Assembly (NCBI GenBank): GCA_018992685.1
Contig: JACVGT010000027.1
Coordinates: 1 to 43,932 of the forward strand
Origin: Theionarchaea archaeon
GTDB taxonomy: Archaea > Methanobacteriota_B > Thermococci > Methanofastidiosales > SZ-28-30
DNA: 43,932 nt
Direction: 5' to 3'
Shown here: one piece after another, positions 1 through 43,932 of the stretch
How the letters are laid out: every line of letters starts with the position of its first letter
How positions within the stretch are numbered: the first letter of the stretch is position 1
Position numbers and translations under genes: made by a program
Notes under the pieces: model-generated
What the model was told of the DNA's origin: nothing
Databases searched by the model: none
What the model saw: the letters and a program-made list of their open reading frames with translations, nothing else

Positions 1-660
1 ATAGACTGCTTCCCTTTCTGTTAGATCTGGATTGATCTTTTTCAGGAGTCTCCCCAGGAGGTCATATTCATAGTGATAGGTATACCCTCTGGCATCAGTA
101 ATGGAGGTAATGTTCCCCAAATCATCATACACGGCAGATACCGTATTCTGTAAGGGGTCTATGATCTCTGTCATATAAGCTGCATTGTACTCAGGTCCAT
201 AGACAAACTGAACGGTACCATAGTCATTTGTTGCAGATACCATATTCCCGTGTGCATCGTAGGCAAAGGACTTCTCATACACGTCTGGTGTGGAATCCAC
301 AGGTACGTATAAGGCCCAGGAGAAGCGGGTGGTATAGCTACTTGACTCAGAGAATTCTAAGGTATTTTCCAGTGAGAAGTTCTGACCTGAATTGCATTCC
401 CGTGGGTGTCGGTAATCGACTGAAGTAACCCCCAGGAAGAAAACTCCAGGATTCTCCCATCCTTCAGATATAACGTATGAGTTTCATCCATGTGCCTAAT
501 CAATCTGAAATGGTCTCCCTTGTGGTTGTTGAATACCTGTTCCTCAGGGATCTGAAAATCCACCCTGTGTCGTGGAATCAACAATGACAGGATACACTCT
601 CTCCGGTGATTCTAACCAGTCCAACCCTGATGGCAGAAACGGTGAAACGATTCCATGCTG
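1..660 (-). pseudogene. RHS/YD-repeat protein, degraded copy running off the left edge
   Basis: This is a broken paralogue of the complete RHS gene at 1995-7565. Three blocks of that protein can be matched in order, each in a different frame. Around 600-640 is the end of the N-terminal domain (DWLESPERVYPVIVDS, compare WLESAQYPVVID in the intact gene). From about 545 down to 390 is the start of the YD region (HFRL...GRILEF...DTHGNAIQ). From 378 to the edge is an uninterrupted stretch matching a region several hundred residues further on (ENTLEFSESS, then YVPVDSTPD and YDLLGRLLKK). The joins therefore represent internal deletions with frameshifts: at 378 the frame changes exactly where the intact gene would contain several hundred more residues. 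The last block is still open at base 1, so the gene may continue outside the window. Confidence 0.8.
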
Positions 661-791
661 ACCAGGATGCTCAGAGAGAACTTGAGGAATGGAGAGGGCA
701 AATGGCTGACGTGGAGAAGATGTTGAAAGTAATGGTCAAGATACCTGGGTTTGATAAACTGGTTGAGGAAGCTGCTGACAAGTCTGTGTAG
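630..791 (+). CDS. Small hypothetical protein or fragment, 53 residues
   Basis: A short charged reading frame starts at an ATG and encodes a helix-rich peptide (ADQDAQRELEEWRGQ, then KLVEEAADKSV). Its composition looks like the C-terminal helical end of a larger protein, for example a transposase-associated or Rpn-type nuclease, but I cannot identify it. It sits on the opposite strand at the point where the RHS remnant loses its N-terminus, so it may be the scrap of an inserted gene. No Shine-Dalgarno or TATA box is visible before it. It could also be chance. Confidence 0.25.
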   Translation: MAETVKRFHADQDAQRELEEWRGQMADVEKMLKVMVKIPGFDKLVEEAADKSV

Positions 792-858
792 TGGTACCAC
801 CTGGGAATGCAGAAGGTGTTGATTCTGACTCCTGATAAAAACTGCAGTTGTTGCATGG

Positions 859-1056
859 TCAAGAAGACTGATACTTAATTGGGTCAGTCTTGCTCATCTT
901 CTCTATTCTGTTGGGCATATTGTGTTCGACTGCTAGCTCATTACCGGGTCTTAGAAGGGGCACAAAGAGACCCGTTAAAGACCAGCGATGGAACCCTTTT
1001 AGAGAGTATTCGGTGGTTATGTTACTGCTGTCGTCATACGTGTAATCCATGATCAT
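859..1056 (-). pseudogene. RHS YD-repeat fragment
   Basis: The first dozen codons (MDYTYDDSSNIT) match the YD repeat LDYTYDNSSNIT of the intact RHS protein at 1995-7565. After that the frame no longer resembles RHS. It is a short displaced piece of an RHS gene, in the same orientation as the intact gene and its other remnant, as expected where RHS paralogues recombine. Confidence 0.45.
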
Positions 1057-1356
1057 ACTCCCAATTCTCTCAGGAAAAGGAGGGGGGATGAGAGGGAGTA
1101 GGTGTGATGGAGGTTATTATGCTGCAGCTGCGCTGGGGGCTTTGTGCAATATCAGCACTGGAATGTAGATATACCGTAATTTCAGGGTGAGAACGGGCTC
1201 CCATTACTGCCGCACCTTCCATGCAGATAGTCCGGTAGCACAAGGCTGCTCCTTCCGAATTGCATGCTGCAGTTCTAATGTGACCAGTCTTGCTCTTAGT
1301 ATGCACGCGATATAAGAATGCTTCCCTTTTCAAGTTTGGAGAAGAACCTACACAGA
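1057..1356. other. Gene-poor spacer between RHS debris and membrane protein gene
   Basis: I see no convincing complete gene here. An 87-codon frame on the minus strand (1070-1333) has a protein-like middle (TAACNSEGAALCYRTICMEG, then GARSHPEITVYL) that might be the scrap of an enzyme gene, but it has no recognisable start region. On the plus strand a 23-codon frame (1119-1190) follows a GGAGG. Confidence 0.3.
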
Positions 1357-1638
1357 CTATGTTCGATGACGATCACGCAAGATCCTCCACGAGTGTTTCA
1401 TCCTCGAAATCGAATCACCCAAAAACAAAACTGCGCCAAGCCACATAAAAGGAACGCCCACCCACCAAAGACTCAGTATCATGGCTGACCCTATTCCCAG
1501 AAATAGTATACCAAGGGGCATTATTGCAGTCCTTGAATTGAGTGATGACGTCTTTTTCAGATAAACAAAGTACAGAACTGCAAATAGGATCACCAAGAAG
1601 GTAAAGTAAAAAAGGCTAAGATATGCAAGATTTTCCAT
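1357..1638 (-). CDS. Small membrane protein downstream of RHS, 93 residues
   Basis: The protein has about three hydrophobic segments: residues 5-27, 39-57 and 59-75. They are followed by a basic C-terminus (SWRILRDRHRT). There is a good ribosome binding site, GAGGTGAT, eight bases before the ATG. The first 23 bases overlap the end of the preceding gene, so the two are probably translated together. It is the third gene of an RHS operon. In polymorphic-toxin loci this position is usually held by immunity genes, and a membrane location would suit protection from a membrane-acting tip. I recognise no family, so an immunity role is inference from position only. Confidence 0.65.
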   Translation of the reverse strand: MENLAYLSLFYFTFLVILFAVLYFVYLKKTSSLNSRTAIMPLGILFLGIGSAMILSLWWVGVPFMWLGAVLFLGDSISRMKHSWRILRDRHRT

Positions 1639-1993
1639 TCATATCACCTCTCCTCGCATGATTCAGATATATGTTCTTCAGAAAACGGAGGATTAATGGA
1701 ACCTGAATGCAAGTAAGTACCATTAGTGCCACTTCAAATCTAAGAATTTCTGCAGCAAAGAAGAGCCAGAGGAGACCAAGGACAACAAATGGGATGATTA
1801 TCGAGAACGCCTTGGCTCCGGCAAAGAACAAAGGCGCAGCTTCTTCCAAGCTATTAGACAGTGTCCCAGAATCAATTTCAGTCTCGTTTTTTTTGCAATA
1901 GTAGATCAAAAAGGCTGTCACTATTGTTGTTATTACGAAAAGAACACTAGTCACAATCCTGACTGTTAGTGATAAGATCATGGCAATATCCAT
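1616..1993 (-). CDS. Small membrane protein immediately downstream of RHS, 125 residues
   Basis: It starts one base after the stop codon of the RHS gene, with AAGGAG seven bases before its ATG. This is close coupling. Hydrophobic segments lie at about residues 5-31, 57-80 and 84-104, with an acidic/polar loop between the first two (KKNETEIDSGTLSNSLEEA) and a basic C-terminal tail. No enzymatic motif is visible and I do not recognise the family. Coupling to an RHS gene whose variable tip is hydrophobic makes a cognate immunity or partner protein the simplest guess, but a structural partner that anchors the RHS shell in the membrane would fit equally well. Confidence 0.7.
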   Translation of the reverse strand: MDIAMILSLTVRIVTSVLFVITTIVTAFLIYYCKKNETEIDSGTLSNSLEEAAPLFFAGAKAFSIIIPFVVLGLLWLFFAAEILRFEVALMVLTCIQVPLILRFLKNIYLNHARRGDMNGKSCIS

Positions 1994-1994
1994 T

Positions 1995-4900
1995 TCATCG
2001 CTCCTTGCTTAGGATTTTATATAGTGCGTACGTGCCCAATATGACTCCGCCTATAATCAACCCCGCTCCCACAGCTAAAAAAAGTAGGCCCACTACGGTG
2101 GCTATAGCCACACCCTCAGCCACACCTGCACTAAAAAGAGCTATACCAAGCCAAGCCGGTCCAATACCAAATATAACTGCTGTTACTGCACCTAAAGCTA
2201 ACAGCTCATCTTTATCAGATTCGAGGCTTGGTATCCCACCGAATCCCATGAGATTGAATCCTGCTTCAGCTAGAAGTAAGGAACTCAAGAGGCTTTCTTT
2301 TCTTTGTGTCAGGCTCTTCTCTTCAGCCTTCTCAAGTTCCTTTCTGAGCTTATCATGTTCTTTTTCTCTTGCCTTGTCTCTTGCTTTGTCTTCCCAGTCT
2401 CCGATATTTTCTCCTTTCTTTGAGTCTATTGTGACGTCACCTTCACTTGTGGGGATTGTAATAACTCCATTGCCTCCGTAGACAGGATCTCCGGTGATTT
2501 CCGGCTCATCTACGTCGCCTCCACCTTCGATGCAAGGTTCAGTCGGCTTGTAAGATTCTCCCCACGGATCCGTGTAACTCAACGGATTGTTCTGGCAATA
2601 TGCAAACCGATTCAGACTCTGTGGATTAGACACATGCCCTATGAGGGAATCTCTGGTTATGAACCGTCCTAGGTCAGGATCGTAATACCGGGCGCCATAG
2701 TAGTAAAGACCAGTCTCGTCCAATTCTTTTCCAGTAAATGTATAATACTCAGTCCCTTCTTGTGTACTGACCTCTCCAAAAGGACGATAGGCTACAGCGA
2801 CGATTATGTTTCTACTTTCATCTGTTGCGAGCCTAGTAGATCCTAGATGATCACCAGAATAGTAGAAAATGTTTGATTCTTCGTCAACAGTCGTTCTCTT
2901 TGCCAGTCTCCCTGTTGGCCCATAGATATAGCAGGCAGTACCAGTCGAAGTCATTTCGTACACAACATCCAATTTGGAATATATATAGGTTGTGGTTACA
3001 CTGTTTTCCGTTGCTTGGATTCTCCTGCCATCACCATCATATGCATATTCCCCTATAGTTTCTGAGTTCTCTTCCACTTCAGTTAACCTGTTGGCATAAT
3101 CATAGGTGTAGTCCCACGTGTCATTTCCCTTGGCTTTCTGTGTCCTGTTTCCATTGTCATCGTACGTGAAAGAAGTGCCATCTGATAATGCAGTCACTTC
3201 ATTCACGACGTTTACCGTGTATGTTACGCCATCCTTTCCTGTTCTATTCCCTGCTTTGTCATACGAGTAACTATGAGACCAGGAGTTGCAGCTAGCAGAG
3301 GTTAATCGATCCAGTCCATCGTAGCTATAAGATTCAGTATCAGAATGCCACGAGGAACTAGTATCTCTCCATCCATTCACGAGCTGGGTGATATTGCTGC
3401 TGTTGTCGTATGTGTAATCCAGATCCAAGTAGGAGGTTGCACCATTCTTGACATCAATGGCTGAGATCCTGTCTCGTGAATCATACGAGTAAGCGGCCTG
3501 TAGATCATTTCCGTAGTCGAACTGTGTCAACAGGCTTTCTGTATCATACTGGGTATTATCCATTATGATCTCATCATTAGAACCATCCACATACCTCTTA
3601 GTCTCCGTTATTCGATTCAAGTCATCATACGAGTATAGAATCTCCATGTCATCTGGATACGTCAAGGCGGTCAATCTGTTGGCAACATCATACTGGTAGG
3701 AGACCGCATAGCTACTCTGAGAAAGGTACCTGATCTCGCTGGTCATTCTATTCCACGCATCATAAGAGTAAGAAACATAGTCGCCCTGACTCAACGCATC
3801 ATCATCCATACGTATTCTGTTTGAATTCAAATCATAGGTGAATGAGACCGTAGACTGATCCTGGTATTCGATCTGAGTCATTCTGTAAATTGAATCGTAG
3901 GTATAGGCCGTTTCATTTCCGTTGCAGTCCGTAAAAGAGGCGATGTTACCCACGTTACCATATTCATATTCTTCGTAATCTGAGTCTGGGTACGTAGTCC
4001 TCGTCAACCCGAGCAGAGAAGTATATGTGTAGGTTGTGGTATGATTTTCAGCATCTGTGAAAGATAGCAGATGGCCTACTTCGTCATACTGGTAGGTGGT
4101 GGCAGCAAAAGAATCGGCAGCATACTCTTCCTCCACTTCCTCCAATCGATTCAACCAATCGTACCAGTAGATCCTGTCATATCCTCTCCCATTGGTGAAG
4201 GTAACCTTGTTATTGGTGTCATCGAATGAATAGTAAACTGAGGAGGAATCCGGGCATTGAATCTGAGTGCAGCGACCGAGAAAATCATAGGTATAGGTAT
4301 ACGAATCATTGCCAGGATCTGTAACACTTGCAATCAAATCATTGTACTGGTGTGTTCTCGAGGCAGTTGCATACAGCGTACCTGATCCATACACTCCTGT
4401 ATACCACTTGACATCTGTGAGCCGGCCCACTCTGTCGTAGTAGTATGTCACGTAATGTCTCAACTGATCAATGATAGTGATTGTCCTGTTGGTGTCATCA
4501 TACACAGCTTCCAAGTACGATCTCTGGGCCTGGCCAGATAGTAATGGAAACTCTTTCTTGGTAACCCTTCCCAACAGGTCATAGGTATAAAGGTAATCAT
4601 ATCCAGATTCTGCATCAACGCCTCTTGGTTCCTGTATGGAGGTAATCCATCCTCTGTAGGAGTCGTAGGTAGCCTTGGTGGCAATAGTATCCTGGCCCAC
4701 AGTGGCTGAGATTTCTGTCAAGTATGCGTAAGAATAGGTGGCAGAATAGGTCAAAGAGAGGGTATTGGATTCAGCATCAGTGACAGACGTGACATTTCCA
4801 TAGGTATCATACTGCATACTGGTGGTATAGGTGTCTGGTGAATTGTCCACAGGAACATACAATGTCCAGGAAAATTTGGTGTTCGGTGCAGAGGATTCAG

Positions 4901-7565
4901 TGAAGTATAATGTGTTTTCACCATTTGTCAAACTGGTAACAGCGACCTGGGCTGTTGTATTTGCCAGATTTGTAGAGACAGGTTTCCAGGCGGATCCATT
5001 TACATCATACTGGACCTGTGCAGGATACGCTTTCCAGTAAGCGGTCACTGTGAAACCATGCGACTGTTGGTTACACGAGGGATTTGTCGTGCAGCTTTGA
5101 TACCCCAGAGTGTTAGGATAGTGGGTAAAAGGTCCAATATAGGCCCAGTCCTGGTAGATATCCACATCGGGGAAAACACCACATGAATAGGTATAGTACG
5201 TCTTGTAATTGCTGGATTGCCAGCTACAGAGCGTCCAGGTGGCATTAGTGCAGTCCATCCCGTAATCTGGAGTGTAGGAATGTACTTCTGAATAGGTAGG
5301 ATCAGAGGCCAACCCAGTAATCTGTAATACAGCATTTCCAGCTACCGTATAACCTGTCAAATCAACGGAGAAAGAAGTACTGCTGGTGTTCTCGTTAAAA
5401 GTCCCGGAAAAGGTCTCGTATGAGGTGTAATCTCCAAACAGAGAGTCAGATTCCGTGGGATGGGCCTCCCCATCGTAAGTCACATATACTTCTCTCACAT
5501 AGGTATCATCCTGTTTTTCTGCCATGCCAATCAAGGCCGTATGCACAGAGGAGGGCACAGTACTATTGGAGAATTTATTGGTGAAGGTCTGTTCTATTGT
5601 ACCCGTATTGTCCATGAAGAATCCTGCATCACTGGTGTTGGCATAGGAGAAAAACTTCTCATGGCCTCCTGCATCTTTCGTATAGGTGATGTTCCCCCAG
5701 TTATCGTATGCGCAGTAGGTGGTGTATGAAAGCGTCGATCCATCATTATATACATTCAGCTGCGTAACTGCCTTTTGAGAATTGTAGGTGTATGTGTATT
5801 TTCTGATAGGTGTAGCTGATGCATTCTTAGTTGTCTGTTCCGTGACTAACCCACTACTATTTATGGTGAAGTGGTAGGAACCTTTCGCGACATCTGACTC
5901 ATTCTTTATGGTGGCTGCAGAAGATGTGATTGCTTGAAACGTTCCCGTGTAAGAGAAAGCTGTGTGGCGGACTTGATTCGTCTCATACACTCTCTGGTCA
6001 GTAACATAATACTTGTAGTAATCACTATCGGAGAACCTGTCGTACGTGTATGTCGTATACCCTGTAGTAGCATACTCTATCTTGGATAGCAGCCAATAGT
6101 TGTACCCACTGTTATAGTAGTAACTTGTTCTCCTGTTCAGAAAATCATCCATCCACTGCAAACACCCATTTCCATCATATGAGTATTCCAATTCTGCACT
6201 ATTATACGTGATCTTCCATAATCGACCACCGGAATGGCTGAGACTGACTGTCCGTCCAATAGTATCTGTTATGGTGGTCAGAGTGCCACTCTCATAGGTG
6301 AAATCTATGCTATTCTCATCAATATCTTGGATTTGAGTCAACTTCCCGGATGTATCAAATTCATAGACTGTCCCGCCGGCCATGGCCAATGTATATGTAT
6401 TATTGCCATTTTTCACCAGCGTGAAATGAGAACCAACATGATTCTCGAAGGTATTACTCACCCAGGAGATTTTGTATACGGTTCCTCCCCATAAGTGCAA
6501 GTACTTGGTACCTACATACGGGAAGTCTAGCGACCATCCTTTACCCAGATCCACAGGTGGAGCTTCATAATCATAGGGACTCGTTCCATAAAACACGGCG
6601 GGAGTCTGGTATACTCTAGTAATGTTAACATCCAGCCCCCGTCCCGGAATCACCAGATCCGTCTGGGTAATGGTCAGTAGCCCATTGGCAGGGTTAACGA
6701 ACTCCTTCAAATTCTTGAAATACTGCCCGTACGGTGTCAACCCGGAAGATTGCCAAGCATCTTCAAAGATCTGCATGGATGGGTCAATCACCACAGGGTA
6801 TTGGGCAGACTCTAGCCATTCTTGTCCTACAGCATCAATGACCTTATGCAGTTCATATCCTGTCTCCGTTTCAACTAGATCGTAATGAATATCAGTACAA
6901 ACTGAGTCTCCATCATCCTTCATGAAAGGAGGAAGTATTTCAACTACAGGGTTCCAGTCTGAAGAGAATAGTAATGATCCAGTCTCAGTGTACTCCGGTG
7001 TCATTCCATCCCAGGAGATCTCATATATGAATCGCTCGCACTCTTTAAACTCAGAAAGTATCAGGCTCTCTGTTAATAACGATGTATCTACCTCATATTC
7101 CATATCTACAGAATCAAATACACCAGAGACAGAAAGCTCATTATCCTCAGAATCACTCTCCCCAGTCTGCACTTCCTCAGAATCATTCTCCACCAATTCC
7201 AGCTCGATCCAGGCGTCTCCAATCTCCATCCTCATGGTTTGTCCATCGAAGAACACTGTGTAATATGGAGAATCTGCCATATACTCATAATCTTGGCTGC
7301 TGCTGGAGTGGACTTCTAATGGCTCATGACTGGGGGACTCAGTATATCCATAATTCTCTTCAATACCATAAACTGCATCCTGCAGTGTAACGTGCCGTAA
7401 TCTGTCAAGTGGACTCCCGGGCACAACTCCTTCAGAAGGTATATCCGTCATTCCAGCCAAGAGCTGGACATTAAATAGGAGACCCATAAAAAGAATGGCC
7501 CCAATACAAAAAACTCTAAAGATTCTGCAAACCTCATCCTTTGTACCCACATCTCTCATCCTCAT
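1995..7565 (-). CDS. Secreted RHS/YD-repeat protein with variable hydrophobic C-terminal tip, 1856 residues
   Basis: The start at 7565 is chosen because GGAGGT lies seven bases upstream; a longer frame extends 26 codons further but has no such site. Residues about 13-37 form a signal or membrane segment (FCIGAILFMGLLFNVQLLAG). An N-terminal domain of about 250 residues follows. Then comes the characteristic RHS entry sequence (NGLLTITQTDLVIPGRGLDV) and well over 1200 residues of YD repeats (YTYDLLGRV, YSYDGLDRL and similar). The RHS-associated core (GDHLGSTRLATD, TGKELDETGLYYYGARYYDPDLG) ends at the usual DPxG junction (DPWG). RHS shells enclose and deliver a C-terminal tip. Here the tip is 184 residues: an acidic linker, a charged coiled-coil-like stretch (KARDKAREKEHDKLRKELEK) and a strongly hydrophobic last 65 residues. 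No nuclease or deaminase motif is visible, so it could be pore-forming or simply a membrane anchor. Confidence 0.92.
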   Translation of the reverse strand: MRMRDVGTKDEVCRIFRVFCIGAILFMGLLFNVQLLAGMTDIPSEGVVPGSPLDRLRHVTLQDAVYGIEENYGYTESPSHEPLEVHSSSSQDYEYMADSPYYTVFFDGQTMRMEIGDAWIELELVENDSEEVQTGESDSEDNELSVSGVFDSVDMEYEVDTSLLTESLILSEFKECERFIYEISWDGMTPEYTETGSLLFSSDWNPVVEILPPFMKDDGDSVCTDIHYDLVETETGYELHKVIDAVGQEWLESAQYPVVIDPSMQIFEDAWQSSGLTPYGQYFKNLKEFVNPANGLLTITQTDLVIPGRGLDVNITRVYQTPAVFYGTSPYDYEAPPVDLGKGWSLDFPYVGTKYLHLWGGTVYKISWVSNTFENHVGSHFTLVKNGNNTYTLAMAGGTVYEFDTSGKLTQIQDIDENSIDFTYESGTLTTITDTIGRTVSLSHSGGRLWKITYNSAELEYSYDGNGCLQWMDDFLNRRTSYYYNSGYNYWLLSKIEYATTGYTTYTYDRFSDSDYYKYYVTDQRVYETNQVRHTAFSYTGTFQAITSSAATIKNESDVAKGSYHFTINSSGLVTEQTTKNASATPIRKYTYTYNSQKAVTQLNVYNDGSTLSYTTYCAYDNWGNITYTKDAGGHEKFFSYANTSDAGFFMDNTGTIEQTFTNKFSNSTVPSSVHTALIGMAEKQDDTYVREVYVTYDGEAHPTESDSLFGDYTSYETFSGTFNENTSSTSFSVDLTGYTVAGNAVLQITGLASDPTYSEVHSYTPDYGMDCTNATWTLCSWQSSNYKTYYTYSCGVFPDVDIYQDWAYIGPFTHYPNTLGYQSCTTNPSCNQQSHGFTVTAYWKAYPAQVQYDVNGSAWKPVSTNLANTTAQVAVTSLTNGENTLYFTESSAPNTKFSWTLYVPVDNSPDTYTTSMQYDTYGNVTSVTDAESNTLSLTYSATYSYAYLTEISATVGQDTIATKATYDSYRGWITSIQEPRGVDAESGYDYLYTYDLLGRVTKKEFPLLSGQAQRSYLEAVYDDTNRTITIIDQLRHYVTYYYDRVGRLTDVKWYTGVYGSGTLYATASRTHQYNDLIASVTDPGNDSYTYTYDFLGRCTQIQCPDSSSVYYSFDDTNNKVTFTNGRGYDRIYWYDWLNRLEEVEEEYAADSFAATTYQYDEVGHLLSFTDAENHTTTYTYTSLLGLTRTTYPDSDYEEYEYGNVGNIASFTDCNGNETAYTYDSIYRMTQIEYQDQSTVSFTYDLNSNRIRMDDDALSQGDYVSYSYDAWNRMTSEIRYLSQSSYAVSYQYDVANRLTALTYPDDMEILYSYDDLNRITETKRYVDGSNDEIIMDNTQYDTESLLTQFDYGNDLQAAYSYDSRDRISAIDVKNGATSYLDLDYTYDNSSNITQLVNGWRDTSSSWHSDTESYSYDGLDRLTSASCNSWSHSYSYDKAGNRTGKDGVTYTVNVVNEVTALSDGTSFTYDDNGNRTQKAKGNDTWDYTYDYANRLTEVEENSETIGEYAYDGDGRRIQATENSVTTTYIYSKLDVVYEMTSTGTACYIYGPTGRLAKRTTVDEESNIFYYSGDHLGSTRLATDESRNIIVAVAYRPFGEVSTQEGTEYYTFTGKELDETGLYYYGARYYDPDLGRFITRDSLIGHVSNPQSLNRFAYCQNNPLSYTDPWGESYKPTEPCIEGGGDVDEPEITGDPVYGGNGVITIPTSEGDVTIDSKKGENIGDWEDKARDKAREKEHDKLRKELEKAEEKSLTQRKESLLSSLLLAEAGFNLMGFGGIPSLESDKDELLALGAVTAVIFGIGPAWLGIALFSAGVAEGVAIATVVGLLFLAVGAGLIIGGVILGTYALYKILSKER

Positions 7566-7671
7566 GTTCCCAACCTCCAAAGCTTTGTACTGACTTCGCC
7601 GTCTGCATGTGCATACTTTTCGATCTGTAGACTTTGCCGTCAATACAGTTCAGCCACGGATATCTGTGCGA

Positions 7672-7685
7672 TATTTTATTTAAAC
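7672..7685 (-). promoter_or_regulatory. Possible TATA box for the RHS operon
   Basis: The minus strand reads AGTTTAAATAAAAT, a fair archaeal TATA element, about 110 bases before the RHS start. It is the best AT-rich element in this spacer, but the leader would be long (about 80 bases), so the call is weak. Confidence 0.3.
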
Positions 7686-7874
7686 TTTTCGGTTCGGTTT
7701 GTATGAAATGTACTCTTATCTCAGTCTTGTGGTAACTAAGGCCGGACATATTAGTCTTGATTTGGGATTTTGTCTTTGAACGAATTTCCAGGATGACCTA
7801 TTTTCGTTATCAATTCTTGAAAGAACTAATTAGAGTTAATTGAAATCTTCATCATGTCTTATTTCTCTGGGGAG

Positions 7875-7917
7875 AAAAATATCCGTATGAAAATCATTCA
7901 ATTCAAAAGGATTGAAT
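7875..7917 (-). terminator. Possible terminator of the two-radical-SAM operon
   Basis: Downstream of the second radical SAM gene on the minus strand there is a 7-base-pair inverted repeat (ATTCAAT at 7896-7902 with ATTGAAT at 7911-7917), followed by T-rich sequence (GATTTTC, then ATTTTTC). Archaeal termination depends mainly on oligo-T tracts. The rest of the 7643-7974 spacer holds AT-rich sequence with no further gene that I can support. Confidence 0.3.
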
Positions 7918-7974
7918 CCAGCACTATACTGCTCTCTCGAGTTCCGGAAGCTTGTAACTTCTCACCTTTCCCAC

Positions 7975-9339
7975 CTACATTCTCTGTCCCACAAAAAGAG
8001 GAGCCCCGTACTCCAGAAAAGCTCTGTACTTTTCACAGTATCCTTCAAAGAGCGTCCCCGATTGAAGGTATGCCTCATATGCACATCCTCCTCCACACAT
8101 CAGCGCCACGTCACATGTCCTGCATCGTGGAATAGACAACACATCTCTGTTCATCCAATCCTCAAACTTCTCATTGAATTTCAATTCCGGAATGAACTGC
8201 CCAACAGAAAAGGTCCTATCTCCCACGGCCCGGGGACAGCAATAAATGTCACCAAAAGGATCAAAAGAAAAAGTCTGAAAATGAGCAGAGCAATAGAAAG
8301 GTCGAGGCTGTAACTCCGTCCCCTGCAATATAGTCTGAGACAGATACCCTTCTACAAAGTACTCCCATGCGTAATGCATCACCTTGAAGAGAGAGGGTGA
8401 TTCCTTCCTCAGAGCCACAATCCTTTCTGCCATTTCAGAATAGGTCAAGAGACCTGGAGGAGTAGTATCCTTCCCAGGCAACACAGGTGTACAGGTAAAA
8501 GAAATATTCTTTCTGTTGACCCAGCCATGTTCTGTGACCCAGTCCCTAAAAGTGAGTAGTTCACCAATATTCTGTGCATCAACATTGATCCTCACTCCTA
8601 TGGGTATCCCGCTATCCAGGGCATCATCTATACCCTCCACTATTTTGAAGAAGGTACCTCCTCCGTCACTCCTCTTGCGGCGTGCATCATGGACATGTTG
8701 GCACCCATCAAGAGTCACGCCCAAGCCATCCACAGCATATTCCGAAAAGAGAGGAACAAATTCCTTGAGGTAATACCCATTCGTGTTGGCATGGAAGCTG
8801 AAGTCTCTCTCAGACCCTCTTTCCAGAATGTACGTCACGATAGAACGTGTAGAAGGGAGGAATGGCTCTCCTCCATAGAATGACATCCCCTCGACAGATT
8901 CCAGGGCAGGTATCTGCGTCATCGTCTTGAGAGCTGCATCCACAGTTTTCTCATCAATGACCACCCTCATGGTATCAGGTACAAACAGGTGGTCTGCCCA
9001 GCAGTAAGTACAGCGAAAATTGCACTGATAGGTTACAATGATGGCAGTCCGCGGATTTTGTGGTTTCTTCTGGTCTTCATATCTTTTGTTCATGAGTTCC
9101 TTTTCTTCTTCCTCTGTAAGGGTGGTGATGTACCCTTCATCTTTCAATTGAGATACAACAGCATCATTATCGACATCTGAATCAGTGGGGAATCTCGAGA
9201 GGACTTCCAGTTCCTCCCCACTCATAAGTGATGCATTTCCATACAGAGGATTGCAGACCAGGTATGACACCCCTCCTGCTGATGCGGGAAGTGGGATGAC
9301 AACAGTGTAGCTACTCTTCCGGAATGTGGATTCATTCAT
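7975..9339 (-). CDS. Radical SAM/SPASM peptide maturase, second of pair, 454 residues
   Basis: The radical SAM cluster motif CxxxCxxC is CNFRCTYC at residues 106-113, followed by GGEP (YGGEPFLP), typical of SAM binding. The C-terminal SPASM domain that holds auxiliary iron-sulfur clusters is present, with many cysteines (FYCSAHFQTF, YCCPRAVGD, RCRTCDVALMCGGGCAYE, FEGYC). SPASM enzymes commonly crosslink or otherwise modify side chains of ribosomal peptides; the family also includes anaerobic sulfatase-maturating enzymes, but no sulfatase is nearby. About 95 residues precede the cluster, as in maturases with an N-terminal peptide-binding region. The start at 9339 is preferred over 9372 because GGTGATC sits two bases before it, the same register used by other genes here. 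It lies 39 bases after a paralogue and in the same operon as a cysteine-rich small peptide. Confidence 0.9.
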   Translation of the reverse strand: MNESTFRKSSYTVVIPLPASAGGVSYLVCNPLYGNASLMSGEELEVLSRFPTDSDVDNDAVVSQLKDEGYITTLTEEEEKELMNKRYEDQKKPQNPRTAIIVTYQCNFRCTYCWADHLFVPDTMRVVIDEKTVDAALKTMTQIPALESVEGMSFYGGEPFLPSTRSIVTYILERGSERDFSFHANTNGYYLKEFVPLFSEYAVDGLGVTLDGCQHVHDARRKRSDGGGTFFKIVEGIDDALDSGIPIGVRINVDAQNIGELLTFRDWVTEHGWVNRKNISFTCTPVLPGKDTTPPGLLTYSEMAERIVALRKESPSLFKVMHYAWEYFVEGYLSQTILQGTELQPRPFYCSAHFQTFSFDPFGDIYCCPRAVGDRTFSVGQFIPELKFNEKFEDWMNRDVLSIPRCRTCDVALMCGGGCAYEAYLQSGTLFEGYCEKYRAFLEYGAPLFVGQRM

Positions 9340-9378
9340 ATGATCACCATTAGTAGTCTTATCACCTCTCATATCGTC

Positions 9379-10764
9379 TTAATACGTACGCTGTGCTGTA
9401 TTCTGTCCCATGCCTGGAGGCACCCATCCCTCGTTGAGGAACCTGCGATAGCAAAACGGAATGTACTCTTCCAGGACCTGTCTCGTGGGTTGACACACGG
9501 GAGCACTCACGGTGCCATGTAACATGTACGCATGATATGCACACCCTCCTCCACACACAAAGGCGTAGGTACACTCCCCGCATTCTTTTATGTTCATCAC
9601 CATTCTCTGCCTCCACACGTTGGAGTTCTCATTAAATTCAAGGGAAGGAATAAAGTGTCCCACACAATGTTCGTCTTCTCCCACAGCCTCCCAGCAGGGA
9701 TAGATATTACCATGAGGGTCAAAGAAAAGCTGGTTTGAATGGGCTCGACAGTTGTAGAACTGGGGAGACCACACCTCGTCCCTCAATGCAGACTCCAGGG
9801 CGTGAAACCCTGCAACACCTCGCTTGAAAACTTCCCAGATCCTGTCCCGGCCCCATAATGAAAGGAGATGCGTAATGGACTCTTCTCTCCTGTATGCTTT
9901 TGCATATGTTCCGCACCCGTAATTGAACACAGAGGCCAGATACGGTATGGTATAGGGATTGGTGTGCCACCCCTGTGCTTTCAGAAAGGCTGCCAGGGGT
10001 TCAAGGCAGTCAATATTGGATTTATCAACGTTGACTCTGATGTGTGTCATGATCTCATGCGAACTCAATATTTCAATGCCTTCCACAATGTCCTGGAAAG
10101 ATCCTTTGTTTCCCGGCCCTTTCCTGCGTGCATCATGAACCTCCTGTGTTCCGTCCAGTGTGATCTGAACACCGTGAATACGGTGGTTACACAAGAGGGA
10201 GAGGTACTGCGGGATATGTGTGCCATTGGTGACAAAGTAGTGGGTGTATCCTCGTCGTGACCCCTCTTTCATGATGTAGGCGATGAGCTCTCTGTTCTCT
10301 GGAAGAAGGGGTTCTCCCCCAAAGTAGATCAGGGGTTTCTTCTCAGAATTTCTGTCATCCAGTTCATCCACTGCTGCAAAGAACAGGTCAATCTCTTCAT
10401 AGGAAAGGGTCCTGGCAATCCACTCTTTACCTCTGGTGTGCAGGAGCTGTTCCCAGCAGTAGGTGCACCTCAAGTTGCACGTGTAGGTGGGGATAATGAT
10501 GTGTGTTCTGGTCTGCGAGAAGCGCTGGTGGAGACGACCGCAGAACTCTTCCATGTAGTTCAGTTCTTCCTCAGGCGATAAATCTATCAGGTGGCCCCTC
10601 TCTATGAGAAATTCATAAATCGGAGAATCTGGTGGGGGAAGACCATGCTGAACAAGCTCAACCACTTCTCTATCTACAAGATCAACTGCTCCGGTACGGG
10701 AATTGACCAGGAGGTACTGGTCTTCATCTATCTTGAGAGGGAAACTGTATCTGCTGATCTTCAA
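9379..10764 (-). CDS. Radical SAM/SPASM peptide maturase, first of pair, 461 residues
   Basis: It is a paralogue of the next gene. The radical SAM motif is CNLRCTYC at residues 96-103 with YFGGEPLLP. The SPASM cysteines appear as NCRAHSNQLFFDP, YPCWEAVGED, ECGECTYAFVCGGGCAYH and PVC. Both proteins share the DGxQxVHDARRK region (DGTQEVHDARRKG). The start codon is TTG: GAGGTGA lies in the usual position before it and there is no suitable ATG nearby. The first 80 residues (a beta-rich stretch with DQYLLVNSRTGAVDLVD, then helices) resemble the peptide-binding (RRE-like) N-terminal parts seen in many RiPP radical SAM enzymes, although I cannot prove that fold by eye. It follows the cysteine-rich precursor gene across a 165-base gap containing a hairpin, so it is the most likely first enzyme to act on that peptide. 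Confidence 0.9.
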   Translation of the reverse strand: MKISRYSFPLKIDEDQYLLVNSRTGAVDLVDREVVELVQHGLPPPDSPIYEFLIERGHLIDLSPEEELNYMEEFCGRLHQRFSQTRTHIIIPTYTCNLRCTYCWEQLLHTRGKEWIARTLSYEEIDLFFAAVDELDDRNSEKKPLIYFGGEPLLPENRELIAYIMKEGSRRGYTHYFVTNGTHIPQYLSLLCNHRIHGVQITLDGTQEVHDARRKGPGNKGSFQDIVEGIEILSSHEIMTHIRVNVDKSNIDCLEPLAAFLKAQGWHTNPYTIPYLASVFNYGCGTYAKAYRREESITHLLSLWGRDRIWEVFKRGVAGFHALESALRDEVWSPQFYNCRAHSNQLFFDPHGNIYPCWEAVGEDEHCVGHFIPSLEFNENSNVWRQRMVMNIKECGECTYAFVCGGGCAYHAYMLHGTVSAPVCQPTRQVLEEYIPFCYRRFLNEGWVPPGMGQNTAQRTY

Positions 10765-10879
10765 GAAGTCACCTCGACGTTATGATTCCAGGTTGGAACC
10801 CCGAGACAGGCACGCTCCAGACAACACATTCTCATCTCTCACTGGTCTTTTCACTCTCTTTTGGGAATCCGTGTCCTGA

Positions 10880-10908
10880 CCTGAACACGAGTACCTTCTC
10901 TGTTCAGG
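10880..10908 (-). other. Hairpin between precursor peptide and modifying enzymes
   Basis: CCTGAACA (10880-10887) pairs perfectly with TGTTCAGG (10901-10908), and inside it GAG pairs with CTC across a 6-base loop. On the minus strand it follows the peptide stop codon by 22 bases and precedes the first radical SAM gene. No oligo-T tract follows, so it is more likely a processing or mRNA-stability element than a full terminator. Such elements commonly let a precursor peptide be made in excess over its enzymes. Confidence 0.55.
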
Positions 10909-10929
10909 ACTGGGTTTCTCCTAGGTAAC

Positions 10930-11088
10930 CTAGCATATCAAGGTTCTGCAATAAAATGCACAGCAACAGCCACCACAGCCACAGACACCGTAGGGTGTAA
11001 CAATTATTTCACATAAGGAAGGGGACTCATTCATGTCTACTATGAGTACGTTCGTCCAGAGCTTCTTGTTCACTCGTAGCGCTTTCAT
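10930..11088 (-). CDS. Cysteine-rich small peptide, putative RiPP precursor, 52 residues
   Basis: The frame starts at an ATG preceded by a perfect GGAGGTGA seven bases upstream (measured from GGAGG) and ends at TAG. The N-terminal 25 residues are a basic, mostly Cys-free leader-like part (MKALRVNKKLW, then NVLIVDMNESPSL). The C-terminal part is packed with cysteine: C26, C36, C38, C41, C42, C43, C47 and C52, with the tail reading VCGCGGCCCAFYCRTLIC. Two SPASM radical SAM enzymes follow in the same direction. Known radical-SAM-modified Cys-rich peptides (sactipeptides, ranthipeptides, SCIFF) have thioether bridges from Cys to backbone or side-chain carbons, and this pattern would suit that chemistry. 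I do not recognise this sequence family. A metal-binding peptide is the main alternative. Its stop lies just upstream of a hairpin. Confidence 0.8.
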   Translation of the reverse strand: MKALRVNKKLWTNVLIVDMNESPSLCEIIVTPYGVCGCGGCCCAFYCRTLIC

Positions 11089-11249
11089 GGGCTCACCTCC
11101 ACTGTTTTCTCGATCTCTTTAGTTAAAAACTTTTGGGTTCTCTCTTCAATTTCCTTGCGTGTCTTGAACCAATCGAGACTTTCCGGGTTGTCACGAGATT
11201 GATTCTGTGTCTTTCCCTGCGCGCGGATTCGTTCTGCGTGTGATCTCAC
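11085..11249 (-). CDS. Small protein overlapping the precursor peptide start, 54 residues
   Basis: The frame opens with GTG about 11 bases after the transcription start predicted from the TTTATAAA box, and its TGA overlaps the ATG of the Cys-rich peptide (ATGA). This would give translational coupling. The product is hydrophilic and helical (SHAERIRAQGKTQN, LDWFKTRKEIEERTQKF, KEIEKTVEV) and has no cysteine. Coding-like composition extends a little upstream of the GTG, where no start codon exists. I do not recognise it. It may be a second peptide of the system, a chaperone, or the remnant end of a larger gene whose translation feeds the precursor. No SD is seen before the GTG. Confidence 0.5.
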   Translation of the reverse strand: MRSHAERIRAQGKTQNQSRDNPESLDWFKTRKEIEERTQKFLTKEIEKTVEVSP

Positions 11250-11280
11250 CGGATCGGGCAGAGGGTCAACAAAAGCAACA

Positions 11281-11288
11281 TTTATAAA
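11281..11288 (-). promoter_or_regulatory. TATA box of the Cys-rich peptide / radical SAM operon
   Basis: TTTATAAA, with T-rich and G-rich flanks, lies 32 bases before the 54-residue frame, which is the expected spacing for a short-leader archaeal transcript. The element is self-complementary, so it could also fire rightwards. The Mre11-like gene to the right begins 195 bases away, so its own promoter is probably nearer (weak AT-rich sequence around 11369). Confidence 0.6.
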
Positions 11289-11482
11289 CTTCTAATGCAT
11301 GCGGTATTGTTGTGGACGCAGTCTCAAGACTCAGTCAAAAAACGCCTGATATTCGGGCATTTTGTCTTATAGTCAATCTCAGTGCCTTGATTGTCGCCCT
11401 TTGAGGATGCAGGGAGGCGCCTTTTTGTCTGGGAAGCAGAAACAGGATTCCTTGCTTCATTGGGAATAATGGAGAGAGATTC

Positions 11483-12610
11483 ATGGTAAGAATTGTTCAC
11501 ATAGCAGACGTGCACCTGGGATATTGCTGTAAGAATGTTGGTGATAAATCCGCCAGCAGAGAACAGGATTTCTTGAATGCTTTTCAGCGTGTTGTGGACT
11601 ATTGTTGTGACCCAGGGCATCATGTGGATGCCCTCATCATAGCAGGTGACCTCTTTGACATGGCTGATCCCCCTTCAGACCTGGTGGGATTCGTCCAGAA
11701 AAATCTCTCCTCCATGAGGCAGAATGGAATTCTGGTAGTGGGCGTTCCGGGTACGCATGATGCATATGGATATAAATCGTGTATTTATCGAAAAAACCAG
11801 CTTGAGGGAATGCACATTCTCGTTTCTTTAAAGGAACCGTTCATCAGAGAATTATCAGGAGAAAAAGTGTTCTTCTACGGGGCAGCATACATACCCGGTG
11901 TGAGCGAGAACCATTTCAAGTCCTTTTCGCCTTTTCAGGAAGAAGGAATCCACATTGGGATCATACATGGGTCAGTGGGGCTTCCTCACCACTGGGAAGG
12001 GAGGGGTCAGGACCTCCACATTGACGAGCATGAGATTGCCCGTTCTAACCTTGATTATGTGGCTCTCGGACATTTCCACAATTTGAAACAGATGACGTGT
12101 GGCAATACCCTGGCAGTTTACCCGGGAAGTCTTGAGGGCAAAGACTTTTCTGAAAGTGGCCAGCGATTCATGGTAGTGGTGGATTTCAGGGGAAAGAGTC
12201 CTCATATTACTCCAGTTCCAGTCAATACCCGTACAATCAAGACGATTGACATCAACCTCAGTAACCAGCCGCTGGAATCCATGAATGACCTTGTCACCTA
12301 CATTTCACGAACGTACAGCGATCCCGCCTCCATCATCAGCCTCAATCTACAGGGGGCCTGTCAATTCCCACTGGACCTGGAATACCTGCGCCACGCCCTT
12401 GGTGATCAGTTCTTCTATCTTCAGCTGAAAGATTCCACCACAGTGGTGGACAGTGATATCGTATCCTCCTGGAAGGAAGAGCGCACCATCAGAGGCATGT
12501 ATGTTACGACTCTCCTCCACAAGATCGCCAGGGCTGAAGGTGAAGAGAAGTTAATTCTTGAAGAAGCCCTCAAGATCGGGATCACCAGCTTCATGGAGGC
12601 ATCCCCATGA
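11483..12610 (+). CDS. Mre11/SbcD-type DNA exonuclease-like calcineurin phosphoesterase, 375 residues
   Basis: All the metallophosphoesterase motifs are present in order: DVHLG (residues 8-12), GDLFD (about 56-60), GTHD (about 92-95), IIHGS and GHFHN. Enzymes of this family use two metal ions to cut DNA together with a Rad50/SbcC-type ATPase, here encoded by the next gene with a 4-base overlap (ATGA). Motif III is GTHD rather than GNHD: the metal-binding Asn is replaced by Thr, while the catalytic His is retained. The C-terminal 130 residues form the capping and partner-binding part. Together with the short membrane-anchored partner this fits the YhaO/YhaN-type pair better than classical Mre11-Rad50. 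It is transcribed away from the peptide locus. Confidence 0.85.
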   Translation: MVRIVHIADVHLGYCCKNVGDKSASREQDFLNAFQRVVDYCCDPGHHVDALIIAGDLFDMADPPSDLVGFVQKNLSSMRQNGILVVGVPGTHDAYGYKSCIYRKNQLEGMHILVSLKEPFIRELSGEKVFFYGAAYIPGVSENHFKSFSPFQEEGIHIGIIHGSVGLPHHWEGRGQDLHIDEHEIARSNLDYVALGHFHNLKQMTCGNTLAVYPGSLEGKDFSESGQRFMVVVDFRGKSPHITPVPVNTRTIKTIDINLSNQPLESMNDLVTYISRTYSDPASIISLNLQGACQFPLDLEYLRHALGDQFFYLQLKDSTTVVDSDIVSSWKEERTIRGMYVTTLLHKIARAEGEEKLILEEALKIGITSFMEASP

Positions 12611-14463
12611 AAATACACCGCCTCGCCATCAATGGGTTTGGAAGATTTCACACGCCTGCCCAGTTTGATTTCAACCCAGAAGGAGTCACAGTCATCGTCG
12701 GCGATAATGAACGAGGAAAGACAACGATCAAAGATGCTATTTGTGCTACTCTCTTTGGATTCCAGACCACGGATGAGAAGAAAAGGTACAGACCATGGGA
12801 TCTTCCCTCTGAATATTCAGCTGCGGTAACATTCTCCTCGAAAGGAGGGGTATACTGCATCGAACGGGATTTTGAAACTGATAGAGTTACTGTGTGGGAT
12901 GTATCAGAACACAGCCCCACACTGCTCTTTGAAGGAACGGCAAATCCCCGGGGGAGCAGCCCTGACCGGGAGGCATATTATGATTTTGTCAGAGAGCACA
13001 TGGGATTTATCAGTTCAGATATTTTCAGACTGACAACCCTTGTGGAGCAGATGCGGACCCGGACAGAAATCTCTCACAAGATACGGCAGTTGATTTCTGG
13101 AACTGAGAAAGCAGATTACATAAAAATCGCTCAATCTCTCGAATCAGAACTTGAAACAATAACCAAGGATATCCCCTGGAGGAAGAAAAAAAGGAAAAAC
13201 GGGCAGATGGAAGACGTTGCAGCAGATATCAGGAACTTTGAGCACCTCATCGAGAAAGCTCAAGACAGTATGGCTGAACTTTTCCTGACAGAGAAGAAAA
13301 TCCAAACTCTCAAAGACGATATGTCAGAATTGGAAAAGGAGCTACATGCAGGGAAGACAACATTAAAAGCCCTGGGGGAGTACGTCATGTTGTCCCAGGA
13401 AATCTCCCGAATTCAAATAAGTCTTCGATTGCTGGATGGTCAATCACATACAATCCAGGATTTCAAAAAGAAAATCGATGATTTAGAGTCGAGAAAAGCT
13501 CTCTTGGGAACCCTGGCTCCTGTTGCAATCGCAATAGTGGGGGTCAGTGTCGCCGTATTGCTGCAGCTGACACTGCAGAACCCAGTACTGAGTCTCACTG
13601 CTTTACTGTCTGGCATGGGACTTTCTGCAGCAACATACTATTTTTTGACCAGGGCCAGCTCACAGGAAGACGTCAGCATTCAAATCGGTGAAGAGCACCA
13701 TAATGCTGCGGCAGAAAAAGGGGCCCAGCTGCAGAACGATCTCTTCAATCTGACCCTGCATAAGAAATCCATTTGTGAGCAATACCCTGTGTTTGCTCAG
13801 TCAACCATGGACGCACTTCTGACCCTGCAGCAAGATGTGAACCAGCAACAGGAAATCCTGGAAACAACCATCTCTTCAAAGGGAAAGAACCTCTACCAGC
13901 TGCAGGTGTCCCAGGCCCAGCGCGAACAGGACGTCACTGATTTTCATTCCTGGGAAGAGGAGAAGGAACTGCTGAAGGAGACATATGATCATCTCAGCCG
14001 GAGGAGGAAAGCGCTCCTCGTGGCCATCTCCACCCTTCAGGACTGCATTGCAGACTATCAGGGGAAATATGTTGAAGAGTTGAAGAACCTGATATCGGGA
14101 GCTTTTGGAAAGATCACCGATGGAAAGTACACGTCAGTCTCCCTGGAGAAGGACACGCTTGAGCCCCTGGTCTCCACAGATACGAAATCCAACATTCACA
14201 AGGAGAGCCTGAGCATGGGGGCTGTAGAGCAACTGTATTTTGCCATGCGCCTCTCCATGGCATATCTCCTTTCCCAGAATGTGAGTCTTCCTTTTTTGCT
14301 GGATGACTCCTTTGTCAGTTATGACAGTAAGCGGCTGAGCAACATCGCCTATATTCTCTCCCGACTCAAGAGAACCAATCAGATCATTCTTTTTGCCCAC
14401 GATCCCTTCTATTCAGCATGGGGAGATGAAGTCATAGACCTGAACAGCAGAAATCTGGATTGA
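12607..14463 (+). CDS. Rad50/YhaN-like AAA ATPase with central membrane hairpin, 618 residues
   Basis: The Walker A motif is GDNERGKTT (residues about 32-40). A signature-like LSMGAVEQLYFAMRLS and the Walker B LPFLLDDSF lie in the C-terminal 100 residues, so this is an SMC/Rad50-type ABC ATPase with split head domains. It is much shorter than Rad50. The coiled coils (about 190-290 and 400-500) flank two hydrophobic helices at about residues 300-345 (TLAPVAIAIVGVSVAVLLQL and LSLTALLSGMGLSAATYYFL) where the zinc hook would be, and no CxxC hook is present. The membrane hairpin would tether the complex to the inner face of the membrane, as proposed for YhaN-type ATPases. The start codon overlaps the stop of the nuclease gene, so the two are made together. 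Confidence 0.85.
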   Translation: MKIHRLAINGFGRFHTPAQFDFNPEGVTVIVGDNERGKTTIKDAICATLFGFQTTDEKKRYRPWDLPSEYSAAVTFSSKGGVYCIERDFETDRVTVWDVSEHSPTLLFEGTANPRGSSPDREAYYDFVREHMGFISSDIFRLTTLVEQMRTRTEISHKIRQLISGTEKADYIKIAQSLESELETITKDIPWRKKKRKNGQMEDVAADIRNFEHLIEKAQDSMAELFLTEKKIQTLKDDMSELEKELHAGKTTLKALGEYVMLSQEISRIQISLRLLDGQSHTIQDFKKKIDDLESRKALLGTLAPVAIAIVGVSVAVLLQLTLQNPVLSLTALLSGMGLSAATYYFLTRASSQEDVSIQIGEEHHNAAAEKGAQLQNDLFNLTLHKKSICEQYPVFAQSTMDALLTLQQDVNQQQEILETTISSKGKNLYQLQVSQAQREQDVTDFHSWEEEKELLKETYDHLSRRRKALLVAISTLQDCIADYQGKYVEELKNLISGAFGKITDGKYTSVSLEKDTLEPLVSTDTKSNIHKESLSMGAVEQLYFAMRLSMAYLLSQNVSLPFLLDDSFVSYDSKRLSNIAYILSRLKRTNQIILFAHDPFYSAWGDEVIDLNSRNLD

Positions 14464-14651
14464 GAGACCCTTTCACATCTCTACATGCTTTCTTCTCTCA
14501 CAGTTTCTTTTCATGATACTTTCACATTAAATCGTGGTTGGGATTCAATTACATACCTGCGATTTGCTGAGCCAATTACTCTTTACAACTTACGAATCCA
14601 GTAACTGACTGTCCAACCTCTGCGATTTCTACTTTTGCTACCATATTTAAT

Positions 14652-14671
14652 CCTTTTAATAGATTTAAAGG
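14652..14671. promoter_or_regulatory. Quasi-palindrome upstream of the 29-residue peptide promoter
   Basis: CCTTTTAATAGATTTAAAGG is an imperfect 20-base palindrome (CCTTT and AAAGG ends with pairing AAT/ATT inside) placed about 25 bases before the TATA box. This position suits binding of a dimeric activator or repressor, possibly the Lrp-like regulator encoded convergently at 14823-15749. Confidence 0.4.
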
Positions 14672-14695
14672 AAATAATCTACACGAATAATGAAG

Positions 14696-14707
14696 TTTAT
14701 ATTTAAA
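14696..14707 (+). promoter_or_regulatory. TATA box of the 29-residue peptide gene
   Basis: TTTATATTTAAA lies about 35 bases before the ATG of the small peptide, leaving a leader just long enough to hold the GAGGTGATC ribosome binding site. Confidence 0.6.
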
Positions 14708-14736
14708 GATGCCCAAAAGCTTGTGAGGTGATCAAC

Positions 14737-14826
14737 ATGATTTCAGGAGAATGGCTTTTTGAAACCTTTGATGGCACATTGACCGCAAATGGCGGTCCTG
14801 GTGCAGGATCAGGAAACCCAACTTAA
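14737..14826 (+). CDS. Small peptide with glycine-rich tail, 29 residues
   Basis: The gene has a strong Shine-Dalgarno (GAGGTGATC, eight bases from GAGG to the ATG) and a TATA box at the correct distance, so it is very likely expressed. The first half is amphipathic and acidic/aromatic (ISGEWLFETFDGTLTA); the second half is NGGPGAGSGNPT. The division into a leader-like and a small, Gly/Pro/Asn-rich core-like half suggests a processed or signalling peptide, but no modifying enzyme is adjacent. The two SPASM enzymes at 7975-10764 are the nearest candidates. Its stop overlaps by a few bases with the end of a convergent regulator gene. I do not recognise a family. Confidence 0.6.
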   Translation: MISGEWLFETFDGTLTANGGPGAGSGNPT

Positions 14827-15749
14827 TCCCAATAGAGAGGAATAAGGAGAAAGTAATCATCAATATATCCTTTTTCCTCTAATTTTTTTATGGCAAACAT
14901 CATATCAACTGCGCCTTCATGAAAGATGTCAAGTACGATCTCCTCCTGCAGAAGGAAGACGTAGGTGGTACAGGGAAGCTTGCTGAGGACTCTCACAAAA
15001 TCCTTTTCATACTTAGACTTGAGCACAATCAGTGACTGCTGGTAGTGGCTGTAACCCCTGGGGAAGAAATAGTGAGCTATTTCACAGCATGGCAGAATCC
15101 CCTCGTTGAAATACTTCCTGACAGTGTTGGGGGACACGTGACATGCTCGTGCCACCTGTGAAAAAGGCTTCTGGACGTTGGTTTTCATGCAATCGAAGAT
15201 GCGGAATTCGGAATCCCCCCAGAACAGAAACTCCTCCATCTCTCTCAGGAACTTCCCTGCAGACAGTTCAGAATCTGCAAGTCTCCTAAAGGATTCTTTC
15301 ATTTCAAGGTTCCACCCGACTGGATGTGTATAGACGGGATTATATAAAATGGATTTTTTCTTTATAGTAAGTCCCGGCTGAAAGGTCAGATCAGACTTAG
15401 AGGTTACGAGAAAGTCATATCTCCCAGAAAGAAGCAGCATATACGAGAGAACATGATCATCAATGAGGGATTTAAGGGAAGAGAACATTGTGGTGAGGTT
15501 CTTGGGATCATCTACTTTCAGGAAGTATGCTCTCGTGTAGCAATTCTCAAAATTTCTCAGAATCAGGTTGGGATGTAGAGAGATTCCACGCTGATACAAG
15601 TTCCTGACATAATTGGAGGCAGTAGTGTACGAATGTCCCCGGCCGCTGAGTCCCAATGTTCTGGCGATGGTTTTGAGGTTATATCTCGGTATGTCTCGAA
15701 TATGATTGTAGATGACGTAGTACGTTTGCAGGTTTTCAAGTTTTCCCAT
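14823..15749 (-). CDS. Tandem Lrp-like transcription regulator, 308 residues
   Basis: The protein seems to be built from two similar halves. Each has a helix-turn-helix-like region (RYNLKTIARTLGLSGRGHSYTTASNYVRN near residues 22-50; PFSQVARACHVSPNTVRKYFNEG near 195-220). Each is followed by a beta-alpha-beta stretch like the ligand-sensing RAM domain of Lrp/AsnC regulators (AYFLKVDDPKNLTTMFSSL; SLIVLKSKYEKDFVRVLSKL). It would act as a DNA-binding regulator that senses an amino acid or similar ligand. A TATA-like TATATG about 25 bases before the ATG and the lack of an SD suggest a leaderless message. It converges with the 29-residue peptide gene, whose upstream palindrome it might bind. Confidence 0.6.
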   Translation of the reverse strand: MGKLENLQTYYVIYNHIRDIPRYNLKTIARTLGLSGRGHSYTTASNYVRNLYQRGISLHPNLILRNFENCYTRAYFLKVDDPKNLTTMFSSLKSLIDDHVLSYMLLLSGRYDFLVTSKSDLTFQPGLTIKKKSILYNPVYTHPVGWNLEMKESFRRLADSELSAGKFLREMEEFLFWGDSEFRIFDCMKTNVQKPFSQVARACHVSPNTVRKYFNEGILPCCEIAHYFFPRGYSHYQQSLIVLKSKYEKDFVRVLSKLPCTTYVFLLQEEIVLDIFHEGAVDMMFAIKKLEEKGYIDDYFLLIPLYWD

Positions 15750-16012
15750 GATGAAAATTGATAAACGTGCATATAGCCTTTTGGGTAGAGTGATATGAAC
15801 CCGTCAGGAAATTCGCTGCCACGTACACAGACAGTGTGGTACATGCCACGGTCAAGAGAAAAGATGCTAGATATGAATAGGACAGGGAAGGGTGGATGGA
15901 GGTCAGTCTGGGGGGAGGTCCGGCTCGGGAGGTGGGGACAGGCTACCCCGGCGGGCATGGGATGAATGGGGGAACGGGGAAATTGAAGGTTGCTACAAGA
16001 GTTTATTTTCAT
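15563..16012 (-). CDS. Possible small protein with strong ribosome binding site, up to 149 residues
   Basis: The ATG at 16012 follows GGGAGGTGAAAG, among the best ribosome binding sites in the window, and lies 77 bases after the stop of the phosphohydrolase gene. The early product is Pro/Ser/Cys-rich (KINSCSNLQFPRSPIHPMP, then CPHLPSRTSP). The frame runs on through the promoter of, and 187 bases into, the regulator gene, which is not plausible for a whole gene. Either only the first part is real and a frameshift has removed the stop, or the SD is fortuitous. I recognise nothing in it. Confidence 0.3.
   Translation of the reverse strand: MKINSCSNLQFPRSPIHPMPAGVACPHLPSRTSPQTDLHPPFPVLFISSIFSLDRGMYHTVCVRGSEFPDGFISLYPKGYMHVYQFSSWENLKTCKRTTSSTIIFETYRDITSKPSPEHWDSAAGDIRTLLPPIMSGTCISVESLYIPT
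15884..15975 (+). other. G-rich tract with quadruplex potential
   Basis: The plus strand carries many closely spaced G runs (GGGAAGGGTGG, CTGGGGGGAGG, CTCGGGAGGTGGGGACAGG, then GGGGGAACGGGG), far richer in G than the surrounding sequence. It lies in the spacer between the regulator and the phosphohydrolase gene. It could form a G-quadruplex or part of a structured RNA; equally, the C-rich minus strand could simply encode the Pro-rich frame described for 15563-16012. Confidence 0.4.
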
Positions 16013-16088
16013 CTTTCACCTCCCTCAGCAACCTGTAAACCTCACAGTTCCCTTCGTTCAGGAAGGTGAAAGCCAAGGGGAAGCAGGG

Positions 16089-17522
16089 TCAAAGTCTCCC
16101 CAGCTTCCCAAGCGTGCGGATGGAGTCTTTGACCTTTTCTCTTTCGTCTCTCTTGTAGGAGGAATGCACATACCGGGGAGTCCTTTCCCTGATGGTGGAA
16201 CCTTCTTCAAACGCCTCCTCAAGAATTCTCCCGGTGAGAATATCTGGTATGGGGACTCCCAATCCGTGAAGGATGGTAGGGGCTACATCATAAATAGAAC
16301 AGGCAATCTGATGTCCCTTTCTCACATCCTTTCCCTGAATGAGGAATATCCCCTTCATATCATGGTACCATCGAGGCTGAAGATCGACCAGGGCTCTCCC
16401 AGGCCTGGCTGCGATCTGATAGCATGATTCCACAAGGGCTGCAGGTCCATCCTGACACGTCACGTCATGAACTTTCTCAACGTATTGGGACTGCTCCAGG
16501 GCACGAACAACAGCTTCTTTCTCACCGTTATCTGTGATATAAAGTGGGCAGAATCGGGTTGGAATTGCAGAATAGGCAAATGCTATACTTTTTTTTCTGT
16601 GAATAGTCTCGATTGAGGTGAAATCCTGGCGTTCAGTCCCCAATCTCTTTGCTTCACCCACCATTCTCTTGCCTAGGGTAGTGACTGTTTTATGTCCGAA
16701 ATCTCTCAACTTCTCTCTCACACCAGCCTTGAAGAATCCCATTTCTTCCAGGTACATGTTGATATGAAAGAGCTTCTCTTCCTTTCGAATACCATGATCG
16801 CTCACGAGAACCAGGTAGTCACAGGGGATTTCTCGTATGCGTTTCAGCAGGCTGTCCATGAGCAGGTGGCATTCCTTCATTACACCATCATCCAGTGAGT
16901 GGTGGGACACATGGTCAGGGATTCCAAACCGGACAAAGACAACATCATACTCGTGGGCACGGCAAAAGGACACTGCAACGTCGAGAACCATTCTTTCTTC
17001 CTTTTCTATTATGCTGAGAGCAGTTTTTCCTCCTCTGAAGAGTTGGCGTTGATTTTCCTTTATGAGGGTGAGATCGTGCTCTTCAGTTAATATATGTTCC
17101 AGTTCTGATGGATATGTGCACTTCTCAAGAGGAGTGAGATCCAGCCCGATCAAGTGCCCTTCAATGGGGTATGGTGGGTATGTCCCGGGGATATTCAACA
17201 CGAGGCTTTTCATTTTCCTTTCCGACAGAATATCCCGCAGGAGTTTGCCTCTGTAGTCACTTGAGGTTACCAGTCTGGATCCAACAGTTTTCTTTCCCAT
17301 GATGATCTTGTTGAAGTCAAACACACAGAGTTGTTCAGGAGTCAGTCCTGAAAACATGGATATCCATGCGGGTATGGTCATGGGAGGCACTGTGCTTTCC
17401 ATGGATCCCCAGGTGCTCTCATGCACGAGCGCCTCAAAAGCAGGAAGAGACCCTTGGGCGATCAATGGACTGATAATATCCCAGGTAGCACCATCAAATC
17501 CTACCACTAGCATTTTGGCCAT
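16089..17522 (-). CDS. Alkaline-phosphatase-superfamily phosphohydrolase, 477 residues
   Basis: The N-terminus MLVVGFDGATWDII carries the metal-binding Asp of the type I phosphodiesterase / nucleotide pyrophosphatase branch. PPMTIPAW holds the nucleophile Thr. Further metal ligands are seen in GIPDHVSHHS and LVLVSDHG. The protein has the usual length of archaeal 'predicted AlkP superfamily phosphohydrolase/phosphomutase' proteins. No signal peptide is present, so it acts in the cytoplasm; the substrate (a phosphodiester, nucleotide sugar or lipid-linked sugar) cannot be told. The ATG follows a TATATAAT-type box by about 26 bases, so the message is short-leadered. It is transcribed alone. Confidence 0.85.
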   Translation of the reverse strand: MAKMLVVGFDGATWDIISPLIAQGSLPAFEALVHESTWGSMESTVPPMTIPAWISMFSGLTPEQLCVFDFNKIIMGKKTVGSRLVTSSDYRGKLLRDILSERKMKSLVLNIPGTYPPYPIEGHLIGLDLTPLEKCTYPSELEHILTEEHDLTLIKENQRQLFRGGKTALSIIEKEERMVLDVAVSFCRAHEYDVVFVRFGIPDHVSHHSLDDGVMKECHLLMDSLLKRIREIPCDYLVLVSDHGIRKEEKLFHINMYLEEMGFFKAGVREKLRDFGHKTVTTLGKRMVGEAKRLGTERQDFTSIETIHRKKSIAFAYSAIPTRFCPLYITDNGEKEAVVRALEQSQYVEKVHDVTCQDGPAALVESCYQIAARPGRALVDLQPRWYHDMKGIFLIQGKDVRKGHQIACSIYDVAPTILHGLGVPIPDILTGRILEEAFEEGSTIRERTPRYVHSSYKRDEREKVKDSIRTLGKLGRL

Positions 17523-17697
17523 GCACCATTCTCACGAAGGGAGATTATATATCTTTTCAGCAGGAGTTGCAGGTAAGTTGGTAGAAAGAGAAAGGAGGGC
17601 ACAGAGAGCAGTGGTCAACGAGGAAAATCCTGATGAGAATCAGAGGGACTGCCTTTCCAGGACAAGAGGATCAAAGATGAAAAATAAAAGGGGTAGA

Positions 17698-18867
17698 TTA
17701 TGTGTCAACGCGCTGACCACATGAGCTGCAGAAAGAATCATCAGGCTTCAAGGGAGCTCCACATTTTGAGCAATAGCTCCGTGACGGTTGCCTCGGTGAG
17801 GGCTGAGGCCTTCTGGACACAAGAACCAATGCTAGTATTACCACCACAATCACCAGGCCCACAAGTGCCAGATACAGTGGATTTTCCAGGAAGGAGCCGT
17901 ATTGTCTGGATGTCGGTTCCTGGAATGCCTGCTCCTGAGGGTATCCTTCAGATTGTCCTTCTGGCGGGTAGTTCTCTGGTGGTCGTTCTTCAGGTGGAGG
18001 CTCTTCTGGCGGTGGCTCCTCGGGCGGCACCTCTTCAGGTGGAGGCTCTTCTGGCGGTGGCTCCTCAGGAGGTCCCTCCCTGACAAAGAGGAGTATCATG
18101 GCCTGTCGGACTATGCCTTGAGCCTCTCCGACTATTTCAATCTGATAATCCCCAGGAGGGGTTTCATGTGACGTGGTGATGGAAAGCTCACCTCCAGGAG
18201 TGGAATGCCACTGCATTCCGGGGCCAAGCCCGGTCACATGCAGACTGATGAGGGTTCCGCTGTAGACGGGGTTGCTGAATACTGCATTTATCTGAAAAAA
18301 TGCTGTGTCTCCTCTTTCTACTTCAGCTTCAGGGGGAGAAACTTCCAGCTGAAAGTCGAACCCCGGACCAGGCTGTCCAGATGATCCACCTCCCAGAACG
18401 TCGAAGGTTGTGCTGGCATAGATTGTTCCCCCCTTTGAGAGGTTGACCGAGGCAGAGACTGTGTACGTCCCTGGATCATTGAACCCAGGAGCAGTAACAT
18501 TGTACAGGAGTCCTCCCGATATGGATATCGGCCCACTCTGCCAGAAAATGGCCAAGAGAGGGGGCTTTGTGATGTCGAGCTGTATTGTACCATCTTCTCC
18601 AGGATCTGTATAGAATTCAATGTACACTGGTTGGTTCGGGGAAAGCGGCGATTGAGGAACACTGACATGGACACCTGGGCTTGCTGTAACCAAACACATT
18701 GGAGTTCCCAAGGAGACGAGAAGTCCCAGGAGAGTTGCAGCGACAATCATGTTATGAGAAGAGATGTTATGGGCTGAAAAGGGATTGCAGTGACTTTTCT
18801 TCTGTGTTGGAAGAGAAAAATGTTGCTTACGAATTGCTCTGCACTCATTTGCGTTATGTTTTGACAT
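17698..18867 (-). CDS. Secreted beta-domain protein with Pro/Glu stalk, membrane helix and C-terminal zinc ribbon, 389 residues
   Basis: A hydrophobic signal segment lies at about residues 40-60 (IVAATLLGLLVSLGTPMCLV), after an unusually long basic N-terminus. Two beta-rich, immunoglobulin-like domains follow (about 65-160 and 170-265). Then comes a stalk of PPPEE repeats (about 267-300), a transmembrane helix near 333-352 (LALVGLVIVVVILALVLV) and a double-CxxC zinc ribbon at the very end (YCSKCGAPL ... FCSSCGQR). The beta domains should therefore face outward and the ribbon the cytoplasm. The first ATG is supported by a TTTATAAG box about 25 bases upstream, which implies a leaderless message; the ATG at residue 40 would give a more ordinary signal peptide. 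Function unknown. Confidence 0.75.
   Translation of the reverse strand: MSKHNANECRAIRKQHFSLPTQKKSHCNPFSAHNISSHNMIVAATLLGLLVSLGTPMCLVTASPGVHVSVPQSPLSPNQPVYIEFYTDPGEDGTIQLDITKPPLLAIFWQSGPISISGGLLYNVTAPGFNDPGTYTVSASVNLSKGGTIYASTTFDVLGGGSSGQPGPGFDFQLEVSPPEAEVERGDTAFFQINAVFSNPVYSGTLISLHVTGLGPGMQWHSTPGGELSITTSHETPPGDYQIEIVGEAQGIVRQAMILLFVREGPPEEPPPEEPPPEEVPPEEPPPEEPPPEERPPENYPPEGQSEGYPQEQAFQEPTSRQYGSFLENPLYLALVGLVIVVVILALVLVSRRPQPSPRQPSRSYCSKCGAPLKPDDSFCSSCGQRVDT
17989..18066 (-). repeat. 45-base tandem repeat coding the Pro/Glu stalk
   Basis: A 33-base sequence at 17989-18021 recurs identically at 18034-18066, a 45-base period. Each copy encodes EEPPPEEPPPE-type residues of the stalk of the secreted zinc-ribbon protein. 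Repeat number is likely to vary between strains. Confidence 0.8.
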
Positions 18868-19090
18868 AGCGGAAGATGATGAATTCTATCCTTATAAACG
18901 TTATTTCCTGATATTAGTCCCTGCCCTTTAGACTGGTATCCACTCGTTCTTGTTGAATGACCATTTACTTTTTTGCAAATATCGAATTAGCGGAATTGTT
19001 CTCATGAAAACGACAATGTCACCTCACTCCAGACTATATTCAGACAACTCTGCAGAAGGTAGTAGCAGTACTCTTTTCTTTCCAGTACTT

Positions 19091-20293
19091 CTATCCCGGA
19101 GGTTCATGCAGATCCTTTTTTTCTTCTACCAGGAGCATCAGAGCTATTATCCCCAGAAAAGCGACTGCTCCGCAGATGTAGAAAGGTGTCTGCACAGAGA
19201 CTGCATCAAACGTAACCCCTCCCAGGAGAGGTCCCACCACGAGTCCAAGGTTCCTGCTCGTAGAGAAGATGCCCATCACCTTACCTCGTTTTTCAGTGGT
19301 GGTGAGGCTGGTAACCAGAGCATTCATGGAAGGCATAGTCATGCCCATTCCTAGAGATCGCGCTACAGAAAACCCCAAAATATCCAGGAAATTCCTCGAA
19401 GCAGATATAGCTACAGTAAACACTCCATTGAGGGCCAGCCCCATTGTGATTACTCTTTTTCTACCTATATTGTCTGCCAGAGCGCCAGAAGGGGGCTTGA
19501 TAATGAATCGGGCGACGCCCATTGCACCAAATATGAGTCCCACAGAAGCCTCATCCAGCCCCAGCGCCTCATTCCCAAACAGAGGGAGAATGGGCTGAAC
19601 CAGTCCCATGGCAAAGGATACCACAAACCCTGTGATGCAAACGCCAATCAAGGACAGTTGATTCAGTGAAAAGCCCTCCATGGAAGGTGATTTTGGCTCT
19701 TGTGTTGTAAGGTGTGTTTCCTTCACACGGTTCAGAATGAGGAGTGCACTGACCAGGGAGAGAACAGAACACACAAAAAATGGAACAGCTATGGAAAATG
19801 CGGCAGAAAGCAATCCTCCCAGCACCGGGCCAATGGCAATTCCTGAGTCCCACATCATGGAGAAAACACCCATAGCTTTGCCCCTGTCTTTTGAGGGAAC
19901 AATGTCAGCAACCATGGTGGCTGCAACAGGCCACACTATGCCTGATGCTGCTCCTTGACAGGCTCTCAACACCAGAAGATGCCACAGCTCTGTGGATAAC
20001 CCAAACAGAAACATGACCACCGTGTAAATGAACAGTCCTGCGACAATGAGTTTCTTTCTTCCCACCCTGTCGGCCAGGACTCCTCCCGGAAACGATGTTA
20101 TTGTACGAGTAATTCCAAATAAACTGGTCAATAATCCCAGATATACACCACTGGCTCCCATCTCCCTGCCATATATTGGAAGCAAGGGGATGATCAAGCC
20201 AAAGCCAATCATGCTCACCAGAACTGCAAAACAGAGTTCCAGAAAATTTCTGTACTTGAAAAGGAAGGCGAAGTCCCTGACGACCTGGAGCAT
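19091..20293 (-). CDS. Major facilitator superfamily transporter, 400 residues
   Basis: Twelve hydrophobic segments and the MFS loop motif (GGVLADRVGRKKLIVAG, residues about 75-91, repeated in the second half as GALADNIGRKRVITMG) identify a proton-driven drug or metabolite exporter of the MFS_1 type. The sequence VLVSMIGFGLIIPLLPIYGREMGAS in the first helix and loop is typical of tetracycline/multidrug-efflux-like members. A TATTTATATA box about 25 bases before the ATG suggests a short leader. The substrate is unknown and the gene stands alone. Confidence 0.88.
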   Translation of the reverse strand: MLQVVRDFAFLFKYRNFLELCFAVLVSMIGFGLIIPLLPIYGREMGASGVYLGLLTSLFGITRTITSFPGGVLADRVGRKKLIVAGLFIYTVVMFLFGLSTELWHLLVLRACQGAASGIVWPVAATMVADIVPSKDRGKAMGVFSMMWDSGIAIGPVLGGLLSAAFSIAVPFFVCSVLSLVSALLILNRVKETHLTTQEPKSPSMEGFSLNQLSLIGVCITGFVVSFAMGLVQPILPLFGNEALGLDEASVGLIFGAMGVARFIIKPPSGALADNIGRKRVITMGLALNGVFTVAISASRNFLDILGFSVARSLGMGMTMPSMNALVTSLTTTEKRGKVMGIFSTSRNLGLVVGPLLGGVTFDAVSVQTPFYICGAVAFLGIIALMLLVEEKKDLHEPPG

Positions 20294-20674
20294 AGTGTAC
20301 GCCCTCTCTCCAGTATATAAATACTTGCTTTCTATACCTTAGGTTGTCCATGTATCCTGTGAAATGACAAGGGAAGTGTCGCCCGCGACACTAACGTTGG
20401 AGATCATTGGTTACGCGGTCGAAATGGGTGCATGACGTCCATTCCTCTCCGCGACGGGAATCCTTTTCTCTTCTCCAGATAACTCCCTGTGGCGGGCTGT
20501 ATCCCTTCACTTGCTCGTGCTCTCATTTATCAAGCACGTCCTCGCTAAGAAGGGACTCACATTCTTGAAATTCAAGGTATATATAGGTTATTGGTCAGGG
20601 TTCTTCTTGGAGGTCTAGAGGGATCTTCCACCTCATAATGAAATGAAGTATCTCGCCTGTATTGCGGCATTTCC
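20294..20674. other. Gene-free spacer with hairpin and palindrome-flanked TATA box
   Basis: No protein gene is supported here. A perfect stem, AGTGTCGC/GCGACACT (20375-20392), lies next to the MFS promoter. At 20578-20585 there is a self-complementary TATATATA box directly next to a 13-base palindrome, CTTGAAATTCAAG (20564-20576). Transcription leftward from this box would produce an RNA of about 200 bases ending near the hairpin, so a small non-coding RNA is possible. I could not match tRNA, RNase P or SRP RNA features. Confidence 0.35.
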
Positions 20675-20884
20675 TTACCATGAGAGTTCCTTAATGGCTT
20701 TTCTAATGTCTTCCTTTCTGATAGTTTTTCTATTCTCTTGGTGAGCGAATTCTATGGCTTTCTTTGAGAGTTCCACACCGTATTCTTCAAGTACTTCGGC
20801 TAACTTGGTAGCTGCCTTTCTCGATACACGATCCGCTCCACCCTTTCTGATTAGTCGTTCTATTGGCGGGCCTGATAATGCCAT
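20675..20884 (-). CDS. Archaeal histone, 69 residues
   Basis: The start at 20884 is chosen because GAGGTGG lies eight bases before the ATG and a TTTATAAA box about 40 bases before it; a longer open frame reaches 20971 but would place its start upstream of that box. The product is a single histone fold: ALSGPPIERLIRKGGADRVS (first helix and loop), then AATKLAEVLEEYGVELSKKAIEFAHQ (long helix 2), RKTIRKEDIRKAIKEL (third helix). It forms dimers and multimers that wrap DNA. Length and sequence match HMf-type histones; the only unusual point is the terminal Ser-Trp. Confidence 0.95.
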   Translation of the reverse strand: MALSGPPIERLIRKGGADRVSRKAATKLAEVLEEYGVELSKKAIEFAHQENRKTIRKEDIRKAIKELSW

Positions 20885-20918
20885 TACTACCACCTCAACA
20901 TTCCTTTCGTAAGCAAGC

Positions 20919-20926
20919 TTTATAAA
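20919..20926 (-). promoter_or_regulatory. TATA box of the histone gene
   Basis: TTTATAAA on the minus strand, about 40 bases before the histone ATG, leaves a leader of roughly 15-20 bases that contains the SD. Confidence 0.6.
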
Positions 20927-21015
20927 TATTTCTTTTCCTGGCAGTAAAGGTGGATTTCCGGCTTCTACCAAGGACGAGTTGAAAACCTTTTTATCCTGGT
21001 GGGTTATTCTGTGTC

Positions 21016-21633
21016 ATGAACCTCTGCGTCGTTGCTGACCTCCACGGGATCACCACGTATGTCTCTCGCCTGAAGAGTATTTCCTGTGATCTCCTGGTAG
21101 TCTGTGGCGACATCACCCATTTCGGACATGCACGTCAGGCACGTACAATTTTGAGTACTATCCCCACACCCTATCTGGCAGTACACGGGAACTGTGATTA
21201 TGATGATGTGGTAGACGTTCTGGAGGAAGAAGGATGTAACCTCCACAGGAAAACAGTGACACAGAATGACGAAACGTTCTGTGGACTGGGGGGAGCCAAT
21301 TGCTTCAAGGGAAAGACGCCAATTGAATTCACAGAACAGGAAATCTATGACTCGCTGTCCTCTATCGAGAAAGACTGCATTCTTGTCACTCACGTTCCCC
21401 CATACAACACTGCTGTGGACAGGGCATTCAGGGTCAACCATGCAGGAAGCACAGCTCTGAGGCAGGTGGTGGAAGAACGATATCCTGCTGTACTCTTGTG
21501 CGGACACATACATGAAGGAAGAGGTCAGGATTTCATCGGCGACACCCTGGTGGTCAATCCAGGAGAGTTTTCCAGAGGGTATTACGCTCTGGTGTCCACT
21601 GAAGATAAAATCTGTACGATTCACCGGGCGTAG
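21016..21633 (+). CDS. Calcineurin-like metallophosphoesterase, 205 residues
   Basis: The five metal-site motifs of small archaeal/YfcE-type phosphoesterases are present: DLHG (residues 8-11), CGDITH (about 34-39), HGNCD (about 58-62), THVPP (about 120-124) and CGHIHEGRG (about 155-163). The protein is a soluble single-domain enzyme of the usual length. Family members hydrolyse phosphodiesters of the cyclic-nucleotide type in vitro, but physiological substrates are generally unclear. It is divergent from the histone gene. A TTTTTATCC element about 30 bases upstream and no SD suggest a leaderless message. Confidence 0.85.
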   Translation: MNLCVVADLHGITTYVSRLKSISCDLLVVCGDITHFGHARQARTILSTIPTPYLAVHGNCDYDDVVDVLEEEGCNLHRKTVTQNDETFCGLGGANCFKGKTPIEFTEQEIYDSLSSIEKDCILVTHVPPYNTAVDRAFRVNHAGSTALRQVVEERYPAVLLCGHIHEGRGQDFIGDTLVVNPGEFSRGYYALVSTEDKICTIHRA

Positions 21634-21638
21634 CTCTT

Positions 21639-23318
21639 CTATAGCGATTGCATGCTCTTTCTCACCATCATGAGAATCCATAGAATTGCCAAAATCCCCG
21701 TTCCCGCACAGATTCCCGTTCCAGAAGAAGAGCCCTCCACATTCTCTGGGATCCGGGTGGTCTGTCGGTGAGCATCGGTGATCCAGGTCTGATCAAGCCT
21801 CTCATATTTACTGCCCATGGGGCCTGGGTTGAATCCCCGGATCCACTCCTGGACAGCATATCCATCAACCCGTCGCCATTGCAGCACCCACACTGAATCC
21901 TGTAGAACGATGCCTTCAGCTTCCCGGTATAGCTGGCATGCTTTCTCAATAGTGGGCTCCCTGCGAGCCTTTTCCAGAAGGTCATCCACTTCCTGGTTGC
22001 CGTAGAAAGATCCATTCCCTCCAGGGCCCCACGTTGAACTATGAAATAAGAACAGGAACTGATCGGGATACGGCCAGTCTGCATACCACCCAAGGGTAAA
22101 GAGCTGTGTATCTCCTGTGTCCACTGCATTCAACAGCGATCCTACATCCAGATAGGTGATCTCCAGGTCTACTCCCACCTCAGCGAGTTGTTCTTCATAC
22201 AGTGCATTGAACTGCTGCTGGATGTAGCTCTCAGAGGATTTCAGTTCAATTCTGAGAGGGGATTCCCCCGTGTACCCACATTCTTCGAGGAGTGTTCTTG
22301 CTTTTTCAGGGTCATATTGGTAGATGTCCCCTCTGTTCTCATGGCAGGCCAGCCCTTCAGGAAGAATGGTCGTCGCCTGGACTGCTTTTCCCTGATAAAT
22401 GGATTCAATGCCTGCTGTCGGGTCTAATGCGTAATTTATGGCCTGCCTTACTCGAACATCATTGAAAGGGCTTTTCAGGCAATTCATGCCAAGGTAAAGA
22501 ATCTCGAGCCTGGGAACTCTCTTCGTGATTGATGGGCTGAATTCTTCCCACTGATCATAGGGGACCACACACCAGTCGAGGGTCCCTTTCTGGAATTGAG
22601 TGAAGAGCTCTTCTTGCCTGCATGAGGTATAGTGAATCTCAGAGACATAGGGTTCTCCGTTCCAGTAGTCTTCGTTATACCCGAGTATAGCAGGGGATTT
22701 CTGAACCACTTCAAACGGGCCTGTCCCCACTGCATGGGCTGAAAACTCCTCCTTCTCAAATCGCACGTCAATTTCCTCTGGAACTACAAGAAAGCACGGG
22801 AAAGGCAGCATATACAGGAACCCAGGGTTGGGCTGTTTTAGAGTCACCTGGAATGTGTACGATCCTGTTGCTTCCCACGTGTCAATCTTTGCAGTATCAA
22901 AGTAGAAATCTCGCATAGGACACATAGTGTCAGGTGCTACAGCCCTGTTCCAGGAGTATTCCACGTCCTGTGCCTTCACTTTCCTGGATTTCCCCTCAGG
23001 GAATACATCATTGCCGTCCTGCCAGTAGATGTTCTTTCTCAAATGGAAAGTATATATCAGTCCGTTCTCCGAGACATCCCATGATTCTGCCAGCAAGGGT
23101 TCGATTTCCGCTGTCCCACTCTTGTAGGAGACTAACCCTTCAAAAACCTGATTCACCACAGCCAATGACAGGTCAAAGTCATCATAAAAGACATTAATGC
23201 GATGAGGGTCGAGGGTCTGCATCTCCACCGTAGACCCAAGGTTAAGAGTTCCTCCATACTGGCCACCACTCTCAGCAAGGAGCAGCATGGAGCATAGAGC
23301 AACAAAAAGGATACGCAT
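21639..23318 (-). CDS. ABC-type family 5 solute-binding protein with C-terminal membrane anchor, 559 residues
   Basis: A short signal peptide (MRILFVALCSMLLLAESG) is followed by a family-5 peptide/nickel-type solute-binding protein: GGTLNLGSTVEMQTLDPHR, VFEGLVSYKSGTAEIEPLLAESWDVSENGLIYTF split over the expected positions, and the later NPFNDVRVRQA-like LKSPFNDVRVRQAINYALD. It would bind oligopeptides or other nutrients outside the cell for ABC import. Near the C-terminus a Ser/Gly-rich linker and a hydrophobic helix (GTGILAILWILMMVRK) replace the lipid anchor, a common archaeal arrangement. No permease or ATPase gene is beside it, so it is an orphan. A TTTTAAA box 25 bases upstream implies a leaderless transcript. 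Confidence 0.88.
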   Translation of the reverse strand: MRILFVALCSMLLLAESGGQYGGTLNLGSTVEMQTLDPHRINVFYDDFDLSLAVVNQVFEGLVSYKSGTAEIEPLLAESWDVSENGLIYTFHLRKNIYWQDGNDVFPEGKSRKVKAQDVEYSWNRAVAPDTMCPMRDFYFDTAKIDTWEATGSYTFQVTLKQPNPGFLYMLPFPCFLVVPEEIDVRFEKEEFSAHAVGTGPFEVVQKSPAILGYNEDYWNGEPYVSEIHYTSCRQEELFTQFQKGTLDWCVVPYDQWEEFSPSITKRVPRLEILYLGMNCLKSPFNDVRVRQAINYALDPTAGIESIYQGKAVQATTILPEGLACHENRGDIYQYDPEKARTLLEECGYTGESPLRIELKSSESYIQQQFNALYEEQLAEVGVDLEITYLDVGSLLNAVDTGDTQLFTLGWYADWPYPDQFLFLFHSSTWGPGGNGSFYGNQEVDDLLEKARREPTIEKACQLYREAEGIVLQDSVWVLQWRRVDGYAVQEWIRGFNPGPMGSKYERLDQTWITDAHRQTTRIPENVEGSSSGTGICAGTGILAILWILMMVRKSMQSL

Positions 23319-23348
23319 GCATGCTGTAAGCAGTATGCCTTTAAAAGA

Positions 23349-23660
23349 TTATAGGGGGATTGTCTGTATTCCTAGGGGCCTGGAGAACACAATGAAGGAT
23401 TTCAGTATATGGTAGCTATTGGGTTGGTCATTTTGGCTGCACCATAATGATTCTCCTTTTTGCACCCGATCTTTTCCTTGAAATCGTAGGATGTAACACC
23501 AGAGTATATCCTTCTCTTTCTCTGTTGGGTCGTGGTTGCAGGATTGACCAACGTCGATGAGTTCGTGAAATGGGTACCTGTGTCCTTGATACATTCTTCT
23601 CTCTGAAACTACTGTGATATCCCTTCTTCCCGATAGAACGTAGACTATTATACTCGTCAA
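23349..23660 (-). CDS. Hypothetical protein, possibly frameshifted, up to 103 residues
   Basis: The frame begins with TTG six bases after the preceding stop. Its middle looks like real protein (RYPFHELIDVGQSCNHDP, EKEKDILWCYILRFQGKD). In another frame an 80-codon ORF overlaps the preceding gene's stop by 4 bases (start 23670, GTGA), so the true gene may start there and be joined to this one by a frameshift near 23595. No family is recognised. It would be the last gene of the operon beginning at 26453. Confidence 0.3.
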   Translation of the reverse strand: MTSIIVYVLSGRRDITVVSERRMYQGHRYPFHELIDVGQSCNHDPTEKEKDILWCYILRFQGKDRVQKGESLWCSQNDQPNSYHILKSFIVFSRPLGIQTIPL

Positions 23661-23666
23661 AGAGAA

Positions 23667-25076
23667 TCACGATTTCAGAGTCAGAGTGTACAGAAATGAT
23701 AAAAAGAATATTAGGATCACTTCCAGGTCTACAATACCAGTTTCAATCCCGATGATGGAGTAGGCAAGGACGATACTGTATAATGACACTCCAAGCGGAG
23801 TCTTTCTCTCGTACAACCGAGACAGCAAATAACCCAAAAAGATCATTCCCACTCCTATTCCCACCAGGCCAAAATCAACAGCCAGCGGTCCCAGAATCGT
23901 GGAGGTGGCTGACACATTCATCCCCACCATCTCGGCAATATACCATCGAGGGCTGTATGCATACTTGGGCATCAGCCGTGCAAGCGATGGTACTGCAGCC
24001 ACATATACCTGTCCCTTGGTGTACCCCAGAACTCCTCCCAGGTTGGCCATCATGTCATAGATATCCAGGGTTACGCTGATCCTTGTTCTCACAGCATCTA
24101 TGACCCCTGTACCGGTGTTCAGGATGACATCTCGCAGGCTCGTTAATGCCAACCCCACACCTCCCGTTCCTGACAGCACCAATCCAGCTTCCACTCCTGA
24201 AATCACCTTTGTTGCCAGAGCAGCAACACAGGAGGCCAGCATAACCAGTACAACTTGTGTTCTGTATCCCAGAAGTGCCATCAACACCACTGAAACAGCC
24301 ACCATGACAACAGAAGCCGTCCTGTTCCTGGTGATGACAACACCCATCACACACCCAATGGGTAGGAGATGAGAGAGCATGGTGAATGTGGCATCCAGAG
24401 AGCGCCTCGCTTCGGGTTGTACCAGTGGGAACCCACCAAAGAGCAGCACATCCAGCACCCAGAACAGCAACCCCACGCCAAGAAACGTGAACGCAATTAC
24501 CTTCAGGTTCCTATCCACTGGAAAACTCCTCACCAAGGTAGCCAGAAAAACTAATGAGAACAGTGTAAAAGGCAGAGCTGCTCCCCAGAACCCCTTGTAC
24601 AGCACCAAGAGACTTCCCAAAAACACTGTGACAAACACTTCTTTCGTATATTTCCGAGTCAGAAAGAGTAACACCATGGGTAGTAACCCCAGTTTCAAGA
24701 ACAGACTCCAGTCAAATAGCATTCCCACGACACACACACCAAAAAGCACCAACAACACATAGAAGTACTTCTCAGGGACCCTTGGACGGTTCACCCCTTT
24801 CAACGTAACCCCTACACAGAACCCCGAGAGTGCCACCACAATCCCCAGAGTCCCCATGGTCGAGAGACTATGGTCTGACAGCCCCAGAATCACAATGAAT
24901 ACCATGACGAAGCTATAAGGACCCAAGAATTTCTCAGGAAACGTGCCCCATTCGATCCTGGGGATTTCTTTGAAGTGCAGAATCTCAAAAAACCTCTCCA
25001 CAAATCTCTTATAGGCACTCCTTTCATATTCATCTTCCAGGAACGATTGTACTCTTGATGCTGCTTCTTCCAGCAT
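23667..25076 (-). CDS. Polytopic membrane protein, Wzy/oligosaccharide-polymerase-like, 469 residues
   Basis: After a charged cytoplasmic N-terminus of about 55 residues there are roughly 11-13 hydrophobic segments. The topology, the large polar loop with RTRISVTLDIYDMM and YTKGQVYVAAVPSLARLMP (about residues 330-380), and GYRTQVVLVM resemble O-antigen/repeat-unit polymerases (Wzy family), which join lipid-linked oligosaccharides outside the membrane. Archaeal members are divergent and there are no invariant motifs, so this is a topology-based call. It starts one base after the preceding gene's stop and is part of a three- or four-gene operon. Confidence 0.55.
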   Translation of the reverse strand: MLEEAASRVQSFLEDEYERSAYKRFVERFFEILHFKEIPRIEWGTFPEKFLGPYSFVMVFIVILGLSDHSLSTMGTLGIVVALSGFCVGVTLKGVNRPRVPEKYFYVLLVLFGVCVVGMLFDWSLFLKLGLLPMVLLFLTRKYTKEVFVTVFLGSLLVLYKGFWGAALPFTLFSLVFLATLVRSFPVDRNLKVIAFTFLGVGLLFWVLDVLLFGGFPLVQPEARRSLDATFTMLSHLLPIGCVMGVVITRNRTASVVMVAVSVVLMALLGYRTQVVLVMLASCVAALATKVISGVEAGLVLSGTGGVGLALTSLRDVILNTGTGVIDAVRTRISVTLDIYDMMANLGGVLGYTKGQVYVAAVPSLARLMPKYAYSPRWYIAEMVGMNVSATSTILGPLAVDFGLVGIGVGMIFLGYLLSRLYERKTPLGVSLYSIVLAYSIIGIETGIVDLEVILIFFLSFLYTLTLKS

Positions 25077-25077
25077 A

Positions 25078-25878
25078 CTACACCCTCACATGCACGCTTC
25101 CTGAATACACATTCTCACTCTGGTATGACTCCAGCACAGGAACATCCTCTACTTCAATCTCCTGTGCAGTTTGATACACGACCGTGACATCCCCGGTGTA
25201 CACAGATCCAACATGAAAATACCTCTCCAGAATACTGAAGACCGTGTCAAAGTCCTTCATTGATAACCGTTCAACTGCAACAGTTATCCCGTCACCATGA
25301 AACTCGATATCTGCCTTCTTCATGTAGAAAATTGCCTTTCTCAGTGCATCCTCTATTTCAGCTTCCAGAGTGATATCGGGAGGTGCATCTGCTTCCACGG
25401 TCAGTACACAGGAGAGGGAGATATCCTCTCGCGGATACTGAATGAATGATGAAGAATCCTCTATATACTTTTTGACCTCAGATATTGAACCTTTGATAGG
25501 TTTTAGTTCATAAAATACAGAAGACTTGCTCTTGAGTTGTAAAGTTATCTCTACTGCCTGAATATCCTCCTTATAGCTTTGTTTGCCTCCTACGCTGATT
25601 ATCCTGCCATCGTGGAGAACCATCTCAAAATACCCTCTTCCCGTGCCCGTGACAAACCCTTCCTGCTCAAAATGGCCAATATCTGCATTCCAGTACCCCT
25701 TTACAAAGACGGTGTACAGGAATCCCGTTGCATCCTGCATCTCACACTCCTGAACCATCTTGTAGATCTGGGATCCTGAATATTCGAACTCGTATTTCGG
25801 TTGATATTTTGTGGAAAAGGAGAAAAGTGACAACCCCAAAACAACAATCACAGCAATATCAACAACCGAAACCCTCAC
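25078..25878 (-). CDS. Membrane-anchored protein with two similar beta/alpha modules (DUF4330-like?), 266 residues
   Basis: A GTG start overlaps the upstream stop (GTGA). The N-terminus has one hydrophobic segment (VVDIAVIVVLGLSLFSF, residues 5-21), so the rest is probably outside the membrane. A first domain (about 30-135) contains a strand-rich VKGYWNADIGHFEQEGFVTG region; a second (about 140-260) contains alternating helices and strands. The general look is like archaeal DUF4330-type proteins that are found beside polysaccharide polymerases, but I am not certain. The position, between another anchored protein and a Wzy-like polymerase, suggests a role in cell-surface polysaccharide assembly. 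Confidence 0.5.
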   Translation of the reverse strand: MRVSVVDIAVIVVLGLSLFSFSTKYQPKYEFEYSGSQIYKMVQECEMQDATGFLYTVFVKGYWNADIGHFEQEGFVTGTGRGYFEMVLHDGRIISVGGKQSYKEDIQAVEITLQLKSKSSVFYELKPIKGSISEVKKYIEDSSSFIQYPREDISLSCVLTVEADAPPDITLEAEIEDALRKAIFYMKKADIEFHGDGITVAVERLSMKDFDTVFSILERYFHVGSVYTGDVTVVYQTAQEIEVEDVPVLESYQSENVYSGSVHVRV

Positions 25879-26453
25879 GACATCACCAGATATCTGATGT
25901 AGGATGCCAGCATGACAGTGTTCTCATAGGTTGAGGTCTCCAGGATGATGATGTTTTTCATGACAATGATTCGATTTTCTGTTCCCCCCACATTGGGAGT
26001 CTTGAAGTAAATTACTGGCTTGGACTCTGTACCCACGATGCCAGAGTAAATGAGGACTCTCCGGAACCAGGTTATTTCTCTGGCTATGACGTCCTCGGGC
26101 TTCATGTTGAGTCTTCCCTTTCCAATGGCAGCACCCAGTGCTTCTCCCACGCTGGCTGATGCCTTGAGCAGAGACGGGTTATCAGTTTCCTGTTCCGAGG
26201 CTTTGAACAGGATGTATACCCGTTCTACAGTGGGACTGACAATAGTGTACTGGATCATCTTGTTGGGGTCTCCTCCGACATAACTCGCCATGGTAACGTC
26301 CAGAGTTGCGTCCTCCACAACCAGAGGAAAAGTATACGTTTCTGGTTCCCCTTCTGTATCAAAGGCATGAGCTGAAGCGTAGGTGCAGTAGGCACCAAAA
26401 GCAATGAGAATAATAACCAGTCCAACACCAATTTTTATCCTGTTGGAAATCAT
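25875..26453 (-). CDS. Membrane-anchored DUF-type protein at head of Wzy-like operon, 192 residues
   Basis: The start at 26453 is chosen over an upstream in-frame start at 26516 because an ATTTATAAG box lies about 27 bases before it; it also places a signal/anchor helix (IKIGVGLVIILIAFGAYCTY) at the N-terminus. The remainder is strand-rich and extracellular (YTFPLVVEDATLDVTMASYVGG, VERVYILFKAS, KPVIYFKTPNVGGTENRIIVMKN). I do not recognise a family. It is first in the operon that includes the Wzy-like protein and overlaps the next gene by 4 bases. Confidence 0.6.
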   Translation of the reverse strand: MISNRIKIGVGLVIILIAFGAYCTYASAHAFDTEGEPETYTFPLVVEDATLDVTMASYVGGDPNKMIQYTIVSPTVERVYILFKASEQETDNPSLLKASASVGEALGAAIGKGRLNMKPEDVIAREITWFRRVLIYSGIVGTESKPVIYFKTPNVGGTENRIIVMKNIIILETSTYENTVMLASYIRYLVMS

Positions 26454-26557
26454 ACTTGGAATGCAGGGTGTGATCTTATAAATGTTTCTCACAGGCAAAA
26501 TACACCAATTACTCACAACTCACGTGCTTCATGCTTCCTCTGACAAGACCGTGGAGA

Positions 26558-27853
26558 CTACAAGGGCATTTTGATTCTCTGGTTGTTCTTCAGGATAAAC
26601 AGGTTATCGCCGACCCCGTAGCCTTCCTCCTCTCCCAGGACGCCCCAGGAGGAGAGCCTGTCAAACTCACCATGAGAGGGGATGATGAATTCTGGGTTTA
26701 CTGCCCTCAGCAGTTCGCGGTGGTCTTCTTTGGAAGCATGACCTGAGACGTGCATGTCTTTTACTATTCTCACGTTTTTCATCATCAGCTTCGTCTCCAG
26801 TGCATACCGGTTGGCTTCATTGACAGGATTGGGAATGGTGGATGCTGAAAAGACGACGCAGTCACCCGCAGAGAATGTGTATGGTGTTTTCCCGTCAGCA
26901 ATTCTGGATAAGACAGCGTCGGGTTCCCCCTGATGACCGGTGACAATCAATGAATAGGAAGAGTGATCTTCCCGTGCCTCTTTGAGAAACTTGTTGAGGG
27001 CACCACGCCGGGAGATTCTCAGCACATCTTCTGATACGATGTTCTCTTCCATGGCAGCACTCCAATATCTGCACAGTGACCTTCCCAGGAGTACCGGCTG
27101 TCTCCCAATCTTCCGTGAGGCTTCAACCAAAGTTCGCACGCGTGAAACGTGGGAGGAGAATGTCGTTGAAATGAGACAGTCGAATTCGAAATTCTCATCA
27201 TGAAAAAAATCCTGCAGCATCATGACCGCAATTCTTTCGGAGGGTGTCTTCTTCTGTTCCCTCACCCGCACTGATTCAATAATCAGGACTTTGGGGTTTA
27301 CTCCTCTCAATTTCCGGAAATCAGTCTTGTCACCAATGGGGGGATGGGGATCCAGTTTGTAGTCATTTGCATAGAGGACATCACCCTCCCGGGTGTACAA
27401 GGCTACAATTGAAGAATGAGGAATCGAATGGGTAACATTTATAAATTCAAACTTGAAATCCCCCAGATATCCTTCTTTTTCTACAGTAATCACATTTTCC
27501 TCGGATTCTCCGTCATCCTTCATGAGCTGCCTCACAATGTTCGCTGTGAATGGTCTGCCCACAATGGGACACTGGTATTTTATTGCCATCTTGGATACTG
27601 CTCCAATGTGGTCCAGATGCCCGTGAGAGAAGATGATGCCCACCACTTTTTTCCCGGCCAGCAGGCGATCATCAGGGACAGCTCCGATTTTCCGCAGCTC
27701 CTGTTCCTGTAGAGCGTGAACGTCAGTGTCTTCGTGAATCATCATCCTGTCAATACGAAGCCCCATGTCTATGATGACTACTTCATCACCGACTTCGACA
27801 GCGGTCATGTTCTTGCCCACTTCTTCATAACCGCCTAGAGCATAGATATTCAT
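26558..27853 (-). CDS. Archaeal RNase J-type beta-CASP ribonuclease, 431 residues
   Basis: The metallo-beta-lactamase core is clear: SHGHLDHIGA (HxHxDH, residues about 75-84), THSIPHSS and NDYKLDPHPP. The beta-CASP part follows (TTFSSHVSRVRTLVEA, ASTIPNPVNEANRYAL), and the C-terminal HVSGHASKEDH supplies the last ligands. In archaea RNase J is a 5'-to-3' exoribonuclease that degrades or trims RNA. The protein begins MNIYALGGYEEVGKNM, the characteristic RNase J N-terminus, so I start it at 27853; the frame is open further upstream but that part is unlike the family. A GTTTTTAAGG box lies 26 bases upstream. Confidence 0.92.
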   Translation of the reverse strand: MNIYALGGYEEVGKNMTAVEVGDEVVIIDMGLRIDRMMIHEDTDVHALQEQELRKIGAVPDDRLLAGKKVVGIIFSHGHLDHIGAVSKMAIKYQCPIVGRPFTANIVRQLMKDDGESEENVITVEKEGYLGDFKFEFINVTHSIPHSSIVALYTREGDVLYANDYKLDPHPPIGDKTDFRKLRGVNPKVLIIESVRVREQKKTPSERIAVMMLQDFFHDENFEFDCLISTTFSSHVSRVRTLVEASRKIGRQPVLLGRSLCRYWSAAMEENIVSEDVLRISRRGALNKFLKEAREDHSSYSLIVTGHQGEPDAVLSRIADGKTPYTFSAGDCVVFSASTIPNPVNEANRYALETKLMMKNVRIVKDMHVSGHASKEDHRELLRAVNPEFIIPSHGEFDRLSSWGVLGEEEGYGVGDNLFILKNNQRIKMPL

Positions 27854-28054
27854 TATTGTTACTACCTGGACGTCCTTAAAAACGTTTTTCCCTCGGTTCA
27901 ACTGCTGTGTACTGTGACCTATCGAGGAATGATGGAGAGAACTTGTGTCAGGAGTGAGAAAAGGTGGTTCACGGGAAGGAAGACCGAGACAGGTTTTTAT
28001 ACAGGGGATATAATGTGCTGGAAGACAGATAGCAGTTGAACGTGAAGTGATACA

Positions 28055-28786
28055 ATGAAAGTATTGGCTCTTAACAGCAGTCCCAACCTGGACAAAGGAG
28101 GCACTGCGCTGCTGCTGAGTCCCTTTCTTGAAGGAATGAGGGAAGGCGGGGCAGAGACTGAGGTGCATTATTTGTATAAGATGGTTATTAAGCCCTGCAT
28201 GGGGTGTTTCAGGTGCTGGTTTGAAACGCCCGGGCGCTGTTTTCAGAATGATGACGTGAAGGCGTTGCTTGAGAAGATAGCTGCATCAGACATTGTCGTT
28301 CTGGCATCTCCCGTGTATGTGGATGGAATGAACGGAGTCATGAAGATGCTGATTGACCGGATGATCCCCCTGATAGATCCATTCTTTGTCGTCCGTGACG
28401 ACCATTGCAGACATCTTCCAAGGGAACACGTTGTCCAAGGAAAAATAGTCCTCGTTTCCGTTTGTGGGTTCACTGAAGTGGACAATTTTGATCCGCTGAT
28501 TTCCCATGTCAAGGCTATATGCAAGAACATGGGTCAGCAGTTTGCAGGAGCTCTGGTGCGCCCCTATGGTTCTTCTCTGCCCCATTTCAAGAAATACGAT
28601 ATTCCAGTTGACCATATCTTTGAAGCAGCCCGTCAAGCAGGAAATCAGCTGGTAAGAGAAGGGAGAATGTCAGAAGAGCTCCTGGATCGGGTAGGGAGTG
28701 ACCTTGTATCTAGGGAGCAGTACATATCCGTGGTGAACAGCAGCTTCCAGAGACTGCTGGATCGGGCGAACAAGCTGACAGAATGA
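28055..28786 (+). CDS. Iron-sulfur flavoprotein / NADPH-dependent FMN reductase family, 243 residues
   Basis: The flavodoxin-like fold shows the FMN-phosphate loop (LNSSPNLDKGGTALLLSPF, residues 5-23) and the ASPVYVDGMNGVMKMLIDR region (about 85-103). The cysteine motif CMGCFRC followed by C (GRC) at about residues 48-62 matches the compact cluster motif of archaeal iron-sulfur flavoproteins, which carry a 4Fe-4S cluster and FMN and move electrons or detoxify oxygen species. The length is slightly above the usual 190-230. SD-like GTGA precedes the ATG, with TATA candidates TTTTTATAC and GGATATAATG upstream. Confidence 0.85.
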   Translation: MKVLALNSSPNLDKGGTALLLSPFLEGMREGGAETEVHYLYKMVIKPCMGCFRCWFETPGRCFQNDDVKALLEKIAASDIVVLASPVYVDGMNGVMKMLIDRMIPLIDPFFVVRDDHCRHLPREHVVQGKIVLVSVCGFTEVDNFDPLISHVKAICKNMGQQFAGALVRPYGSSLPHFKKYDIPVDHIFEAARQAGNQLVREGRMSEELLDRVGSDLVSREQYISVVNSSFQRLLDRANKLTE

Positions 28787-28844
28787 GAAAGAATGGTACG
28801 ATTGAGAGCAGAGTAGTTCCACAGTAAAAAGAAGAAAGAAGTTT

Positions 28845-28880
28845 GTCGTGATTCGGAATGGAGGATTTCCGAATCACGAC
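28845..28880 (+). terminator. Perfect 14-base-pair hairpin after the flavoprotein gene
   Basis: GTCGTGATTCGGAA (28845-28858) is followed after 8 bases by its exact complement TTCCGAATCACGAC (28867-28880). The loop is TGGAGGAT. It lies 59 bases after the stop of the flavoprotein gene and may end or protect that message. It has no long T tract after it. The remaining spacer up to 29324 holds a candidate interrupted mini-gene and AT-rich sequence. Confidence 0.5.
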
Positions 28881-28892
28881 GTCTGTTGTCTT

Positions 28893-28967
28893 TCACCACC
28901 CTTCGTCGAGGTCGGCTGGATTCGCTTCAAATTTCCTTCTTTACAGCTTTGAGCTGTGCTTCTGCAT
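28893..28967 (-). pseudogene. Mini-ORF interrupted by an in-frame TAA
   Basis: A TATATAAA box (28984-28991) lies 24 bases before an ATG that opens MQKHSSKL, then TAA, then RRKFEANPADLDEGW and TGA in the same frame. Both halves look like protein, so this may be a very small gene (about 24 codons) killed by one stop codon, or one that uses read-through. The family is unknown and chance is possible. A longer overlapping frame (28927-29175) with a hydrophobic segment is in another phase and lacks an SD. Confidence 0.25.
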
Positions 28968-29324
28968 AGCAGAGGAGTACCCCTATATAAATATTTCGGT
29001 TGGCATCATGTTCTTCCAATAATATTGTAAATCTAACATCCATTATTGCGATAATCACCATAAGAAAATACAATGATTTCAGTAGGGAAAAGAAGAGGAA
29101 CATGAGAAAAAAGAACCTTATCCCATTATTTGTGATATCTGTGCTCACGCTTTCCTTTTTGATGTAGTACAGCAACCTGATCTTCTGAAAAGCAAACCAA
29201 TGATGTGCTGACCCTGATTGCCAGGTACTCAGGAATGGTCCTCCATGAACATGTAGGCGGACATGTAGGGACTGAGAATGCTTTCCTTACATACCTTTAT
29301 TAGACTGAGAAGAAGAGATAGTGT

Positions 29325-29792
29325 ATGTCGAACTTGGAGAATGTAACCTACTGTGGGCTGTACTGCGGACTCTGCTCTGCCCGGGGAAGGATTCCACACC
29401 AGGCTCATGCCCTTCAGAAATCCATGGAAGAAGAGGGATACCCTGTGTGGGGAAAGGAGATTCCCGACTTCGAAGCCTTTTGGAGTTTTCTGGGGAGGAT
29501 GTGCGATCCTCAGAAGGTGTGTTCCGGCTGTCGCCAGGGAGGAGGGCCTCCTTTTTGTTCTATACGCATATGCTGCTCGAAGAACGGTCTTGATGTATGT
29601 GTGTCCTGCAAGGAATATCCCTGTCACAGGATTCGTGGACTGGCTAAAGGATATCCCACATTGCTGGCAGATGGTTTGCGTATCAAGGAAATCGGAATCG
29701 AGAAATGGATTGAAGAACAGGAGACCAGGGCCAAGAAAGGGGTTGTATATGCTGATATCCTCTGCCATCCTTACGAAGTCCCCAGGGACTAG
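29325..29792 (+). CDS. Cysteine-rich DUF3795-like protein, 155 residues
   Basis: The start YCGLYCGLCSARGRIP and the later cysteine clusters (VCSGCRQGGGPPFC, RICCSKNGLDVCVSC, EYPC) match the DUF3795 pattern, a small cytoplasmic Cys-rich family thought to bind metal or an iron-sulfur cluster; biochemical function is not known. It is the usual length. A CTTTATTAG element about 25 bases before the ATG and no SD indicate a leaderless message. The MFS exporter gene follows 86 bases downstream. Confidence 0.8.
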   Translation: MSNLENVTYCGLYCGLCSARGRIPHQAHALQKSMEEEGYPVWGKEIPDFEAFWSFLGRMCDPQKVCSGCRQGGGPPFCSIRICCSKNGLDVCVSCKEYPCHRIRGLAKGYPTLLADGLRIKEIGIEKWIEEQETRAKKGVVYADILCHPYEVPRD

Positions 29793-29878
29793 TAGCTCTT
29801 TAAGACAGAAGAGAGAACTCCAGTGCCAGAGCAGGTGTGAGGAAAGTCTTGCACCCCTGGTTCCGGTGGGATGTTGAG

Positions 29879-31201
29879 ATGACTCAGCACGTCTCATCTC
29901 AGAGCATGCGGACATTTTTCGTTATCTGGATAGGGCAGTTTGTCTCATTGATTGGATCCGGGCTGACTGGCTTTGCCCTGGGTGTATGGATATTCTTGAA
30001 AACAGGGTCTGTCACTCAATTCACCTTGATTGCACTGTCTGCAGCTGTACCAGGCGTTCTGGCTTCCCCCTTTGCAGGCGCTCTGGTTGACCGCTGGGAC
30101 AGACGGTGGGTGATGATACTGAGTGATTGTGGAGCAGGCATCTGTACACTGGCCATTGCTGTATTGCTGTATTCACAGCGCCTTTCAGTGTGGCACATCT
30201 ACCTGACCACTGGGGTGACCTCTGTTCTCAGCACCTTTCAGTGGCCTGCCTACGTTGCTGCTACCACACTGCTGGTCCCAAAGCGACATCTCACCAGGGC
30301 CAGTGGTATGGTACAGACGGGACAGGCAGTATCCCGAATTCTCTCACCCATCATAGCAGGCATACTCATTGTGGTTATTGATATTTGGGGAGTCCTAGTC
30401 ATAGATTTTGCCACCTTTCTTTTTGCCATGACCACGCTCCTCTTGACAAGAATCCCCTCCCCTGTGACAACTTCTGAAGGAGCGGGTGCGAGAGGTTCTC
30501 TGCTCCACGAGGCTGCGTTTGGGTGGAAGTATATCAGGGCCCGTGTGGGCCTTCTGGCTCTGCTTCTTTTCTTTGCAGGAGCAAATTTCTCTTTCGCCTT
30601 TTTTACGGTATTATTCACTCCCATGATATTGAGTTTTGCCTCCCCCGCGATTCTGGGCAGCGTGCAGTCAGTGGGGGGCGTGGGTATGCTGGTGGGCGGA
30701 TTTGCCCTGAGTACATGGGGGGGACCCAGAAAACGTGTATACGGAGTGGTGGGATTTGGGTTTGTCCTGGGGGCTGCAGTCATCATGAGCGGTCTCCGTC
30801 CAGATCCTGTACTCATTGCAGCTGCGCAATTTGCGGGGTTCTTTACGTTGCCCCTTATCAATGGATGTAGCCAGGCTATCTGGCAGGTAAAGACGCCTCC
30901 GGATGTACAGGGTCGCGTATTCTCTGTGCGAGCAATGATTGCCTGGTCGACTACTCCTCTTTCCTATCTCCTGGCAGGCCCCCTGGCAGACCAAGTATTC
31001 GAACCCATGATGGCACCGGGCGGAATTCTCTCAGCCAGTGTTGGACAGGTCATCGGAACTGGTCCAGGCAGAGGCATTGGACTCATGTTCATCATACTGG
31101 GCGCTGTTATGGTGGCAGTCTCATCAGTGAGTATTCTGTACTCACGATTGCGACACGTAGAGGATGAACTCCCTGACATGATTGAAGAAGAAGACGTGTG
31201 A
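29879..31201 (+). CDS. MFS transporter, enterobactin-exporter-like, 440 residues
   Basis: Twelve membrane segments and the sequence FFVIWIGQFVSLIGSGLTGFALGVWI at the start mark the MFS_3 (EntS-like) group. The MFS loop is GALVDRWDRRWVMILSD (about residues 64-80). The final 15 residues are acidic (EDELPDMIEEEDV). Such proteins export siderophores, drugs or peptides. I start it at the ATG at 29879 although a GTG 14 codons earlier is in frame, because the added residues are not conserved-looking. The 84-residue gap to the DUF3795 gene is small, so the two may share a transcript. The substrate is unknown; export of a natural product made by the downstream cluster is possible. Confidence 0.85.
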   Translation: MTQHVSSQSMRTFFVIWIGQFVSLIGSGLTGFALGVWIFLKTGSVTQFTLIALSAAVPGVLASPFAGALVDRWDRRWVMILSDCGAGICTLAIAVLLYSQRLSVWHIYLTTGVTSVLSTFQWPAYVAATTLLVPKRHLTRASGMVQTGQAVSRILSPIIAGILIVVIDIWGVLVIDFATFLFAMTTLLLTRIPSPVTTSEGAGARGSLLHEAAFGWKYIRARVGLLALLLFFAGANFSFAFFTVLFTPMILSFASPAILGSVQSVGGVGMLVGGFALSTWGGPRKRVYGVVGFGFVLGAAVIMSGLRPDPVLIAAAQFAGFFTLPLINGCSQAIWQVKTPPDVQGRVFSVRAMIAWSTTPLSYLLAGPLADQVFEPMMAPGGILSASVGQVIGTGPGRGIGLMFIILGAVMVAVSSVSILYSRLRHVEDELPDMIEEEDV

Positions 31202-31253
31202 CCCAGCAGCGCAATCCAGGGATCTCTGCATATCTCCACCCCTACAGCACGAG

Positions 31254-32546
31254 TTAGATTTCACCTAGAAGCAGTGGTTTTTCCCCAATTCCTGCCTTGA
31301 ATGCAGCGTAGAATTCTTCCATTTCTTCTCTTTTCTTCTCTGCATGTTCCTGTCCCACGATCACTGATTTCTTGGCATCATCGAGTTCATCCAGATCGCT
31401 GGAGGGAGCGTACTGACTGTAGACGGGAGTTCCGGGATAGGGAGTCAGGACGGAAAAGAGTGCGTACGTGGGATTGATCTCTTTGATGAACGCTTTGGTT
31501 AACTCTATGTCGTGTGACGTTTCCACGGGAGCACCAACGATGAAATAAGCATGGGTTGCAACATTCATGTGGTGACACAGAGAGAAAACAGTTCTGCACT
31601 GGGCAAGCGTGAACCCCTTGTTGTACCAATCGATGATTTTCTTACTTCCCGATTCCACTCCAAACGCGATGCAGATGAGGCCTGATGACTTCATGAGTGA
31701 CAGCAGTTCGCTGTTCACTGATTCTACTCGCGCCTGGCATGCCCATTCCAGGTCGATTCTCTCTTTCTTAATTGTCCTGCAGATTTCTCTCACTCTTTTC
31801 CTGTCATGAACGAAAAGATCGTCTACAAACCAGACTCTGTCAAATCCCATTTCCTCTATGATCAGAAGCTCATCTGTCAGGTTCTTTGCAGACCGTGCTC
31901 TAAATTTCCTGCCAAATACTGTCTTTGAACAGAAGGAGCAGTGAAAGGGACATCCTCGTGAAGAGAGGACTGACGTGACTGTTTTTGGATAGGTTGATCT
32001 CCAGTGGTCCAAGTATCGAGCGATGGGTAGCTTTTCTCGTGCAGGGAAGGGCACACCGTCAACATCCGTAATGAGTGGCCGTTCTCCGGGGCACACTGTT
32101 CTCCCCTCCACATACGTGAAACTCCCTGGTACAGGGGGCATCTCTCCTGCTTCTATATGGCGAGCAATGTCAATAAAGGTCTCCTCACCCTCTCCCTGCA
32201 CCACATAGGTACATCTCTTGAGGAACAGTCCCGGATCCATGCTGCTGGGGCCCGGACCTCCAACGACAACCGGTATCCTGCGGTCTTTCATCTTTTCGGC
32301 AAGACTGAGCGCAGATTTTATCTGTCCAAAAGAAGCAGAAATACCCACCATGTCTGCATTGATGGAGGTAACCCTGGCTTCATACTGAGACTCTGTCAGA
32401 ATCGTACTGTCTATGACTTCTACTGTATGTCCCTCTCTTTCCAGCACTGCAGCCAGGTAGAGAATTCCCAGGGGTGGCCACAGCTCAGGATCTCCTCTGA
32501 AGCATCCTCCTACCCGTGAAGGTGGAAAGACCAGTAAAACTCTCAC
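31254..32546 (-). CDS. B12-binding radical SAM enzyme, third in PqqD operon, 430 residues
   Basis: An N-terminal cobalamin-binding-like Rossmann domain (VRVLLVFPPSRVGG, PPLGILYLAAVLEREGH, VVVGGPGPSS) is followed by a radical SAM domain with SSRGCPFHCSFC (cysteines 199, 203, 206) and the later GVESGSKKIIDWYNKG. No DxHxxG B12-histidine is visible, which is common in this class. Enzymes of this kind carry out methylations, ring contractions and other radical reactions. The GTG start is set by GGTGATC two bases upstream, and the preceding gene ends four bases before it. The product has a C-terminal helical extension of about 70 residues. It is one of four such paralogues in this region. Confidence 0.88.
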   Translation of the reverse strand: MRVLLVFPPSRVGGCFRGDPELWPPLGILYLAAVLEREGHTVEVIDSTILTESQYEARVTSINADMVGISASFGQIKSALSLAEKMKDRRIPVVVGGPGPSSMDPGLFLKRCTYVVQGEGEETFIDIARHIEAGEMPPVPGSFTYVEGRTVCPGERPLITDVDGVPFPAREKLPIARYLDHWRSTYPKTVTSVLSSRGCPFHCSFCSKTVFGRKFRARSAKNLTDELLIIEEMGFDRVWFVDDLFVHDRKRVREICRTIKKERIDLEWACQARVESVNSELLSLMKSSGLICIAFGVESGSKKIIDWYNKGFTLAQCRTVFSLCHHMNVATHAYFIVGAPVETSHDIELTKAFIKEINPTYALFSVLTPYPGTPVYSQYAPSSDLDELDDAKKSVIVGQEHAEKKREEMEEFYAAFKAGIGEKPLLLGEI

Positions 32547-32550
32547 GCGA

Positions 32551-33879
32551 TCACCATTGGTCCTCCAGAGCAAAATCAGGATCGCTCTCTTTCTTGAAAT
32601 CAGTGAACCGGATATATGCTCTTTCAATCATGGCTTCTGCTTCTGCGCTGGAAAAATGTGGATGTTCAAACACCAGGGACATCCTGTTATCAAATGTGTC
32701 AAATCCCTCGGTCACAGTCTCGACTTCATGTGATAATCGGGTTCCTGGAATCGGAATGGGAAGTGAGAACTCCACGCTATCAGGGTCAATAGACATGGCA
32801 AATCGTATCGTATCTTCAACAGTTTCAGGTGTGTCACGGGGAAATCCCAGTATGAAATAGGCGCACCGCTTGATTCCAGCCTTCCTGGTCATTCTGAAAG
32901 CCTTTTTCACTGCCTCTAAATCGTGCCCTTTTCCGATATACCTGAGAATATCAGGGTTTCCAGATTCCACCCCGAACCCAATCCAGGTGCATCCTGCTTT
33001 CCTCATGGCTTCCAGCATGTCTCCGTCAATCGTATCAACGCGGCTCTCACAGTACCATTCCAGGTCGGGATGCTCTTTCCGGAGCTCCGCGCACAGGTCG
33101 AGAACACGCTTTCTATCCAGCGTGAACAAATCATCAGCAAACCACAATTTGTCGATTCCCCTCCCTTCCAGGTATGAAATCTCAGGCATGATATTCTCTA
33201 CTGATCGTGCCCTGTAGAGGGTGCCAAAAACGCTCTTATCACAGAAATTGCATTTATGAGGACATCCTCTTGAGGAAAGCAGTGATGTGCAGGTAAATTG
33301 GAAGTATTCTTTCCAAACAGCCATGTACTTTTCAAAAATGAAGTTATCCCTGTCCGGGAACGGGATTGAGTCAACATCTTCGATAATGGTAGGAGGGCCA
33401 TGGTGTACGCCATGTTCTTTCCAGACCAGGTTTGGGATTGCTGAATCAGCAGGCACGGTACAGTCATCGGATGCCTCCAGACATTCTGCTAGCACGGTGA
33501 TGGCTCTTTCACCTTCTCCTGCCACGAGGAAATCGACATCATCACAGGTTATCAGCTGGGGGTAGCATGATGGCAGTGGGCCACCGATAACCACGGGCAG
33601 CGACTGCTCTTTGAGCGTTCTGCAGGTTTCAAGCAAGGCGGAATAATGCAGGAGAGTAGAATACACTCCTGCCAGATCAAAGTCCCTGCCTTTACAGAAT
33701 GATTTCAAATCCTTCTGGAATGTCCCGTCGAAAACTGAAACAGAATGCCCCTGTTCAGAGAGAGCAGCAGAAATGTACAGAATTCCCAGTGGAGGGAAGG
33801 GAGCTTGCGTTGGGACAGGGTCAAACACCAGAGGTTTCCGCGGAGCATCGAGAGGAGGAACCACAAGGAGGATGTTCAT
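32551..33879 (-). CDS. B12-binding radical SAM enzyme, second in PqqD operon, 442 residues
   Basis: The architecture is as in its neighbours: cobalamin-binding-like domain (MNILLVVPPLDAPRKP, PPLGILYISAALSEQGH, VVIGGPLPS), then radical SAM with SSRGCPHKCNFC (cysteines 206, 210, 213), WFADDLFTLDRKR and GVESGNPDILRYIGKG. The start at 33879 is the ATG that gives the conserved N-terminus; the open frame extends 25 codons further. The gap to the upstream gene is four bases and to the downstream gene four bases, so all are translated from one message. It is most like the third gene (31254-32546), with shared SSRGCP and FRARS/YRARS segments, and the pair probably arose by duplication. Confidence 0.88.
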   Translation of the reverse strand: MNILLVVPPLDAPRKPLVFDPVPTQAPFPPLGILYISAALSEQGHSVSVFDGTFQKDLKSFCKGRDFDLAGVYSTLLHYSALLETCRTLKEQSLPVVIGGPLPSCYPQLITCDDVDFLVAGEGERAITVLAECLEASDDCTVPADSAIPNLVWKEHGVHHGPPTIIEDVDSIPFPDRDNFIFEKYMAVWKEYFQFTCTSLLSSRGCPHKCNFCDKSVFGTLYRARSVENIMPEISYLEGRGIDKLWFADDLFTLDRKRVLDLCAELRKEHPDLEWYCESRVDTIDGDMLEAMRKAGCTWIGFGVESGNPDILRYIGKGHDLEAVKKAFRMTRKAGIKRCAYFILGFPRDTPETVEDTIRFAMSIDPDSVEFSLPIPIPGTRLSHEVETVTEGFDTFDNRMSLVFEHPHFSSAEAEAMIERAYIRFTDFKKESDPDFALEDQW

Positions 33880-33883
33880 CTCG

Positions 33884-35191
33884 TCACTTCCGGGGCCGTG
33901 AAAGACATGCAGCACAGAATTCCAGATACAGTTCGTGGAGCCTGTCCTTGGCAATGTGCTCTGTTACCATGATGGGCTTATACCCCTGGTAATCCTCCCA
34001 GTTCTTGTACATGCCCTGGTGGACGCCCACATCTCCATCTTCTATCATTTTTTCAAGTTCAGTCCCTGGAAAGGGAATAGGGAACTTGCCATACGCTATG
34101 AGGTTAAGCCCGAATTCTTTTCTCAAATGTTTGACCAGGTTAATGGACTTTTCAATGTCTCCTTCTGTTTCCCAAGGAAATCCAAGTATGAATCCCACCA
34201 ATATCTGGTCGATACCAGCTGAGAACGCTTTTTCAATAGCTTTTATACCTGCCTGGACTGTAGTCCCCTTTTTCACGTGATCCAGGTTATCCTGTGATCC
34301 TGTTTCCAGTCCATAGTATACTGCGTAGCATCCTGCTCTTTTCAATTCTCTGAGCAAGTCTGTGTCAATGGTATCCACCCGGGTTTCACAATTCCAATCA
34401 ATATCCAGGCCTTCTTCCCGTATCAGTGTGCAGATTTTCAATGCGCGTTTCCTGTTGAGCGTGAAGGTGTCATCCCCGACCAGGATCTTCTTCTCAGGAT
34501 ACAGGTCATGTACGTATCTCAGTTCCTGCACAACGTTTTCTGCAGATCTGAACCGATACTGCCTGAACATCCTGCGGGTGGAACAGAAGATACATTTGTG
34601 GGCACATCCCCTGCTGGTGTTAATTGCCACCATACCGTACTCAGGATAGTTGCCCAAAGGGAAGAGATCATGTGCAGGAAAGGGGAGCGCATCCAAATCA
34701 GAAACAAGGGGGGCATCCTCAGTCCGCACAAGAGACGTATGACGATATGTCAACCCCCTGATTGGGCGGGGATCGTGCTGCTTCTCAAGGCAGTCCAGCA
34801 GCTCAACGATGGTGTGTTCTCCCTCGTTTCTCACCACGTAGTCCACACACTCCTGTGAAGCTGCATCGAAATCTTCAAAAGTGGCATGGATACCACCCAG
34901 GATCGTCGTGACAGTAGGATCACACTGCTTACACGCAGTGAGGGCTCTCAGTGCAGGCCGATATCCCACAGTAGCCACAGAACACCCCACCACGTCAGGC
35001 TTGAATTTCTTCATGACACCTTTCACTGATTCTGGAGTCAACCCCTGAGAGGGCATGTCCAAAACGTCAATGGTATGTCCCGCCTCCCGCAGAACTGCAG
35101 CAATGTAGGCAAGTCCGATCGGGGTGGAATTTAGCCAATCAGAGTCGTGGGAAGAGTAGGGCCGTGGAGGTTGTATGAGAAGAACTCTCAT
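33884..35191 (-). CDS. B12-binding radical SAM enzyme, first in PqqD operon, 435 residues
   Basis: It begins MRVLLIQPPRPYSSHDSDW with PIGLAYIAAVLREAGH and ILGGIHATF in the cobalamin-binding-like domain, then TSRGCAHKCIFC (cysteines 196, 200, 203), FVGDDTFTLNRKR-type (LVGDDTFTLNRKRA) and GLETGSQDNLDHVKKG in the radical SAM domain. It follows the PqqD-like gene by 13 bases and so is the enzyme most likely to be handed a peptide by it. The start is the ATG at 35191 (AGGGA upstream). The reaction is unknown. Confidence 0.88.
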   Translation of the reverse strand: MRVLLIQPPRPYSSHDSDWLNSTPIGLAYIAAVLREAGHTIDVLDMPSQGLTPESVKGVMKKFKPDVVGCSVATVGYRPALRALTACKQCDPTVTTILGGIHATFEDFDAASQECVDYVVRNEGEHTIVELLDCLEKQHDPRPIRGLTYRHTSLVRTEDAPLVSDLDALPFPAHDLFPLGNYPEYGMVAINTSRGCAHKCIFCSTRRMFRQYRFRSAENVVQELRYVHDLYPEKKILVGDDTFTLNRKRALKICTLIREEGLDIDWNCETRVDTIDTDLLRELKRAGCYAVYYGLETGSQDNLDHVKKGTTVQAGIKAIEKAFSAGIDQILVGFILGFPWETEGDIEKSINLVKHLRKEFGLNLIAYGKFPIPFPGTELEKMIEDGDVGVHQGMYKNWEDYQGYKPIMVTEHIAKDRLHELYLEFCAACLSRPRK

Positions 35192-35204
35192 TGTATCCCT
35201 GTCC

Positions 35205-35450
35205 CTACTCTTCTCCAAGCCCGATAGTTCCAACCTTTTCTACAAATTCCCTTACACTGGTAGTGGCTGCTTCCTTGTCCACATCGAAAATCTTCATCAG
35301 TTCTGCTACAATCTCCTGTTCCGGCTTTTCCAGAAGCTTCCAGACGATTGCACCACTCTTGTTAGTCTTGTAGATCTTACCATCTGCAGGATCAAACACC
35401 AAAACGTTTTCATCCTGATCTCTCCAAACGATATCTGGATTTAGTTTCAT
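35205..35450 (-). CDS. PqqD-like peptide chaperone (RiPP recognition element), 81 residues
   Basis: The small protein reads LNPDIVWRDQDENVLVFDP, then GKIYKTNKSGAIVWKLLEKP, then helices (EIVAELMKIFDVDKEAATTSVREFVEKV). This is the standard PqqD/RRE layout: a three-stranded sheet with the 'N.sG..iW.lL' motif (NKSGAIVWKLL, residues about 37-47) followed by helices. These proteins bind leader peptides and present them to radical SAM enzymes, as in PQQ biosynthesis. I start at the ATG at 35450; in-frame TTG/GTG codons lie upstream at 35471 and 35459. It is first in an operon with three B12-binding radical SAM genes, and marks that operon as probably acting on a ribosomal peptide. Confidence 0.85.
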   Translation of the reverse strand: MKLNPDIVWRDQDENVLVFDPADGKIYKTNKSGAIVWKLLEKPEQEIVAELMKIFDVDKEAATTSVREFVEKVGTIGLGEE

Positions 35451-35499
35451 TTTCGTCACACTCGATAGCAAATTCAGTGGATGGATCTCGCGTAGTTAC

Positions 35500-35520
35500 A
35501 TTTATAAGAAACTTATAAAT
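35500..35520. promoter_or_regulatory. Perfectly palindromic divergent promoter
   Basis: ATTTATAAG, AAA, CTTATAAAT is an exact 9-3-9 palindrome in the 99-base gap between the PqqD-like gene (left) and the PIG-L gene (right). Each arm is a TATA box, so transcription can start in both directions at the right distance (about 30 bases before the right-hand SD and about 50 before the left-hand ATG). The two operons are therefore likely expressed together. Confidence 0.7.
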
Positions 35521-35549
35521 CTTTTGTTAGTGTAGAAGGAGGAGTACCT

Positions 35550-36245
35550 GTGCGTATGATATTTATTTCAGCTCACCCGGACGATGCATTCTTAGGAGCA
35601 GGAGGTGTCATTCTCAAACACAGGGCACTGGAAGATGATATTCTCCTGATCAATGTGACGTCAGCGGAGAAAGGGTTGCCATTTGTGGAAGAGGGCTTTT
35701 TGAGAGCAGTGAGAGAGAAGGAGCAGGACATCTTATGCAGGAACCTCGGCATTGCTGTAGAATTCCTTCATGTACCAGATTTGAAAATACAATATGCGGG
35801 AGAAGAACTGGTGAACCACCTCATCCTGAAAATCCGGCAGTTCACTCCAGATCTGGTGTTCACTCACTACCCTGAAGATATTCATCCAGACCACAGATCA
35901 GTGAGTTCTGTTGTGAAAACAGCATGTCATCTCAGTACATTCCCCAAGGTGTGTCCTGATGCACCCACGCACACGATTTCCAACCTGTTCATGTGGGAAG
36001 AATACAGCACCCGGGACTTCAGACCCATGGTGTATGTTGATATAACCTCAGAATATGAGCAGAAAAAGGAGACGCTCAGAGAATACAAGACGCAATACCC
36101 CATTTTGAGGAATGTGTTTTCTCATGCTGAATTGCAGCCCAGGGTTCGCGGAATTGAGGCCGGATGTGAGTACGCAGAAGCATTTCATTGTCCATGGCCT
36201 GTGACTGCAGGCGATTTGTCTCAATTCAGAAGGAGGCGTACGTGA
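35550..36245 (+). CDS. PIG-L/LmbE-family deacetylase-like enzyme, 231 residues
   Basis: A GTG start lies seven bases after GGAGG; an ATG two codons later is an alternative. The zinc motif reads SAHPDDAFLGAGG (residues 8-20), where the usual AHPDDE has Ala instead of Glu; HPDHRSV (about 112-118) provides the other ligand. PIG-L/LmbE enzymes remove acetyl groups from N-acetylglucosamine attached to lipids or small thiols (mycothiol, bacillithiol) or from natural products. Here it is the first gene of an operon with a B12-binding radical SAM enzyme and a glycosyltransferase, so an amino-sugar intermediate is likely. It ends GTGA-overlapped with the next gene. Confidence 0.82.
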   Translation: MRMIFISAHPDDAFLGAGGVILKHRALEDDILLINVTSAEKGLPFVEEGFLRAVREKEQDILCRNLGIAVEFLHVPDLKIQYAGEELVNHLILKIRQFTPDLVFTHYPEDIHPDHRSVSSVVKTACHLSTFPKVCPDAPTHTISNLFMWEEYSTRDFRPMVYVDITSEYEQKKETLREYKTQYPILRNVFSHAELQPRVRGIEAGCEYAEAFHCPWPVTAGDLSQFRRRRT

Positions 36246-37534
36246 ACATGATTGTGCTGATAAATCCACCTTACGTTTCAGAATGGGGCCCTCGAGTCAA
36301 CATAGGTCTTGGGTATGTGGCAGGAGTCCTGCGGGAGCATGGAATAGAGGTCAAAATCATAGACGCAACAGCAAGAAAGACGTCAGTTGATGACATCGTG
36401 GGTCGTGTTTCTTCTCTTGATCCTGATATTGTGGGAGTGTCAAGTATTGCTGCAACATACCCTGTGTCGCTGGACATTTTGAAAGCAGTGAAGAATCGTC
36501 TCTCTGTATTCACTGTTATGGGGGGATTGATGCCCACGTATCTGGACATGCAGACTGCTGGACTGGAGTATGTGGATGCGGTGGTCAGGGGAGAAGGAGA
36601 ATACACTTTTCTGGAGCTTGTAAGATCATATGCTCAAGGGACGTATACTGCCACCCAGGGCGTTACCTGCAAGAACCATGGAACTGTTGTCAGAAATCCA
36701 GATAGACCACTCATTGAGGATTTAGACACTTTGCCTTTTCCTGCCTATGATTTATTTCCCACAAAAGAGCTCATGCAGCAATCAATTCCCAAGAATGCTG
36801 CAGTCATGTCCACAAGCCGTGGATGTCCCTACAACTGTAAATTCTGTTCAATGAACACATTTTTCAGGAGAAAATGGAGGGGAAGGAGTGCCGTAAATGT
36901 CTTTGAGGAAATGAAAGTCCTGCGCTACGAATATGGGGTTGAAGAGCTGCAGATTGTGGATGAGCTCTTCACGTTTGACATGAAGCGAGCGGAACAGATT
37001 TCAGATTTTCTCATTGAAGACGAGACAGAACTACGGTGGATTTGTGAATCACGGGTAGATAGGCTTTCTGAGAACCTTCTGGAGAAGATGAAGAAAGCTG
37101 GCTGTTATGCTGTGTGCCTTGGGGTGGAGAGTGGTGTTCAGTCCATCTTGGACAGGGTGGGCAAAGGGATTGATCTCCACCAGGTAGAACATGCAGTGCA
37201 AGCGTGCAAGAGAGTAGGCATCAAAGCCATTGGTTCCTTTATCATAGGTCTTCCCTCAGAAACGGAAGGCACGGCAAGGCAGACGCTTGAGTTTATCAAA
37301 CGTCTGGACTTTGATCGAGTTATCATACACAATTTGAATCCATATCCTGGCTCTGAAATATATGAAAATCCGGAAGAATACGGAATTACTATTGTCAATA
37401 AGCAGTTCTCCACATACCATTTTTTTGCTCCTGTCTGCGAGACAGACGGGTTCTCCATAAAGCAGCAGGCACATCTATGGCTGGATATTCTCTGTGATCC
37501 GTTTTTTGTAAAGAGAGGGATTACCATTCCCTAG
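36242..37534 (+). CDS. B12-binding radical SAM enzyme, fourth paralogue, 430 residues
   Basis: It is of the same family as the three enzymes on the other strand: MIVLINPPYVSEWGPR, VNIGLGYVAGVLREHG, VMGGLMPTYLD, then TSRGCPYNCKFC (cysteines near 195, 199, 202), EELQIVDELFTFDMKR and GVESGVQSILDRVGKG. The GTG at 36242 overlaps the stop of the PIG-L gene (GTGA) with AGGAGG just before; the ATG at 36248 is the alternative. Its position in the PIG-L/glycosyltransferase operon rather than the PqqD operon suggests that it acts at a later, sugar-bearing stage, though that is a guess. Confidence 0.88.
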   Translation: MNMIVLINPPYVSEWGPRVNIGLGYVAGVLREHGIEVKIIDATARKTSVDDIVGRVSSLDPDIVGVSSIAATYPVSLDILKAVKNRLSVFTVMGGLMPTYLDMQTAGLEYVDAVVRGEGEYTFLELVRSYAQGTYTATQGVTCKNHGTVVRNPDRPLIEDLDTLPFPAYDLFPTKELMQQSIPKNAAVMSTSRGCPYNCKFCSMNTFFRRKWRGRSAVNVFEEMKVLRYEYGVEELQIVDELFTFDMKRAEQISDFLIEDETELRWICESRVDRLSENLLEKMKKAGCYAVCLGVESGVQSILDRVGKGIDLHQVEHAVQACKRVGIKAIGSFIIGLPSETEGTARQTLEFIKRLDFDRVIIHNLNPYPGSEIYENPEEYGITIVNKQFSTYHFFAPVCETDGFSIKQQAHLWLDILCDPFFVKRGITIP

Positions 37535-37542
37535 GAGATTCC

Positions 37543-38631
37543 ATGAAAGTACTTCTACTGTCACAGTACAGTCCTTTTGTAGGTGGAATTGAAACGAGGA
37601 GTCAGAATATGCTCGAATACATGGAGAATGAGTTTTCAGTGGTCTCCCCCCTGCTTCCCCCTCACAGTAAACATCCCCTGAGAGATTTCAGTCCCGATGT
37701 CCTCTACCTGGACTACAGTAATCGGGGTGAGTTTCTCAAGAATGTCCAGGAGCATATCGACATGAGAGAGGTTGCTGTCATTGATGTGCAATGCAATGTG
37801 TATCTGGGACTCCTGGGGCTCATGCTTTCCCAGGTAACAGGAAAGCCCCTCATTTCCAGCTTTCACATGAACCTGCTTCACCCTGATCATGCAGAAAAGG
37901 CATTCTTCTCAGCTCACCGTGATTTGATAGCCCAGCTCATATACGACAGTGACAGGATCGTCTGCGTATCAGAGAGCGTCAAACAGAGTGTCCTTGACTT
38001 TTCTTCTGCAGCAGAGGCAAAAGAATCTGTGTTGCACGTCGTAAGCAATGGAGTGGATGTGAAGACGTTTCACCCCAGAGAAGATGTGAGTAAACAGGAT
38101 GAAAAAGAGAAGGCGCTTCTCTTTGTGGGGAGATTTAGCAGGGAGAAAAACATTCCATTCCTCCTGAGGCTGTATTCTAAGATCAGAAAGGATACGAGGT
38201 ATGTGCTCTGGCTGGTAGGGGACGGTCCGGAGAGACAATCGGTGGAACAGCTTGCGAGAACTCTGAAAATCGAAGATTCCACCACGTTCTGGGGGAACCT
38301 GTATGGTGAAGAACTGGCCAGAGTGTATGTGGAGGCCTCATTCACGGTGTCTCCCTCGTCTACAGAGGCCTTTGGCATGACCACGCTTGAATCTGTAGCA
38401 TGTGGCACTCCTGTCTTGGCTTCCAACAACCCGGGGACTACAGAGCTCATGCAGCAGCTTGAAGGAGGGGTTCTCTTTCCTTCAGGAGACTTTGAAGGTG
38501 CAGTAGCCGCCTTTAGGAATCTGGTGAGAGATTATGATCACTACCGGACCAAAGGACTCCAAAATGTTCAGAAATTCGCGTGGCCTCGAGTACTCTCCCC
38601 TCTCAAAGACCTTTATGACCTGTACCTGTAG
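37543..38631 (+). CDS. GT4-family glycosyltransferase, 362 residues
   Basis: The GT-B fold shows MKVLLLSQYSPFVGGIETRSQNM at the N-terminus and, in the second domain, LLFVGRFSREKNIPFLLRLYSKI, LWLVGDGPERQ and the nucleotide-sugar-binding SPSSTEAFGMTTLESVACGTPVLAS (E..G...lEa type, about residues 268-292). It retains the sugar of NDP-sugars with inversion-free (retaining) chemistry. The acceptor is unknown. It lies 8 bases after the radical SAM gene in the same operon. Confidence 0.88.
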   Translation: MKVLLLSQYSPFVGGIETRSQNMLEYMENEFSVVSPLLPPHSKHPLRDFSPDVLYLDYSNRGEFLKNVQEHIDMREVAVIDVQCNVYLGLLGLMLSQVTGKPLISSFHMNLLHPDHAEKAFFSAHRDLIAQLIYDSDRIVCVSESVKQSVLDFSSAAEAKESVLHVVSNGVDVKTFHPREDVSKQDEKEKALLFVGRFSREKNIPFLLRLYSKIRKDTRYVLWLVGDGPERQSVEQLARTLKIEDSTTFWGNLYGEELARVYVEASFTVSPSSTEAFGMTTLESVACGTPVLASNNPGTTELMQQLEGGVLFPSGDFEGAVAAFRNLVRDYDHYRTKGLQNVQKFAWPRVLSPLKDLYDLYL

Positions 38632-38658
38632 CTGTGGACCTGAATGATACCATGAGAA

Positions 38659-39402
38659 TCAGGTGAATACGGGTTTGAGAGTACCAAAAGAGGTTTCCAC
38701 CTCCTCAGGAGTGGTGACCCCGATGACGCAGGAGTCTATCAGGTGTTTATGCTCTCGAAGAAATGGGACCACCCTATCCAGAGTCAGCCATCCCCCTGCC
38801 ATCACCTTCTTGGCAATGACAGGCACGTCCACTGCTGCAAGCGCCTTCAAGGTAGCCTCTAGAGATGGCTTCATCATAAATCCCAGGGGATTGAACCCAC
38901 ACAGGCAGAAGTCCACTCCCGCTGCCTGCAGGGGTTGTGCGGTTTCACCTGGAAAATGGGTGGCAGCGCCTGCGGGTGTGCCCGCGTCCTGGAGCACCTT
39001 CAGAACCTCAGTCATCACATGGAGATTCCCTGACCGAATGAGAGCGTCAGAAATAATCCCGTGCAGGCACACTCTCACATGGGAGAGCTGGTGCAGCACT
39101 GTGAGTTCTTGCTGGATTGCACTGAGGATTTCTGTTGCACTGACGCTTTTCATGAACTCTCCGGTGGGCCTGATGTCAGCTCCTATCACACCGGTGACTA
39201 TGAAGTCATAACACGAGAACAGAGCTCCTAAATCAGGGGTGGTCTGGAGAACCGCCCCACAAACGCCGACAGAATCACACGCATCTAGAATTGCTCTCTT
39301 TTCTGCATCAGAAAGGATAACTTTCTTTTGCGACACGTAGCTATATCCGATAAAGGGATTCGTACCTACGTTGAAGGTGGGTATATGCAGATCAGGACTC
39401 AT
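38659..39402 (-). CDS. Putative TIM-barrel-like protein, paralogue of 42108-42863, 247 residues
   Basis: The pair share three segments: NPFIGYSY / NPFIGWSY near the N-terminus, GAATHFPG / GAATHNPA in the middle and FNPLGFMMKP...VIAKKVMAGGWLTLDR / VNPAGFMMGK...VVAKKTLAGGTVDPL towards the C-terminus, ending in VIGVTTPEEVE / AVGVASPEEVD. The alternating helix/strand pattern suggests a TIM barrel such as an aldo/keto-reductase-like or aldolase-like enzyme, but no catalytic tetrad can be identified by eye. The start overlaps the 25-residue peptide by 11 bases, so the two form a coupled pair. It converges with the glycosyltransferase gene. Confidence 0.65.
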   Translation of the reverse strand: MSPDLHIPTFNVGTNPFIGYSYVSQKKVILSDAEKRAILDACDSVGVCGAVLQTTPDLGALFSCYDFIVTGVIGADIRPTGEFMKSVSATEILSAIQQELTVLHQLSHVRVCLHGIISDALIRSGNLHVMTEVLKVLQDAGTPAGAATHFPGETAQPLQAAGVDFCLCGFNPLGFMMKPSLEATLKALAAVDVPVIAKKVMAGGWLTLDRVVPFLREHKHLIDSCVIGVTTPEEVETSFGTLKPVFT

Positions 39403-39469
39403 ACGACACCATCAACACTTCGATCTCCCGGATATCCGGCTTTTCAAAAGGTTGTTTTTCGTCGCTCAT
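39392..39469 (-). CDS. Short peptide with leader-like motif, candidate RiPP precursor, 25 residues
   Basis: The ATG at 39469 is preceded by GAGGTGAAATAC (a full SD at the usual distance) and by a TTTATAAA box about 42 bases upstream, so this very small frame is likely real. Residues 1-18 are charged and end PFEKPDIREIEV; the last seven are LMVSYES. The F-x-x-P-x-I pattern (F8, P11, I13) resembles the Y-x-x-P-x-L/I element by which RRE/PqqD-type proteins recognise leaders. A PqqD-like protein and four B12-binding radical SAM enzymes lie within 8 kb. The stop overlaps the start of the TIM-barrel gene. The short tail with Tyr23 near the end is reminiscent of the VY end of mycofactocin precursors, but the family is new to me. 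Confidence 0.65.
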   Translation of the reverse strand: MSDEKQPFEKPDIREIEVLMVSYES

Positions 39470-39509
39470 GTATTTCACCTCTGCATGTGGCGCCCCCTTA
39501 TCCTGCAGG

Positions 39510-39517
39510 TTTATAAA
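39510..39517. promoter_or_regulatory. Palindromic TATA box shared by peptide and epimerase genes
   Basis: TTTATAAA is self-complementary and sits 42 bases before the 25-residue peptide start on the left and 22-29 bases before the epimerase ATG on the right. A single box could thus serve both directions. Confidence 0.6.
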
Positions 39518-39538
39518 TCTTATGTTGGGAGTTGTCAT

Positions 39539-40480
39539 ATGATTGCGCGATCCAGAGTTTTGGTCACAGGAGGCGCTGGCTTCCTTGGTTCTCACTTAAG
39601 TACTCGCCTGGTTGAGGAAGGGGCGGAAGTAACTGTCCTGGACAATCTCAGTGCAGGAAATCTCCAGCGTCTTCAGAATGTGGCATCATGCGAGAACTTC
39701 CATTTTTTCAAAGGAGATATCAGGAATACAGAAGATGTCAAGCAATCTGTGAAAGATAAAGACATCATACTCCACTTTGCTGCGAAAGTAGGTGTGATAA
39801 GGGCAGCTTCTCAAGGAATTGACGTCCTGGATACAACACTGAAAGGGATTTCCCTTCTTCTTGCCGAAAGCACAAAATGTGACGTCAAGACATTCGTATA
39901 TGCCTCATCCTCGGAGGTGTACGGAGAACCTTCGCGTCTTCCCTCCCGTGAAGATGATCCCCTGATTCCCAGATCGACGTACGCTGTGGCAAAAGTGGCA
40001 GCCGAACGGTATTGCGAAGAGTACGGAACGCTCTACGGGATTGATACCTGTATATTTCGCTATTTCAACGTCTATGGACCACGTCAGAATGATAATTTTG
40101 TCATCCCTCAGTTTCTTCACCATGCGCTCAGGGGCGAAGCTCTTCCAGTATATGGCTCTGGGGCACAGACCAGGGATTTCTGCTACATTGACGATGCTGT
40201 TTCTCTGACTCTTGAAGGTATGAAATGGAATAAAGGATTCAATATCTTTAACGTGGGATCAGGTGAACCTATTTCTTTGAAAAGGCTGGCCGAACTTGTT
40301 TCCTCACTTTCAGCGAAGGAGTGCAGCATTGCCTTTGTGGATTTGGATACGAGAAGGCCTCAGGAATATGAGATTATACACAGACAGGCAGATATCTCAA
40401 AAATCGTTTCACTGTGTGGAGTCTCACCGAAACACAGTCTGGAAGATGGGTTACGAACGTGTCTTGAAGCTCTGATGTAG
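39539..40480 (+). CDS. NAD-dependent sugar epimerase/dehydratase, 313 residues
   Basis: An extended short-chain dehydrogenase: GGAGFLGSHL (NAD-binding GxxGxxG, residues 12-21), LDNLSAGN, YASSSEVYGEP and the catalytic STYAVAKVAAE (YxxxK, near residue 148). RYFNVYGPRQ and RDFCYIDDAV are typical of UDP-glucose 4-epimerase and related enzymes. It would interconvert or oxidise a nucleotide sugar for the glycosyltransferases nearby. The start at 39539 is chosen because GGGAG is in place and the upstream extension has no family likeness. It converges, with a 30-base overlap, on the deacetylase gene. Confidence 0.88.
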   Translation: MIARSRVLVTGGAGFLGSHLSTRLVEEGAEVTVLDNLSAGNLQRLQNVASCENFHFFKGDIRNTEDVKQSVKDKDIILHFAAKVGVIRAASQGIDVLDTTLKGISLLLAESTKCDVKTFVYASSSEVYGEPSRLPSREDDPLIPRSTYAVAKVAAERYCEEYGTLYGIDTCIFRYFNVYGPRQNDNFVIPQFLHHALRGEALPVYGSGAQTRDFCYIDDAVSLTLEGMKWNKGFNIFNVGSGEPISLKRLAELVSSLSAKECSIAFVDLDTRRPQEYEIIHRQADISKIVSLCGVSPKHSLEDGLRTCLEALM

Positions 40481-41194
40481 CTTCTGGCTGAATCCAGATA
40501 CTGTATCGAATCTCATAGTGTCCGGGAAGTTCTCCAACAGGGTGTGTACAGCACAGAGTGCGGACGGGGTGAGTTCCCAGGAGTGGCACAAGAACACCAC
40601 TGGCAGCAGAGGGACGGTGCGGAACTTTAGAATGAGCAGATCAAAGAGCCCCCTCAGAAGGGGATTGCCTTTTCGAATCAGGTTTTCCAGAGAAAATACA
40701 TCATATTCCAGTGAAGGAATAGTAGAAAGGGACGTGGAAACACATACCTCAGTGATCTCTCCTCTAACCACCAACCCCTTCGAGTGGCTGGCAGGAACAC
40801 TGGAACTCACAGAGTATCCATGCTGGATCAATGCTGGTATGAAGGTGTCATCAAATGCCAGATAGGGTGCCCTGAAACACAGAGGATTCTTCACAGCGCG
40901 AAGGGCTGCAGTGGCTGCGGTCAGGGCTTTTTCTGCGTTGAATCGAGATATCTGTCGATTATCATATGCAGTGGGTACCAGAGGCTCGTGATCGTCCATA
41001 TGGCACCCCATCTCGTGCTTCCTGGTCACCTCTCTCAGGAAATCAGGGAATTTCCTGGCCACATCTCCTGTACAGAATAGTGTAGCAACAATGTCATGAT
41101 CATCACAGAAATCAAGGGCCCCAGACAGCAGTGTCATGCCGTGATACGTCTTTCCTTGTGGGGAATGGTCTCTCTCTACATCAATGGTGAACAT
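40451..41194 (-). CDS. Polysaccharide-deacetylase-like (NodB-fold) protein, 247 residues
   Basis: MFTIDVERDHSP at the start supplies the acidic residue of the NodB motif, followed by LFCTGDVARKFPDFLREV, EMGCHMDDHEP (histidine ligand region) and the CFRAPYLAFDD (R-x-P-Y) motif near residue 110. The usual HSxxH is replaced by MGCHMDDHE, so metal binding may rest on one or both of these His. These enzymes remove acetyl groups from amino sugars. The start at 41194 follows AAGGAG; in-frame GTG starts at 41245 and 41266 are possible, and the last is unlikely because a TATA-like element lies there. Together with the PIG-L gene it points to amino-sugar chemistry. Confidence 0.75.
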   Translation of the reverse strand: MFTIDVERDHSPQGKTYHGMTLLSGALDFCDDHDIVATLFCTGDVARKFPDFLREVTRKHEMGCHMDDHEPLVPTAYDNRQISRFNAEKALTAATAALRAVKNPLCFRAPYLAFDDTFIPALIQHGYSVSSSVPASHSKGLVVRGEITEVCVSTSLSTIPSLEYDVFSLENLIRKGNPLLRGLFDLLILKFRTVPLLPVVFLCHSWELTPSALCAVHTLLENFPDTMRFDTVSGFSQKLHQSFKTRS

Positions 41195-41365
41195 GAAGGA
41201 CAGCTCCTTTCCTTCAAGCAGGTTCTTTTCTCTCTTGTGAAGCACATTCCTCCGTGGTGCGTGCACATAAAAAATTGAGGGTCAACTCTCTGGGGCTGCA
41301 TGAGGAGTGACGCATGATGAGTGATTAATGAAAAGATTTAAATGATTCTCTTGTGCGTTGTGCAT

Positions 41366-42103
41366 GTGAAGACAGCAGCCGTGAGTTCAGTGTATAAGAG
41401 CCGGGACCTGACAGCAGCATGCGATGCTATACTTGACATCGGATATGACTGTGTAGAGGTGATGGCATATCCTCCTCATGTTGACCTTTCACAGACATCA
41501 AGGGTCCAGGAGGTACTCTCCCCATACGAGGGACACATTTCTGGATTCGGTATCTACGAAAACCTGTGTGACCTCAGGGAGAATTACCGGATCAAAGCAG
41601 TGGAAGAGACCATTACCTGCATTGAACTGTGCAACAGAACAGGGGGAGAATTTGTCGTGTGTCAGACCGGCATCGCTCCGTCCTTTTTGAGAAATGAAGC
41701 GAGCAGCGCATTTGAAAAGTCTCTGGACCGGATTCTCCCTGCAGCTCATGACTTCCAGGTCTGCCTCGCACTTGAGAATGCTCCCTCCACATTGCTGGCG
41801 ACGGTTGAGGAAACGAGTTCCTTCCTTGATCACCACACTGACCCAGCTATCTGCCTGACTGTGGATCCAGTGAACTTTTTTGCTGCCCAGTGCAGTCCCT
41901 CCGACGCTGAGAGACTGGTTCGAAGAACAGTGAATCTGCACCTCAAGAATGTGGCATCGGGACGCGAAGCACCTGTTTCTCAGGGCGAGGTGGATTTTCA
42001 CAGGGTACTCTCTTTTCCATGGACCTCCGTTTTCACAGCAGAATATGAGGAAACAGCAATGACAGAGGAATTTCTTCGCGATGCACGTCTATTTCTTGGG
42101 TGA
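41366..42103 (+). CDS. Sugar phosphate isomerase/epimerase-type TIM barrel, 245 residues
   Basis: The sequence has the xylose-isomerase-like barrel pattern: AAVSSVYKSRDLTAACDAILDIGYDCVEVMAYPPHVD with strand-helix repeats, LALENAPSTLLAT (Glu ligand), LTVDPVNFFAAQ (Asp ligand), NLHLKNVASGREA (His) and FTAEYEETA (Glu). These residues usually hold a divalent metal that promotes sugar or inositol isomerisation. The GTG start at 41366 is chosen because the TTTAAA box (41336-41341) lies about 27 bases upstream and no SD is present; an ATG at 41342 is in frame. It precedes the TIM-barrel paralogue by four bases and is co-transcribed with it. Confidence 0.8.
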   Translation: MKTAAVSSVYKSRDLTAACDAILDIGYDCVEVMAYPPHVDLSQTSRVQEVLSPYEGHISGFGIYENLCDLRENYRIKAVEETITCIELCNRTGGEFVVCQTGIAPSFLRNEASSAFEKSLDRILPAAHDFQVCLALENAPSTLLATVEETSSFLDHHTDPAICLTVDPVNFFAAQCSPSDAERLVRRTVNLHLKNVASGREAPVSQGEVDFHRVLSFPWTSVFTAEYEETAMTEEFLRDARLFLG

Positions 42104-42107
42104 TAGT

Positions 42108-42863
42108 ATGAAAATATCTACACGATGCCTGAACGGCACTGAGTATTCCCGAATCATTTTGGGTTGTAACCCCTTTATTGGCTGGTCATACAGGGGAAAA
42201 GCACTTGCTCAGCACTACAAGGAGAAATTTTCAAGCCCCGAACCCGTACGGGAGATTATAGTCCACGCGTACCAGTACGGGATAAATGCCATTATGACGA
42301 CAGCAGATGAACACGTACTCCAGGCTGTCGCTTCAGCCCAGAAAGAGGTGGGCGAGATTAGTGTCCTTGGAATGCTGGGGTATTCTATTGAAGGGTATCG
42401 GAATTTCAAAGAAGACATTAGAAAATTCAGCAGCATATCAGCGTCTGCAGCTGTGATTGTGGCTGAGATTACTGACCCTCTCATCCAGAAGACACCCATG
42501 TTGTTTGATGCCTATAAAGATGAGGTTTCCAAGGAATTCGATACAGTGGGGGCTGCTACCCACAACCCTGCTCTCACCTTCCCCTACCTTGAGACCACAG
42601 AGCTCGATTTTCTCGTGGCAGCTGTAAACCCTGCAGGGTTCATGATGGGAAAGAAGGAGGAATCACTGCAGCTGATAAAAGCATCTCAGAAACCTGTTGT
42701 AGCCAAGAAAACTCTGGCAGGCGGCACTGTGGACCCCCTGACAGGGATTGAATTTGCTTTTTGTGAGATGGCGGTGGATTTTGCGGCGGTAGGTGTTGCA
42801 TCACCCGAGGAAGTGGATCAGGACGTAGAGGCCTATCTCAAGGTATCCACCAGGGATACATAG
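42108..42863 (+). CDS. Putative TIM-barrel-like protein, paralogue of 38659-39402, 251 residues
   Basis: It shares NPFIGWSY, VGAATHNPAL, AVNPAGFMMG, VVAKKTLAGG and GVASPEEVDQDVE with the gene beside the 25-residue peptide. The start is fixed by GGTGATAGT immediately before the ATG, the usual register here. It is translated with the isomerase-type barrel upstream. Two copies of the same fold in one cluster suggest two successive steps on related intermediates, or a heterodimer. No catalytic residues can be assigned. It converges with the last glycosyltransferase with a 31-base overlap. Confidence 0.65.
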   Translation: MKISTRCLNGTEYSRIILGCNPFIGWSYRGKALAQHYKEKFSSPEPVREIIVHAYQYGINAIMTTADEHVLQAVASAQKEVGEISVLGMLGYSIEGYRNFKEDIRKFSSISASAAVIVAEITDPLIQKTPMLFDAYKDEVSKEFDTVGAATHNPALTFPYLETTELDFLVAAVNPAGFMMGKKEESLQLIKASQKPVVAKKTLAGGTVDPLTGIEFAFCEMAVDFAAVGVASPEEVDQDVEAYLKVSTRDT

Positions 42864-43927
42864 GTCTTGACAGTCCGTTCCAGCGAGTAGAGTCGGTTGA
42901 TGGTACGAGTGCCTTCAGATGCAATTTGGTTCGCTTTATGAGGATCAGACAGGAGGAGGTCAATTCCTTCTGCGATACTCTCAGGATTTTGAGGCTCTAC
43001 GAGTATCCCATTGGTGCCGGATTTGATGTACTCTCCAATGGAAGGAATATTCGATCCCACCACTGGTTTTCCACAGGCCATAGCTTCCATGAGAGCCAGC
43101 CCCAGTGATTCATATGATGAGGTCAGAACGACAACGTCAGCGCCCCGGTAGATAGAGGGCATCTCTTCCCACAAGTGCCCATTGCCAAATATCACCCTGT
43201 GGGAGATGTTGAGCGAGGCAGCTTTCTTAACATACTTCTTCAACAGTGTCTGGGACAGACCCTGCCAGGATTCTCCTCCGCCTGTAATGTAGAGGACGAC
43301 ATCATGGGACAGCAAAGCGATTGCCTCAAGGAGGGAGTCTATCTCTTTGTGTGGGTCAATCCGGGCAGGCAGTAGGATAATCTTTTTTTCCGGGCAAGCA
43401 AGGGTTTCTCGTAGGGTGCTCCCCCCTTCAGGTGTGAACAGATCTGTGTCAACTCCGGTTGATATGACTTCAATTCTTTCGGTAACGCCCCGATCTTCGA
43501 GTTCCTTCTTGGCGTGATGTGTGGGGCAGATAATGACGTCAAAGGCGCCACTTGTGAGAACCAGAGAAGCTACCTCAACGGGATGAAGGTCAAAGTGCCG
43601 CAGTATGGTAACAGGTGCTCGTACCTGAAGTGCAGCCAGTGACCAGACATTCGGGTTCTCGAACTGAAGGATGTCACAGAGTTCTACACTCTTTTTCAGT
43701 TCTTTAATGAACAGGGGCAGCACACTGGAATGATACAGAGGAAACGAGTCTCGCCTCTCTACTCGAATGCCTTGAGTCTCATAATGGGTGGGAATTCCCA
43801 GTTCTGTTCTGCTGAGGACCGAAACAGACCATCCTCTGGCCACCAGTTCCTTTCCCAATGCATATACAGCAATATCCACTCCACCCACATTGGGCAAAAA
43901 AGTAGGATGTATGAACCATAAATCCAT
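42833..43927 (-). CDS. GT4-family glycosyltransferase, 364 residues
   Basis: The N-terminal domain begins MDLWFIHPTFLPNVGGVDIAVYALG; the C-terminal domain has IILLPARIDPHKEIDSLLEAI, VIFGNGHLWEEMPSIYRGADVVV and the donor-site sequence SYESLGLALMEAMACGKPVVGSN (E..G...mEa type). It would transfer a sugar from an NDP-sugar by a retaining mechanism. The complete gene ends with its ATG five bases from the right edge of the window, so its upstream partners are not visible. It is distinct from the glycosyltransferase at 37543-38631. Confidence 0.88.
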   Translation of the reverse strand: MDLWFIHPTFLPNVGGVDIAVYALGKELVARGWSVSVLSRTELGIPTHYETQGIRVERRDSFPLYHSSVLPLFIKELKKSVELCDILQFENPNVWSLAALQVRAPVTILRHFDLHPVEVASLVLTSGAFDVIICPTHHAKKELEDRGVTERIEVISTGVDTDLFTPEGGSTLRETLACPEKKIILLPARIDPHKEIDSLLEAIALLSHDVVLYITGGGESWQGLSQTLLKKYVKKAASLNISHRVIFGNGHLWEEMPSIYRGADVVVLTSSYESLGLALMEAMACGKPVVGSNIPSIGEYIKSGTNGILVEPQNPESIAEGIDLLLSDPHKANQIASEGTRTINRLYSLERTVKTYVSLVDTLR

Positions 43928-43932
43928 GGATT

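Follow-up and report, generated by a model that had tools for sequence, protein, structure and literature searches.

What is the function of a tiny gene for a Cys-rich peptide that lies beside two radical SAM enzymes in an archaeon of the Theionarchaea? The genes are on the minus strand of the window (the whole stretch of DNA that we analyzed, 43,932 nucleotides long), in the order peptide, rSAM-A, rSAM-B. We propose that they form a RiPP operon, in which the Cys-rich core of the peptide is modified, most likely by thioether cross-linking, by two CteB-like enzymes of the Theionarchaeon. We put the probability of this explanation at roughly 0.6.

A compact operon on the minus strand

A first-pass annotation of this DNA had reported a 52-residue peptide with eight Cys, all in its second half, and a perfect Shine-Dalgarno sequence, followed by two paralogous radical SAM enzymes with SPASM domains. 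Our analysis confirmed both the peptide (10930-11088) and the enzymes, each of which matches PF04055 and a SPASM model. The features of the operon are:

11280..11288, minus strand: putative archaeal TATA box (TTTATAAAT), which precedes the ATG of the peptide gene by 200 nt
11093..11100, minus strand: Shine-Dalgarno sequence of the peptide gene, GGAGGTGA, strong, just 5' of the ATG and kept in the sister genome
10930..11088, minus strand: precursor peptide gene, 52 aa, MKALRVNKKLWTNVLIVDMNESPSLCEIIVTPYGVCGCGGCCCAFYCRTLIC, with leader MKALRVNKKLWTNVLIVDMNESPS and Cys/Gly core LCEIIVTPYGVCGCGGCCCAFYCRTLIC (presumed boundary)
10769..10775, minus strand: Shine-Dalgarno sequence of rSAM-A, GAGGTGA, before a TTG start, both kept in the sister genome
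9379..10764, minus strand: rSAM-A, 461 aa, TTG start; predicted N-terminal RRE at about 1-82; radical SAM C96/C100/C103; SPASM C339, C357, C395, C398, C404, C408, C424
9343..9348, minus strand: likely Shine-Dalgarno sequence of rSAM-B, GGTGAT, 5' of the preferred ATG at 9339
7975..9372 as an ORF, minus strand: rSAM-B, 465 aa, or 454 aa if started at 9339; predicted RRE at about 24-101; radical SAM C117/C121/C124; SPASM C361, C379, C417, C420, C426, C430, C446

The ATG at 9339 is the likely true start of rSAM-B: MNESTARKSS is the beginning of the sister protein, and residues 6-13 of the structural model have pLDDT values below 50. In the sister genome, the same TATA element lies 124 nt upstream of the peptide gene, inside a conserved block (AGAAGTTTATAAATGTTGCTT). 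The 165-nt gap between the peptide gene and rSAM-A contains no TATA-like box. There is no peptidase or exporter gene within the operon.

The first-pass annotation had drawn the outer limit of the system at 11249. That limit takes in a 54-aa frame (11085-11249). We asked whether this frame might encode a second peptide, but it is not conserved, and we place it outside the system. The sister genome lacks much of this stretch, so it is probably leader or promoter sequence. We also rejected a hairpin between the peptide gene and rSAM-A (CCTGAACA...TGTTCAGG) as an attenuator, as it is not kept in the sister genome, and a downstream YD-repeat/Rhs gene (1995-7643) as a member of the operon, as the sister genome has an OLD-TOPRIM-like gene there.

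Conservation in the sister genome

Only two genomes of the genus were available, and we compared them: the window's genome (3.03 Mb in 45 contigs) and one sister genome of the same genus of Theionarchaea, which is a metagenome bin. (When we scanned named genome contigs, we found one Theionarchaeal record, and the remainder were only distant relatives.) The sister genome has the same order of peptide, rSAM-A and rSAM-B, adjoining the same divergent sbcD/sbcC-like pair. rSAM-A and rSAM-B are 80% and 79% identical to their sister copies. The match to rSAM-B in the sister genome contains a TAG, and we considered whether this indicates pyrrolysine or a pseudogene. We rejected both, as the frame is open from the ATG and the stop lies upstream of the ATG. 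The first-pass annotation had proposed looking for a small Cys-rich frame near homologous enzyme pairs in related genomes, and we found that the frame, the leader and the enzyme pair are all conserved.

The enzymes resemble CteB

rSAM-A and rSAM-B are deep paralogs (33% identical). Their scores are 60 and 67 bits for PF04055 and 57.9 and 48.5 bits for TIGR04085 (SPASM), which has a cut-off of 27. Both proteins contain all ten of the cluster-ligating Cys, in the motifs CNLRCTYC or CNFRCTYC (CX3CX2C), CX12GX4C and CX2CX5CX3C, plus the last Cys. Among 28 aligned members of the clan, 27 have all ten and the remaining one has nine. rSAM-A has no Cys between the first two SPASM Cys, so three Cys probably ligate its auxiliary cluster I and leave one site open, as reported for CteB (PMC8326336).

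Among solved structures, CteB (5wgg) is the nearest in sequence, with E = 1e-25 for rSAM-A and 1e-17 for rSAM-B. We obtained AlphaFold models with mean pLDDT of 89.0 (A) and 89.6 (B), and CteB was also the top hit of fold searches with both models: Z 26.8 over 401 aligned residues at 3.9 Å for rSAM-A (model residues 4-447) and Z 26.6 over 401 aligned residues at 4.3 Å for rSAM-B (model residues 21-464). TigE could be aligned over the full length, including the N-terminal domain, with Z 22.8 (402 aligned, 4.3 Å) and Z 21.4 (399 aligned, 4.5 Å). On the catalytic part, anSME was only about 1 Z unit below CteB for both models, so the fold leaves the reaction unfixed.

The N-terminus of each model has three strands followed by helices. 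Neither protein has a Pfam match to PqqD, the classic leader-binding RRE. Other clusters of the same clan encode separate PqqD-domain proteins, which supports the pairing of leader and RRE.

Against the curated maturase families in NCBIfam, both enzymes stay far under every cut-off. For the SCIFF maturase TIGR03974 (cut-off 425), the scores are 89.6 bits (A) and 87.5 bits (B); for the PapB ranthipeptide maturase NF047865 (cut-off 340), 134.7 and 108.6 bits; for CefB NF038107 (cut-off 600), 172.8 and 97.1 bits; and for TIGR04463 rSAM_vs_C_rich (cut-off 525), 135.9 and 120 bits.

A proposed mechanism and its alternatives

Judging from the sequences and the modeled folds, thioether formation is most likely the reaction of rSAM-A and rSAM-B. 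For the type of bond, the binding of the leader, the pairing of substrate with enzymes, the division of labor, the later cleavage and the biological role, we infer rather than observe. In the mechanism that we propose, the leader (x-NKK-x-W-x-[ND]) would be held by the predicted N-terminal RRE of each enzyme, and each enzyme, a CteB-like radical SAM/SPASM maturase, would carry three Fe-S clusters. A 5'-deoxyadenosyl radical would form at the SAM cluster and abstract hydrogen from an acceptor residue of the core. Only three Cys are obvious ligands of the auxiliary cluster closest to the active site; this cluster probably holds the thiolate of the donor Cys, which would then bond to the carbon radical. 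In the product, the Cys of VCGCGGCCCAFYCRTLIC would take part in several thioether bridges, each with a mass change of -2 Da. rSAM-A and rSAM-B might handle different groups of Cys or might act as a complex. Finally, an unlinked protease would remove the leader.

Some of our observations count against this explanation. The core contains adjacent Cys (CCC), which may resist being bridged one by one. With no Asp and a single Glu, the core lacks the CX3D pattern that PapB substrates have. The missing peptidase and exporter genes and the small difference in Z between CteB and anSME also weigh against it, as does the small sample of two genomes of the genus, one of them a metagenome bin.

A sub-question, which is compatible with our preferred explanation, is whether just one of the enzymes does the catalysis on the core, with the other serving as an essential partner, which is the arrangement in thuricin CD. 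The sister genome encodes one enzyme that resembles rSAM-A (56% identical) and one that resembles rSAM-B (571 bits); each is in a cluster that lacks the other type and that has a different kind of SPASM protein beside it, which fits this idea. The best NCBIfam models for the partner protein are ACGX-system and heme b synthase models, with scores below the cut-off, and its occurrence beside lone A-like and B-like enzymes suggests that the modules have been reshuffled. On the other hand, both rSAM-A and rSAM-B retain the full set of ten ligating Cys, and purifying selection acts on the two to a similar degree (dN/dS of 0.12 and 0.13 relative to the sister genome). We consider a single catalyst to be somewhat unlikely.

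Alternatively, this could be a RiPP operon that does not make thioethers. The enzymes could oxidize Cys or another residue, or form C-C bonds or cyclopropyl rings, or epimerize residues, which would leave the Cys free for disulfides or for metal. anSME, which oxidizes Cys without forming a cross-link, is close to CteB in both fold searches, and TigE aligns across the full length. Also, the NCBIfam scores place both enzymes among families with mixed chemistry, all far below cut-off. However, Cys is the most enriched and repeatedly kept residue in the core across the precursor family, along with Gly, and the best full-length match by both sequence and fold is an enzyme that forms thioethers. We think these other chemistries are fairly unlikely.

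A family of precursors with a constant leader

Because looking beside the enzymes would bias the identification of precursors, we used the window's peptide alone as the query and searched both of the whole genomes with E up to 10. Besides the peptide itself and its ortholog, we found six matches, of which five are within 3 kb of a SPASM gene. These 3-kb neighborhoods cover 7.2% of the DNA, so the chance of finding five of six matches there is tiny (P ~ 1e-5, binomial). One of the five (G000 C10:14016) adds another precursor to the genome from which the window comes. It has NPTGKCGGCACGCFVVNCMGLSAC at its end, and after it come three enzymes of the A/B type and one more radical SAM protein. Related peptides of the sister genome are at C13 (three of them), C30 and C97.

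The leader of the family is MKA-x-x-x-NKK-x-W-x-[ND], or a less strict version of this motif. The leader is constant among the paralogs, and the Gly/Cys core is variable; these genes adjoin A/B-type enzymes. Cores of relatives in the sister genome include GCGGGGCYFSPCPPWIWPCNFF and GCGGSCCSCFDYTCDHW, and natural variants of the core there include CGGCCC and GCGGGGCYFSPC. A conserved leader with a variable Gly/Cys core is the signature of a RiPP precursor family. More generally, what we see in these genomes is what is expected of a RiPP: an encoded precursor, a conserved leader, a variable core and adjacent tailoring enzymes.

We also considered whether the peptide could be a metallothionein-like protein, or carry an Fe-S cluster, with radical SAM genes that are unrelated neighbors. 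The CGCGGCCC clusters could bind metal, and the absence of an exporter would suit such a protein. Against this, the leader is kept while the number and spacing of the Cys vary among the paralogs, five of the six matches to the peptide lie by SPASM genes, and the in-frame loss of a Cys-Gly between orthologs is tolerated. We consider this to be very unlikely.

The eight Cys of the peptide are at positions 26, 36, 38, 41, 42, 43, 47 and 52. The first-pass annotation had stated that this arrangement does not resemble SCIFF. This was borne out: the peptide does not match the SCIFF model or any other model in NCBIfam (E up to 10) or Pfam (E up to 1). Similarly, its six relatives have no credible match to the curated models of Cys-rich precursors in NCBIfam and Pfam. 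A profile of seven members gave no confident copy in the 113 other genomes of the class; there were weak matches (E of 0.03 and worse, many with stops), which we treated as noise.

The peptide and its ortholog are 76% identical, with 11/4/21 differences at the three codon positions and an in-frame 6-nt indel (a two-codon deletion in the sister genome). dN/dS is 0.18 for the whole peptide, close to the values of the two enzymes, and is lower for the leader (0.12) than for the core (0.25), from small numbers of changes. Although the frame is short and its composition is odd, this dN/dS, the in-frame indel, the kept Shine-Dalgarno sequence and the seven additional family members in two genomes leave virtually no chance that it is a spurious ORF.

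Many SPASM genes in the genus

The window's genome has 35 SPASM genes and the sister genome has 67, versus 0-11 in the 113 other genomes of the class. Peptide factories of this kind are thus numerous in the genus, about which little is known, and the window's locus is one of them.

Building on the RiPP explanation, we tentatively suggest a new class of RiPPs in the Theionarchaea. A shared leader with a Trp would deliver varied cores, dense in Gly and Cys, to CteB-like enzymes of a clan specific to this lineage, which act in pairs and trios; the products would be densely bridged peptides, with consecutive Cys included and a novel pattern of bonds; and the SPASM maturases would have expanded several-fold over those of relatives. 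As a whole, this proposal seems to us a bit less probable than even odds. Radical SAM RiPPs as such are a known kind of system; the new elements are the family of precursors, the clan of enzymes and the scale. In archaea, radical SAM RiPPs have been predicted, and the validated archaeal RiPP products that are reported or cited in a 2025 survey are haloarchaeal lanthipeptides (PMC12144867). Papers that name Theionarchaea along with radical SAM or secondary metabolites give no sign of the peptide-A-B system in the portions available.

The counts of SPASM genes in this genus point to an unusually large and unstudied peptide chemistry in an uncultured archaeon. With a compact system of three genes, a clear precursor and leader, and natural variants within the genus, the chemistry of an archaeal radical SAM peptide becomes directly testable.

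Comparison with known systems

Among the closest known systems is the SCIFF pair CteA-CteB from Clostridium thermocellum, which also has a Cys-rich precursor of about 50 amino acids that adjoins a radical SAM-SPASM maturase; CteB has an RRE, the domain that is predicted for rSAM-A and rSAM-B. In CteB, an open site on the auxiliary cluster faces the substrate, and the RRE holds the leader (PMC8326336). In contrast to CteA-CteB, the window has two enzymes instead of one, the core has CGCGGCCC, and the precursor has no NCBIfam match.

PapA/PapB (freyrasin) and the CefB-type peptides with Cys repeats also involve SPASM maturases that act on Cys-rich peptides, and these are among the best-scoring families for both enzymes. 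However, the window's peptide lacks both the CX3D motif and the pattern of a Cys at every fifth position. TIGR04463 is the best NCBIfam match of rSAM-B and the second best of rSAM-A, and its name indicates a C-rich target, but both proteins score below its cut-off and hence are not members.

Two radical SAM maturases are found in the RiPP pathways for ruminococcin C (RumMC1 and RumMC2; PMC8188230) and thuricin CD (TrnC and TrnD; PMC12093266). These are bacterial antibiotics, whereas the window's system is archaeal and has a single precursor that is much more Cys-dense; also, TrnC and TrnD serve two precursors. Finally, the SynChlorMet cassette (ScmE and ScmF, at Methanogenium locus L083) is archaeal and has two SPASM enzymes and a small Cys-rich ORF nearby. 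But ScmE and ScmF have about 370 amino acids and pass their own cut-offs (579 and 539 bits), while rSAM-A scores just 76 bits against the ScmE model, which has a cut-off of 400.

Related candidate loci in the genus

SPASM (TIGR04085) genes number 35 in the window's genome and 67 in its sister genome, G001, with 0-11 in the 113 other genomes of the class. Several lie beside small ORFs, including these, found with A/B-clan enzymes (CteB-like relatives of rSAM-A and rSAM-B):

L015 9883-10110 (window's genome, C2), (-): repeat-core ORF
L065 10549-10725 (G001, C128), (-): repeat-core ORF
L067 956-1195 (G001, C132), (+): 79-aa ORF, three spaced FCATLP repeats

The ORFs at L015 and L065 are built from perfect 9-residue repeats (unit CALEVQPTF) and differ between the two genomes in their number of Cys, one having six and the other four. 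A strong SD precedes each, and two A/B-clan enzymes lie immediately downstream. These sequence features suggest a precursor-like ORF and a candidate repeat-core Cys RiPP. The 79-aa ORF has the SD GGAGGTGAT and is directly followed by an A/B-clan SPASM enzyme.

Three other loci are as follows:

L010 2963-9152 (window's genome, C10): a second precursor of the W-leader type, tail KCGGCACGCFVVNCMGLSAC
L064 about 10945-11097 (G001, C140), (+): KVWKG leader, then Cys/Gly-rich tail GYCCGGCGSGCSFAGATGCK
L068 6790-8772 (G001, C71), (+): three small ORFs around a SPASM enzyme

Three A/B-type enzymes accompany the L010 precursor, as does a 616-aa relative of the T-type SPASM proteins. The L064 tail stands opposite a B-like enzyme. 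The ATG near the SD is not in frame with this tail, which may point to an error in the assembly or to an unusual start. In the L068 ORFs both the leader (MKCEKVE) and the tail (CPP-x-PC-x-CxNI) are shared, and the locus appears to be a further RiPP cluster with several precursors.

Other genes in the window

1995-7643, (-): RHS/YD-repeat protein, 1882 aa, just downstream of rSAM-B
31254-35233, (-): three successive B12-binding-type radical SAM genes (HpnJ/BchE/ApyD-like)
35550-36245: deacetylase-like gene, assigned from its sequence
36188-37534, (+): fourth B12-binding-type radical SAM gene, on the opposite strand to the other three
37543-38631: glycosyltransferase-like gene

The RHS/YD-repeat gene is missing from the orthologous site of G001, where an OLD-TOPRIM-like gene is found instead. 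The other genes listed form a separate cluster.

An archaeal SynChlorMet locus

Methanogenium sp. MK-MG encodes a SynChlorMet ScmE/ScmF pair (L083 9175-12168). A 63-aa Cys-rich ORF, which had no match among the NCBIfam models, lies divergent to this pair and has a YEKPEL leader.
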